Shown here piece by piece: positions 1 through 64,000 of a stretch of DNA of 64,000 nucleotides. Made by a program: the position numbers and the translations under genes. The stretch comes from Polymyxa betae (lineage: Eukaryota > Endomyxa > Phytomyxea > Plasmodiophorida > Plasmodiophoridae). Each line of letters opens with the position of its first letter. Position 1 is the first letter of the stretch. The notes beneath the pieces were generated by a model. That model made no database searches. It had not been told where the DNA came from and saw nothing but the letters and a program-made list of their open reading frames with translations. The DNA lies in contig RBZT01000127.1 in the NCBI GenBank assembly GCA_003693705.1, positions 8,910 to 72,909 on the forward strand, given 5' to 3'.

Positions 1-52
1 CTGGAATAAATCAGAGTTGATAACGAGATGTAATTCGTGTGTGTCAATTTAG

Positions 53-532
53 TTGCGTATCGCGATTGGAGGATCCGCTCCACTAGTGGGGTTAGCAGAG
101 CCGACAAAAATGTCCGGTCGCAAACTATTCTTGAAATGGCCTGGCCCGTACCGAATCGTGGCGGCGGAATCCAATTATGTGTTTGAGATCGAAAACATAA
201 TTGACTCAAGCAAAAAGTGGATCCACGGAGATCGGATTCGATTATATGAAGATGACAAATTAAATGTCACTGAAGAAATTAGAAAACAGTTTGCCCACGA
301 TAACGAAAATTATCTGGTGGAGAAATTGAAGGGCTGTAGAGGAAATACATCCACAAACCAGTTAGAGCTGTTAGTAGCTTGGAAGGGGTTCTCGATTGAC
401 GAAAATTCATGGGAACCATTGAAGACCCTTTACGAAGACATACCTGAAAAGGTAAAAAATTTTGCGAAGAATCTGAAGACTGAGGGCCATGTTCTGGCTG
501 ACGAAATCTCGGAATTTTTTATATCCAGTTGA
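53..532 (+). pseudogene. Ty3/gypsy chromovirus polyprotein, C-terminal remnant (integrase tail plus chromodomain)
   Basis: About 159 codons encode the end of a Ty3/gypsy integrase. The post-integrase part shows the typical LKWPGPYRI and WIHGDRIRLYED signatures. It is followed by a chromodomain (YLVEKLKG ... LLVAWKGFSIDENSWEP) with the aromatic residues that form the methyl-lysine cage. In chromoviruses this domain directs integration to marked heterochromatin. An in-frame TAG lies directly before the open stretch and there is no ATG at its start, so this is a 5'-truncated or broken remnant. Gag, protease, reverse transcriptase and the integrase core would lie upstream of this window. I found no convincing LTR directly after the stop codon. 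Identification as a chromovirus tail is firm; its activity is very unlikely. Confidence 0.85.
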
Positions 533-1941
533 AAGTTAAATAAATAAGTCTAAGCTTTTATCCCTAAAGGGTTTTAATGCGGATATTTGTGTAATATGAA
601 TAGATAATGGATGGAATCGCTATATCTGAGAAATAGAGGAAGAGGACAACTGATTTGCGTGCGCAAAAAAACGATTGCGCAGTAACGCATTTATAATTGC
701 ACCACAGCGCACTCTGTCTCTCGACGCTCTTTTTGAAATGATTTGTTCATGTGGCTTGTCCGATGCCTGGATTTGGGGCCACTGGTAGTAATCGCCATGA
801 GATCCATGAATCAACACTCATCAACAACTTGGATTCCACAGAAACGTTCGCCAGACGTTCATGCCAGCCTCTGTCTGCCCTTTCAGTTCAATTGCCGTGC
901 TATATCTCAGTGTAATTGCTATTTCTCTGATAAATGACTATCTACTTTGTGACAAAACCTCGTAATGCCCATGTACGCTGCTGTTGCCATCGTAACACAT
1001 CGTAATCATTTTTGATTCTGTATTACGAACTAGCTCGCGGACCAATGAGAAAATCAATGCCTTACCAGTCTGCCATCAAATCTTAGACGACGCTCCACTA
1101 AATAATGTCAATGACAACAAAAAATACGCAGGATTTTTGATGAATTCTCTCGAGAGCGAGCCGAAGAGCATTTATCCTTTCCAAAACAAACCGATATTCG
1201 TTCTTTCTACGAGATTATTATCTCAAAAAACCATAAAAATGTAATTTATTATGGACTCTTATAATTAATTTTGAGAAAATACTAATTATAAGCCATAGAA
1301 CGGATGTTGGGAGAGCACATTTGTATCAATAATAAGACATTATTATTTATGAGAAAATTATTGATAAGAGAGTCTACAGTACAGCTTTAACACTGCGACA
1401 GGAATATATGCAGTATTTCAAAACTGCGTGAGCAGGACTTTTGAATTTTTTCACTGCGCAATTTATGTAACCCTAAACACTAACCCTTACAGTAGGAATT
1501 GGCTTGAAATTTCTAATCAATGAATTATTATCGTGTTCTTTGAGGAAGGGAGTGTGTCAATTATTACAATAATTTCCCAAAACTATTCATTATTTTTATA
1601 TATATATTAACTACCCCTCTAATCGGTCCGACTCCGCTACGGACTCCGTGGCGGGAATAACCGGACCGAGCTGGATGGAAGAGATTCCATTCTGATTTCA
1701 CCTGCATTCGTTTGTGAGATCTGTGAAGCAGACGATTGCTACAGTCGTCCTGCTTTCTTTGCTGCGCTCTTGGGTGGTTCATCAAGCAGACTTTCAGTAG
1801 TATCTAGAGGTCGACCATCGTTTTCAAAAGCAGTTTTCCGCTTGTATCGGTCTGGACGTGAGATACCGTGCTTAAGGATTGTCTGTTTCCAGCGCTCTGG
1901 GTCACCTGTACATAACATTCAGTCGATTGTAACTGGGCATC
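533..1941. other. AT-rich stretch without a supportable gene
   Basis: Short unrelated ORFs only, none with recognisable domains. There are AT-rich runs and a few degenerate CCCTAA-like words near 1470-1490. It lies between two transposon remnants and probably consists of decayed repeat sequence. The stretch 1564-1941 on the minus strand could be a further degenerate continuation of the transposase remnant, but the frame is broken repeatedly. Confidence 0.5.
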
Positions 1942-3952
1942 CTATTTTATCTTTCTCCGACCGTATCTAATCGACCGTCCGTGCTTTGTATCTTCAAATT
2001 CCTGTACAAGATTTGATGAAAACAATAACAAGGCTGATAAGCCAAATACAACCGAGTTATGTTTTTCAGCAATTTGATTGTATAGAGAATGCATTGACTC
2101 AATTGGATTAGAATCAGATCTTCGTTTCTCACCGAAACTATGATCCAAATGGGTTTGATGTGATTTGAAGATTAATTTCGCGCGCAACACTTTCTTTCCA
2201 CTGTCATGCCAATTGAGCATGACAGTACGCGCAGCCGCCCAGCCGACCTCCAGGCAGTCGTACTGGCCCTCCCTGAGGGGCTGCGCGGTGGGCTGCGCCC
2301 CTGCTGACGACTCTTATAGGGGAAGCGCCCTAACTGCCACGGACTGCGCGGGTCCCCTCGTCTCCCAACTATGAATGGCGAGGAGCGGCCTCCACGCAAC
2401 CATTCCGATCAACTCCAAAATTCATACGTTTCTCATCTCGTCTCCGACTCTCTATTGCTTCGTTCTCTCGCCTCGCCTCACCTCCGACTTCCCTCCGACC
2501 TTCGTCTCCGCTCCGCCTCCGTCTCACCGGCACCGCTCCGTCCTTCCTACGCTCCACTCCGATCCTCTCTCCGCTCCACTCCGCTCCTCTCTCCGCTCCA
2601 CTCCGTGCCCGCCGCTCCGCCTCCGAGGACTCCGTGACGTCGCCCCGTTGCAGGACACCGGTCCCCCGCGTCCTACCCTCCGCTCCCGAGTCATCGCACC
2701 GCTTATCTAACCAATAAAAGGGGACCTTTTACTCGATCCTAACATCAACCACCATTGAAACCATTTTAGGATAACGGTCCTGTTTTACCGATATTCTCAG
2801 ATGCCAATGTGATTGGCATTTCAAGTACGTACATGCAGAATCAGAATACACTCATTAAATGCCTCAAGCATAGGTTCCCTCACTGCTTTCATCACAAGAT
2901 TCATGAACTGACCGTTGTCGCCACGGTTTACGACGGCATAGTTTCGAAAGTGAACTTGACATCCTTTCATCAGGGATTCCGCCTTCAGCTTAAGTGAAGT
3001 GAAATCACACATGACATTATTAGCACACATGAATCTGGACGTAACCAACGCGTCGATAAAACCTTCTCTCTGTGCTTGAGAAAAATCCATTATTGTTCCA
3101 CAGGCTTTGTAATATAGAGCAAGCTTATCATCAAAACCACGGCTAAGTGTGGCAATCTGTCGTGTCACTTCTCTAAGAATTGCAATAAAGTGTGCCTTGA
3201 AGTGCTCTCGTGTTAATCGATGAATCCAGGAGAAGGCAATCGGGACCCATCGATACAATAAATTGCAATTTGTTGCCGTTGTGAGGAGATACCCCTCCTT
3301 AAAAAACGAATATGTAACATCAGAGACAGCACCTTCATCTTGACGTCCGGATGCCTTATTCATGTCACTGAATCTGAGCAATTTAAGTTTTACGATCGTT
3401 GCAGCAACGACTTGTTCAAACCGGCTTAAGATAAACTTCGTTGCAACAGTAATGTGCATCCTGCTATCGCTTAAGCTGTCAGACAGAATGACAGTTTGCA
3501 CCGAATTTCTGTTGGAATTGTACAATAGACTCTAGAATGAATCGCCTTGACCTGATACAATTTCAGTACACGATTTCAAGAAATAAACCAATACCAGGTA
3601 AAGTCACCCCTAATTCCATTAACACATTCCGGCGGAAATAAGCAACCCTTGCAATGTTACCGAATGCTTCGTGAATTGAGCGAACAGAATCAGTCAATGG
3701 AATCCCTGTAACAAGTTTGACAGTTTTTGCTGAGGAATCTCTAACAATTCTCTGCGACAAGGCCTTCTTGTCATAATAATCAGCCTTAACAACATGCGGA
3801 ACAGCGTGATGATGGGTTCCTTCGTGGAGAATAATGGCCCTGTCCTTCTGTGAACATTCGATCCATTTGCACGTTGCTGTACAAGTGACACGGAAAAGAG
3901 CACTGCTGCAAATAGGGCACCTAATGATCGATATCATTTCAAAAATATTCAA
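1942..3952 (-). pseudogene. MULE-like DDE transposase gene, frameshifted and split by an insertion
   Basis: Read on the minus strand, three blocks form one broken transposase. Block 1 (3952-3563) has a zinc-binding start (CPIC ... CTATCKWIECSQKD ... EGTHHHAVPH), like the FLYWCH/WRKY-type fingers of Mutator-like transposases. Block 2 (3525-2821) carries the catalytic-type core: DVTYSF around a first Asp, then WVPIAFSWIHRLTREHFKAHF, then GTIMDFSQAQREGF around a second Asp. Block 3 (2220-1942) resembles the C-terminal segment with SNPIESMHSLYNQ, comparable to the NN..EGFHS motif of MULE transposases. Blocks 1 and 2 are in different frames. Blocks 2 and 3 are separated by a 587-bp insertion flanked by an 8-bp repeat. 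Family assignment rests on remembered motif patterns; the order of the blocks and the breaks are seen directly. KDZ or another DDE superfamily is an alternative. Confidence 0.55.
2214..2800. mobile_element. GC-rich 587-bp insertion flanked by 8-bp direct repeats (solo LTR or non-autonomous element)
   Basis: The segment begins TGAGCATGAC and ends ATATTCTCAG, so its tips carry a TGAG/CTCA inverted match. ATGCCAAT occurs immediately on both sides (2206-2213 and 2801-2808), like a target-site duplication. Composition is clearly more GC-rich than the surroundings, with a C/T-rich stretch of repeated CTCCGCTCCA-like units at about 2450-2630. CCAATAAAAGG at about 2711-2720 looks like a CCAAT/TATA promoter, as in an LTR. 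No coding capacity is apparent. TG...CA-like ends and a promoter favour a solo LTR; the 8-bp duplication favours a DNA transposon such as a hAT-type MITE. I cannot decide between these. Confidence 0.5.
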
Positions 3953-4496
3953 ACAATTGTTCGCTCAATTGGTACTCGGAATCAAACGCATGAGGCGTCT
4001 TCTGTTTCGGCCTTAGAGTGAACACGCATTCCTTCTTTTGGCATCGGATGATGCCATTGCATTGTTTGGTGACATTTTTATGAACTTTTCGGGTTTTCGG
4101 CAATCGCTATAGCGAGAGCGGATTACTTTCCATTGCCATTCAAAATAATGGGCCTGGAGATTCGGTTTAAGAGATAATTGGTCAAACTTGAATATGCAGT
4201 CCCCATTTGGATGCATAGGGACTCCTTCTCATCAAGACCACAGTCCAAAGTGAAGGAGCTAACACTAAATCGAGATCGCGTTTCGAAACCCCCTGGTGTC
4301 CATGTTAGGTCGATTTTGTCCACACAGTGAATATGCTCGGAATCATCCTCTGAAGGGGAGGTGCCATTCAATAAATTCCAAGAGCGAAATGAATGCGAAC
4401 TTAATAGAAGATGAATCTCTAAAGATTTCAAAGATGATGGCTCAGTAATTGCAGCAGAATCGTGGAAGCGTTTCGAAGATTCCCCAGAATATTCAT
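3953..4496. other. No supportable gene
   Basis: Minus-strand ORFs of 67 and 129 codons are present here but show no recognisable domain. The stretch lies between the transposase remnant and the copia element. It may contain the 5' end of the transposase element. Confidence 0.4.
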
Positions 4497-4589
4497 TTGA
4501 TAAGATAGACAAGTGAAGTGTGTATTATATCATATACAAAGATATTTACAGAATAGTAACAACATATACTGTAACTGACTGACTCAACT
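4497..4589 (-). repeat. 3' LTR of the copia element
   Basis: This copy matches 8590-8681 apart from one extra base near its inner edge (GACTCAACT here, GACTAACT there). It lies at the 3' end of the minus-strand element, directly after the purine-rich tract, and is followed outward by the TATTCAT target duplication. Confidence 0.85.
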
Positions 4590-4649
4590 GCCTCCCTGAA
4601 CGAAATGATCATCACCATTCCATTCCACCACTCCGAGCTTCTCTCTTAA

Positions 4650-7600
4650 TTAATGAAACTGAACTCTCGGTAAGGATTTTGTGAAGATATCTGCCACGTT
4701 TTCATGTGACTCTACATATTGGGGTTTAACGTCTCCGAGAATAGTGCGCTCTTGGACATAGCGATTGTGGAGATCGATATGTTTCATTCGACTGTGCTTT
4801 ACTTGTCCATTAGCGAACGCAATAGCCCCTTGGTTATCCTGATGGAGGGTGGTAGGATTATTTTGCGGGAACCCAAGCTCGGAGAAAATATTCCGTAGCC
4901 ATACAATTTCAGATGTCGCTTCTGATGCTGCCATTGTTTCTGCCTCGCAGGCGGATTTGGCGATGGACCTCTGGCGGCGGGATCGGAATGATATTGGGCC
5001 ACTATTCAACATCGTTACGTAGCCTGTGGTTGATCGACGGGAGTTAGGGTCACCAGCCCAGTCGGAGTCCGACTAGGCGAACAACTGTAGAGGTTGGTCA
5101 TTCCTGGCTTGCTTGAACCTTATCCCGTAATTCATGGTGCCCTTCAGGTATCGAAAGATACGTTTTACAGCCTGAACATGGTGCCCAGAGGGCTTGTCTA
5201 CGAAACGAGATACTTCACCAACGGCGTAGGCGATGTCTGGACTTGTACTTAGCAGATGCAGTAGTTGGCCGACGACTTTCCGGTAGTCAAACTCTGATGA
5301 TTTTGGGTCTTTGCTTTCTGATGAATCCAATTTTGCTCCTGATGCCAAAGGAGTAGGTTCCGTTCCACAATTGTCCATACCGTTTATCCTCAATATCGAT
5401 TCTATGTACTTCTTTTGGCACAGGATTACCTTTTTTTCGAGTTACGGTGAACTTCGATTCCAAGGACTTGAGTTATTGGTCCAAGGTCTTTCATTTGAAA
5501 TCGTTGTTTTAAGGCTTCTTTTGTTTCTTTGATCAGCTCCGGGTGTCCTGCCAGGCTGATATCATCCACATATAGCGCCATTATCACGAACCGGGCTCCA
5601 TTGTTTTCTTTTAATGTATAGACAGCTTGTTGACAGAACTTTGTTAAATTTTACATCATTCACAAGAAATGAATCTATTTTTTGGTGCCAGACTAATGGA
5701 GCCTGTTTAGGCCGTATAACGAGCCCAAGAGCCGAACGCATTTTGCATTGGATTTCGGTTTGTAACCTTCCGGTATTTCCATGTATATCTTCTCTTTGAT
5801 GTGTCCGTTCAGGAAAGCCGTTACTACGTCCATTACATGAATGTCAATGGTTTCGTCCAGCATACTGAGTCCAAGGAGAAGTCGGATGATGTCAGCCCTG
5901 ACCACGGGAGCGTAAGTTTCCTCATAATCAATCCCTTTCTTTTGCGTGTAGCCCTTCACGACAAGACGGGCTTTATGTCGGATTCCTCCGTCATGTTCGT
6001 TTTTAATTTTGAAGAGCCATCTGCCCTGGATTGGTTTGACACCTTTCGGTATCTGATCGCAATCTTGCCACGTTTCATGAAGGAGTAATTGTCGCACCTC
6101 CTCATCAATGGCCTTTGCCCAGTTCTTGGAGTCAGTGCCAGTAACTGCTTCGTCAAACGTTGCAGGTTCTGAACGCGTAGCGATTTTCACCCATTCACTA
6201 GTTACCATATTACCGTAAAAGTCTCGTTGCCTTCTTGCTCTTTGGGGTCTTTTTCCAATGTCAGTGCCATCTATTGAATGCCCATCGTTATTATTTTCAT
6301 TATCACTTTCCATTCCTTGACTGATAGTTTCTTCATCGTCTCTGCTGTTGTCACAATCGTCGACGTTATCATTATCTTCATTTTCTTCGTCGCGGTCAAA
6401 TTCATCATCATCATCATCGTTATTGTCACAATCACCCAGATTCCAATCTCGTTCTCCTTCATTTGCATCTTCGTCATCTTCGAGCGCACCCAGCTCGGTC
6501 CTGTCCCCATAACTTCCCTCACGAAAGAAAACGTCACGATGAATTGTAACTTGGTGGGTTTCTGGATCAAAGAGCCTGTATCCCTTCTGATGGTCAGAAT
6601 ACCCGATCAGTATGTACCTTTTCGCTCGAGGGCAAAGTTTAGATCTCTTGTTTTCAGGAACTCGAGCATATGCATCACACCCAAATTCGCGAAGATAGCT
6701 GATATCTGGTGTTGTCCGGTAGAACAATCCGTATGGAGTTGCTGGTCGATCTGGATGAGAGCAGAGGTTTAACAAGTGTGTGGCTGTCAGAATTGCAGCG
6801 CCCAAGAAACGCTTTGATAGTTTGGCTTGGATAAGCATGGCTCTAGCCATGTCCATGAGCGTCAGATGACCTCTTTCCGATACACCATTCTGCTCGGAAC
6901 AACCCGGTACTGTCGACTCCCACTTAATTCCATTTTCCTGTAGATAGTGCTGGAATTCGGCACTTAGGAATTCCTTGGCGTTGTCACCTCTTATTACTTT
7001 GATTTTGCTCTCGACCCATTTTTCAGCACATGTATGTAATGTCTTGAACTTTATGAATGCTTCGTTCTTGTGTTTTAAGAGATACGTGACTTTGAGCCTA
7101 GAATAATCCTCAGTGAACTTTATGAAGTATTTTGCTCCACCAAAGGATTCGACAGGTAATGGACCGCATTCGTCAAAATGCCACAGTTCATTCAGTGGTC
7201 TAGTTCTTGATTTCCTCTTCGGGCGATAAGGTGTCTTTTTCATTTTTCCTTTGACACAGGATGCGCAGAAGGGATTTTCATCCTTAAAGGGACAGTTGCC
7301 TGTCCCTTGAACAGCTTTAGTATTCACAAGCTTTTTGATGTCGCTAAAATTTCTATGACCAAGTCGTCGATGAAGTGCTTCGAGATCGCTGACTGTGGAA
7401 TTCGACTTGAACGAATTCTCTTTCTTTAGACTTTGTTCACCATCGATAAGGTACATTTTTCCTTCGACGTATCCTTGAATCAGGGTTTTTCCATTCTTAT
7501 CCTTTAGTTTGCACTCCGTTTCTGTGAAGATCATGGATTTCCCACCATTCACAGCTGCAATCGTTGATAGCAGATTTGTTTTTCCTAACGCAGGTAGGTA

Positions 7601-8550
7601 TAAGGTTTCCAAACTTGTCCTGCTAGTTCGATTTTTCCTTTTGCTTCAGAGAACATATTATTATTATCGGCAATCTCGATCACGGTTGTGTCTGGCTGGA
7701 TATCAAATAATTTTGGATTTTGTTCCAGTCATGGTTTTGCTGCATCCTGAATCAGCTATCCACACATCCGAGTTACACAAGGTAATATAAGCAGAAATTG
7801 TTTCTTTATCAGTGTCTTTAGCATCATTGGCGAGTTTCGCGTTCTCCTTTTCTTTCTCTTTCAGCCATTTTGGTTTTTTGTTAGGGAATTTTTTCCAACA
7901 ATTCGCCTCGCCTCCTGCATGACTTTTATTGCAGTAGCCGCAAGCTGTTGAAACTCTCAGAGCGAATGATTCCGTGTTTGAGTTATTTGATTCCCTCTTT
8001 TGGACTCTCGCTTTTTCAGCTTCTAGGATTCGATTGGTCAGGTCGTCAATAGTGATGTGGGCTGACTTGCTGTAGGCTTCGACCAGACTTTCGAACCGCT
8101 GTCGTATGCATACTAATATTGCATGTGGTAAAGCAGTATCTTTCATTGTTTGGAGCGAGCTTTCTTCAACGTTTAAATACAGTTCCTTTTTCCGGTTGAT
8201 GAATTTGATGATATCCTCGGTTGGTCCTATTTTCTTGCCATAGAATTCAGACAGCATTTCAGCTGCTGTGTAGTCTGAAAGCTGACCGGCAACGATGGCC
8301 ATGTAATCCCAGACTTCCTTAGCGCTTTTCCTTTCATGGCTTCGTCTTTATAAACGACGCTGAGGCTATTTAGGAGATAACCTCTTGCAACCTTATCCTG
8401 TTTCTTCGATTCTGCAGTTGGCGTCTCTGTAAGATATTCCTCGAGATCGTTTGCCTCGAAGGCCAACTGGACTTGTCGTTTCCAATTGACGTATTCATTG
8501 CTATTACTGAGCTGGGGAATCTTGCTCAGAAGTTTTTCAGCTCCAACCAT
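4650..8550 (-). pseudogene. Copia gag-pol polyprotein, interrupted
   Basis: Domains in order on the minus strand: a gag start (8550, MVGAEKLLSKIPQLSNSNEY); a zinc knuckle CGYCNKSH...C with unusual spacing near 7940-7910; the protease motif IADSGCSKTMTG (about 7760-7725); the integrase zinc finger LHRRLGHRN ... CASC and catalytic D, D, E (DECGPLP, RGDNAKEF, SEQNGVSE); an acidic D/E-rich linker (about 6480-6290); reverse transcriptase with ARLVVKGYTQ; an intact YVDD box at 5561-5572; and RNase H with KHIDLHNRYVQERT. Frame changes occur near 8300-8230, 7720-7610 and 5690-5400. A TAG at about 5074 replaces the codon before SDSDWAGD in RNase H, where a Tyr is usual. The lesions mean an intact polyprotein is not expected. 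The family is unmistakable and close in style to Drosophila copia. Confidence 0.9.
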
Positions 8551-8571
8551 TTTTCAATAATTCGTCGACAG

Positions 8572-8589
8572 ACCTGGGCCCATAACCAG
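8572..8589 (-). other. Primer-binding site matching an internal fragment of initiator tRNA-Met
   Basis: On the minus strand the first bases after the 5' LTR read ACTGGTTATGGGCCCAGG. From memory, Drosophila copia has the near-identical GGTTATGGGCCCAG at this place, which pairs with an internal part of initiator tRNA-Met rather than its 3' end. Most Ty1/copia elements instead start with TGGTATCAGAGC-like sequence pairing with the tRNA 3' end. The site is directly visible; the priming mechanism is inferred by analogy. Confidence 0.7.
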
Positions 8590-8681
8590 TTGATAAGATA
8601 GACAAGTGAAGTGTGTATTATATCATATACAAAGATATTTACAGAATAGTAACAACATATACTGTAACTGACTGACTAACT
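8590..8681 (-). repeat. 5' LTR of the copia element
   Basis: Direct repeat of 4497-4589. On the minus strand it reads from AGTTAGTCAG to TTATCAA and is followed directly by the primer-binding site. The TATTCAT duplication at 8682-8688 abuts its outer edge. Confidence 0.85.
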
Positions 8682-9511
8682 TATTCATCACATAATACAA
8701 ACCCGATATCCATAACTCAACTAAAGATAAACCGAATTCAAACTTGACTGTAAGAGACTCGTTCAAGTAGAAAAATTGCGGGAAAAAATTGCGGGAATAA
8801 AAATTCCAGTGAAAAGTACCGTATATCCCGGGCAAATAACCACCATTTACGCACTTTTTTAATCCATTTTTCTCAATAGGTAACCAAAATGCTGTATAAA
8901 AATGTTTTACATCAGCATGTGTACAATCCAACGACCTTTCTTTTTATGTAAAAATTTTTGGTGAAGCCCATTTGCCGTCTCCAGAAATTGGATTCGAAAA
9001 AAGGTGCGTAGTGGTGGTTATTTCCCCGGGAACTACGGTAGCAGCCTGCGGACATCCGCAATTTCCGCAATTTCCGGAGGCTGCTCTGTTTCTCTGCTGA
9101 CATCTTGGCGTCTCTGGGAAGGCAGTTTGGAGTGCCCATGTCAGCATCAACTGCTCCAGCTGAGCTGACCGATACTTCCACACTTGTCTGCAAACCAAGA
9201 GCAATATTCGATGGAGCAACGAAATGATTTAAAGTTTTATGGCTGTGAGACTCGACACCTACTGTCAGTTCTTCAAAGAAGTAAAGAACAGCAACAAAGC
9301 GCCCATCAAATCCGCCAATTCGTGATGCGATAGGTTCATAATTGGCCAAGAAATGCCGCTATTTCTGAGAAATGGACCCCCCGAGGGTCCTTTAAAAATA
9401 GCTCCACAGGGGTCGAAATCTGATTGGCTCGTTTAATAAATTGCGGTACCGCGTTTTTTACTTGAACCAGTCTCTAATGTGGATATGCGGAAGCCCCCAC
9501 GCAATTGCGCA

Positions 9512-9578
9512 AAGGTAGACAGGAGGAGGTAGACACCCTTGCATTTCTCTGCCTGTCTATCTTTTGCCTGTCTACCTT
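9512..9578. repeat. 12-bp inverted repeat
   Basis: AAGGTAGACAGG at 9512-9523 is matched by its reverse complement at 9567-9578, with a further AGGTAGACA-like copy between the arms. It may be a transposon end or simply local duplication. Confidence 0.5.
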
Positions 9579-9697
9579 CTTCAAGTATACCTTATTAAAT
9601 TCGAGCACAAGTATAGCAAAAGTGTTCCTGGACAAAGGGAGGACTGCTCAATAAAGGACAAAGCCAAACGAGATCTAGTTTATGGGACTTTCACGGT

Positions 9698-9720
9698 CTA
9701 GGGTTTAGGGTTTAGGGTTT
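9698..9720. repeat. Interstitial TTTAGGG telomere-like tract (about three units)
   Basis: Three consecutive TTTAGGG-type units are visible. Seven-base repeats of this kind are the telomere repeat of plants and several protists, whereas most fungi and animals use TTAGGG. Three units are too few to identify the telomere of this organism. Confidence 0.6.
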
Positions 9721-10019
9721 CAATGCTTTGTGACACCCTTGAGATAGTGACTGAAGTTGACAAACAATTACCCACTAAACCGCGTGGTAACTCTGTACAG
9801 ACAGTCATACCTGTGACGACGTCACTTGAAACTACACTTCGGTAATGTTATGTTATGGCGGGCCGCGCCCCTTGACAAATGAGGTAAAACGCCCTACAGA
9901 ATAATCAGTGTACGAACTGCTGCTAATCATGTTCTCTATCGACGCCTATTTCCAGAAATGCATCATATTGTAAATAGACGCTTGGCTGTTAGAATTAAGT
10001 CGTGATTAGGGTTTTTATT

Positions 10020-13000
10020 TTAAGTGGTCGTTGCAGCCTGGCTTGCAGTTGCTGCTTTCCTTTTGTGTGCCTCCTGCATCTCTTGCATCAACGACTTCTG
10101 GATTCCAGCCGCGACAAAATATCCAGATCCGGGTTTCGTTGGATTGCTGGCTTCTTCAGCATCTTGTGGCTCGGCAGACTTGAATTTGGTTAAAGTCGAT
10201 TCTTTTCTTCTGCTGGTCTCTGGCTTCTTCAAATGACCTCCAGTCTGTTTCGACTTAAGGAAATTGACTTACAATGCAATACCAAAAATCTCACCATGAC
10301 CATGGCAAGTGCATTTGCATTCATATCCGAGCTAGAAGGTTTGATAGTACTGGGCCCAATTTCCTGAAACAATCTCGTCGTTATCTCGGTTCCAAACCAC
10401 AACAATCTTTACCCTTGAAAAAGTGGCATTTGCTTCGGAAACTGTCGGCTTTAATGAGGCTGGAGATGATCCCGACGTTGTACCTTGTCTTATGCTTGAG
10501 AGAGATTCTGATGATGTTGCTTCATCGTCGTCTATCTGTGATTTGAGTTCGGCTGGAGAGAACCTGTTGATAATCGAGTTAGCAAAAAATAAATATCAAA
10601 TCCAACAGATCACCTCAGCTGCCATTCCTTTTGCACCGATTTTAGCGATTTCGAATCAAAGACTTGAGACCTATACACAATGGCGTTCTCGATAATCTTA
10701 CAGACTAACTGGAACGCCCTCATATCAGCCATTGGATCGGTGGAATTAGTATCAGTTGCAATAAAGTTAGGTGAGAAGACGATAGCAAGATTGTGTGGTG
10801 TCATCTTGGATTCTTCACTATGTGATGCATATTTGGCAAATAAATCCAGAGTCCATAAGAAGAGTGAACGATAGGGCTCCGTTATTCTAGCAATTAGCGC
10901 ATCTGTGTGTTCAACAGACACAAACTGATTCAAATCACTAACAGGTATGCCGTGTAACAATTTTACAGGCATATCTCGAAACCAGACCTATATTTCAAAT
11001 TACATTGACAATCATTAGCGAGAATGCACCCTGACCTTCATATTATTAGCAACTGAATTGATATCCTGACATTCACGGAACGTGCCATCATTGAGCTGTT
11101 TCTTGACAGCTTTGGAGTCGGCCTCATCCGGTGCTAGACGAAATATGCCAATTGAGCTGGTCGCATTACGAGAGTCCAGATAAATATCCATTTGAACCAG
11201 AACAGATGGAATTCCGGCTGGATACCATCGAGCTATAAACAGGCTGAATGTCAAGGCACAACCATAAATGAACACATACCGATATCTTCAGATAAAATTA
11301 GATCCATAGAAGTCAGGGGAACGCCAAATTGTGGCACTGCAGAATCAAATGCTGAATCCCTTTCTGTAATATCAGCCATACTATCATGAGCAATACTGAT
11401 TGATTTCTGGAGAAGCAGATTATAGAAGATCTATAGTACAATACAATACATTTGCCTACATTCATCCGTCTAGAGACACTACTAGATGGAATAGCAGCCA
11501 TTGATTCAGCAGGGTATGTTTGAGCAATGTGTGTCAGCTGATCGATAAGATCGAAACTCTCAGAAGCATCGCCGAAAAGAGATTCAAGTCTGCGAATAAT
11601 TGCAAACCTATCCTGAGATGACGGAGGTATAGGCCGATTGGATTGGTTTGCTTCCAATCGGTCAAGTAGAGCTTGTGCAAGAGCTGCCTGAAAGATAGTT
11701 TAGTGATCAATGCATTGACAGAGTTGTAAGATTACGATAGACGATAGTCTGCGAGTAGAACGTCTTTCAACCATAAGTTCACGTAATGTTCTGTCTACAT
11801 TCAAATATCGTAATGCTGATTCATTATTAGATCTGATAGCTGCTGCTAACTCAAGAAGGCTAACAGAAACTGATTAGACCTTATGATAGATTGAAGTAGA
11901 CGATAAACGCGGATACCATGAGGAAGGAATGGGATTTCCATCCATATCAATTCGGACTAAGGTCTTTGATTGTGAAATCAACTCTATAATGGCTGTAAAT
12001 CCTTTTTCTGATAATCTGTTAGACGAGATGTCGATCTGTTTCAGTGATGGATGCACAATAGCAGCTTCCAGAATGCTGATTACTCCATCCCCCTGCATAG
12101 AAAAGTAACTAAATTTGAACAAGAAAACATACATCATGATATCATACCATGGCGTGCTTGTCATCAGCAGCTAAAGAAATACATTCCAATCTTGTCAGAG
12201 ATTGTATTAACTTTGCAAGAGCATCCCCAATCTGTTTGCTCTTCTTGCTATGGTTCAACAGTTTTGGTACTTCAATATTACCATCCAGCGCCAAATGCTT
12301 CAAATTGGAAAACTGCAAAGAGAATACGATTTTAGAGCTGGCATCAAATAACCAGCATTACCTTCTCCAAAGCTTGACATAACTCCTGAAATCCATCTCC
12401 AAGATTATTATATTGGATGCCCATTGCCACAACATTATCAATAGAACCATGTCTCTTAACGCTGTCAACAACAATCTGACGAGTATCAGCAAGCATCCTT
12501 AATTGGAAAAATAAACCCTCACCTTTGTGAAACTAGCCCCAATATTACAATACGATAAGCTTAAAACAAACTGAAGAGGATTGGAATTATTCGAGATTCC
12601 GTCCAGGATGCCTGCAAGCAAAAAATCGCTTATCTTCGTCCGTTCAATAATGAGATGAGAAAGGGATCTGGTTTGACCGATAATCGATCTGAGAACTAAT
12701 GTACATTCTTTGTTAATTTTTAGACCTGAGATAATCAATAATAAGGTGCTATGAACAGAAACACCAAAATTACCAGAAAGATTGAGCATTTCCATTGTAT
12801 CCATTGATATGGCTTTATTTTCAGCCAAGGATGTCATAATGTCGTCGACAATAACATCTTAGAAAAGGTTTAGGGTAGTTATAATTAAATCAAAATACAT
12901 ACTGGTCATGGATAAAGACAGACGTCTTAAGGCTTTACATCTCTTGATAAAGTCGGATAAAGAGCCAGTAAACGATTTACTGAGCTCATTTCTTGACAGA

Positions 13001-14327
13001 TCCAAAGAAACCAGAGCTGATAAACAGTCCGCAAATGCAATGATTCTGAAAGAAAAAAGACAAACCTGATACAAGCTGTTGGGATTCTGCCATCAATGAA
13101 GCCCCTTTACTTGAAACGGAACAGTTGGAAACAGCCAGATACTCAATTGGAGCCTTTGAAGAGGAAATGGCTTCTATCAGAAGCTCAAATCCTAATAAAC
13201 TCTGAGGCGTAATAAACAACGAAGTCGGTGTGCTGCATACCTTCGTCACCAAGTATCTGGTTTTTAATTATTAAAGTTTTGAGGCGTGGCACTGTCACCG
13301 CTGACTTCATCGTATTTCCAATAATTTTGATAGCAGACTTTGTCCAATTATTGCCATGGCAAATTAAACTATGCACTATGTTGTTTGGGGAGAAAGCAAT
13401 CTGCAAACGTACAGGTCAGATTAGCATTATATAAATAAAATTCATTTACAGCGACAATGCATGATAATGCATCTTCAGGTAAAGTGAGGTTGTCAGGCAG
13501 AACAATTCTTTCAAAAATATCCTGATTTCGAAGACATTCACTTATTGCTTGCAAATCTTCGAATACAGAGTTGTCAAACATTTTCTATTTCATGGAATAT
13601 ATTTACCTGCCGATGTCATCTTTGCTAACGTCGAGGAATCCGACAGAAAATAATTGACTACGTTTAGCTCCCTCGTGTCATTATTCTTGATCGAATCATA
13701 AAATGCATAAATTGGTCTCAGTTCCTACAGATGATCAGATGTTCCACGAATGAATTGAATATGTTAGGCCAGTTCTAACTCACATATCTATCACATATAG
13801 CCAGATATAGAGCTCCAACAGAATCTGATATAGAGTAAGATTGTGCATTGGCAGAGACAGGAGGTAGTTGAACGCCAGTTGTCTGTAGAGGACCTCGAGC
13901 TCGATCGAACGCGCGAAGCGATGAATATACCGAATTTGAAAATTGCTGTAAAATGGTCGGGTTTTCAAATTGTATTGACCAAACCTCAACTTGTTTAGTT
14001 GTCCGAAATCTAGATGACAAAATTATTCAAAGTAAATGGAGTTGTTAAGGGGCGATTCAACCCTATTTTGATCATAGAAGGATCTTTCTCAAATTCCATC
14101 GAATCGACATCAAGCATTGAGAATGATTTCTTTACAGCAGCTTGTGATAATCGCTTCTTCTTTTTGATCAACGCCAAACGAAGATTAGTGGCCAATATCA
14201 GGCATTCCTTTGGCTTCTTGCCAATTGATCGGGCTATTAACGCCGTCTCCAGAAATATTTGTGTTTGCCGAGTGCCTTGCAAATCGTCTACAAATCGTTT
14301 TGCTATTTTGGCTTCATCTGATGCCAT
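10020..14327 (-). CDS. CARMIL-GAP-type protein: PH domain, leucine-rich repeats, RhoGAP
   Basis: Multi-exon gene. The N-terminus (from ATG at 14327) encodes a CARMIL-like PH domain: TQIFLETALIARSI, ECLILATNLRLALI, SFSMLDVDSMEFE. It joins across an intron (about 14070-14021) to FRTTKQVEVWSIQFENP, whose end matches the PH C-terminal helix. Exons from about 13.6 to 11.8 kb encode ribonuclease-inhibitor-type leucine-rich repeats (LVSLDLSRNELS, VRIDMDGNPIP). From about 11.34 to 10.65 kb lies a RhoGAP domain starting FGVPLTSMDLIL, with the arginine finger in GIFRLAPDEAD and LAIVFSPNFI near its end. A basic tail follows. The RhoGAP should stimulate GTP hydrolysis on Rho/Rac GTPases, and the PH-LRR part suggests membrane and actin-capping regulation. 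The architecture matches CARMIL-GAP described in Dictyostelium. I did not find a capping-protein-binding motif. The N-terminus could extend through an upstream exon. Confidence 0.8.
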
Positions 14328-14733
14328 TGGCAAAGCAACGACAGTTCTTGTTGCTACTATCGCAAACTAAAGTTCACGATAATCGGCAGTGGCACGTGCC
14401 TTATAACTTCGTTGACAATATCTTCAGAAACCCAGCTACAGATTAATTCTTTTCGCTTCCATTTTAGACCAAAATTAGACAATTCCACGATCGTGAGCGG
14501 CACGAAAATTGAAAATAATCGAGAATGATCGGGAGTGTTCATGGACTTAAACATTTCATAGAGCCAGGCTAAAGTAATTTAAGGCTTTAGACGGGAGCGA
14601 TCGAATTAGATAGGCGATTAAAGGTTGTTTATTTAACATGTTGACTATTGATAAGGTGATAGAATGAGGGTCACGCAATGTTGGCTTCTTTGATAGATTG
14701 TGTTGGGGTCTGATTATTACAGGATTGATTCAC
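14328..14733. promoter_or_regulatory. Divergent intergenic region between the CARMIL-GAP gene and RPC11
   Basis: About 400 bp between two genes that point away from each other, so it probably holds both promoters. A minus-strand open stretch (14554-14357) could be an additional first exon of the CARMIL-GAP gene. No core promoter motif stands out. Confidence 0.4.
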
Positions 14734-15102
14734 ATGAGATTCTGTCCAGCATGTGCTAATATGCTGCTGGTAGAGCATTCCGATAGCGGTCTTAGGTTCT
14801 TCTGTGATACATGCCCATATGTCTATGGTATACGGTCACCCATAGTTACTACCGATTATCTCGAGAGGAAGAAAGTCGACGATGTTCTCGGAAGTATTTC
14901 CGATTGGGATAATGTTGCTCAAACTGAAGGTAATTTTGCCTCATTTTCAAAAACACTTTGAGAACGCTCTGTAGCTATATGCCCGAAATGCTCGAATAAA
15001 AAAGCATTCTTCTTCCAGCTACAAACAAGAAGTGCTGATGAACCTATGACGAACTTCTACAAATGCACAAACTTCGATTGTCAGGCCCGCTGGAAAGAAT
15101 GA
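14734..15102 (+). CDS. RPC11: RNA polymerase III subunit RPC11/RPC10 (TFIIS-like)
   Basis: Two exons (14734-14929 and 14975-15102) with a 45-nt GT..AG intron give 107 residues, the usual size. The N-terminal zinc ribbon reads MRFCPACANMLLVE ... FFCDTCPYVYGI. The C-terminal TFIIS-type ribbon reads CPKCSNKKAFFFQLQTRSAD, then EPMTNFYKC ... C. The loop with RSADEP carries the acidic residues needed for RNA cleavage. The protein gives Pol III its intrinsic RNA 3' cleavage activity and takes part in termination and reinitiation in the nucleus. The start is the ATG immediately before RFCPAC; an upstream in-frame ATG is not needed. It converges on the LIM-kinase gene with about 140 bp between stop codons. 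Confidence 0.93.
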
Positions 15103-15240
15103 GCTGCATTGACCCCTTTCTACTCCACAATAATCTATTTCTGTATTTATATCTAATAGAGCTTGATATCCATGAATATATTTTATGATGATTAATTGCA
15201 ATCGCTTTCTCTAATATATATAACTAAACATTTTTCTAAA

Positions 15241-17720
15241 TTAGTCGCCGGCAGAACCTCTACTTGAGCTAGAGCTTTTCTCTGGCTCTTCGTCTTCAGA
15301 TTGTTCCTCAAATTCATTATTGGCGAACATATCTGTAACAAACGGATGTGACATGAGGTCATTGGCGTCCGGACGATCATCCGGAGACCTACCAACATCA
15401 ATGATCCTACAGAAGACATGTGTTTCATAATACAGACCTTGTTAAACATTTCCGAATAAAATCTTTAGCGACATCCGATAACCAGTCAGGAATTTTGGGT
15501 ACTGCATTAGAGTTGCCAATGTGATACAACGCCCTGAATGGATTATCGAAGTTGCATTCTGCCCAAGGTGACGTAGCAGTTGCCATTTCTATTAAGACGC
15601 AACCAAGGCTCCATATATCGACCTGAGTCCTCAGTTAATAACGTCATGGTACAGTCATTTCGAATAATTATACCTTGCGACCGTAATTGCCCAGGAGTAC
15701 TTCAGGAGCAGTCCAAAGCGGAGTGTAATTATAACCTATCGATGGCGCCTCTTTGGCAAGAATATTCTCAAACTGCTTAGCTGATCCGAAGTCTGCTAGT
15801 TTCAAGTTTCCAAAAGTATCTACAAGCACGTTTTTTCCCTAATGTTCATTTAGAGATCACAATCGTGATGAGACCTAATGAACCTTGATATCACGATGTA
15901 TAACATCCTGACGATGCATGTATTCCAGTGCTGATAACAGTTGAGCAGTATACATTTTTATAGTCGGCTCCTTAAAATGGCCGAAACTTTTAGCATGTTA
16001 GACATTGTTTTAAGCCAAATGAGTTATTCAGTTCACCTTTCAAGTAAAAAATCAATTGATTTTCCAGGAACGTATTCCATTAGGATGTTGAGCTTGGTTG
16101 TATCTTGCTCAGTTCCCAACAAAGCAACAATATTAGGATGCTTGAGCTTCTTCATCAAATTAATTTCCGTTTGAAGTTGCGCGGCGCGAGCTTTGTCTTC
16201 CATCGTGGTCAGCTCAATCTGAACAGGAAAGTGAGTTTGAAACATTTAAGATTTGATTTGAGCACACCTGTTTGACAGCTATTAATTCGCCAGTAACAAG
16301 CATCCCCATATAGACTTTCCCAAACGATCCCTTTCCTATCATATCGCCTTTCTTCCATTCTAGCTTGATTTCAGTGTTAGATTCAGGGGCACCTTGAGTG
16401 ATCGACATTGTATGCCCCTTGGGAAGTCTTCTTGGCGAAGATCGGCGTTTTTCTTTTGAGCTTGGAGACACTGGTGGCGATACCGTTAAAGCAGGTGCAG
16501 AAGTCGAAAGTGTCGGTTTAGGAGCAGCAGCTACTTCTGTTGATGAAGTAGGACTGATAGATTCTGGATCAGATGATCTTGCACGATGTCGATCTGATGA
16601 GTTTGATAACAGCGAAGGCGAAGCAATGGGATCATTTGGAAGCGGCTGTAAAATACTTCTTATCCGGGCATCTACCTGTATAAATATTTAAACAAACAAT
16701 GCAAGAGTTAATATTAACACATACTTGTCTGTTGAACCCATCCTCTTTGATAGGCAACGATGGAGATACTGATGAGGTTATCAAGCAGTCTTGACAACAA
16801 ATTAGCTTATCTCGCACCTTTGCCGATATTTTATCTAATTGCTTTTGACAGAATGAACAGCGAAAGCAGTCAGGATGGAATTTAGCTCCAACAGCAGCCA
16901 CAACCGTATGAACAGGAACGGGCTCTCTACAAACATTACAGACGACACGCATTGATGATGCTGAAATATGATTGGAGCAACGTAATTCGCCACCAATCGA
17001 CAGATATTTGTCAAGATGTACAGCACATTGAACGCAGCGAAAACATTTTCCATGATAGAACTCGGCATTGACGGCCATACAGTCATTAAGTATAGGCTCA
17101 CCACAAGATGTACATCTGTGAGCGAATAGCTCTTGATAATCTTGCTGGCAATATAAATGATCATCTTTTCGAAATATGGTAGAGCCAGATTTAGCCAATG
17201 GTCTCAAACAATGATGACAGGCAAGGCAGTGCTCATGATAGGGCTTTCCACTAGCCTTTATAATCTCATCAGCCTTCGCCTCTTGGCCACAGTGTGCACA
17301 TCGTTCTAATGGGCCACCACATTTTTGACAGTATGGTTGACCATCTCGATTGAAGAACGTTGTGCCAAGTACACTCTGGCATTTAGTGCAAGTGAAATGT
17401 TCAGGATGATAATGAGCACCCATTGCTCCGATCATTTTTCCATTACTTATCCGCTCATTGCATTTCTTACAAACAGGTAGCAGCTTCTCGTAATCAGCTT
17501 GGCAATAGAACTTTTCTTTTTTGTGCCAAAACTTTTTCCCATGAAGAGTTATTCCGCATTGACAACATGTAAAGCATTCTGTGTGGAACTTCACCGTTCC
17601 AACCTTTATATAGGATGAAGTCCCCGAGATGGATTTTCTACATGCATAGCACGTGATGGCATCTGTGCCAGATGTTGACGAGGGCGGCAACGCGGTTCCA
17701 TTGGCGGCCGCCATCGCCAT
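15241..17720 (-). CDS. Five-LIM-domain protein fused to a MAP3K (STE11-type) kinase domain
   Basis: The first large exon (17720-16725) encodes five LIM zinc-binding domains in series, beginning CYACRKSI, CKKCNERI, CAHCGQEA, CTSCGEPI and CNVCREPV. A 49-nt intron (16724-16676, GTATGTG...TACAG, phase 0) joins it to a Ser/Pro-rich linker (VDARIRSILQPLPNDP ... SPPVSPSSKEKRRSS). The linker leads into a kinase domain with Gly loop GKGSFGKVYMG, lysine in IAVKQ, HRDIKGKNV, DFGSAKQFE and VDIWSLGCVLIEMAT, all intact, in the MEKK/ANP style. The next kinase intron, 47-49 nt, falls after IAVKQ and others follow HRDIK, NYGRK and CLTR. An acidic/Ser-rich tail ends at 15241. About 720 residues in total. LIM domains bind protein partners, so the kinase is probably targeted to adhesion or cytoskeletal sites to start a MAP-kinase cascade. 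The fusion rests on the frame across the 49-nt intron. An internal ATG before the kinase (about 16409) could in principle start a separate gene, but the linker upstream looks coding. Confidence 0.85.
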
Positions 17721-18122
17721 CTGGCTGGTTCCTGGAATAAGGACCGAACGAGACAAATCGTTTTTCCAAAACCCAGCCAGAGACTCGAATCCAAAGGACC
17801 AGTACCAAAAAATGTATAGGCTGTGTGATGAGAGCTATTGGCACTGTGCTGTTCGGCCATAAAAATCTTTGGTCGGAGCCGTACTTGGTTGAATGGGATG
17901 AAACATTCGCCTCACCAGCCTCATTAAAGTCAAATTCAGTATCAATATGAGAATGTTTATATAAACAATGACTACTGTAGAGAGACTTGGTTTTGTTTCG
18001 TTAAGCGTCTTTCATACAAAAATGTATCGTAAAATGTTAGACAGACGCCTGAGATTGTGAATTAGATAGACGGACAATTTGTTGTGTATTTTTTCAGATT
18101 GAGCTAATCACTTGCTCGGAAT
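17721..18122. promoter_or_regulatory. Divergent region between the LIM-kinase gene and UPF3
   Basis: About 400 bp separating two gene starts on opposite strands. The LIM reading frame stays open upstream of the chosen ATG as far as about 17840 without another ATG, so a short upstream exon is possible. No recognised motif. Confidence 0.4.
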
Positions 18123-18842
18123 ATGTCATTGAAAGGCAATGTGACGTCGCCTTCTCCAGCACATCTAAAGTTGCTTCTACGTGGCCTACCGGAGACTTTT
18201 GATCTGGAACAATGTCTTCAAGCGATGGCATTGAAGTCGCTGTATACCTATTATAATCCCAAGCAGCAGACTGGCTGGGTAGCTCTGTCGCCTGCTCCAT
18301 CCGAAAGCGATCTTTTGCCGATCTGTCAACAACTGATGAACGCCACACAATCGTTATCTATTGAAAAAGCACCATTGCAAAAAATCCCTCGTTCACATAG
18401 TCGCCGTGACCTTTCCGTTAATTCTATAGAGGTCGATCCTCATTATGTGAAATTTCTGGATTCGCGTACCGAAGATGGAGCGATGAAGCCAGTTGCTAAG
18501 CCAGCCGTCGAAGTCGAAAAAATCCCCACTACGGTCGCTCCTATTGTCTCATTTCTAGCGAGTCGCGAAAAAATTCCCAAAGGCCAAACGTATTCTGGAC
18601 CATCAACTGCTGAGGCTTCCAATAGGGCAGCTCGACGAAAGAAACCCAAAAAGAAGAAGGAGAGAAAAAAGAAAACGGATAGTCCTGATTCTGCCAGCTC
18701 TGTTCCCAGAGCTTTCAATTCAACTAATAATGTGAAGCCCACAGAGCCTGTCAGCTTTGGTGTGAAGATCTTGACGAAAACAAGTAGTCAGCCAAATATA
18801 CGGTGGCAAATCAAGCAGTCCAGTAGCCATTCTCAAGGATAA
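18123..18842 (+). CDS. UPF3: UPF3-family nonsense-mediated mRNA decay factor
   Basis: Single exon, 239 codons. An RRM-like start LKLLLRGLPETFDLEQCLQA is followed by SIEKAPLQKIPR and NSIEVDPHYVKFLDS. These match the family pattern in which the RRM-like domain ends in APFQKIPK, then a GTIE.DPEY.KFL segment. A later TTVAPIVSFLASREK and a Lys/Arg-rich tract (about residues 170-185, likely nuclear localisation) follow. UPF3 links UPF2 to exon junctions or terminating ribosomes in mRNA surveillance. The C-terminal part is short compared with human UPF3B, and I see no clear exon-junction-binding motif. Family assignment rests on motif order and is fairly firm. Confidence 0.75.
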   Translation: MSLKGNVTSPSPAHLKLLLRGLPETFDLEQCLQAMALKSLYTYYNPKQQTGWVALSPAPSESDLLPICQQLMNATQSLSIEKAPLQKIPRSHSRRDLSVNSIEVDPHYVKFLDSRTEDGAMKPVAKPAVEVEKIPTTVAPIVSFLASREKIPKGQTYSGPSTAEASNRAARRKKPKKKKERKKKTDSPDSASSVPRAFNSTNNVKPTEPVSFGVKILTKTSSQPNIRWQIKQSSSHSQG

Positions 18843-20258
18843 TTCCTTTCTATGATTTAGGAATTTCGAGTACGAGCGATTTCCAAATCAGCTCAGCGTT
18901 GTAGGCTACATTCCGCTCTGATCTGTTTGGTCGTGATGCAGTTGGACGAAATCAATACGTTTATTCGTGCTATCTAGACAATTAAAACATTTGTCGAATC
19001 TGTTGACAAGATTTCACTTCTCATGAGTCGCCTGTTTAACAATGTGAGGCCATTCGACATCAAATGACTGAACGACATTACAACGTGAGATGCATGCTAG
19101 GGCTGAAGATTCTTTCTCGTTGTAAACAGAGCATATATTGATCTTGCTCTCGCCTGAGGTTTGAAGAATTTTCTTTGTGATCGTTAAGTAATTTAGTCCA
19201 GATTTTTATTGTAAATACCCTGTTCTGATGTACAACTTTCCAACCATCGAACTGTTCGATTCAGGCGATAGCATCAGGAACGCTTAAGGGGAGCCTTACC
19301 TTGATAAATATTTTGGATTGAGTAGCCAATTGAGACCCAAATATAAAACTCTCCAGCACTGCAAATATATCTCTCTTGAAACGATGACAAGATCTTGATC
19401 ATTCTTGTCTTCTGTGTCTCGAATGTTTTAGAATCCTCCTGAACACATTGCTACGATCTGTACTGGTGCTTGGAAGATCTCCGATTGGGCGCTTAAAAAG
19501 CTTTTTAAAAAAGGAAATAACTGCTAGAGGACACAAACGAACCCATTAGCCACAATAATTATGTGGGCAGAGCCGATGATAAACATCAGCAAGACATCTA
19601 ACATGAACATTAATAGGATGCAGATGTGTGAATTGGACCAATGTACTGATACAGTCAGGCATTTTAGTTGTGATTGTGTTGTAGGAGCTGGTGGAGGATG
19701 TGAGCTGCTCAACAATCTGGTCTTGATTTCATACAATATCGATCGTGTAGATTACCCATAAAGGTAAGACCTCTGCGTTCCTCCAAATGAAAATAGAACG
19801 TCAGCACATACAGTAAGCAGAAATAAGCAGGAGATGATACTTAAACCCTGTATGTAATCATACAGAATTTTCTTTCAAAATGAAATATTTGTAACTGTAC
19901 GTCAACAAGTGTCAAAGTTCAGCTTATTGCAACTGTACAGTCTACTTGAGAATCAACAGTTTCAATATTCTCAGGACGAGCTCCTTGTGTATGATGATAG
20001 AGACTACCGTCGCGATAGCCAACACAACTAAGGAAACTTGTGCCCCTGTGGGGGATAGCAGATTGTAGGAACATTGCTATAATCTGAATCAATGCGAGCA
20101 GTATACTTGATAGGCCGAGATGAGAATGAGCCCCCCGATCATACAGAACAGCGATATCAGTCCAAACATCACTTTCTAGATTTCTAACAGAAATGCACGT
20201 GATTTGGCTTGGGAAGCATCAACCATGAGCGCATGGAATCACTGGCTGGAAAGAGTCG
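18843..20258. other. About 1.4 kb without a supportable gene
   Basis: Only short ORFs occur on either strand. A possible short coding start (MSAWNHWLERVDGHPPDF, at 20225-20278) precedes the SUMO-interacting protein in a different frame; I could not connect it. Nothing resembling a tRNA or a repeat family was recognised. Confidence 0.4.
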
Positions 20259-20654
20259 ATGGACATCCACCAGATTTCTAACATGAGCCGTTCTGAGGGG
20301 GATTCCAGATCGCCTACGACTTTGCATGGCGAGCATCAGGCTGCGAGTTTAGAACCAAATAATGACGATGCTGCAGTGTCGCAAACAGAATCTTCAGTAA
20401 ACACTGGACAAGAGGCTACCAGTAGTCAGTTTATGACTGCAGAAGGCTGTGATGAACTCCCTATCATCGACCTAACAGTCGAACCTGTTTACAAAGATAA
20501 CGGCACAAGTCACCAAACTATCCCAGTCATTGATCTAACATCATCAGTTTCAGAGAAGAACAAAGTTGAAGTTCATATTGAACAGGAAAAGGTTGAAAGA
20601 AGCTGTGAACGTGAAGTTGAGATTCATGTCAGTGGTATTGATCGCTCCGCTTGA
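20259..20654 (+). CDS. Acidic protein with two SUMO-interacting motifs (5' part of gene certain, 3' part unclear)
   Basis: The 131-codon ORF is rich in Ser, Glu and Asp and predicted disordered. It contains two copies of a SUMO-interacting motif, DELPIIDLTVEP and TIPVIDLTSSV, about 20 residues apart. Each has the hydrophobic core (V/I-I-D-L) next to acidic or hydroxyl residues. Tandem motifs of this type are typical of proteins that recognise poly-SUMO chains, including SUMO-targeted ubiquitin ligases (RNF4/Slx8). I do not see a RING domain downstream, so that function is not supported. The ORF may continue through an intron into the plus-strand ORF at 20651-20893. No homologue is recognised outside the motifs. 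Confidence 0.5.
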   Translation: MDIHQISNMSRSEGDSRSPTTLHGEHQAASLEPNNDDAAVSQTESSVNTGQEATSSQFMTAEGCDELPIIDLTVEPVYKDNGTSHQTIPVIDLTSSVSEKNKVEVHIEQEKVERSCEREVEIHVSGIDRSA

Positions 20655-20893
20655 GACATTCGTCTATGAAATCAGTAACATGCTGGACAGAAAATTTATT
20701 TGTCAAGAGATTTATAGGAGCAATTAAAACTAAAATTGATTCATTAGTACTATGTTCAGCATGGAATAACTTTCCCTGTAGAACGGTCTACTTGTGGAGT
20801 ACAGCATGTCCAGAAGGGAGTTTCAATACAATCAAGATAACGACACCACGAGCATATCCTAAACAATTGCGATCAAGACGTCTTGAAAGCTAG
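20651..20893 (+). CDS. Possible 3' exon of the SUMO-interacting protein
   Basis: The 80-codon open frame ends KITTPRAYPKQLRSRRLES. It begins at the stop codon of the preceding ORF and could be joined to it by an intron, for example a donor near 20630 (GTCAGTGG). No domain is recognised. It would overlap the end of the convergent rhomboid gene by 4 bp. It could equally be a chance ORF. Confidence 0.3.
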   Translation: MRHSSMKSVTCWTENLFVKRFIGAIKTKIDSLVLCSAWNNFPCRTVYLWSTACPEGSFNTIKITTPRAYPKQLRSRRLES

Positions 20894-21831
20894 TTTGTTA
20901 CTGTTTTACCTGTTGGGATCCGAATTCCAGATAAAAATCCAGCTGAGAACAATAAACCATAAAATAATACAAACAGAAGATAGAAGTATGAGAACTGTGG
21001 AATACCATGGTTTGGTTTTGGTTTGATATCCATAATTATGATGTGGATCGATAAGAACGATAGAGCCCATGAGAAACCCACCCACAAATCCACCTAGGTG
21101 GGCCCTTAGCAATACATGTTATATTAGAAGCATTAGCACATCCTATATGAGATTGCTTACCAATTATCAACAATGGGTAAAAGTCCTAGTGAAGAGTAAA
21201 TCACTCCATGCATTTTCGCTCAATTCGCATACCAATAGCTAAGCCGAAAGCAGCGTTGACAATCAGATTCAGCAAATAACAGAAAGCGCTGCCCTCCATA
21301 AGTCTATAATTATGCAAGAAATCCCCGAAAAGGGACCCGATTAGTCCAAACTAGAATATTGTTTCATTTGGTGATTGACTCTATCAATTAATGATTACAT
21401 ACCAATGCTCCTGAAGCGCCAATGCTAATCTGCAATGGAAGAAATACAGCACTTAGTAGATTGCCGCTAATGCTTGATGTCAAATATATAACTGCTAAAC
21501 GCCACCATCCAAATCCTTGCTCAATATTACCACCAAGACGCCAGATCATATTCAAGTTCAAAACGATATGAATAATGCCAGCATGCAGGAAGGCTGCTGT
21601 TATGAAACGCCACCATTCACCAGCTCGAATTTTTGCAGAATCCTTAGCCCCAAGATCGTCTAAAACAGCGGCCGAAGGACCAAATGTCGGATTATCACTA
21701 AAGCTTTCGAATCGCCAGTGATTCTGGTACATTGAGTATGTGAAGGCGGCGACATTTACAATGATCATCAAAACAGTAAACCTTCTTGGATGGACAGTTG
21801 GAGGCATCATATATGTCGTGGAGTTGACCAT
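20890..21831 (-). CDS. Rhomboid-family intramembrane serine protease
   Basis: The minus-strand exons begin MVNSTTYMMPPTVHPRRF, with a hydrophobic first segment. WWRFITAAFLHAGIIHIVLN contains the conserved loop/WR motif and HxxxN helix. ISIGASGALV carries the catalytic Ser (GxSG). Further hydrophobic helices follow, and GGFVGGFLMGS near the C-terminal end is preceded by the exon holding HLGG with the catalytic His. So the Ser/His dyad is present and the enzyme is probably active. Rhomboids cut within transmembrane segments of substrates. A possible upstream exon encodes a few more cytosolic residues. Position of the active site and helix order match secretory-type rhomboids; localisation is not determined. 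Confidence 0.85.
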
Positions 21832-23191
21832 ATTTGCCTAAGGTTAAAGGCAGTAAATATAGTTTCGAATGATGAAGAAGCGACGATGTAACCTGAATTG
21901 CACTGCTGTGCCGATAACCCTCACCCGCAACCAAAAGATATCAGCCAAGCACCCAACACCAAACACAAATGGTGAAATTTAGAGATTTCGCTAGAACTAA
22001 CCATACCACAATTTTCGAGCCTTGTCAAGAGATTTAACAAACATCTAGGCACGTGCCTCGGAGAAAGAGTTCAGAACATATTTTTGGCTAAAAGAGTGTT
22101 TATGATGTACGAACGTCAACTGCAAACGTGAAACTGACTGATAAGTTGGACTATAATGATAACCTGATACTATAGCGATATAAATGTATATATATCACTA
22201 TAGATATTGTGATTAATACGGAGATGTTTATGGTGTGTCTTGTACTATAGAGTATAGACTATAGAGTATAGACTATATTCTACATCTCTCCTATTATAAT
22301 ACTTGTATATCAACCATCATCAAGATCCAAGTACTAATAGCCACTCCCTGCTCTCTCATATTCATTATAATACTTGTATATCAATCATCATCAAGATCCA
22401 ACTACTAATAGCCACTCTTTGCTCTCTCATATAATCTACAATCTATCTTCGCTTCTAGACAACCGATATTCGCTCTTTTCATTGCCAATATGGTCGTCAG
22501 TTTCTGCTGTTCAGATTATGTCTGCCTAATGCCATATTTATAGGCCGCTTTCTTTAACTTTCAAAGTCTTTTATGCGTCATATTGCTAACGATTTGCACA
22601 TGCGCGTATATTCATGCAAGATGGCCCTCAATATTGGATTCGCATAAGACAGGGTATTTGGGACTCTCTTCATGCCTGCTTGTGTGTTAACTTGGAACAG
22701 GTTTCGTGGACTGTTTTGGAAGTTTGCACGAGTTGGTATGGGCAAATGCTAATAATACTGTGCTCAATAAGTGTTGACTATCTATTGTAATAGGAGAACG
22801 TCTAAGTCCAATTATTAGTTTTTGTTGCTTAGCAATGGGATTCAGTACCATTTTCCTGGAGTCTTAATGAATCCTCTAAACTTAAAACTTACATAAAAGT
22901 AAATTAACATTTATACTTTTTTTAACTTGTTGGAGGCAACTCACTATCTTATATGCCTGAAATTGTTTTAGTGAAAATGAATTTAATCAAGAGTGTATGG
23001 CATGAGAAGATTCTAATAGAAACTGGAAATGGGTCTTGGACGAATCAGCAAGTTTATAAAAGGTTGTTGAGGCTGGAGAAGTTGATAAATAGGAGATTTG
23101 CGCTAATATTCAGAATTGTCGGACTTGATTCAAGTCCGAAAAATTAGGATCGGGTTCCTCATCGGACTTCACTCGTTGTCATCTTGCCGTT
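21832..23191. other. Intergenic region with tandem duplications, upstream of the uL2 gene
   Basis: Contains AT-rich sequence, short repeated ATAGAGTATAGACT units near 22245-22275 and the 71-bp tandem duplication listed separately. A 64-codon ORF at 22953-23147 has no recognised domain. The last 60 bases before 23192 are pyrimidine-rich, as is common before ribosomal protein gene starts. Confidence 0.4.
22293..22434. repeat. Direct tandem duplication with a 71-bp period
   Basis: The unit starting ATTATAATACTTGTATATCA at 22293 recurs at 22364 with only a few substitutions over about 70 bp. No coding potential. Confidence 0.75.
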
Positions 23192-23962
23192 ATGGGTCGC
23201 GTTATTCGTGGGCAGCGAAAGGGCGCTGGTAGCGTCTTCAAGGCCCATGTGAAGCACCGCAAAGGCGCCGCCAAGCTGCGCTCTGTTGACTACAGCGAGC
23301 GCCATGGCTATACTAAGGGTGTCGTTCGTGAAATCATCCACGACCCTGGACGTGGTGCTCCCCTGGCTCGTGTCGAATTCCGTCACGCTTACAAGTACAA
23401 GAAGGCCAAGGAGCTCTTCATCGCTGCTGAAGGCCTTTACACCGGTATGTTCGTCTACTGTGGTAAAACTGCCCAGCTGACGATCGGTAACGTCCTGCCT
23501 CTGTCGTCCATGCCTGAAGGTACCTTGATCTTCAACGTTGAAGCTAAACCTGGTGACCGTGGTACTCTGGCTCGTACCAGCGGTAACTATGCTACTGTTA
23601 TCTCTCACAACTCCGATGAGAACAAGACCCGTCTTCGTCTGCCTTCCGGCGCGAAGAAGATCGTCAACTCGGACTGCCGTGCTACTATTGGTGTTGTTGC
23701 CGGTGGTGGTCGCTGTGATAAGCCAATGTTGAAGGCTGGCCGTGCTTACCATAAGTACAAGGCTAAACGTAACTGCTGGCCTAAGGTTCGTGGTGTTGCT
23801 ATGAACCCTGTCGAGCACCCGCACGGTGGTGGTAACCATCAGCATATTGGTCATCCATCAACTGTCAAGAGGGATGCCCCAGCTGGTCAGAAAGTCGGTC
23901 TTATTGCTGCCCGTCGTACTGGTCGTCTGCGCGGAAAGAAGAAAATCTCCAAAGAGATGTAA
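23192..23962 (+). CDS. RPL8: 60S ribosomal protein uL2 (RPL8/RPL2)
   Basis: Single intronless exon, 256 codons, the normal length. Signature stretches include [20 protein letters not shown] at the start and [17 protein letters not shown] near the C-terminus, which holds the conserved histidine near the peptidyl transferase centre. It binds 28S rRNA and supports subunit joining. Codon use is much more GC-ending and restricted than in neighbouring genes, as expected of a highly expressed gene; this also produces a long antisense ORF that is not real. The start is set by the conserved N-terminus. Confidence 0.98.
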
Positions 23963-24267
23963 TTGCATTTCTTCTATCCTGCTGTGTTTCTGTAATTCAA
24001 TACACCGAAATTGCTTTAGTTTCATACCTTCTAATTCGTAACAAGGCATACAATGACACTCGAATCAAGTATTTGTTGAATTCTTTACTTGAAAGAGCGA
24101 TGTAATTGTAATCTGATGTTATCTTTTTATATTTACGACTTTGGGTTCGTTGAATTTATAAATTGAATATCGAATGATGCATTCTAAAGCCCTTGGAATC
24201 TATACTACCGATATATGAGAGCTGATGCGATTCTGTGGCTTTGCAAAAACTTTATTTCGCATTTCTT

Positions 24268-24960
24268 ATGGATGAACTCTATGTATGCGTTGAAGGCATT
24301 CCTCTCTTCCAGCTAATCTATGGTCGTTCTGGTCCACCTGGTCGTCTACATAGACTTCAACCTGAGCAATTACCAGATCCAGTACCTCCACTTCACCAAT
24401 TAATATCAGTATGGCCTGATCATTTTTAGTCCAATCAGTTTTCTCATAACTGTAGGAGTTTCCACATGCTGCCTGCCAACGATGTCTCCAAGAACCAGAT
24501 AGGAAGTCGCTGGTTGGTATTGGTCCGGCTTCTCATAATGTATTGGGTGATAGGAGTGATAGCCTATCTCTCTATGATTATTTAACCAAGATCCAAGACA
24601 ATCCCCAATGGATTATAACTTTGGCGAATAACACGAGTATGTAAACATGATATGTCAAGCTTTATATGAAATTTGATATAGTATGCAGATAGACATTGTG
24701 CTGACGCTCTGCTTCTATATTGTTGTCGAAACATATGTAATCTACCAGATGATCATGATCTATGTCTAGTGAGTGGACTACCATGTAAATTATCAGCTAT
24801 AATCATGTCGGCTGTAAGGAATAGTTCGTTCCTGTCTCTGGATCCACCTCAAGCCACACTCTTTATCGAGCAACTTGTGGATTCTGGAAATTCAGAACGG
24901 ACCAGGCTCATACAATCATATCTGAAGCTCGTGTACAGATATTTAAAGCCGAACCAATAA
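24268..24960 (+). CDS. Unidentified multi-exon gene
   Basis: Several open segments on the plus strand look like exons of one gene. The first starts MDELYVCVEGIPLFQLIYGR (24268). A middle segment (about 24490-24640) reads SLVGIGPASHNVLGD. The last ends TRLIQSYLKLVYRYLKPNQ at 24960. The opening resembles the first strands of longin-type domains, in which a short sensor-like segment precedes a GIPLF-type strand, but I would not assign a family. The exon joins are unresolved because frames change between segments. It lies between uL2 and the Sec14 gene, all on the plus strand. Confidence 0.45.
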
Positions 24961-25124
24961 ATCTCAGATATCTTGGCTGCAATCACTGAATCAGAAGCAA
25001 TAGAGGTGATAATAAGAAAACTATAACAAGAGTGGTCTGTTATCCTGCAAATTACTGCGTGATTTTCACTTTTTCAACATCTTTGTTAGATTGAGGTTGG
25101 CGAATCTGATAGACAAGAATAGTC

Positions 25125-26140
25125 ATGTCGGTCCAAATCACCAATGGAGTCCCACCTGAAAGCGTTGCTCTATCTCAAGAAGACCTGCAAGTTGAAACCC
25201 TCGTTTGCTATGGCTGCGGAGAGATCTGATCTGTCATTCAGTTCCTTGAAAAGCTCGAAAAAGAGTTTGCCAATGATATGCCTATTCAGCAAGATATGCT
25301 GATTCGATTCGTTCGGGGATATGCTAATGAAAAAACTCGCTGGGAAACCACTGTGCAAAAGTTGAAAGAAACGCTGGAATGGCGCAAGGCGAACAATGTC
25401 GATAAAATTCTCTCAGCTCCACTCGAAAACGAAGCGAAATATTTTGAAATGTGGCCTCATGATTTCCATGGATTCTCTAAAAGCGGTCATCCGGTTTATT
25501 ACGAGTCATCGTGTGCATCGGACCCTAGTAAGCTCCTGGAAGCTTTCTCGGTTGAAGACCAGCAGAGATTTCATATTCAGATGATGGAGATGCTAAATTT
25601 AATCAAACTAAAACGTCAACGAGACACTGGCTTTAGAACTTATAAAGCCATCGTTGTCATGGATTTATCAGGCCTGTCCAGACAACGTCAGTAATCATTT
25701 TCAAATCACATTTCATTGGGTTTTTTCATGGCTGAGAGTTTCATTGTATCCTATTGATATAATTTTGCTTTACAGATATGAGCTCCCAATTTACTGGGCC
25801 GATTAAGGCTCAGATTAACATCGATCAGTACTATTATCCAGAGTCTTTGCAGACTCTGTTCATCATTAACGCTCCGTTTGTGTTCCGAATGCTTTGGGGC
25901 ATGATCAAGCCCTGGCTACATCCTCTAACAGCAGCCAGGATCCAGATTCTGGGCTCCGATTATCTGAAGCAATTACAAGAAGTAATTGATGTGGACCAAA
26001 TTCCAAGATACCATGGAGGGTCTTGCAGCTGCTGTCCAGCTGATAAATCGCTTTCAGATCTTGCATCTGCCAAGTATCAATGTTTTGCCCAATTGCGGCA
26101 GGAATTGGTGGCATCTGAAGGCGATCAGCAGCAGTCGTAA
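25125..26140 (+). CDS. Sec14-like CRAL-TRIO lipid-transfer protein
   Basis: Three exons. The first encodes MSVQITNGVPPESVALSQED. After an intron (about 25185-25236, ending CAG) comes FLEKLEKEFANDM, then the CRAL-TRIO N-terminal helices (DMLIRFVRGY, WETTVQKLKETLEWRK). The lipid-binding domain has HDFHGFSKSGHPVYYES, then KAIVVMDLSGLS. A second intron (about 25687-25776) is followed by QINIDQYYYPESLQTLFIIN, with the typical YPE motif, and IPRYHGGSC at the C-terminal end. Such proteins exchange phosphatidylinositol and another lipid between membranes. It is short (about 290 residues), so probably only the lipid-transfer unit. The Cys-rich end (CSCCPADK) is unusual. Confidence 0.88.
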
Positions 26141-27375
26141 AGACGTCTTTTATTGTATACAAAATATTTTATCGAATTCTGATACCTTCTATGTTTGGCT
26201 AGGTATCTAATCCATAGCATTTAGATAATTCTCTTAAGAAGCTTGCGAATATGTTATAGCATCAGGAACCTTCTCTATCCGGCTGGTTTTCCTTTAGTTT
26301 TCGATCAGAGTAGTGCAAGTTGCACCTGAATTCTGTTTGCTATTTATTGTAAGCTGTTAACTGTCAAGGTGTTAAGTGATCATTATTAGCACCGTTTGTT
26401 TACAAAAACATTTGGTCGAGTGATATACAATAATACCAGATTAATATGCTTGATGCCAGCTTTATGACGTCACTGAATTCAACTCTCTAGCAAAACATTG
26501 CTTGTGATTGTTTCCTCAATCGTTCACAAAACATGGATTTGGTTGAATTTAAATTTAACACAGTTTGTAAAGCGGTTATAGCCCACTGGTGAGTTACTGA
26601 TTTCTATAGCCAGATTGCAACAATCTCCAGAGCTTCTATCGAGTTCAAATCTCAATTTCAATTCAATGAGCGATTAGACAAAGTGATTATCTTAGAAATT
26701 AGAGCCCGAGAAACTGATAAAACATATTTGTAAACCCGACAGGCTGAGTCTTGTATTATTGAAATTGGGCTTCTTGGATACGACCTAAATTGCAGAGTTG
26801 GATGAAAGTATGATGCCAAAACAGTTTTGCTAATTAGCATAAGCACTACGACCATGTAATTAGAATGGAGACTGTAGCATTCCCAACTCCAATGGACTGC
26901 AGCAACCTGACAATAGATTATCCATCCAGTACGATAATTTTACTAAAACATCGAGACTGAGAAATGATTTTACGACGTATAGTGGGTGAACTCTCAAGGT
27001 GATGAGACAATATAACCTTAACATAGCATACACCGAATGAACAGCTTGCCACTCAAGCTTCTGTCTACTTCTCCAATAATCACAAGAATCTGGTAGAAAT
27101 TTTTTTGAAATGAAACGAGTCACGAAAAAGTCCAAACGGCCCCATCAGCAAACTTGTTATAATGTGCTAACCAAGATTTATTTAAATAAACCGATATATC
27201 TGGCAGTCTTGGACAGTTAGTGACAAGTTCTGACAATCAATTAACAGCAGTATACCGGTAACCAGTATTGGAAGGAGAATTTTGGAATAATTTCATAAAT
27301 TTTTGATTAAGTGCGTGACGGTGTCCGTGATTTTGGATTTCATGGGAAATCTCTGCAACATTGCATTATTCAGCC
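26141..27375. other. About 1.2 kb without a supportable gene
   Basis: AT-rich, with short ORFs on both strands and no recognised domain. The minus-strand 91-codon ORF at 27135-26860 has a hydrophobic, non-conserved look. The last 150 bases probably hold the NSA1 promoter. Confidence 0.4.
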
Positions 27376-28496
27376 ATGAGTAAGATAGTCTGTGGTACAA
27401 ATACAGGTCTTATAAAGGGTATCATCTCTCTATTCATAAGTTATCTCCATTATATACTTATTTTCATTATTTAGTTGTTAATCTCAAATCGAAAACTGTC
27501 GAGTCAACATATGGAATCCAAGGCGTAAATCAATCCATTAGCAAACTACAAATATCTCATCAATGTCGACTAGCTATTGCAGCAAGAAAATCAGGCACTG
27601 TCACAATCACATCGCTTGAAGATGGTACATTGACGAAATCGCTGGAATTTGGGTCTCGAGATCTGGTCGGTTTATCAGTATTGCATGACAATAGAATTCT
27701 GTCCTGTGATGATATTGGCAATGTAAAGATTGCCAATATGGAATGTGATTCGATCATGACCAGCTGGAAGGTTGGTGATAGTATTCGAGGCTTCTCTTGC
27801 AATCTGGAACAATTTGCTTGTGGTGGTAAAGAGCAAGATCTCAAACTTTGGGATATATCTAATCAATCGATTATATTCCAAGGTAAGAATGTGCCTGTTG
27901 ATAAATTATCTATGAGAAAGCCGATCTGTATCAATACGATCAGTATGCATAACGATAATCGCAATCTGATTGCTACTGGCACTGCCTATCATGAAATTCG
28001 TCTATATGATACACGACGAGGTCGACGTCCTGTTAATGATGTTCAAGTTAGTGATAACGCCATCACTGCCATGACAATGGGTTCATCAGGTCAATCATAC
28101 AATATATTCGCTGCTGATGCTGCTGGTATACTACAGCAATATGATCTGAGAAAGAATCTGTCGGTTGTTGGTCGATATCGAGGTCCTACTGCTTCTATCC
28201 GATCTATTCATGTACATGCTAATAATGGTCTAATGGCATCTCTTGGATTAGATCGTCACTTGTATGTTCATGATGTCTCTACTAGAACATTATCTGCACG
28301 AATATATCTTAAACAGGCTCTCAATACTGTCTCATGGTATGATGGCATTAACACCTCCAGTACAGAACTAGACGGCCATGAAAGCAATGATGATGATGAT
28401 GATCTGTGGAATGATATGGAGAGCATAGATAATGACGATGATGATGATGACAATACGAGACTCAATAAACGGTCGAAACCAAGTGATGATGAATAA
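27376..28496 (+). CDS. NSA1: NSA1/WDR74 family 60S ribosome biogenesis factor
   Basis: Exon 1 (27376-27418) encodes MSKIVCGTNTGLIK. A 56-nt intron (27419-27474) joins it to the main exon. The WD-repeat propeller includes CGGKEQDLKLWDI, then FQGKNVPVDKL and TGTAYHEIRLYDTRRGRRP. The conserved C-terminal blade reads GLDRHLYVHDVSTRTL ... IYLKQALN. These match the WDR74/Nsa1 pattern (GKNVP, RRPV, YLKQ). In yeast and humans the protein acts in nucleolar pre-60S particles. The C-terminal tail is highly acidic (runs of Asp), with a final basic KRSKPSDDE. The gene is convergent with the giant GAF gene, whose stop lies only 26 bp beyond. About 350 residues, close to family length. Confidence 0.88.
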
Positions 28497-28522
28497 ATGA
28501 TAATATTAATAGATGATTGGAA

Positions 28523-31500
28523 TCACTGGTTATATAGCTGATTAGATATAATATTCCTGGCCTGATTAACAGCTACACGAACACGTTCATTACCATCAGC
28601 TGTATATTCCGATATTAGAGATTGCATAGCATTGATTAGTTGCAGATTATCACTTCGTACTAGATCAAGTTCACGTTGTAATTGTTTCATTTCAGATAGA
28701 TGAACCTGATTAGTATCATCATCATCAACGGATTCGGCAATCATCATTCGGAACTGCAACTGAGCATATCTAAGATCTTTCTCCAATTGTTCGATATGTT
28801 GTCGTGATGTCTGAATCACAGAATCTCTATCGGATAATATGGAATACATCTTTGACAATTCTGAATTCAATCGATCTCTAGTATTCTCAGCATCCTGTAA
28901 TTGAACCTGCAACGTTTGCATCTGGTTCATTTCAGTGTGCGCCAATCGTCTCGATCTATAAGTTTTTAATGGAATAATATCATCTTGGTCATTATCATGT
29001 TGTGAATCTGCTAATGTCTGCTCTAAATGTCGGATACGTTGCTGTGCAGATATAGTTTGTGTACGTATGCGATGAAACTGTTTGCAGTTGTATAGAGCAG
29101 TAGAGATGCGACTAGAGAGAATTTCCAGTCTGTTGATATGATCGGGAGTCCATCTTCTTCCATCAATATTATTATACTGACAGATCTATAATATACCCAA
29201 CTTCAATGACATGTAATATATTGAGACAATGTGATTCTGACCTCAACTACCCCAATAATACGCTGTTGATGGTCATAGACCGGTACAGCCATAATTGACA
29301 TTATATTGCATGATGTATACCAGGACAGATTACTGAGACCCAGATTCAGATTCTGTAACTCCACATTCGATAATATTGTATCATTCCAAGGATTAAACAG
29401 AAGCAATGATCGACCAAGACGTTGCACTATTCCTACGACACTATTTTGTGATGGTAGACGAATACTTCCAGGTACGACTTCGAATATGCTCAATACTACC
29501 ATTAGAGAGCATATGATGTTCTTTACCTGATATTGCATCAGCCATATTACTGAATAGATCATTATGTTCACTATCATAGAGAAATAAATGTGCACGATCA
29601 GCTACAAAGGCTTTGGCTATGAACATGTGCACAGCTTGGAACCTACACAGATGTTAGGTGTAATAACGAATATATATAGATATGGTTAATACAATTGTGA
29701 TAGCTGTACAATACCAATTATGGCACTACAGAACTGCACAATCTCATTCAACGAATGAATAGAGTCTTGATGCATTCGTATCTGATCATTGCTCAATGAC
29801 AGCGCATCCCGAACTCCTCCTAATTGTTCAGCAGATTTAACTGCTTCCTGCTCCCATTTACTGCACAGCCGATTGCTCTGTATGAATAAATGAACATAGA
29901 ATCTAATTTCAAACGGCTTTGCTGTGAATACCTGCATAATTAAAGACAGGAAGGCAGCAATGGATGTGAGATAATCAGCTTCAGTAATATATGGCTGATT
30001 CTGATCACATGGTTTAATATTAACTAATTGTAATAGACCAGATACACATGCTGATGATAGATCAATAATAGGTATAATTATGGTAGATTGTAATGTCTCT
30101 AACATCCATTGATCTGGAAATTCCGAATATCTCTCATCAACACTAACACATGGTATAATCTGTAATGAAGCTGATGATACAGCAGTACCCAGGAGACCTT
30201 GACGAGCACCAAAATGAACATCGTCATTTTGCCTGCCAGTTGCCAAGGACATGTCTGTGTAAATGAGATGGAATCTCAGATCATCAGAAAGCAGAAATAA
30301 TGCAGCACCACGAAATTCGAACCGTCGATGTAGCAATGAGATGAGATCCCGGCCGATCTGAAGACAACGATCGGGTCTATCCAGACGCCATGTACCAGCT
30401 CGTCCTAATAGCTGTAACTCCAACGATCTACATGATTCTATGCATACTGTTAAATTCACCAACATCTGTAAAAATCAATAGCTGACCTGATCTATCATCG
30501 ATATGAGCTTCACGATAATCTTCAGGAAGTTGGTGTTGTATAGAAAGGGTCATGATTACATCAGCAATAAGTTCAGCAAACTGCGATTGTTTGGGTGAGA
30601 AAGGCGATCCAGATTCATATCGAACACATCGAAGAAGACCCAGAGCAAGATCCTGATTAGGATCTTTGAGCGGTATATATAGTATAGAGGACAGATTCTC
30701 TGTCGAATACTGGCCCATTGCATCAGAATCGGGATTGTATCGTGGATCAGTGCTGATATCCACAACCATATATGACGATTTAGTAGATAGAACCCAGGAC
30801 ATAATACTACCAGCACCCACGATAGTCTTCTCAGTGAACGATTTCTCATCAACTGACCACATTATTAGATAAAAGATTGGAGACGTGTGACATTATTATG
30901 AACCTGGATATTGAAGTGAATTAGGTTGATGATGCTTAAATATAGTAACTGAATCAGCCTGCATTAATCTGCACCATGATGATTGTAACATACACATCTG
31001 TTCAGCAGTAATATTAAAACAAGATCCATTCAGCTTCAACACGAATGTCAATAGATCTCGCAATGCCTGCTGTCGACCTTTAAACTCATCTATCTCGTTA
31101 CTTAACTAGATTATAGAAATTAGAAGATTACCAATGTCTCATGGCCACAATCTTTACCTGATCTATTTTAGCATTGGCATTATTCAATTGATCAGTCAGA
31201 TAACGAATATTAAATAGATGATTGACCAGATTGCCATAGATGCTGCCGCATAACAGCTCCAGATCATCAAATCTGGGGCTGCGACGTATGATCTGAACCA
31301 ATAGATGACCGTACTGGCTCGGAATCCACATGGCCGCCATCCCCTGATGGGATCGCGATACAGCCGACATGACCATACCGCTCTGCATTGCTTGATGGGC
31401 AGATTGTGTGAGGTCATGATCAAGACCAGATGTTAGCTCATCTATAGATGTAATACGAGCCCAATCAGCCAAGATATTGAAACCATCATAGCTAATGGCC

Positions 31501-34500
31501 ATGGAGGCGAATATATCACGTAGAGTAACCTCAAGCCGGGTTGTAGCTGTACTCGATATTGAGCCGCGCCAATCGTTCTGAATGGCTTTGAGAACTTTCT
31601 GGGCATGATCTAGTTCTGTTCGAGCTCTTTTACCATTCTCTACAGCCTCATTATATTGCGATCTCAGCTGAGATTCAGATTCTTTCCATCGGTCTGCGAC
31701 ATGACCAGATTCCACAATTATGGTGGCAATCTGGGCCAGTATTTCCAGGCATCGTACGTGGCACTTGTTAGGAGATTGCAAGCCTGTCTTGGTTACAATT
31801 AAGATACCTGATCCCAGTGTTACTGCCGTGGAGATAAATGTTTGTGATAGAAGTGGGTATTGGCAAAGAGTTGAGTCGTTATGATGGCAATGATCATTGG
31901 TAACTGTTGACGACACTAACAATTGTGCTAGATCATGATCCAGAATTTGAACGCCTTCCAATAATAAGGTATTGTCAGTAATAATCGGAATGTATCGGCC
32001 TTGATTGTACTGGATCAGATTTGCAAATTTATCCATTATTGAATGGAGAGCTGTATGACCACCAGATCTCAGCTGCTGAATGGCTTCATTATGAATCCAG
32101 TTCATCACTGAGAAAAAGTCTGATAGAAATGTGTTCTCGTGACGGCATTGTTGTAATGCTTGTGTAGAGATGTTCATGGATTGTGACATTTGATCCATAT
32201 TATGACGTAGAAGTAGAGCAGATGCTGCTGATCTGGACACATAATCGCAGAACTCAATCTGTGATATATTCCATGCATTACTGCTAAATATCAACAGCAA
32301 ATAATCACTGAAAAGTCCTGAACGCAATACAAAATTTGATTGCAACTGATGGTCAACATCTTGAGCACAAATTCGAAGTAGGTCAATAGCAACATCAGTG
32401 GGTACAGAGACTGTTCGATTAGTTGGTGTCAGGTTCAGGATTCGCTCATCAACGTCGTTCTTTGACATCAAACGAACTTGACATGGTATGAGAAGCTCCT
32501 GGACGGTACCAAGGAATCTCTCGAATGACATAGCATTGTCAAATACATCCATAGTTAAATGAAGTAATCGCTGAAAGGAGCAGGACTTAGAATTAGCCTG
32601 GGCCAGTGTTTCATTGGCTTCAGAAAGCTCAGCTTGTTGTGTATCAAGTTGAACTAATAATGAGGACACTTGGATCAGATACTGTATCCATAATCCTAAT
32701 ATTGAACAAAATAATCGCGCTTGATCGTTATTCACAGATTGATCGGTCTCTGGTCCTACAGCAAGACATACGCCCAAAACATTATGTTCACTATCTAGTA
32801 TTGGTAAACCAATCACTGATTTCTTATCCCTAATTAATCACATCTCACACACAATCAGACACATAATATCCAATATTTCAATTACCCATCGGCAATGGTC
32901 GAGCTGGGCCAGATTGATCGCAGATCTTTGAATTGGACCCGACTTTCGGTAATGTCCTTAGACGAGCAGGTCTGCTCCAGGACTTCTGATAGATCTGTGC
33001 AGCATGTATTACGAAATTGGTTACTTTGAGTCATATCCCGGTTACCTGAATTCAGTTCTATCATTGATGTTAAGGTTCTTAAATCAGTATATTTCAGTAA
33101 TTTTTCTGTGCCAAAAACGAAGAACTGTTCCAATCCACTAAGGGATTTCCAAAATATCAGGCCGCTTTCCTCCAACATCTCACGAATATTCATAGATAGG
33201 CCTGGGGATATCTTCCAAATCGTCTCCACAAACCTGGAAGCTAACGATGCTGCTTCACCCAATTGTAACGCTCTTTTACTGATTTTTGTCAAACGTGACA
33301 CCTGGGCTGATAACAAAACCTGCATTCGTTGACGGCTCTGACGTTCAGTCTGAGCCAGCTTAATAGCGGGTTCCAATCTATATGGATTGGGTGAGTATTG
33401 CCAAGGTTCGGTGAAATGAGTTGGTCCTCTACCGATCCTGGAGTTTCAGTGAGCTTCGATAAGATCGAACCATATCGAGTAGAATATTAGAGACACTCTC
33501 GAGGAACTTTTGGTCGCTGCTTGAGAATCGAGATCGATTCCCTGTCTCCAGATCACATTTATTGCACACACGAATAACGCCCAATACTCCCTGGTTGATA
33601 ACAGTTCAAACCTGAAATATTGTTGTGCTAATCACCATGAGCTGACCTCTTTATCGGTACCAATTGCCGACATCAGCAATGATCGTGGTTTGGGAGATGA
33701 TTTCAACCCGTATGGAATTCCATCATATTCCTCATTGTATGCATCGGGTACGTCATCTTCATGATAGAAAGCCGACATCCTGTTTATACTGCCCTCAAAA
33801 AATCATCATGGTTTAGAGTTTGTCATACCTGGAAACTGCCACCTGCGTCAACAAACACACCTCATCGATTGGACATCGCACTGTCTTCAAACTTCCGGTC
33901 GTACTGGACTCCGGCCCCGATGTCCACAGGTATGTGCATGTTTGATCGAACAGCCAGAGTTGGGCACATTCCGCACCCAGAAATTTGGCCTAACCATGTT
34001 TCGAATTAGGTTTGCAATTTCGTCAAAAGAGCGCTATTACCAAAGGACACGTATCAGGCCCGAAAACGTTATGCAATCCTTTAGACAAGGTAACAGTTCG
34101 TGCACATTCAATTAATGAATTTGCCATCTGTAGCTGGGTCTGTAATCGTCCCAGCTCTTTACATTCATGTGTACTCTTCTGAGTTAATTCTATTAATTTC
34201 CATTGATAAGCCATCAGCATATTGAGACGTGCAGAGACTGCTTTCATGCCCCAGAGCTCCACTCGACTAAATTCCTTCCCCTTTCCAATATAAGCGCATA
34301 ACTGTCCCCTCCATCCAGCATTTTCAGCTGAATCCAGATCCTCATTTAAGGCCGGAGACATTGAGAAATCTGCACGAGAATAAGTAAGCGAACCGGGCTA
34401 TCCAACATTGTTCTGACGTGATATTGGTGAGGAATTGCTGATTGTTTCGGAATCAGGAAGCCAGCGATACCACATTTTCCCAATGCGAATCTGTTGATAT

Positions 34501-37500
34501 ATTTTAGTAAAATCCTGCACATCATAATGATCTGACCTGAAACATATCAGTCTGCGTAATAATAACAGACAGGGCAATGAGGGCGCCTTCCGCCACAGCT
34601 CGAACAGCGGTAGGTTCATCAACAGGGTTAATCAGATCAGTTTTAACAGCCAATGCATTCATAATGCGAATCATCTCTTCATTCTCTGCTTCAAGCTGTG
34701 CTAATTGTTCAGATGGTCCACTGGTTGACGATATATTCAGATCTTCAGAATGTTTCAGGGACGGTCTAGATCTTGGTGTAACAGGTTCACTGTTAACAAC
34801 AATCTCAGACTCCATTGAAAAGATTTTCTTTCGGGTAGGTCGACGAGAACCGGCGCGACTGGACCTATGTGAAGATATTGTCGATGTGACCGATGGCGAT
34901 CGCGATGGTGATCTCATAACGGCTGCGACCGTGACCGGCTCGGTTGCAGTGGCATTCAAAGATCGTCCGGAATCCCCAGAGCCGTACGATTGCGATTCTT
35001 CAGCGATATCAGAAATGCTATCGCTGGGACCGAATATGCTCTGCAGGTTGAGATTCTTCATATCTAACGATGAGATAACACGTTCATGAAGACGTCGGGG
35101 TCGGGGAGGTGATAGAGGCAGTTCATCTTGCACGTCAGGCACTATCTTGGGTAGAACATATTCAATCTCACCGCCCATGAACTCGATCGTATCAGCGCTA
35201 TCATCGGTTTCGATAATCAATGCTGCCATCACTTCGTTCACTTCTTCGATATCGCGACCTTCACCTGAACGTGATAATCGTCGAAATGACGACCTTTTCA
35301 GTAGCGGTGAATTGATCTCTGACTTGGCCAATGGTAACGAGACTGGTTTTGTATCCAGATTGTTGATTAAAACATGTCGAGTTGTTCGCTTATTGTCAGC
35401 GCTCTCCGAATCGGAATTACCAGTGGCTGTTGCTTCCAATAAATTCGAGACCGATCCGGCATGAAGCAGAGCAAAGCTTTTGATTCGTGCTTCAGCCGAA
35501 GTTGAACGGGTAATGCTGGGTCCGGCATCATCTTGTTCAGTATCGCTATTAAATTCTGTCGACATCCAATCCCTCCATGCTGAGACCGGCTCTGACGATG
35601 ATCCTGTTAGATCCACGTTCATACGTCCGGCGAATGATTCGATCATATTGGCATCAATCTGGTCACCGTTTGTCAACGATGACGATCGGGATAAACGAAC
35701 ATCGTCATCAGATAGCATAATAGTGGAATTAACCCGAACCGCAGAAGGTGGTTTATGGACTTCTTCCATGGGTATCACTGCTGTCTGATTAGATTCAATC
35801 GGTTGCGGTTCGTCGTCAACAGGTCGATGGCGCATTGTCGCTGATGCATTAAACTGGTTGTGTTTTCGATCGAGAAACGACCCGCACATGTTGGCAAATA
35901 TTGATAGAATTACAGAGAAGTGGTTGGCGAATTTTGTGGCTTCTACGCCGGCAAATACAACGGCAATAACTCTGCCCAGATTATCCAACCTAAGGTGACA
36001 CCAACACGTCAATAACGGTACATCCTAACCAAATCATATAACACGATCTTACAATGGAGTGCAGGTGACTAAAAGAGGGTAGGCTACTTTAGCTACATGA
36101 ACGTTATTTCGTATAGTGATACATCGGGAATCAATCGTCTGTTTAGCGAGACGTCTAAATGCAGGCGAATGTGAGATCTTATCAACTCTTTCAAGGCGAT
36201 ATGGTAACAAATGTCGCGGCATGACAGAAGCAATGGCAACCAGCTCAGCATCGAGCGCATCACGTAGCGCTGCTGCCACCTTTGTAGAGAAATTACTTGG
36301 GTAAAGGTCGCCAGACTCACCATCGAACAACTTCGTAATTAGTTCGCAACCATTAACCTGGGCTTTATATCGATCACGGTCAAGAGTGATAGTAGAAAGA
36401 TCCTTTTCAAATCCTTCGAATTGATCTCGTACACGACGTTCACGACGTAATGCGGTACATAGCCTTCTGCAAAATAGCTTTACCATCTCTAGATCTGTGC
36501 TGGTAAATTGTTGTCCATCATTCTTTCCGATCAATTCCACGACTCCATAATCAATAGATTCGCCGTCTGCATTTGTATCAAATGCTGGGACACATAACAG
36601 TGATGAACAACGGCGATAATCGAAATCGGCTGGAACATCGATTTCTGGATCGAATTCGTGATGATTCAGCAGAGCGTCATTAAGCATAGTATGCTGTCTT
36701 CTAATCTGAACAGAGCCAACAATCCCAAATCCCAGCTTCTTTCGGTGTTCACTAGCAGCATTCGCATGGTCCCCGCTAAAACATATCAACTCTTTGCTCT
36801 CCTCAGAGATGAGCCATATTCGACAGACTTGGCATTTGAGTGCAGATTGTAATTGGGTCTGAGCCCAGGATAATACTGAAGAGTTTCGGGCTCTCTCTGA
36901 TTCTATATTGCTGACAATCGTGATCATATTCAAAAGTATTTCGCAGCGTTCAGCACTGGATGCTTCTTTCTCTTTGAGGTTTAAAGAGTTTAAACGGAGT
37001 CGTAAAACATCAGCGGCAAGTTTGGCAGAATCGATTTGAGAGGAAGTGGAAACCCCTTCCAGATAGAGAGCATTTTTTGCAGTATCGCCATTTTCAAGTA
37101 TTGGGTAGCAGGCAAATGAGTCTCTCCTGATGGTTTTCTTGAGATTGGCACTTTCTTGAACAATCTCTGGACAGGTTCGTATCTTCTTTGATGATGTATC
37201 AAGAAGAGTAGCTGCTGTGCATGGAATAGAAGAGGATATAATACTCTCTAATCCTTTTTCTGATACTTTTGGTGACCAATCGCAGAGATATTGTACCATA
37301 TTAGAAAGGGACCCGATTTGCTTCTGATGTTCCTCATTTGATTGTGACATGATTTCATGACGAACGGTCAGTAATCTTTCCTCAAATGCCTTCTGCGATG
37401 AGGCAATCTGCATCTCTAGATCATTAACGCGCTCTTTCAATGTTTGACTTTGCTGGGATTCCACCTTGAGATTCAACAATGCTTCTTGTAAATCTAACTT

Positions 37501-37827
37501 CACAATCTCATTCTCCCTTCTTATCTTAGAATTTTCGGATTTTAAGCTTTCACTTTCGGCTTGTATTTCTTTAATCTCATTGGATTTAGCAACATCTGTG
37601 CGATAAAGAGAGATGTCGGATCTGTTGATATTGGCGAACACAGCTTGATCAGGAATCACCGATGCTACCGACCCATTTGTAGGCGAAATAGAAATCGGGA
37701 CATCATGTAAAATTTGCTTGATATCTGCATCGGTATCTTGAGTGATCTGTTCGGCGAGCCGAGAGAACATTGTCTTCCATTTGAGATCGTCGGCCTGGTC
37801 ATCTGCCGACTCTGAATCGGTCTCCAT
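28523..37827 (-). CDS. Giant multi-GAF, coiled-coil protein
   Basis: On the minus strand a series of long exons separated by short introns runs from an ATG at 37827 (METDSESADD) to 28523 (NIISNQLYNQ), about 2,900 residues. The N-terminal part has a coiled coil (about residues 90-170). A clear GAF domain (36.9-36.4 kb) has SSLLCVPAF and YGVVELIGKNDG. A second GAF-like region is at about 36.3-35.9 kb, then a long Ser-rich disordered region (35.8-34.7 kb). Further GAF units lie at about 33.95-33.5 (GVIRVCNKCD), 33.3-32.6 (VIGLPILDSEHNVLGVC), 32.5-31.2 (divergent, two or three), 30.9-30.45 (SILYIPLKDPNQDLALGLL), 30.4-29.9 (IIIPIIDLSSACVSGLLQLV) and 29.63-29.2 kb (MAVPVYDHQQRIIGVVEV). A coiled coil closes it. 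GAF domains bind cyclic nucleotides or other small ligands, or dimerise. I see no kinase, cyclase or phosphodiesterase domain. Some exon joins are not resolved, so it could be two genes. Confidence 0.7.
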
Positions 37828-38857
37828 TGACACTGTTGCACAGATATATGAAGCTATGAAGTCATGAAGTCATGCTATTATCTGCTGAAGATATAAACAA
37901 GTTATAGTTGTATCTCAGGATTCTAGCCCTATATCAATAGTTAGGTCAACTTCACCTGTTATGTAACATTAAATACATACAAGTGCAATGTAAAGCAGCA
38001 GCCCAATCTCGAATAGGAATACCGGTACGGTCTGTTCAAGTCAGCAACAATTATTGTCAATGTACTGAGCAACCAACTTCATATCTGCTATCCTCTGAAC
38101 ATGTTTTTACATCTGTTATTCTATCCCGGAATTAAATATTTGGTCGGAATCATATACACAGTATCTTGTCTTATCGAATTGTCGCAGTTATGCGGGAGTT
38201 GGCATTTGGGTCAGCCTCAGACAGCATGAACGACCTGAGCTAGATCGTAAAACGATTCCGGACTACAGTTGTTATGATCAAGTAAGCCATACGAATTAAT
38301 GACCAACAGCAATGGTATTTCTGGTAAGAAGATGATATAGACAGACATTACATGGTATTGTTACAAGTGAAAAGTGACAGAGATGAGAGATAAACTGGTG
38401 ACTACTGACTAGGGTTTGTACTGTATTGTTACTGGTTAGATAGTACATGTGTATATAGACTAGCTATGTGTACACAACGAGTGGAACAGTACAGGAATTC
38501 AAGTGGTGAGAAACCCTAATGGCAGTCAATGTGCGTCACTGGACCAGCTCGTGACCAAGTCTAAATCATGGTCACGAGCTGGTCCAGTAGTACAGAGGTA
38601 GACATGCACTAGTTACTATTAGCATGCCATTTCAGATATTATTCATCATCATCTCTGACATATAGACACAGATATTCATATATATTAGGGGTTGGAATCC
38701 TGATCCTCTGGCTAATACCATGTACTAATTAGTTATTGTAGTAGAGTCGGCCCCGATCTATTCATCAATATCATCATCAGATCTCACGGTACCTGATCAA
38801 TATATTCAGAATTCTCATTCTGACACATCATCCATTTACTTACAAAATTAATATCAA
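37828..38857. promoter_or_regulatory. Divergent intergenic region with a strong hairpin
   Basis: About 1 kb between the start of the giant GAF gene (minus) and of the KOW gene (plus). It has no coding potential. It contains AT-rich repeats and the perfect 20-bp inverted repeat at 38538-38588, and should include both promoters. Confidence 0.45.
38538..38588. repeat. Perfect 20-bp inverted repeat with 11-nt loop
   Basis: Arm 38538-38557 is exactly complementary to arm 38569-38588, with loop AGTCTAAATCA between them. The arms contain the palindromic core GAGCTGGTCC/GGACCAGCTC. It lies in the divergent intergenic region, outside any gene I can support. It could form a cruciform or an RNA hairpin, or be a paired binding site. 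Confidence 0.9.
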
Positions 38858-39451
38858 ATGGCAACTGCAGATGATAGCCTTCTACTTAACAAATGGTTAC
38901 TTCAACGTGTCTTCATACGCAAGGGCCGGTACGTCGGTCATCTGGGTCAGGTTGTTGGCTCTATCAATGGTCGTGTTCGGGTCCAGATTGGTGATGATAT
39001 AGTTAATAAGCAGGAATGTCAATTAGAGCTATATGATGCATCACTACATTCATCAATGAATGATATTATACCTGGTATTAGTAAACCTATACGTCCACCT
39101 ACAAGATCATCACCAAGTCTTATTGGATCTCGAGTTCGAATATTGAATGGCAAATTTGGTGGTTATTGTGGCCTTGTTAGTAAAGGTGGTAATGGATACT
39201 TTGCTGTACACATCGATACTGGTCTCAACAATTCTAATCCTTCATCAATTGTCATGAAACGCAGCTCTGAGCTGGTTATATTATCAAATAGTACATGCAA
39301 GGAGCAAGGAGAGACGATTACTATGACAAGTAATAATAATGAAGATGTACACAAGGCTGCTATTATATTACTTGATTTAATGCAATCAGAGATCGGATCA
39401 AGGAAAAGATGTCGATCACCAGATCGATTTGAGACAATTGAGGGATTTTGA
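38858..39451 (+). CDS. Small protein with two KOW-like domains
   Basis: Single exon, 197 codons. Two KOW-type modules are visible: VFIRKGRYVGHLGQVVGSIN followed by GRVRVQIGDD, and GSRVRILNGKFGGYCGLVSK followed by GNGYFAVHIDTG. The second resembles a KOW module of the transcription elongation factor SPT5 (RVRI..G.Y.GY.G.V). KOW modules bind RNA or protein in ribosome and RNA polymerase complexes. SPT5, GPKOW and KIN17 are all longer and carry other domains that are missing here. A basic RKRCRSPDRF near the end may be a nuclear signal. I do not assign a specific gene. The start is the first ATG of the frame, 30 bp after an AT-rich leader. Confidence 0.6.
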   Translation: MATADDSLLLNKWLLQRVFIRKGRYVGHLGQVVGSINGRVRVQIGDDIVNKQECQLELYDASLHSSMNDIIPGISKPIRPPTRSSPSLIGSRVRILNGKFGGYCGLVSKGGNGYFAVHIDTGLNNSNPSSIVMKRSSELVILSNSTCKEQGETITMTSNNNEDVHKAAIILLDLMQSEIGSRKRCRSPDRFETIEGF

Positions 39452-40384
39452 TCTAGATGATGATCTAGATCAGAGAGGACTTCATATATCATACTCATAT
39501 GATTCTGCTTAGATCTATCTAATTTATCATTAGACAGATCTATGTTCACCTATGAATAATGACATTCTTAATACATCTATTGAGTATTGGATATAATTCG
39601 ATCTGAAACTAAATTCAATTAATGATGTATCTCTACAGACACCCAGTCGATAATTATATTCAGATATCACAATCAATGCCCAAAAGTTCAGTTTACAATT
39701 GCAATTTCTATATCAACAAATTTACTCTTCAAACAATACCATCACATCAATCAGGTTGGTGTCGTGGACCAGTATGTTCGTCAATCCCAATGTATCGTTT
39801 CTGCGAATGATAACCTAAGGACGTAGTAATGCAGACCATATTTTTCAAGTGTTGATCGAGCTCTGAATGACCAGTAGTAAATAGAGTAGAGAATAGAATG
39901 AAATAATATATATGCATGCATACAGTATTAGAGCCATATATCCTGCAATGAATCGGTTTAAGTATCTAGTTTTGGCAGCTATCTCAGTGACTATTAACAT
40001 TGATATAAAATTACATATCAGCAGTCAGCTATCGCATAGATAGTTCAAATTTTAAAATTTGAAATTACAAGTATTCAATCCACTAAAATAGGTCAAGCAG
40101 AACTTCTACATTTGCCACTTAAACGTTTTGCATAATAGATAGTATAAACCAATATGACAAAATCGACTGATAAACTAGTTACAAGTCTGAAAATACATCA
40201 ATGAAGATCGTTTTGGACCGTAAATGAGTGGCATATTTCATCATAGTGAGAAGTCTTGTTATGATGTTAGAGATAATCGAATATCCTATATCGATGAATG
40301 GACCCGGTTTCATATGAATACCGACATACTGGCCCTCTCAACTAAATTCATTTGTTTAATACTTGAATAATTTGTAAAGCGAAC
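39452..40384. other. No supportable gene
   Basis: About 0.9 kb, AT-rich, with short ORFs only. The 62-codon ORF at 39622-39810 has no recognised domain. The final part should hold the promoter of the metallo-beta-lactamase-fold gene. Confidence 0.4.
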
Positions 40385-41305
40385 ATGACCGAGCTTATAG
40401 CTGGATGTCTGTATCGATTAACAGGCGATAAGGAGGGAGGACATCATAATTCCTATGCATTAATTAATGATAGACGTGAGATTATGCTATTTGATGGTAT
40501 TATGCCACAAGCCATACCTGCTATATCTGCTATCTTGGGCATTAATAATCTAAGTATATATTAGTAGTAAGAACTCACAACCAGAGAATCTTAATATCAT
40601 ATCTAGTCGGGGTCATACTCACCCATCGACATATCCCGGCTATCGTTGGACGTGAAGGGATTGAGGAATGGCGAGCTAGATTCGGGAAGGATGTCCCATT
40701 CTTTCTATCTATCTCAGAGGCATCACATCGATCAGCTATGGAGGCATTGCCTCTATATGATAAATACATAGATCCAGTTAATAATCGGATCTTGACTGAA
40801 TTTGGTATCGAGACGATCCCATTCCCTGGACATACTCAAGGAAGCTGTCTCTTCTATCATCAAGATAAACAGATGATATTTACTGGAGGTAGGTCTTCTC
40901 ATCCTGATTTCTCTTCCATACTGCTACAATTGTTCTGATCATTGTTGTTTTATAGCTATATTATTGTTTGATTTGCTTGCTATTTGCAATATTACAGACA
41001 AATAATTGTTGCTGCCAGATTGTGCAACGGGTCCAGGAGGCACATTCCGATCGGGTCAGGATAAATGGGTTCGTCCACCTAATAACTTATCGGAAGATGA
41101 TGAACGTCTTCGTTCGAATTGGAAGAATTTTTTGAAATCGAGCGGAGGTCAGTTCTTTGGTGGGCGATCGGTTCGTTCGGTGATTCCTGGTCATGGTGAA
41201 TGTATTATCGATCAAGATCAAGATCACATTGATCAACTTTTATTAAATTTAACAACTGATCAACTTACACCAAACCTTAATGTAAGCTCGATGAGATCTG
41301 AATGA
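40385..41305 (+). CDS. Metallo-beta-lactamase-fold protein with degenerate metal-binding motif
   Basis: Exons begin with MTELIAGCLYRLTGDKEGGH, then HNSYALINDRREIMLFDG, the usual first strands of the fold. After an intron (about 40550-40609, GTATATA...TCTAG) comes GVILTHRHIPAIVGREGIEE, then SISEASHRSAMEAL and ETIPFPGHTQGSCLFYH. A second intron follows GG at about 40890. The last exon has RTVIPGHGE-like VIPGHGECIIDQ. Normal enzymes of the LACTB2/glyoxalase II class have HxHxDH at the THRH position; here the Asp and last His are replaced (HRHIPA). The PGHT and PGHG histidines are kept. So the fold is clear, but zinc binding and catalysis are doubtful or changed. About 270 residues. Confidence 0.75.
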
Positions 41306-41449
41306 GTCATTAAGGTTGAACTGCAATCGATTCTGTTTTGTACTAAAGATTTTGAAGTCTCCTATAATAATAAAATCAAAATTTCCAGTCTTGCTATGAT
41401 CTACTAACGAACGAATTGGCATTCATATCCCAAAAAATTTAGCCATTTA

Positions 41450-42577
41450 CTACGATTGCTTTAAATTGGCCCTAACGGTTAGCCTGGACCTTAGTCTGGT
41501 ATAGATAAATCGAAACCAAATCGCTACCCAAACCGCCACCGTTACGAACAATATTCGGGAATGCTTCACCATTCCGAATCCTTTATGCAATGGCCGTGAC
41601 TTAACAGCCATGTAAATAACAGTCCATAGCAGACCGGCTATATGCGAATACGAACGATCCAGAACGCCACCATGAGACGACAACAAATTACTCGTATCCT
41701 TCAGCATATGAAAACGCTAATAAAAATATCAGTAAAACTATTCGCGAAAGTTTTTAAAAAAGACCTTCCAGGTGGAAATAGAGAGATCGCCGATGATGCC
41801 GCATATTAGCAATCCATTATACCAGAGTAAGTACGATGGATCCAATGGGTCGATCGCAATTAGAAAACAGACAAAATTACATAGAATTAATCCACCAAAA
41901 TACCCCTCCAGCGTCTTATTAGGGCTAATCTCTGGCACAGGTTTATAACGCCCGAATTTTTTTCCGATAAAGTATTGGAACGAATCCGAAGCAGCCACGA
42001 TCGAAATATGAGCAATGAAATCATCTGTAGGAGAGCACGTAAACACCTAAACAGCGGTTAAAATCTCTCATTATGACATTGTGACAGCAATAGAACCTGT
42101 GTAGATGCCGTTAAGGCAAGCATGAAGAACAATACGCTAGCGATATCTTTCCATGGAGCTCGCAATACGCACATGACAATGAATATACCAATATTTCGTA
42201 TAATGGCGAACCTCCAGACTACATCTTGCTGCCATACTATCAAGTACCAATCTATACAGCTGGATATCAGGCCAGCAAATGCCACTAATCGCGATAGCAG
42301 AAGCCTTTCCGAGGCACTCCTATGATATCCCAAAAGCAAAAGAAACGCTACCTGCCAAAGCTATTAAGAAATTCTCCAATCAGACAATCTAAGAGAATAC
42401 CTCGTGCCAAACCAGACAAAGACAAAAGAACCAGACCGGAACTGGGAACCTATTCAGCACGAAGACGAAGAACATATGGAGACAGAAGCCGACGGGTACT
42501 CGTTGGCGATACCAAGGTGAAGGTGGCTTGGTGACATGATGCAGTGCATCTGATGATGCTGATGTTGTATTGCTCAT
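41450..42577 (-). CDS. CDS1: Phosphatidate cytidylyltransferase (CDP-diacylglycerol synthase)
   Basis: Multi-exon membrane protein on the minus strand. It starts MSNTTSASSDALHHVTKP, followed by hydrophobic helices (GFCLHMFFVFVLNRFPVPVW and others). Conserved blocks are AASDSFQYFIGKKFGRYKPV then PEISPNKTLEGYFGGL, and IGDLSISTWKVFFKNF. Across an intron (about 41737-41708) comes KDTSNLLSSHGGVLDRSYS, which contains the family signature KD...L..HGG.LDR. The enzyme makes CDP-diacylglycerol from phosphatidic acid and CTP, feeding phosphatidylinositol and related lipids in the ER. The Asp residues of the signature are intact. Gene symbol by family, since yeast CDS1 and animal CDS1/2 are orthologous. 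Confidence 0.88.
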
Positions 42578-42925
42578 TAAATGACGAATACAATTGGAAC
42601 AGGACTTCTTCCCGGTGGCGCAGCCTTTACTGCTTAAATATCATCTGACTCTGCTGACGTATTATAATCTATCATTTATATATGATATCATTCTATGGTC
42701 ACATCATCTCAGGGTACAATCTTCACAATGAGATCTCGCTCACTCGGGATTAATTTATGACAGATTTCATTACTGTTAAGCCCCAGCATCCCATCTCAAT
42801 CAATTCCCATACATTGAGTGGGGACAGATTTCAAGACACGGACTAAGACGAGATTCAGTTATTCGTGTCGATATCAGATTAGGAGCGTGCAAATCGTAGC
42901 TGGGTGTTTTTTTTAGTTTTAATGA
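42578..42925. other. Short intergenic interval between CDS1 start and COQ3 end
   Basis: No coding potential recognised. It should contain the CDS1 promoter and the COQ3 3' untranslated region. Confidence 0.4.
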
Positions 42926-43951
42926 TCAACTTTTTTTATCTGTTGTCTCATCGAGTACAGCTTCCAAGGATTGCTTACTCTTACGACAGTGCACGATGTA
43001 GTTGTTGTCGAGATCATCGAATGAGAGCTGGAACTGACATCGGAGCGGGTCGAACACTATGCCAGCTTGACTGTGAACAGCCAGGCCAGCAGATGTTGCC
43101 ATGTCAGCTAATTGTGATGGCGTTATGAATTTATGCCAATCGTGTGTGCCTGAGAATCAGTGAGTTTGGCATCATTTCACACTGATTGAAAGCACCAATT
43201 GGTACAATTCTCGTAATATATTCAGCCGCAATGATGGAAAGTAAATAAGATTTTGTAGTTCTGCTGATGGTTGATAAAAATAAATGCCCATCATCCTATC
43301 AATATATCAACATTCCTTCCAGATTCTCATGCCATCGGATAACCTTCAATAATTTCTCAAGGCTGGATAAGAACTCTCTAGGATTATTGACATGTTCGAC
43401 AACTTCTAAACATGTCACAACATTGAATTTCTCTTCTTCCTTGATTATAAGGTTCTCAACTGTTCCATGATGATATCGCAGATTTTGATGCAAAACGGGA
43501 TCGTTATGAGCGTGGTCCATAGCTGCCTCTATGGCTTCTTTGGATGCATCTAAACCTGTAACTTGAGCACCTAGTCGAGTTAAACTCTGAACATCATGTT
43601 GACATAAGCAGAGAATAACCGAAAGCGAATTGTTCAACTTCTGTAAGGATACCAGCGCCACATCCAACATCTAGAACACGAAATCCCTCCATTGGATATG
43701 AAGAATGAACTTGATTTAAGGATTCTGTTATAAATTGTACCCTGGATGTATTCATGGCATGTAAAGGCCACCTTGGAGATATATTTAAACCACATCAATG
43801 ATTGAATATCAGCTGAAACATACATTGGTCCATTGTACTGCCACCAGGTCGATGCAAGATCTGAGAACTTGCTGACCTCAGCCTTATCGACAGATGAAGA
43901 GATCAAACGCCGGCCCAGGATTGGGACCAGGCGACCAGCTCGTGACACCAT
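42926..43951 (-). CDS. COQ3: Mitochondrial ubiquinone biosynthesis O-methyltransferase COQ3
   Basis: Minus-strand exons start MVSRAGRLVPILGRRLISSS, an Arg/Ser-rich mitochondrial targeting sequence. SKFSDLASTWWQYNGPM is the family start. FRVLDVGCGAGILT is the SAM-binding motif I, and GAQVTGLDASKEAIEAA is motif post-I. VVTCLEVVEHVNNPREFL completes the methyltransferase core. The last exon begins GTHDWHKFITPSQLADM, exactly as in other COQ3 proteins, and ends at 42926. COQ3 does both O-methylations of coenzyme Q synthesis in the mitochondrial matrix. At least three introns. It is followed on the same strand by CDS1 and preceded by SNU13. Confidence 0.9.
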
Positions 43952-44103
43952 TATGGCATATATGTGTCAGACCAATCTATTTGAACTTTATAGATGCACC
44001 ATACCGTGACGCAGCAGATATTGATATCACACAATCAATTACAGACAGAAAATGAAATATCAATTGATTAATGTTCAAGCAAATAAAGTTTCAATAAATG
44101 TAT

Positions 44104-44493
44104 TTAGATAAGAAGCTTCTCAATGGCGTCACGAAGAGGGTCAATTTGGGCCTTCAATTGCGAACCTTCATTGGTAAGAATGGAGCAGGCCACAACAGGA
44201 CGAGAGACACCACAAGCACGACCCAGAGCGTCCTTTGAAGCCACGAACACGTATGGGACATTCTTGTCTTCACAAAGAAGAGGAAGATGTAGAAGAATTT
44301 CCAAAGGTTCAGTATCAGCTGCCATGATGATCAACTCAGAGATACCACGATTCAAGGTTTTCGTGGCCTCGTTGGCACCTTTCTTGAGTTGCTTGTAATT
44401 AGCAGCTTGATTGACAACATCATGGATCAGGACAGTGAGATTGGCATCGGCCAAAGGGAATGCCTTAGGGTTTGGTTTCGAATCAATAGCCAT
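44104..44493 (-). CDS. SNU13: U4/U6.U5 snRNP and box C/D snoRNP protein SNU13 (15.5K, NHP2L1)
   Basis: Single exon, 129 codons, the normal length. Diagnostic stretches are [15 protein letters not shown] (kink-turn RNA binding), [20 protein letters not shown] and [19 protein letters not shown]. The protein binds kink-turns in U4 snRNA and C/D snoRNAs in the nucleus and nucleolus. The start ATG is fixed by the conserved N-terminus. Related NHP2 and eL8 proteins differ in the CGVSRPV region, so SNU13 is preferred. Confidence 0.95.
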
Positions 44494-44512
44494 GATAATA
44501 AACTGATGTCGA

Positions 44513-44818
44513 TCACGATCGGTTCTGATTCACGACAGAGAATGGATTCTGAAGCTGAAAGGCGTTAGCGACACGAAGTCCATGACCAGATAGATCTCCG
44601 ATCACATTATTACGCACTCCGCCACGGACTTGCCTAAAAAAACTTCCGCGTTTTTTTTTTGTTCCAGTCTCAATAGTTTTAATAGATAAAGTATAAACCC
44701 TACCGGTAGCTTCCTCAAATTCCTTGAAACTTTTTTGATATTTCACCCCATTGATAGATTTTCTTACGACATGATCACATAAGAATTGCGATATTTTTTC
44801 ACACCCACTGGCAGACAT
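44513..44818 (-). CDS. Small unidentified ORF with an arm-type DNA-binding-like motif
   Basis: 101 codons on the minus strand. [20 protein letters not shown] resembles the short strand-strand-strand arm domains of tyrosine integrases or AP2-like DNA-binding domains (pattern V-R-K-x-x-x-G-x-x-x-x-x-F). A related VRKTVHGEKISQR occurs in the minus-strand ORF at 47481-47215. The second half is low quality with a run of A/T, so the reading frame may be broken. It starts about 325 bp beyond the ATG of SNU13 and may share the promoter region of that gene. I treat it as part of the degraded block 44.5-48 kb. Confidence 0.35.
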
Positions 44819-44937
44819 TCAACAATTCCATTGGGGGTCGTGATGCAAATTGGTGATGTCATTTGAATGATTTGATTATTGAAACTCACATTGGTTTATT
44901 CAAATCGACGAAATGGAGTTGTATGATATGATACAAT

Positions 44938-45373
44938 CTAATAGATCCGTTTTCTCCAATATAAAATCCATCCACTACATCCACTACATCCTTTGATATC
45001 GATATTTTTCGAACAGTCTCCACATAAATATTTATGGCAGCCTACACAGTGGGCTGTATCACTATATTTATATTCTTATAACAAATCTCACATTCAGCAT
45101 CATCTAATAATCGTGGCTTCAAATCAATGTTATAAAGATCTCTTTCAGACTCTCCAGAAAAGCATAGATTGTTATGGATTATCATAAAATCGTCTTTTTG
45201 TGATAATCCACTTAATCTAATAATTTTTTCGTCATGGCTAATGAATAGTACTAATTTCGGATACATTTTTGGGATAAATTCTAGATTATTTGGCTTTTTC
45301 TTTCGAAATTTTTACCGTCAATTACTTTGACGTTATAGCCGAGCCCAGATAGAATGCTGTAATTGTATTCCAT
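44938..45373 (-). pseudogene. Frameshifted ORF with a RING-like Cys/His cluster
   Basis: Starting at ATG 45373 the frame runs MEYNYSILSGLGYNVKVIDG. It shifts near 45305 to continue as PNNLEFIPKMYPKLVLFISH. It shifts again near 45060, where CEICYKNI must continue as HCVGCHKYLCGDCSKN ... CSGC. The combined C-x2-C ... H-C-x2-C-H ... C-x2-C ... C-x2-C pattern is RING- or zinc-finger-like. Two frame breaks without plausible intron sequence suggest a decayed gene. I did not recognise a full-length relative; small RING proteins of this type are common in large DNA viruses and mobile elements. Confidence 0.45.
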
Positions 45374-45493
45374 TTTACTTTATTTAAGCATTTTGCTTTG
45401 AAGTTGTTTTGGGAGTTGGTCTGGGGATTGTAGTGGCCGGCCAAATGAACTTCAGGAATGCATATGCGGACTCCGAATTGCAATTCAATTCAA

Positions 45494-45539
45494 TTCTGTG
45501 GGCTCTGTCTGACCCCTTCTGTGGGCTCTGTCTGACCCC
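45494..45539. repeat. Perfect 23-bp tandem duplication
   Basis: The unit beginning TTCTGTGGGCTCTG at 45494-45516 is repeated without change at 45517-45539. It lies about 100 bp before the orphan 351-codon ORF. Confidence 0.85.
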
Positions 45540-45643
45540 TGTGCTCGTTGTTGTGAAGATTTCACTCACATTAAAACCGAACCTGGCATGACCTTGCTAT
45601 CGTCATCCTAGTCCGCGTCAGCGTTCACCGGCCCTCTGTTGTT

Positions 45644-46699
45644 ATGGGTTTCTCCGCGGAAATTGCCAATGGGAACGAATGGTCAAGCAAAGAAATCCAT
45701 ACTTCCTTTCAATATGCAGAATACCTGCAGCGTCAAATTCATCACAACTTTGGTGGATCTTCACTAGTTCATGTTGGGTTCTTGTATCTATCAGTTGGAC
45801 ATGATTTTGGAAAATCAACAATTCGGTATATTATACTTGTTCCATTCTATGATCCATCTGAGGACTGCTACTACTTTAAAGTTAACAGCCCGTTCGTGTA
45901 TATGCGTGGCTTTGCTGCAGTTGCAAGTTATGAATTCTTTAATCATTTGAAAGACAGTTGGGAACAGTATGCAAAAGAGCTGCCTCAAGGTGCAGGCCAA
46001 GATTCCCTGCTGAAATGCGCCCCTGTTCACATATACAAATTTGAAGGTAATGATGCGAAGAAGCTGGAATATTGCCCAAGTACAAAATCTCCTAACGATT
46101 TCCTGAGTATCTATGATAGTTTCCTTGAGTTCGGGATTCATGGTCCCAGGAATGTTCAAGATGCTATCAGATCTCTTCCTGATTCATTCGACTACAGGGA
46201 ATTTCAATGTCTTGTGGAAAATGCTGTGTACGAGGCCGATGACGCTCTTACAAAACTGAAGGAATGTGTTGAGAGCTATCGCCAGACCTGTCGAAGTTTC
46301 TCATTTCCAACCTTCCAGCTTGAGATTAAGAATCCGATGGATGGTCATTTGCCCTTTCCTGTTAAGAATTTAAGGGTGATCGTCGATGAAACTGGAAATA
46401 GAGTTGGCCCCAGCTCGAATAGCTGCAACGAAGTGTACATCAAGGCTGCTGCAGCAGAGCCTCCCACCTTAATTCACTTGGATTGTATTTGGTCGCTTTT
46501 GTTGAAAAACCTGCCCGATAATTTAAAAACAGACCTCAAAAACAAGAAAGTATTCGAACAGATTATTAAAGCTTACAACGATTTGAAAGTTAAGTATACA
46601 TCATGCAAAGCTATATTATCAATATACAAAAGTTTAATGGGTAAAAGGATCATACGATTAGAATGCATCCGAATCGCCAGAGGACATACCAATCAATAA
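45644..46699 (+). CDS. Orphan 351-codon intronless ORF
   Basis: Long uninterrupted plus-strand ORF starting MGFSAEIANGNEWSSKEIHT at the first ATG. It looks coding: a balanced composition, with predicted mixed alpha/beta regions in the first half (VHVGFLYLSVGHDFGK, IILVPFYDPSEDCYYFKV) and helical, Lys-rich regions near the end (KNLPDNLKTDLKNKK, QIIKAYNDLKVKY). I recognise no catalytic motif, signal peptide or transmembrane helix. All neighbours within 1 kb on either side are frameshifted or truncated ORFs, and this one is intact. This suggests it is either under selection or a younger part of the same insertion. Function unknown. Confidence 0.6.
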   Translation: MGFSAEIANGNEWSSKEIHTSFQYAEYLQRQIHHNFGGSSLVHVGFLYLSVGHDFGKSTIRYIILVPFYDPSEDCYYFKVNSPFVYMRGFAAVASYEFFNHLKDSWEQYAKELPQGAGQDSLLKCAPVHIYKFEGNDAKKLEYCPSTKSPNDFLSIYDSFLEFGIHGPRNVQDAIRSLPDSFDYREFQCLVENAVYEADDALTKLKECVESYRQTCRSFSFPTFQLEIKNPMDGHLPFPVKNLRVIVDETGNRVGPSSNSCNEVYIKAAAAEPPTLIHLDCIWSLLLKNLPDNLKTDLKNKKVFEQIIKAYNDLKVKYTSCKAILSIYKSLMGKRIIRLECIRIARGHTNQ

Positions 46700-46786
46700 A
46701 TAAAGCCGAAATAATGTCTCAGTGAATGCAATTTTAGTTATTAGACTAATATAGATATTTACTCATTTCTACAATCTCAGAATTCG

Positions 46787-47157
46787 ATGGCTCTACTCCA
46801 TCCATTTCAAGTGAAAAGGTCAGAGGTTTTAAAACGTAAAAGGAGTATCAACGAAAGTATCAAGCAAACCGTCGTCAAGAACTTAAACATCTTCGTATTG
46901 ATTTTGATGAAGCTCATGATGTCATAGCTGAACTATTGGTTGAAAATGAATCTGAAAAGGAAATTATTGCATTGCAACATCAATATCACGAAGACGATGA
47001 TGATGACCAACCAGTTCACCCAGAGACGCAGAACGACTGTCATTTGAATTCAAACAATACCATAGATTTTAGTATTACTATCGATAACGAAACAGTTAAA
47101 ACAAACAAGAAGCGTCGTCATAATGAGCTCGAACAGCTGCTTAATGACATAAATTGA
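46787..47157 (+). pseudogene. Short Lys/Arg-rich then acidic ORF, frameshifted
   Basis: From ATG 46787 the frame reads MALLHPFQVKRSEVLKRK and must shift near 46840 to continue as EYQRKYQANRRQELKHLR, then an acidic region (HEDDDDDQPVHPE) and a basic end (KTNKKRRHNELEQLL). The K/R-rich repeats resemble the small basic proteins seen in virus-like and polinton-like elements, but that is only a loose similarity. Confidence 0.35.
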
Positions 47158-47214
47158 CACAATTACTCATTTACTAATCATATCTTTAATGACTCCAAAT
47201 ATTCAATATCCTCT

Positions 47215-47590
47215 TCAATATGTATCACATCGCTGACTAATCTTTTCTCCATGAACTGTTTTCCTTACTCTGAATTTACCTCTCTCGTAAGTAATATCCT
47301 TTGGAAGCGACATCCTAACGATTTGCTCTTTGAACTCCTCTGTCGCTGGCACTTCGAGGTCGTTCATCTTGTGGTTAAAGTGCTTGTTGAACAGCTCTTC
47401 GTCTCGTTCTATAGCATCGTGAATCTTTAGTCGTTCATAGCGATTGGCATTCCGTCGAAGACACACCAGCATACAACACATTCAATCTGGATTATCAATG
47501 TCCTTCCACCCCTAAGACGTGTTGTTTGATTCTTTCAACGTCATTCGTCTGACCATGATACTTTCTATTGACTGTATAAATGCATTTCAT
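47215..47590 (-). pseudogene. Possible GIY-YIG-like start plus arm-type DNA-binding motif, broken
   Basis: The ORF from ATG 47590 reads MKCIYTVNRKYHGQTNDVER then IKQHVLGVEGH before a stop at 47495. The spacing of IYTV, KYHGQT and the Arg/His resembles the start of GIY-YIG endonuclease domains (Y-x-x-x ... Y-I/V-G-x-T ... R ... H). In another frame (47481-47215) follow YERLKIHDAIERDEELFNKH and YERGKFRVRKTVHGEKIS. The two pieces are separated by stops. The GIY-YIG reading is tentative. Confidence 0.3.
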
Positions 47591-47623
47591 CTCCTTATTT
47601 TTGATCCTAAGGACTTGGGGTTC

Positions 47624-47914
47624 TTACTTCGCTGAATATACGCTTGGAAAAGTAACACCTTTGAATTCCTCATAATCAACATGGATGTATTCAAATTTCG
47701 TAGCACGACTCAGCATTGTATAGACATCTCGATTGTTGATAACACGTCCTCCAATTAAATGACAATTCAAGAAGCAGTTGTAATGGTTAGCAGCTGTTCG
47801 TCCTTGATATTTATACATGGTGATGCCGTTGGCCAACTCCAAATGATTCCTGAATGCGAACCACCCATCGATCTCATTCCCCTTATATGATAATCTAATC
47901 TGACCGCCTGCCAA
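47624..47914 (-). pseudogene. Superfamily 1 helicase, C-terminal fragment
   Basis: The frame holds NGITMYKYQGRTAANHYNCF then NRDVYTMLSRATKFEYIHVD. These match motifs of SF1 (Pif1/RecD/TraA-like) helicases: the Y-K-x-Q-G motif and the A-L-S-R-A-like element (here TMLSRATK) at the end of the second RecA-like domain. The Walker A and B regions, which should lie upstream (beyond 47914), are not present, so it is a truncated copy. Helicases with this end occur in viruses, plasmids and mobile elements as well as cellular Pif1. Confidence 0.6.
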
Positions 47915-48195
47915 TAACGAGGCAAGCGAATCTACAGCAGAATAAAGGATCTCCTCTCATATAACAGAACTCGTGTATTAATCATAACTTGAGAACTTAT
48001 TCAATGTGAGATACACAATGTTATTCTGTAGTATCGCTTAACACCCAATATTGAATATTCATTGGCAAGCAGAACGAAATTCATATGACTTCCGATACGA
48101 TCCTCCGATATAATCATCAATTCATGGGTCAAACCACATCATAATTAAATCGTATGATCTTTTGAATCAGGTCTTGTTGTATCATTGATATAATC

Positions 48196-48552
48196 ATGTC
48201 AAAAGAACAAGCATGTATGGCTGCTAATATGTGTGTATTCTTCACATTATTGGTACTAATATTAGCTGTCTATATTCCAAATACATTACGAACTGAACAA
48301 GGAATTCAACAAGCTGCCAAAGCAGCATTAGAAAACATTCATCAAGAATCGGTAATACTATCCAGTTCACAACATCTATTATCACAAGTTCGATATGATA
48401 TTCTGAAATGGAAATTTCAAGATTTTCAAACTCGATTCTCGACATCTAACGTTTTAAAGAAGCCTGAATTGCAGCAATCAATTGAAGATCAGAAGACACT
48501 TTTGTCTCAACTTGAAGCTCGTCTTTCAAACAATAAAGAAGCCCATAGTTAG
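48196..48552 (+). CDS. Small single-pass membrane protein with coiled coil
   Basis: 118 codons, intronless. Residues about 10-28 (NMCVFFTLLVLILAVYIP) form a transmembrane segment near the N-terminus. The remainder is helical with Gln/Leu/Glu heptad-like patterns (QSIEDQKTLLSQLEARL). No homologue recognised. The architecture suggests a tail exposed on one side of an organelle membrane. It could also be a chance ORF, but the hydrophobic segment and codon use look real. Confidence 0.5.
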   Translation: MSKEQACMAANMCVFFTLLVLILAVYIPNTLRTEQGIQQAAKAALENIHQESVILSSSQHLLSQVRYDILKWKFQDFQTRFSTSNVLKKPELQQSIEDQKTLLSQLEARLSNNKEAHS

Positions 48553-48623
48553 ATGATTGTACATACAGGATATATACCTGTAGCAGAGTCAAAGATTTTT
48601 GAAAAATTCTAATATATCTGATA

Positions 48624-48673
48624 TTGATGAATGGCTAATAGAAATGAATATTTGATGAATGGTTAATAGAAAA
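48624..48673. repeat. Tandem duplication with a 28-bp period
   Basis: TTGATGAATGGCTAATAGAA at 48624 recurs at 48652 with one substitution. It lies in the 3' region of the small membrane protein gene. Confidence 0.6.
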
Positions 48674-48718
48674 GTAAACATAACGGTCGTCTAATAAATG
48701 ATTGTGGTTATATTGATT

Positions 48719-49141
48719 TCAATCAGTTTTGGAGATCTGCATGGCATCACCAGCACCAGGAGCCTTCTTAACGACTTTACTGGCCTTAAGAGACTTGTTC
48801 AATTTGTTATAACGAGCAACAGCATAGTTAGCTAGATCAACCCGATAGTAAGATCCAGCCAGCTCCTTACGAACAGCACAGGCAGACTTCTCCTTCTTCA
48901 GAATCATAGCGGCCTTCAGCTTTGATGGGAATCGCGCCGATTTCGTGCGCTTCTTGTTCATGACGACGTTGCCATCGACGACAGAAACATCCAGAGCCTT
49001 CTTGTTGCAGAGACCAGAGAATTTACGAGAATTAACATTGAGAACATTGTAGGGTTCATTGGTTAATGTGATGCCATTGTTCTTGTACAAGAACGAAGAC
49101 GAGTTCTTAACAATGTTCCAGACTACCTCCGAGTTCGACAT
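48719..49141 (-). CDS. RPL28: 60S ribosomal protein eL28 (RPL28)
   Basis: Single exon, 140 codons. The start MSNSEVVWNIVKNSSSFLYK, with NNGITLTNEPYNVLNVNSRK and FSGLCNKKALDVS, is diagnostic of eL28. RVDLANYAVARYNKLNKSLK follows near the end. It is a structural part of the large subunit, absent from Saccharomyces cerevisiae but present in many other eukaryotes, including some fungi. Codon use is more GC-rich and restricted than in neighbours, as for uL2. Confidence 0.93.
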   Translation of the reverse strand: MSNSEVVWNIVKNSSSFLYKNNGITLTNEPYNVLNVNSRKFSGLCNKKALDVSVVDGNVVMNKKRTKSARFPSKLKAAMILKKEKSACAVRKELAGSYYRVDLANYAVARYNKLNKSLKASKVVKKAPGAGDAMQISKTD

Positions 49142-49471
49142 GATATCAGGAAAGATGTGATAAACCTCAACGATAGAGATAGAGAGGACAGAATCTAATC
49201 AAAGTCCGTGACGGACTCCGATATATTATTCATCTAACTATATGATCACCTCTAATATATTTCATCAATACAATCCAATTTATACACGATTATTCTGTTC
49301 CTTATTCCCATCAGCACAGCTATACGAGATATTTGTCAATTCCACCTAAAACCTGCTATTCTAAACTTAATTCATGCAGATTGTAGCTTTTATAAACAGT
49401 CTTGTATGTTATTTAGGTGGAAATGTCCCATACAGACTGATATTAACTTTCATTTTATATCAGAATATTTA

Positions 49472-50359
49472 TTAAGCCTTCTTCTTAGTTTTCATTTTCA
49501 GTACTCGTTTTTGCTGCTGGCTCAGTGCGATTCGCTTCTCCCATTTAACACTGAACTTTCTATAAAGGGCTAGAGCAGCTCGAGCATCTTCAACAGAATT
49601 ATGTGCTCCTTCCTGGATCTCCAAATCCAGATGTTCTTTCGACAAATGTTTTAGCGACTTTAACCCGACCTGGCTTACTATCCTAATATTATGTTGAATT
49701 TCAGCAATAGTAATAATATATCAGCAATATAATATACCTGCTGGTCGTATCTCGAATCAGATGATTTGGATGAGAAAGCATTAATGCTTTAAGATCCGAA
49801 CGAATTGCATGACCAACTAGAATACGTCCATTAATAATATCAGCAACTTTCTGTTGTACATCTTTAAAGCATGGTGCTTGAAGTAAATCACCACGACCAA
49901 TACCGCTGAATTTAGTTCGATGATCTGTAATAGCTTCCATTGGTTTAACTAATGTATCTAATAAAAGCTCTCCATGAAAGTTTACAATTGATACCCTTGC
50001 CAAGGCATCACGTCTTGTTGATGGTCCAACTCCAACCATTTCACAATCGATAGCGAGAACTGACGTTAGACTCGCCTTTCTATTCAACAGATTAATTGCT
50101 GAAATGAGAAAATGTGTGAAAGTTACGGTTGAAGGTTAGGCTCAAGGGTATCGAGGCCTTTCTCGTTGCGTATAAGTTCACAGATGACATCTGAGCTGGT
50201 GTTAGATTTAATGTTAGAAATAGGTTTCTGGGAAATGCTGCATGATGGAGATACTGGCTTCGATTTAGTTGATTTAGCATAACTGGAGGGAACCTTCGGC
50301 TTTCTGGATTTCTTCAAACTTTTCTGGATTTTCGCCCAGTTTGAATCTAGCTTGGTCAT
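49472..50359 (-). CDS. REX4: RNA exonuclease 4 (REX4, DEDDh 3'-5' exonuclease)
   Basis: Three exons on the minus strand. The start is MTKLDSNWAKIQKSLKKSRK, a basic tail. The exonuclease domain has SVLAIDCEMVGVGPSTRRDA (the two acidic residues of ExoI), GHAIRSDLKALML (ExoII) and HNSVEDARAALALYRK (ExoIII, with His and Asp). The end KMKTKKKA is basic. The catalytic D-E-D-D-H set is complete. REX4 family proteins act in pre-rRNA processing in the nucleolus. Introns lie about 50100-50088 (joining LEP to the exonuclease exon) and near 49739-49685. The start is supported by the basic N-terminus typical of the family. Confidence 0.9.
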
Positions 50360-50644
50360 AACTCAAGTAGCAATGATTAAAGAAATCTCAGAAATTTCCA
50401 AATTGAAACAGATTCACGAGTTGAAATGACATCGCTGTCATCAAGTCCGCAGTTCCGCACTTTTTCCCAGAAATTTTCCAATATTTGCGCACATATGAAT
50501 GATACTGTCCTACTGTGTGATAAAAGAGAATTGCGCGCCCTTTTATCCCGATATGACCTTTGTATACTAATTTTTACATCTCATCATTAACATATCCTCG
50601 AGGTCTTATTAGGGCACATCGTGTCCATCATAATTCCTTAGTCT
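50360..50644. promoter_or_regulatory. Divergent promoter region between REX4 and Mif2/CENP-C
   Basis: About 285 bp between two start codons on opposite strands. It has no open reading frame of interest; both promoters must lie here. Confidence 0.5.
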
Positions 50645-52207
50645 ATGCCCAGAGCGTCACCACCCGATAATGCTGGGGCATTTGTCAGCCGTCGTGACCG
50701 TCCCGAACACCAACAGCGTCGTGCTGGTACCGGGCGCCAGATTACCAGCCGGGATTTCGGCGTGCTCGGGCGTCACACCGGTGTTCGTTTGCAGCAGACG
50801 ACGAAGGATTTGGAGGGCTTCGACGACTTAGATCAGGCATGGAATTCTGATAACGATGTTGATCAAGAGAATGCTGGCGCCGTCCAGAATCGCTCTTCGT
50901 TATTTCCTGAATCCCCTTTGTCCATGTCTACAGCCCCGAACGAGCCTGAACCCGCAATTGCTGCAAAGAAGCTGGAATTTGATGGTGACCAGAATGAAGA
51001 CCAGACTGCAGATCTTCCTGATTCACAGCCAGCCAGTGAAAGCGAACCTGAATCTGAACCTGAAGCACCAGAACCAGTTAAAACCAAACCTGTAGCTTCT
51101 CGCACCAAGCAGAATGCCAACAAATCGTCTGAGACTGTGAAGAAAGCATCCAAAAAAGGGAAGAGTAAATCTTCGCCATCCGAAGTTGCTAAGAAGCCTT
51201 CGAAAAAGAATTCGGCGAACGAAGGAGCGAAGAAGAGGAAAGAAAGGGCCTCGAATAAATCTCGTAGTAGTCCTTTGGACAAGAGATTGAGTCCTGCTAA
51301 TATCAGTATAGAGAATGATGAAAATGAAGAACCAGTTCAAGACACAGTTGAAGATTCAGGCAGCTTTACTGAAGACGAGACTGTCAAGGATTCTCCTGTT
51401 GCTGAAATTCCAAAACAATCAAAGAAGGTTCAATCTAAACAGCCTAAAACCAAGAAAGCGGCTTCAACTAAAACGAAGCGCCGACAGACGTTGGTTATTA
51501 TTGATGAGGCTCAACAATCTGGCCTTTTGGATGAAGAGACCATGGTTATCGAGAACGATAAACTCGTCAGACGCAGTCAAAGAGCTCGTTGTAAACCTGT
51601 CGCTTTCTTTCAATGCGAACAGCCGAATTATATTCGGGGTCCCGGCGGTCTGTTTACACTTGATCGTGAGAAAGTCGTCATCAAGCACGTTTCGACACCA
51701 CCAGCTCCACCGGCTCGTCGTATTCGTCAGAAGCGGCGTCGACCTAAATCCTGGGATGAGAGCTCTGATGAAGAAGAAGAGCTGTTGCCATTGTTTGGTG
51801 AAACCAAAGTGATTGGTCCGAATGGTAAAGAGCGACGTCAGATTGTTGCTGTTCGTGCTTCGGATCATGCAATGAGTAAAATCACGACCAAACCGCCAGC
51901 TGGAGAAAAGGCGCAGAGTAAGGATTTGATACCGACCGTTTGTAAATTTGAGGGACTTGATCGGGTTTCTACTGGAATTATACGAATTCCTGCATCAGGA
52001 CAGAAATATGCAGAGACGTCATCCAGGACAGAGGTTTTCTTTGTGGCTTCCTGCGAACGAAATTCATTGCTCGTAAAGATTAATAATAACGAATTCAAGC
52101 TGAGCAAAGGTGATACATTTATGGTTCCAGAAAAGAACTCGTACACGATAAAGAATGTGTCTGGACGTAAACAGGCCGACTTATTCTTTTCTGCCAACAG
52201 AGATTAA
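50645..52207 (+). CDS. MIF2: Inner kinetochore protein Mif2/CENP-C
   Basis: Intronless, 520 codons. The N-terminal region has TGRQITSRDFGVLGRHTGVR, similar to the Mif2 N-terminal segment that contacts other kinetochore proteins. A long acidic/Lys-rich middle with several SxxK/R stretches follows. A CENP-C-type motif reads RRSQRARCKPVAFFQCEQ (about residue 310). The C-terminal cupin dimerisation domain reads VEVFFVASCERNSL-like EVFFVASCERNSLLVKINN, then LSKGDTFMVPEKNSYTIKN. It binds CENP-A nucleosomes at centromeres. The CENP-C motif normally has Tyr-Trp after the Pro; here it is Phe-Phe. The rest of the motif, with its Arg residues, is kept. Confidence 0.88.
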   Translation: MPRASPPDNAGAFVSRRDRPEHQQRRAGTGRQITSRDFGVLGRHTGVRLQQTTKDLEGFDDLDQAWNSDNDVDQENAGAVQNRSSLFPESPLSMSTAPNEPEPAIAAKKLEFDGDQNEDQTADLPDSQPASESEPESEPEAPEPVKTKPVASRTKQNANKSSETVKKASKKGKSKSSPSEVAKKPSKKNSANEGAKKRKERASNKSRSSPLDKRLSPANISIENDENEEPVQDTVEDSGSFTEDETVKDSPVAEIPKQSKKVQSKQPKTKKAASTKTKRRQTLVIIDEAQQSGLLDEETMVIENDKLVRRSQRARCKPVAFFQCEQPNYIRGPGGLFTLDREKVVIKHVSTPPAPPARRIRQKRRRPKSWDESSDEEEELLPLFGETKVIGPNGKERRQIVAVRASDHAMSKITTKPPAGEKAQSKDLIPTVCKFEGLDRVSTGIIRIPASGQKYAETSSRTEVFFVASCERNSLLVKINNNEFKLSKGDTFMVPEKNSYTIKNVSGRKQADLFFSANRD

Positions 52208-52304
52208 TTCAATATTTAATCGAGACTGGCGAGCCGTTGGCCGTTTTTGAATGAAATAAAGTTGGATTAGGTTCGCTTCGGGCGTACCATTGATTGTGAT
52301 AAAG

Positions 52305-55300
52305 ATGATGTCATCGAATAATGCAACATCAAGCAGCAGCTATCCTGTTCAAATGTCAATGACATTGAGACGTCTAACACCATCAACATCTAGTATTGAT
52401 CAACGTGCTCGTTATCGATTCTGGAATGAAGGTTTCTGGATGGAGGTTGGGTGTTATCAACCTCAATCTTCTCATTCAATTCATTGTCTCTTAATTAGAC
52501 AACACCATGCTCACAATGGTCAAACGATTCTTGGACCGTTGTTCAAATTAATTCTGATATAGACAATGTACAATTAGCCTATGGCAGCGTCGTACTGATC
52601 CTTGACTAAATATGAGCGGATTTAGGCGCTGCTGAATAAGATGGCAGGAAATTGTTATGTTGATATTGAGATTGAATCAGGGTCTCGTCCATCGTCAAGT
52701 AATGGTTCACCACCATCTTCATCATCTAAATCATCATCTGCTATTACACCATCACCTTTAATATTCAAGAAGACTGGGACAGGAGCTCGTCTTAATCTCT
52801 CCTGCATCATGTTCGGTGATCTCCAGGTCCAGACATCTGTCGATGCCGCTTTCACCTGCAGCGTCGTACTGGACCGGGCGTTGCTATCGCCCGAGATGTT
52901 ACGATCTCTGCGTCCAGTTGAGCTAAGATTTAAACCAATACGAGATCTGCCTGCCATGTTCGATCGTGAATCAACGTATGTTAAAAGAGAGGTTATAAAG
53001 GAGATGATGGATATAATCTGAGAGGTTTCTTTAGTATACTGTCAATGGAATGGGTCGGGGAGTCCAATACCAAATCTGCAATACGAATGGAATGCAATTC
53101 GTGTGTGCGATTTGTTGATGATAAACTGTTGGAATGGGTTGAAGAGAACCGTCTTAATGTCCATCTTACACAGATTAATGGCGATCAATGTGATCTTGCA
53201 GGTTTAGCATCATTTGATCTATCAGTTCTAACATCTGGTTCTATCAATATAAATCTCACTGAACCCATTGTTCCTGTAAGTCAACAGATTCTGTTAGATC
53301 GCGTTTCTGTTAAAATCCTACAAGAATTATGGCATTGCGAAATTATCAACGGAGCTGCCTTCCAATGCTGCTCAGGTGCTCAATAGACATCGATCATCTA
53401 ATGCAACCAGGCTTGCAATTTTTTCAACCTTCAATCTCTATCTGAATTATATCTTGAATTTAGGAGAAATGTTTTTACAGATTCCGACTGTTATTTGACT
53501 TTGCAATTGAGACTGGCCGAACCCATTAGTATTCTATACTCATCTATATCTTCAGCTGAAAAATGATTTCGGTTTAGGACCACCAACAAAATTGCACGAC
53601 TATACTCGAGCTGTATTCATTATCAACCAATATGGCGATCTAGAACGAATTCGACCCATCCTGAATGCAATCAATGATGTGAACAAAGCGGTTTTGGGCC
53701 CAGATTATCACCTGTTGCAATCCATTTCCGATGAACAAAAGCCTTGTGATTATATAACCGGGTTCCAGGTCCTAAATCAATCTGATTATGATCTAGTTGC
53801 TCATAATAACATGTCTCAACAGATTGTGGATAAAAAGATTCGCATTCTGGTTATCGAAGGTCGACGTTGTGGGCAATCTTTCATGAACGTTCTGCATGCA
53901 TTCGACAAGAGCAATGTCGATAGAACCTCAACCGTCATCTACAATGAAACTGTCACATTTCCTCAAAGGTTCCATCGCTTTTATCTCAATTCTGGACGTT
54001 TTTTATGATTGGATTTCCGCTGACACTTGGCTAATCTGGCTATTAAACATCCTGACTTCCAAACAATTAAGAGTTACTTCAGGTTGTATTCTTTGTACGT
54101 GCGTTTGAAGACGATCTCGTTGAAGACTCCGATCTCGGCAATCATGAAATCGATTCCGTTATATATTAGACATGGGCAGCAGATGTCTCCTGTTTTCATA
54201 GCTGTCAACAAAATAGGACAGGTTGTCGGATTCGTACAATTTCGATACAGTCCTGATTGAATTTCATTTTCAGCTCGAACAATCTCGGCGTATGTATCAA
54301 GCGAAAACGCAAGGCATATTCCCGACTATGGTAGATCTGATTGCAATTGAAAAGAATATGGGCACATTTGTTAGTGATGAAGATATTGGCCTGGAATCGG
54401 GAAATATTCCAACAAATGTGCCGGAATGGAAGCCGTTGCTATCATTGACGTCGCAAGGTCAGGATCAGATCCAGAAATGCATCGATTTGGCACGTAATCA
54501 GTTAATTTCCAAACCCGTCTCGACAACCTCGGTATTGGTGATTAAAACAAATCGGATCTATGAAGTGCTGAGGTTGTTAAAGGAAAATGCAGCAGAAGAT
54601 GATGAGAAACAGGAGGACCCCATGAAGTCAGTTTCCAGAAGGAAACAGTTGCAGCTTCAGCAACCGTTACCTCCTTGGAAGACCATTTACCAATATAGCA
54701 GCCAATCAAGGAATTATACACATTGGTATTTGCAGCATTTAGCTAAGCAATATGAGATAAAGGATCGACATGTAGTTCTGGCTAAGTAAACGTTTCGTCA
54801 TACCGATCATGGAGGAAAACCCATTTTTTTTGTAGGAATGCAGAAAACTTCACATTTTTAAGTGCATTACCAGACCCAACATCTCAAGAACGTGAGAGAC
54901 AAGCTATCCTGGAAAGTCGTAAGAGGTTCATAACTGCAGAAGGATTCAATGGTAGACCGCTGTTTTGAGTCATATTTGAGCTTCGGATGAAAACAGTTGA
55001 ACAGTGTATCCATTTCGTCGAGGCGGACACCCAAAAGAACCCAGCGCTCTACGTATTGAGGGTCAGAATCACCAGTCTGAACGAAATAATGACATCTGAA
55101 TATGTGCGACATTAGAGCTGAAGGAACCTTGGCTTGAGAAGAATTCTGTTATTCGTAGATCTAGAAAGCCAACCGTAGATTTTAACACAGTCCCAGCAAA
55201 ATGCCGGGAGTTTGGATATCCAGGCAATAAGGTTATGAAATATACAACGAAAAGCCAAGCCTCCTGACAGCCTTACAGGAATGGCATAAGTCTGTACATA

Positions 55301-55485
55301 ATTGCCCTTTGGATCCAGCCGTCAAGCGATCAAAAGGCGTCGGGCCGCAGCCAATGGAAATAGCGGCAAGGGGGAGCAGATCATGCAGAATCACGAAACG
55401 GATCGATGATCTCATCAGAATGGAGCCAATACTGAAAGATAAGCCTATTAAACAAGGGCTACGTTTCGATAAAATTTATATCTGA
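52305..55485 (+). CDS. CFAP92-like (DUF4550 family) cilia/flagella-associated protein
   Basis: Several exons on the plus strand starting MMSSNNATSSSSYPVQMSMT. Later exons read PLIFKKTGTGARLNLSCIMF, VVLDRALLSPEMLRSLRPVE and LHDYTRAVFIINQYGDLERI. ISDEQKPCDYITGFQVLNQS, then RILVIEGRRCGQSFMNVLHA and FPTMVDLIAIEKNMGTFVSD are present too. From memory these match the CFAP92/KIAA1257 order (a C2-like start, the DYLTGFH...LFVLEGL-like segment, the later ...AEMI..EKNYG segment). The final exon ends KQGLRFDKIYI at 55485, 10 bp past the end of VPS18 on the other strand. Exon joins are only partly solved, and one may be broken. If correct, the gene implies a ciliated or flagellated life stage. Confidence 0.6.
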
Positions 55486-58400
55486 AGTGAATTCAATTCA
55501 TCAATGACTAATGGTGCATCAACTGTTAGAATCATATCAGTTCCACAGAGGACACAATATAACGCAGCATTGTCATTCTTCGGCGACGAACTTCTTGATT
55601 CAGGTTCATCTTCGCCTTCACTATCTGAGTCGAATATCCTGCGACTTCGATTACCTGCACCAAATTCAGCATGCGTTTTTGACACTAACCAGAATTATAT
55701 ACTTATCGTCTTTCGAACAGATTTGAGCTCCCTTTGAGAACACGAAGCGTGGAATGTATGATTGCAAGGAAACACGTAGAATAGCGACGAAAACAAAGAC
55801 CGATGACAAATATCGCATGCCTGGTTCCAGGCTCAGTACTTCAATTAGAAGAACATATAAGTGAAACTACCTGATCATGTTTGACATGGACAGTTCTATT
55901 TCGGAGTGACTGGATATCCTTCTTCAGTGCTACAGCTGCAGAGCTTAGAGTCTCCTATTGATTGGTCATCAATGTAAAAAACAATCCACACCATTGTAAA
56001 CAAAATTCTGTACCTGATCATCGTGTAGCATCTTCAAGCGCTCATTATACTGTCGGAGACACGAAACAATTTCTGACCGGAACTCGCCAATTTTTAGATC
56101 ATCTGGGAAATAAGGCAACATCTGTCCAGCTCATTTAGAAGAATGACACAACTCATCATGGAAACAAACATCTTCGATTTGAATATGAGGACTGCATTGC
56201 TTGATGAGTTCAATAGCTTCTGGCAACGTTTTCCCATTTTGAATTTGCTCGTTTAGCAAATGTCGGCCGATGGACAGCCATATTGCCTGCGTTTCGCATG
56301 AGATCAAGCAGGAGATATCAAAACGATAGCAAACCTTTCGATCGGAAGCCGAAACTATCGAATTTGTATCTAAAGCTAAAGCAACCTGAAAAGATATGAG
56401 CAAAAAAACAGCGACATGCTGATATGGCTGACTTGTTTAGCCAGTTGTGGATCAATAGTCAACGCCAAACGAGCTGCATCTGGGAAAAGAGACATCATCT
56501 CGTAAAGGCGAACGCAGCATCGGAATTTGCCCTGAGGTTCAGGTTTGATTTAATCAATATAATTATCACCCTTCCTACCTCTTGATGACACAGTCGTAAT
56601 GCAAACTTCATGTCAAATTCCGCATCGTCTTCTTGATCATGAAGATAATCGAGCAGCATCTCTTCTTCTACAATACATATCAACATTGCAATCATGTCAA
56701 TACTGGTAAGTGTAACCTGGAAGCTTGACCATTAAGGCAACCATATAGTTATGTAAAATCGGATTTCGGCTTCCATTCTGAATTACGTGGCGCAGATAGC
56801 GAAGAGCAGGAGAAATTTCTCGCCCTTCCAAGGGGGTTTCACAGCGATGCAGTGCAGGCAGTAACCGGACACCATCAAGGACATCGGAAAGCTATTTTGT
56901 AATGAAATGACTTTGAGCAGGTTTTGATAGTGTTTGGAACGTACTTTGATAAAGGCATCGATGGTAGATTCAGATTCGTGTTGTATAAGTTGTGGTGCTA
57001 TTCGATATAGAAGCTGCATAATGCTAGCGTTGTTTTTACAATGACTGACTATCAATTCAAGAGCAGTAGAAATTTTTTGCTGCTCGATGCTGTAGCGAAT
57101 AACCCAATCATAAGCGCCAATAATTTCTAAAAACGAATCGGTTTGAATACGTTTCCGAAATCTGTGTTCGTACCGGCATATTGGATTAACTCTTCAGTTC
57201 TTCCATGAGACGATATTAAATCAAATGTGGTGTTTCGATCAAGTGAGTCTCGATAGACAGACAAGAAGTCGATAAACTCTGTTATCAAGTCCTCATAGAC
57301 CTAACTCATTTTCAATTCGTAAGGCTTTAAGTCCAGTGGTGACAGACATCATCGTTAAAAGAATCACGAAGCATATTCAGTTTGTCCAAATAGATCTCAG
57401 TCAACCACGTACAGATCATGGTCCGCTGAGTTAAAAATGTAGACGGAACACTAAAAAACAATCAAACAACAGTAAGTGATAGCAACGGATTTAACAGACG
57501 AGTCCAGTCGACGTCGAAGAAAATCTTTAAGAGCATCTCGCGACTGTTCTTCTTTAAGGAACATCAAAGCTACGGTCTCAAAAGGGCGTTGCGATTGAGA
57601 GTAAATGGCGGCTGCCGGTTTATATTCACCTATTGGCAAATAAACACATACATAGCAGATAAATAATGGAGGACCGCGAGCGAATAGATAATCGCCATGT
57701 GCACACAGGACCTGATCTCGCTGAGATGATGTCTGACAGAACTCAAGAGCCTGTGTACATTTTATAGCAAAACCAATAAAGTACTGAAAGCAACCTTACA
57801 CTCCCGAAATCCTTTTTGTTCAAATAATGCAACCAAATATCACGATCCTCTTGGTTGATGATAAACTATGAGATTCGACATTATTGCGAAGCAAACTACA
57901 AGACCATCTTACTTCATGAACTTCAAGTGGCGAGTAAATGACAATGGAGCCAAGTATAGGATCACGCACGATGCCGGCCATTGCACCCGAATACTAAATC
58001 AGTGCTTGAGGAATTATAAGTGCATGCAGATCGAGTCAATACTTCTGGAAATTTGACACGGTAAACGATGGCTGAATTGAGCTGGTTGTAGCACACAAGT
58101 CGATAAGGAAATAGTAGAATGAAGTGGAAATGAGTAACAGCCAATCCAACTGGACCTTCCACATCGCTATTTAAATCTGACTGCAAACATAACTTAGCTC
58201 GGCAGCTGTAGATTATGTCTGTACTATACAGGATATGGAAGCAAATGATAATCAGTTACGACAGTGGTAGATGACTCGTAACGACCATCAAACTGCAGTT
58301 TGCCATGATAAAGACCACAGCCTACCGATAATCAACTTAAAGGTGTGATATGGACATCTGATATTCAATTACCAGTAAGCCAAGCAACAGTTTTGGCACG

Positions 58401-59546
58401 GCTATCCTCTCGATAAAACTGAAGGGTCGGTTTTGCATTGACATCGCCGAAAAGCTCAATAAACGGCGCTGTGTCGCAAGTAAATAAGGCATCCAGATGC
58501 TTCCCAATATATTCGTATAATCTACAGTAACCAGAATCAATCGCAATGCTCAACAGTCGTCAAAATGGCAACCTTGTCTTAGTAGCACACATAATCAGGT
58601 AACGATCAGACATAAAACTGTCCATAAACAATTCCATCTCGATTCCATCTATAAGAGCTAAGGCGAGAGGAAATTGGTTGCGATGACTTTACGAATTGCA
58701 TTCGATTCAGGGAGCTGATGCACCTTTCGTAGCGATTTTTCTTTGGATACTAAGTTAAGCATATAAATGGCTCCAGAGTCGCACCCAAGGATAACGTATT
58801 CTAATCTAAATCTAATGTCATTGATCATCGCATTATACTCCAACGGCAGAAACTCTTTGTTATGATAAGGAGGCCAGCAAACACATTGAATATTCACATT
58901 TCCAGTGCGAATCGGAACAGGTTTTTTCATCAGATCATTGATGTGAAGAAGGATCCCGCCTGAAATCATCAGTAAACAAAAATAACAAAGTACAGAGACA
59001 TAACCCTGAGCTGACACGAGAATATGAAGCGGAGAGGTGGGAGAACACCAAATGTGTTGAACTACAACCTCAGGGCGACGACTGATGACGATACTCTATA
59101 ATGGAAACAGGCTCAGATTATCAGCAAAATACACTTAAAAGCAAGACTACGTTTTGGGCATTACTGCCAAGGTCGTAATTGATGATGTTTCGATTTGTAG
59201 TAGCAATGTGAAGAGCATTATTGCCAGTCGCCGCATCAACAATATCGCCATCATCTGTTGAATTAGAGCTCTGCCATTGAATTCTTTCCAGGGTGAACAT
59301 TGGTGAATCAATACTGGTCATATCCTGGTAATTCTATAAGCCAATCGTAACCATGTTCAACCAACAATACTGCAGCGTTTTCTGTCGAAGCAAAAGACGA
59401 ATGGCGATGAATCGGTGAAGTAAATTGGGATGATGATGCATTCCTGAGCAAATAAGGAATTATAAAAAGCCAGGGCTAGCCAAACCAAAATACCTATTCA
59501 AGTTCGGGTTCGGGTAGATATCGCTGTCCCAATTCTCAAACAGCAT
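55476..59546 (-). CDS. VPS18: VPS18/Pep3, HOPS/CORVET tethering subunit
   Basis: Many exons on the minus strand. The gene starts MLFENWDSDIYPNPNLNRNA (59546). Through two short introns it reaches MTSIDSPMFTLERIQWQSS (59321), the start of the beta-propeller. The Pep3/Vps18 domain includes SRAKTVAWLTG-like LQFYREDSRAKTVAWLTGN. Helical solenoid exons run from 57.6 to 56.1 kb. The C-terminal RING reads ACDICHRSLFSSLFYVFPCN, then HTFHASC, and after a 5' splice site ends ALYCVLCGTDMILTVDAPLV. These are the two halves of the VPS18 RING. VPS18 is a core of the HOPS and CORVET complexes that tether vesicles to endosomes and the vacuole. The stop codon overlaps the convergent CFAP92-like gene. Confidence 0.88.
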
Positions 59547-59875
59547 TTTGCTTTCAGCCAGACAGTGGTTCGAGAGTTGTCTTAGCTGTTAATTACGACA
59601 ATGATTCTATAATAAACAATGGACTGTATCTAATGACTTTCAATGAAAGGGGACACGTATGATATAGACACACAGGTGTCTTAATGAGTCTAATCTACCT
59701 CTCGGACCATTTATTTCATTGTTCACTTTATACAACCCTACTTGACAGAAGACCGGCCCCCTCTTGCTGTCATCTTTGCAATCATTGCTGTGGGCTCTTC
59801 CATAGTCATTTAGTCGTCTAGTATTGAGCGCTGTCCTTTGCTCAGTCACAATATCATCATAGCTGGCCTCTTGTC
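59547..59875. promoter_or_regulatory. Divergent promoter region between VPS18 and UFD1
   Basis: About 330 bp between oppositely directed start codons. A minus-strand 69-codon ORF here is not supported by similarity. Confidence 0.5.
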
Positions 59876-61221
59876 ATGGATTTCGTAATCATCGTTGTCT
59901 CATATCACTAATTATCAACTCATGGTTTGAGCAGTTTCAATCGATAGCCAATTCCTTCTCGGGGCTGTTTGCTGCCGGGCCGACAGCAACTGGGCCAGCA
60001 CGTGCTCCATTTTCTGCTGTTTATAAAGCACTCCCAATGGCATTTGCTGGTAAAGATCATCTCGACATAGGCAATAAGGGTATTTCTCGCGACCGAAAGT
60101 AGTGCTTCCAAACTGAACGTCGAATAGTCATCTTGCCTCAATCGGCGTTATTAAAACTAAGTTTGTGATCTGCAAGTATCTCGAGTCTTTGTTATTGAAT
60201 ACTTTTTGCAGCAAGATTGAATGTTGAATATCCAATGATGTTCACTATGACCAATAATATTACTAATCAGACAACCCATGGTGCAGTGTAAATCTTCTTG
60301 TGTACCTCTATGCGTATCTGAAGCTGTGATAAGTTGGTGTGATTGAATTTTCAGCTCCGGAAGGCATCGCTTACATTCCACTTTCTGTCATGAGATCGAT
60401 CTGCTTAGAGACCGAAGCGCCAGTTTCTTTCTCGAGCATTGGTAATGTTATATATATCTTTGACTCATTACTGATGAATGTATCAGTGCTGCCCAGAGGA
60501 ACATATGTTAAGATCCAGCCGCACAAGACAACTTTCATCGAGCTCAGCAATCCGAAAGCAGTTTTAGAACGGTCATTGAGATCATTTTCTTGTCTAACGG
60601 CTGGTGAAACATTTACAATAACGCATGCTAGCACCGAATTCGATATTGATGTCCTACAAGTCAAACCAGATTTATTGGGTGCAATTTCACTCATAGATAC
60701 CGACGTTCAGGTAACCTTAAATAAGTTAAATCCATCTGAACGGGTTTATATAACACTGTGGGTTCATCTCAGGTGGAATTTGAGGCACCCAAGGATTATG
60801 TTGAACCTGCAAAATCCCTTCCATTGCCATCAGCTCAACCAGCACCAATTCCTAGCCAGTCTGTCCTGTACACTGACGGAAAAGCAGAAGAAAAGAAAAC
60901 TCCAAAATGTGCTGGTAAGTTTTAAAACGTTTGGGGATTGTGACTTTGCCCACGATTTTAATAGCGTCACCTCTTTCTGAACGTCCTGGCGGTTATCGTC
61001 TGAATGGGCCCTCCCCTGCAATCCCATCTGCGTCGCCATCTCAGCCAGAACCGTCGCCGTCAACTCCTACTACAGCTGGCCGTATAACTGAGATCAAAGG
61101 ACAATGGAAATATACATATGAAGTGGATCCAAAAACTCAACGTCGACGACTTATTCGACGTGATGCTGTGACACCGGCCAAATCTACTAGTTCTTCAACA
61201 AGAGGATATTCTCTGCGATAG
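59876..61221 (+). CDS. UFD1: UFD1, ubiquitin fusion degradation protein 1 (p97/Cdc48 cofactor)
   Basis: Exon 1 is ATGGATTTC (MDF), then an intron. Exon 2 gives FQSIANSFSGLFAAGPTATG and YKALPMAFAGKDHLDIGNK. Exon 3 gives VILPQSALLKLS, and exon 4 NVEYPMMFTMTNNITNQTTH. It joins at THV|GVIEFSAPEG, which matches THCGVLEF of human UFD1. Then NPKAVLERSLRSFSCLTAGE, FDIDVLQVKPDLLGAISLID and after an intron VEFEAPKDYVEP. The C-terminal exon (61.0-61.22 kb) contains GGYRLNGPSPAIPSASPS, QWKYTYEVDPKTQRRRLIRR and a Ser-rich end. UFD1 with NPL4 recruits ubiquitylated proteins to Cdc48/p97 for proteasomal degradation. The N-terminal double-psi barrel is complete. About 300 residues. Confidence 0.9.
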
Positions 61222-61268
61222 CTATTTATATATAAATTGGACATTTGCTGAACCGAAAGGATCTCGTC

Positions 61269-62256
61269 ATGTTGTATTGCGAACAACTCGCTGAAGACGG
61301 TTCAGAACAAGGCTGAGCAGCCGAGCCTTGAGAGAGATCGATCCAGAAATCAATTTACATCAGGTCGATCGATGTCACGATTGGTCGGAAAGTCATGATC
61401 ATAAATCCGAATTCTGGCGCCTTCATTCTTGAAAGCTCTGACGAAATGGCAATTCATATTTATAACTCACTTTCTGTTATTGATGGTAATTTCCGTTCGT
61501 ATCCCATGATCTTGATTTTACAGTTTCGGAATAATTTCCTCAATCTACCTGATGATCTTAAAGTTGATCATGAGGGACCATGGCCGGTAAACACATAAAC
61601 GTGTATCAGCCACGACCTCTCACACTCAATTACAGGTTCGCGGGACCAGCCTTTACGAGTCATTAATGTGGACATCCCAGCCTCGTCGGCTATACCGAAG
61701 TCCATTTCGGAAACCTGGATCGCTCTATAACCTGCAACCAACTGTTGAGATCGATTTCAACACAGCTATTGTGTTGCAGCATCGATTCAAGCCGGAACTG
61801 TTTGAGTTGACTAAATCGGCTCTTGCACAGATCGATCTTAAATTGGAAAATCGTCAGCTTATATTGGAGCATTCTCGAGATTGCAAACGTGCGTCTGTCT
61901 GCTTCTTGTTTGCCTGAATTCTGACACTGCTCTTAAACAGCGTTTTCAGTACAGTTACGACCAAGGAAATGGAGCCTGAAGGCGCCTATAACTACCCGAA
62001 TGTTTCAGCAGGAAACCACCAATCAAGACCAAACCATTTGTGCAGCTGAGACAGTAGGGAAATATCCTGTTTGGTTCAAGTCAATGTAAACCGTCTATTG
62101 CAGGCAATAATAAGTATTTTGAAGATGATGCAGAACTTAGGAGCACAACCCTCAAGTCCAGTTCGTCCAACTACTAATATATTTCATACATGCGGACGTG
62201 CATCTGTGGATCGAGTTACAGCTCAAATTGGCACCGCTGAAGAATTCATGGCTTGA
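61269..62256 (+). CDS. Unidentified multi-exon gene
   Basis: Several plus-strand exons look coding but were not identified. Segments include MIINPNSGAFILESSDEMAI (61395) to an intron of 39 nt (about 61484-61522). FRNNFLNLPDDLKVDHEGPW follows, then RSPFRKPGSLYNLQPTVEID and AIVLQHRFKPELFELTKSAL, and a possible last exon to 62256 (AEEFMA). Frames and joins are uncertain, especially near 61590-61640, where two acceptor choices give different frames. It lies between UFD1 and prefoldin 3. Confidence 0.4.
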
Positions 62257-62353
62257 CTAACTTCCGCGGTCTTATTAATATTCTGCTGAACGAAATCAGC
62301 ATTAAATAAACCTAAACGAACTCAATTATTATCCAAGGAAAATCTTCATGGCT

Positions 62354-63071
62354 TTATTGTTCGAGTTTCTTTGCCTTAAGACCGACATTGTAATTATGAA
62401 CACGAGCGATATTCACCTCCTGGATAGTAATCTGATCCTTAAGAAAGGCTAAATCACAATCTAACGATGAAAACGTCACATTGGCCGATTCCAGGTTCCG
62501 TTTTAGAAGCTCGGCTGCTTCGTCATACGAATACTTCACCATAATATTAGCGCCAATCCATAGATACACAACACCCTATGGCAAATTTAACATATAGCTT
62601 CAGATAAGGTTGGACAACAACCAGAGTTGGATCAATATCTGCCTTGCCGAACACATTGTCTGCTAACTTATAATGTGTCTTGACAACAGTCGTATCTTCC
62701 GCTTTCGATTGCAGCATGGTGATGGAATCGACCGCTTTCCGAATATCAGGAATCTAAACATAACCCATAATCAGAAAGATTTTGAGACAGAAGGATCCAA
62801 CGACCTTGTTGAGTAAATCACGTTTCTGTGCTACCAATCGGCTTTCCATGAATTTATATTTGCCATAGAGTTCCGATAGTGATTTCATGACGACCTGGAT
62901 ATCTTTAGATCCGATGAAGGCGGCAACATCCTCCTAACGATGACTCAGTTTACAAGAAGTAGAGAGTAATTCAAGACAAACAATGAAGACAGCGGCAGGT
63001 ATGTTGCGAGTATTGGTCTGGCTTTGACCAGGATTCAATGGGTCCTGAATCTCGGCTATCTCCATTGTCAT
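62354..63071 (-). CDS. PAC10: Prefoldin subunit 3 (VBP1/PAC10)
   Basis: Minus-strand exons. The start (MTMEIAEIQDPLNPGQSQTN, then RNIPAAVFI) matches the family's IPEAVFVEDV; the start may instead be MSKASAEIVV at 63104. An intron of about 48 nt gives EDVAAFIGSKDIQVVMKSLS, then ELYGKYKFMESRLVAQKRDL. Later exons give IPDIRKAVDSITMLQSKAED and finally YLWIGANIMVKYSYDEAAEL, with SLDCDLAFLKDQITIQEVNI and ARVHNYNV. This is the conserved alpha-subunit-like coiled-coil pattern with a beta hairpin (LWIGANIMVKY). Prefoldin delivers unfolded actin and tubulin to the CCT chaperonin. Confidence 0.88.
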
Positions 63072-63104
63072 TGATACAACAATCTCCGCAGATGCTTTGC
63101 TCAT

Positions 63105-64000
63105 GTCTTCTTCTCTGTTCTCAATCATCGTTGATCTTTTCTGTAAGGCAATTGTAGGCATCAACGACTCATTAACGACAACTCTCAATGTAACCATTAG
63201 AATCGCATTTTATTCTGGGCTTTACAAATATTTGCTGGTTGTCGTCCAAGAAAAAGCAATAATATCAGGTCATGCCTACTGATTGAGCAGCATTTCTCAT
63301 AGGCCAATCCAAACGAGTGGTGAAAACGTTTAACCATGTCATTAAAATACGAAAAAAAGATTGCAATACTTGATAAGACTTTGCAAATCTAAAACTTGAA
63401 ACAATTAAAAATTATCGTAAGCTTTTAGCAAAAATACTGTAGACTTCTGGTAAACAGAAATCGGAGCTGGTTTCCAAATCACTGAGATCAGTACTCGCTG
63501 TTACTATCATTCCGAAATTTGATCGATTTGAATTGTAACTTGCAGGAAGGAACCCCGAAATCTCAAGTCCCTGCCAAAATGCAAGATTTATAAACTTGTG
63601 ATCAAGTAAAGTCAACTGAGTGATTGGGTACAGAAATTCTCTGATGATCCATGTAGTTAAGAACAGCGAATACCTTTGCGACATTTAGATTTTAAGCACA
63701 TCGTAGGCTGGTTAGTGTAGCTTGGTCAGCACTTGATCGATTTTGATATTTCAACCTCATCGGGATTACACTGCGAGCTGTGCTCATAATTTATCCCAGG
63801 CAGTCAATTGCGATTCGGTTGTGCTATGAAAAAACCCCTTACTTAATCGCGAACCTGATTTATAGCTGTTAATGCTCTACTTCAAACGATCTAAGAATCC
63901 GGGCACCGGCAAATAAGAAGACCCTCAATTCTAAACCGATAATGCCAACTGACATCTGGGCTTTTCGCCTTTACCAAGCAATAAAATGCATTATGTGAAT
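63105..64000. other. Right end of window without a confident gene
   Basis: A 90-codon minus-strand ORF (63684-63412, MSQRYSLFLTTWIIREFLYP) ends inside the window but no domain is recognised. A tRNA-like start at 63706-63730 was considered and rejected. The 5' end of the window's last minus-strand transcript might start beyond 64000. Confidence 0.4.

Follow-up and report, generated by a model that had tools for sequence, protein, structure and literature searches.

MAP3Ks differ chiefly in the modules that set the place and time of their firing. LIM arrays are docking modules, some of which bind strained F-actin, and LIM domains have nuclear binding partners too, among others. The kinase of LIMK belongs to the TKL group; TESK, which the initial annotation of the locus described here had listed with LIMK as a LIM-bearing kinase, is not known to have LIM domains, and ZAK-beta is not known to have a LIM array. 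ZAK-beta (MAP3K20) is described in the accessible text of PMC10789240 as a MAP3K switched on when muscle contracts or cells are compressed. According to the parts of PMC3305314 available to us, LIMK1 and LIMK2 have two LIM domains and a PDZ domain, the LIM domains preceding a Ser/Thr kinase, and PINCH/LIMS proteins consist of five tandem LIM domains in a build without a kinase. The nearest published note to the architecture reported here is found in the same work (Koch et al. 2012), which in those parts mentions atypical LIM-plus-kinase proteins of Capsaspora (Co_06515T0 and Co_08582T0) with more than two LIM domains, no PDZ domain and no relationship to LIMK, and does not state their kinase type. 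In the accessible part of the Phytophthora kinome, two LISK-like kinases are reported, both without LIM domains (PMC3019232), and the kinome of Dictyostelium does not mention LIM in its main text (PMC1420674). Three Plasmodiophora papers (PMC4471660, PMC4815078, and PMC6282348) contain the word LIM only as an author name, and PMC3942036 mentions both the LIM domain and Rhizaria, with LIM there concerning myosins.

We analyzed a window of 64,000 nucleotides (the whole stretch of DNA under study) from Polymyxa betae and found a gene for five LIM domains followed by a MAP3K-type kinase. This LIM-kinase gene lies on the minus strand at positions 17720-15241 and comprises seven exons encoding 728 amino acids plus a stop codon, with splice sites picked by eye and by their fit to kinase motifs. 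Exon 1 (17720-16725) opens with the ATG at 17720, stays in open frame for 332 amino acids and holds all five LIM domains, each also matched by Pfam; in this it differs from the initial annotation, which spoke of a last LIM exon. Exons 2 to 6 of the spliced model are located at 16675-16268, 16218-16037, 15986-15884, 15838-15674, and 15622-15438, and exon 7 (15388-15241) encodes the end of the kinase, an acidic/Ser-rich tail and the stop codon, all on the minus strand. The six introns measure, in order, 49, 49, 50, 45, 51, and 49 nt and are bounded by GT..AG in every case. Intron 1 (16676-16724, minus strand, 49 nt, phase 0, GTATGT...TACAG) separates the LIM array from the linker, and the in-frame join of the LIM exon to the linker across it is as annotated at the outset. 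The position of this intron is supported by a relative, P0002, in which the residues after N-K-Q resemble, by eye, an in-frame read-through of this intron. An in-frame stop is present at 17837, upstream of the ATG at 17720, which is likely the start codon.

Pfam analysis of the 728-aa product detected five LIM stretches (E 7.1e-53) and a Pkinase domain at residues 440-697 (E 1.4e-65). Delimited by motif, with the Pfam matches in agreement, the LIM domains occupy residues 24-76 (17493..17651), 84-134 (17319..17471), 141-194 (17139..17300), 203-251 (16968..17114), and 261-311 (16788..16940) on the minus strand, and are separated by spacers of 7, 6, 8, and 9 residues. They are followed by a Ser/Pro-rich linker (residues 312-439; 16355..16787, minus strand, a span that takes in intron 1), which has 20 Ser and 14 Pro among the 88 residues with which exon 2 opens and is probably flexible, and by the STE11/MEKK-type kinase domain (residues 440-697; 15337..16354, minus strand, a span that takes in introns 2-6), assigned by Pfam and by a ranking of PDB matches. 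The motifs GKGSFGKVY, HRDIKGKN, and DFG, previously reported as intact, were found together with AVK and APE, and the kinase is thus predicted to be catalytically complete by motif. The domain order of the initial annotation and its contrast with LIMK were borne out: the window protein has five LIM domains instead of two, no PDZ match, and an STE11-like kinase. It shares the five tandem LIM domains with PINCH, against pieces of which in the PDB it was matched, and differs from PINCH in the attached kinase.

In a whole-length protein search, 7994 candidates were scored, 1063 matched, and the best 120 of the 1063 were examined. PF00412 and PF00069 occurred together in 38 of these 120 homologues, every one at rank 46 or better, so the architecture is neither a chance join nor the one-off that it had seemed, and many proteins share the build. 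Exactly five LIM domains were detected by motif in 22 of the first 47 of the best 120 sequences, with spacers mostly of 5-9 residues; this count includes P0033, in which two matches share one residue. Other sequences showed one to four LIM domains by motif, the low counts perhaps being due in some cases to contig ends, gene prediction or the strictness of the motif. All 29 sequences of alignment A2, chosen mainly for having both domains, matched both Pfam models. The five catalytic motifs were retained in 32 of the 38 LIM-bearing sequences among the best 120; P0002 is cut short, and P0028, P0033, P0037, P0038, and P0041 have a glycine loop outside the pattern used. One homologue, P0018, carries both LIM and kinase domains on accession GEZN01003009.1 of the TSA division, and GEZN00000000 is assigned to Paulinella chromatophora in the accessible text of PMC12449267; on that assignment, LIM and kinase share one assembled transcript in P. 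chromatophora. P0021 (82% identical to P0018) has the same build with an incomplete first LIM, and the source of P0034 names it Protein kinase domain/LIM domain. Databases already contain such LIM-kinases, which, as far as we found, have gone unremarked in the literature searched.

The matches listed (the best 120 of 1063, filtered by length) included no sequence named Plasmodiophora, although P. brassicae, in which the gene may be missing or annotated at a length beyond the filter, is represented in the searched database, and the name Capsaspora appeared neither among them nor among the best 120 of 422 matches of a profile search with a 20-member alignment. The 120 matches listed in the profile search contained 11 LIM-plus-kinase proteins, none of them new, and its candidate filter dropped many known members, so that it neither extended nor bounded the family. 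Taken as read from sequence, these comparisons point to a family in which LIM array and kinase are inherited together in at least two rhizarian lineages, the phytomyxean one and Paulinella.

We further compared the two halves of the protein in a set of 21 members, consisting of the window protein and 20 of the 38 LIM-bearing homologues; sequences without exactly five motif-detected LIM domains, as well as P0002 and P0033, were omitted. In 1942 of 2100 comparisons, a LIM domain found its best match in the domain of the same number in another member; five domains all alike would give 420. Identity matrices of the LIM array and of the kinase were correlated in these 21 members (Mantel r 0.84; none of 5000 permutations as high), although the permutations ignore relatedness and shared descent of both parts would itself produce relatedness, and r fell to 0.68 in 18 members once the divergent P0037 group was removed. 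Identity of the window protein to the other members is 32-46% over the array and 49-66% over the kinase.

These data bear on whether the locus might hold two adjacent genes, one for a five-LIM protein and one for a separate kinase starting from near 16409. Such an arrangement would accord with an in-frame ATG near 16409, directly ahead of the kinase (HTM-SITQ), and with the product of an unspliced intron 1, because the reading frame then stops at residue 363 and a LIM-only protein of 362 aa results. We consider it highly improbable and rejected the two-gene model, since the linker is open and continuous in frame, both domains occur together in the 38 homologues and in the transcript-derived P0018, and the LIM register and the array-kinase correlation join the two halves. 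A further transcript, carrying the kinase alone and starting at the ATG near 16409, may exist. Codon usage was not informative for the linker, the true frame scoring 0.018, the highest of the forward frames, with one reverse frame higher at 0.156. The fused product requires splicing because of the stop at residue 363 upon retention of intron 1, and any one intron kept in the mRNA would give a truncated protein. Retention of intron 1 would leave the 362-residue LIM-only protein as a possible competitor isoform.

The closest solved structure to the kinase domain was MEKK2/MAP3K2 of the STE11 group (190 bits), followed by ASK1 (164-168 bits) and the STE20 group (150 bits or less), and a profile of the family ranked the PDB in the same order, MAP3K2, ASK1, and then STE20 kinases. 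All catalytic motifs are shared with MEKK2, and by this ranking the kinase is classified as STE11/MEKK type, whereas its N terminus, a five-LIM array, sets the window protein apart from STE11 MAP3Ks. Its activation segment, YTPLWTAPE, also contrasts with the G[ST]PxWMAPE of plant-type MAP3Ks among the matches listed. Among the best 120 of 1063 matches, YTxxWxAPE was found in 53, G[ST]PxWMAPE in 60, and neither in 7, without overlap; the LIM-bearing sequences among them had the former in 35 of 38 cases and the latter in none. Since the activation segment is distinct, substrate choice may differ from that of other MAP3Ks.

Phylogenetic analysis, which had been suggested as a check on the catalytic domain, placed it near STE11 MAP3Ks, in line with the PDB ranking. 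A quick tree was built from 77 kinase domains and a careful tree from 68, nine long or distant sequences fewer, and both omit the incomplete kinases P0002 and P0027. In the quick tree, whose outgroup did not form one side of a branch, all 37 LIM-bearing sequences used grouped together with 22 LIM-less ones (SH-aLRT 98), to the exclusion of four plant MAP3Ks and of a cluster that includes yeast/chytrid members. The same split received 66/80 in the careful tree, which makes the LIM-kinases and their LIM-less kin a likely subfamily and not a proven clade; both trees place the LIM-kinases beside plant and yeast/chytrid MAP3Ks in a weakly supported branching order. The nearest sequences to the window protein were P0024, P0020, and P0004 (support 95/91 in the careful tree), and P0024, 78% identical in the kinase, comes from a short contig with no LIM on it. 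LIM-less members were interspersed with LIM-bearing ones, which requires no fewer than 11 label changes in the quick tree and 12 in the careful tree, of which 2 and 5, respectively, were forced by starred branches. Some of the LIM-less members may be fragments. Others carry different modules, namely, WW in P0048, a ubiquitin-like domain in P0049, and PH with a weak ubiquitin-like match in P0052, which suggests that modules have been exchanged or lost among the kinase relatives.

What is new, judged from these predictions, is an STE11-type MAP3K with a five-LIM module that is conserved in Rhizaria, each part being of a known kind. The earlier statement that no MAP3K with an attached LIM array had been described holds for the literature searched, consisting mostly of papers outside subscription, in which we found no description of a LIM-array MAP3K or of a LIM-plus-kinase protein of this build; the Capsaspora proteins, however, had already been noted as combining a kinase with more than two LIM domains (PMC3305314, accessible parts). 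Judged from homologous proteins, the LIM-MAP3K seems to be an ancient wiring of a signalling cascade to the cell skeleton that has gone undescribed until now. A conserved five-LIM module so far from animals would show a cytoskeletal input to MAPK without LIMK or the animal focal adhesion.

Our preferred reading, to which we assign a probability of roughly two in three, is that the locus is one gene for a cytoskeleton-tethered MAP3K. Through its LIM array the kinase would dock, at sites of a cortical, adhesion-like or contractile kind, on actin filaments or on partners that bind LIM domains; there it would be concentrated and undergo self-activation or local activation, and the active LIM-kinase would phosphorylate a MAP2K that in turn switches on a TxY MAPK. 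The gene structure, the domains, their conservation and the MAPK- and MAP2K-like genes are read from sequence; from them we infer catalysis, the MAP2K substrate, docking and local activation, and the tie to adhesion or actin sites made in the initial annotation belongs with the latter.

Candidate parts of such a cascade are present in the genome. The pattern TxYVxTRWYR was found at six loci, four of them with TEY, and the reversed pattern at none; one TxY locus had MAPK4 as its best PDB match, with other MAPKs next. The TDY loop sits in frame C78, which presumably resembles MAK/ICK-type kinases, and not all six loci need therefore be classical MAPKs. An open frame, C43, had MEK1 as its best PDB match and is MAP2K-like. 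A strict MAP2K DNA pattern gave no match in the genome, and the loose pattern DFG[IVM][ST] gave 56 matches as against 53 for the reversed control and so did not discriminate. C425, another kinase fragment of STE type, scored about equally against STE20, MAP3K2, and PAK chains in the PDB. Of 123 candidates in the genome, 70 were scored against P0018 and gave 64 matches; among these, only the window locus matched both halves of the LIM-kinase, and no second copy was seen.

The docking proposed in the preferred reading could take a narrower form, with an array that binds strained F-actin only and a protein that is mechanosensor and MAP3K in one, passing filament tension to MAPK signalling; we regard this as rather unlikely. 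Aromatic residues near the position at issue are common in LIM domains generally, and a test on aromatics therefore discriminates little. In the accessible text of PMC12157626 and PMC12863670, the features shared by stress-sensitive LIM regions are domains in tandem, fixed linkers, and an aromatic residue that is conserved, for which F512, F575, and Y646 of LIMD1 are given (PMC12863670). The five tandem LIM domains of the window protein, with the spacers given above, fit the number (three or more) and the short, fixed spacing of such regions. We took the key position to be nine residues after the sixth zinc ligand, a placement inferred from the LIMD1 sequence fitted to the numbering of PMC12863670. 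At this position, 13 of 20 members have an aromatic in LIM1 (Phe) and 18 of 20 in LIM2 (Phe/Tyr), the window protein having both, whereas none of the 20 has one in LIM3, LIM4, or LIM5. A shifted aromatic was seen in LIM3 of 14 of 20 members at +11/+12 and in LIM4 of 19 of 20 at +7, and LIM5 had none that was consistent; the window protein likewise has shifted aromatics in LIM3 and LIM4 and none in LIM5. If force gating were true, a single protein would convert actin tension into MAPK signalling and a separate adhesion receptor would be unneeded. The fuller version, an ancient force-gated rhizarian MAP3K whose five LIM domains sit on strained F-actin and report tension in the amoeboid or plasmodial cell to MAPK, with intron retention providing a LIM-only competitor, is in our view unlikely. 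The LIM-MAP3K would be a compact mechanosignalling candidate in Rhizaria, whose molecular cell biology is little developed.

The deviation of LIM3-LIM5 from the strain-sensing pattern would also suit a scaffold, in which the array binds protein partners in the manner of PINCH or paxillin and thereby places the kinase next to its regulators or substrates, with no actin binding of its own and no force sensing, a reading that we hold to be possible, if doubtful. The top solved matches of the LIM domains were paxillin, LHX/ISL, CRP, LMO, and PINCH chains, and a protein of the same genome with SH3, four LIM domains and a villin headpiece could supply the actin binding. However, the PINCH-named PDB chains all matched LIM2 or LIM3 of the window protein only, and grids against eight LIM-only proteins had no consistent register, so that the matches do not allow a particular partner to be named. 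A paxillin origin of the array was considered and rejected, as mean-score grids of the 21 members against the same eight proteins (P0255, P0256, and P0323, named leupaxin or TGFB1I1, and five unnamed or hypothetical ones) showed no consistent diagonal. The SH3-LIM-villin headpiece protein is encoded in one open frame on genome contig C252 (1180-2589).

Besides the cytoskeleton-tethered MAP3K that we favor, several other genes were seen in the window, which has a G+C content of about 41%; values of 58.5% for P. brassicae and 45.1% for the published Polymyxa betae assembly are given in PMC6328671. A divergent frame with a UPF3-type match starts near 18120, beyond the start side of the LIM-kinase gene, and a convergent gene for an RPB9-type zinc ribbon lies downstream, its end being near 15100 by eye. 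About 4 kb away on the same strand is an exon with a RhoGAP domain (10610-10987, minus strand), a possible cytoskeletal regulator, and a Ty1/copia-like retroelement fragment (5693-7645, minus strand) carries Pfam matches to gag pre-integrase, integrase and the start of reverse transcriptase. A long frame at 36049-37869 (minus strand) has a GAF domain by Pfam, and the frame beside it, at 31128-32837, gave no Pfam match. The frame at 50642-52207 (plus strand) contains a Mif2/CENP-C-type C-terminal domain and is a centromere protein candidate. Finally, the RPL8 frame (23129-23962), a single gene by which the organism probably belongs with the phytomyxean Rhizaria and not with the zoosporic fungi to which the initial annotation had looked, shares 88% identity with Plasmodiophora brassicae, the other 119 matches listed being 81% identical or less.
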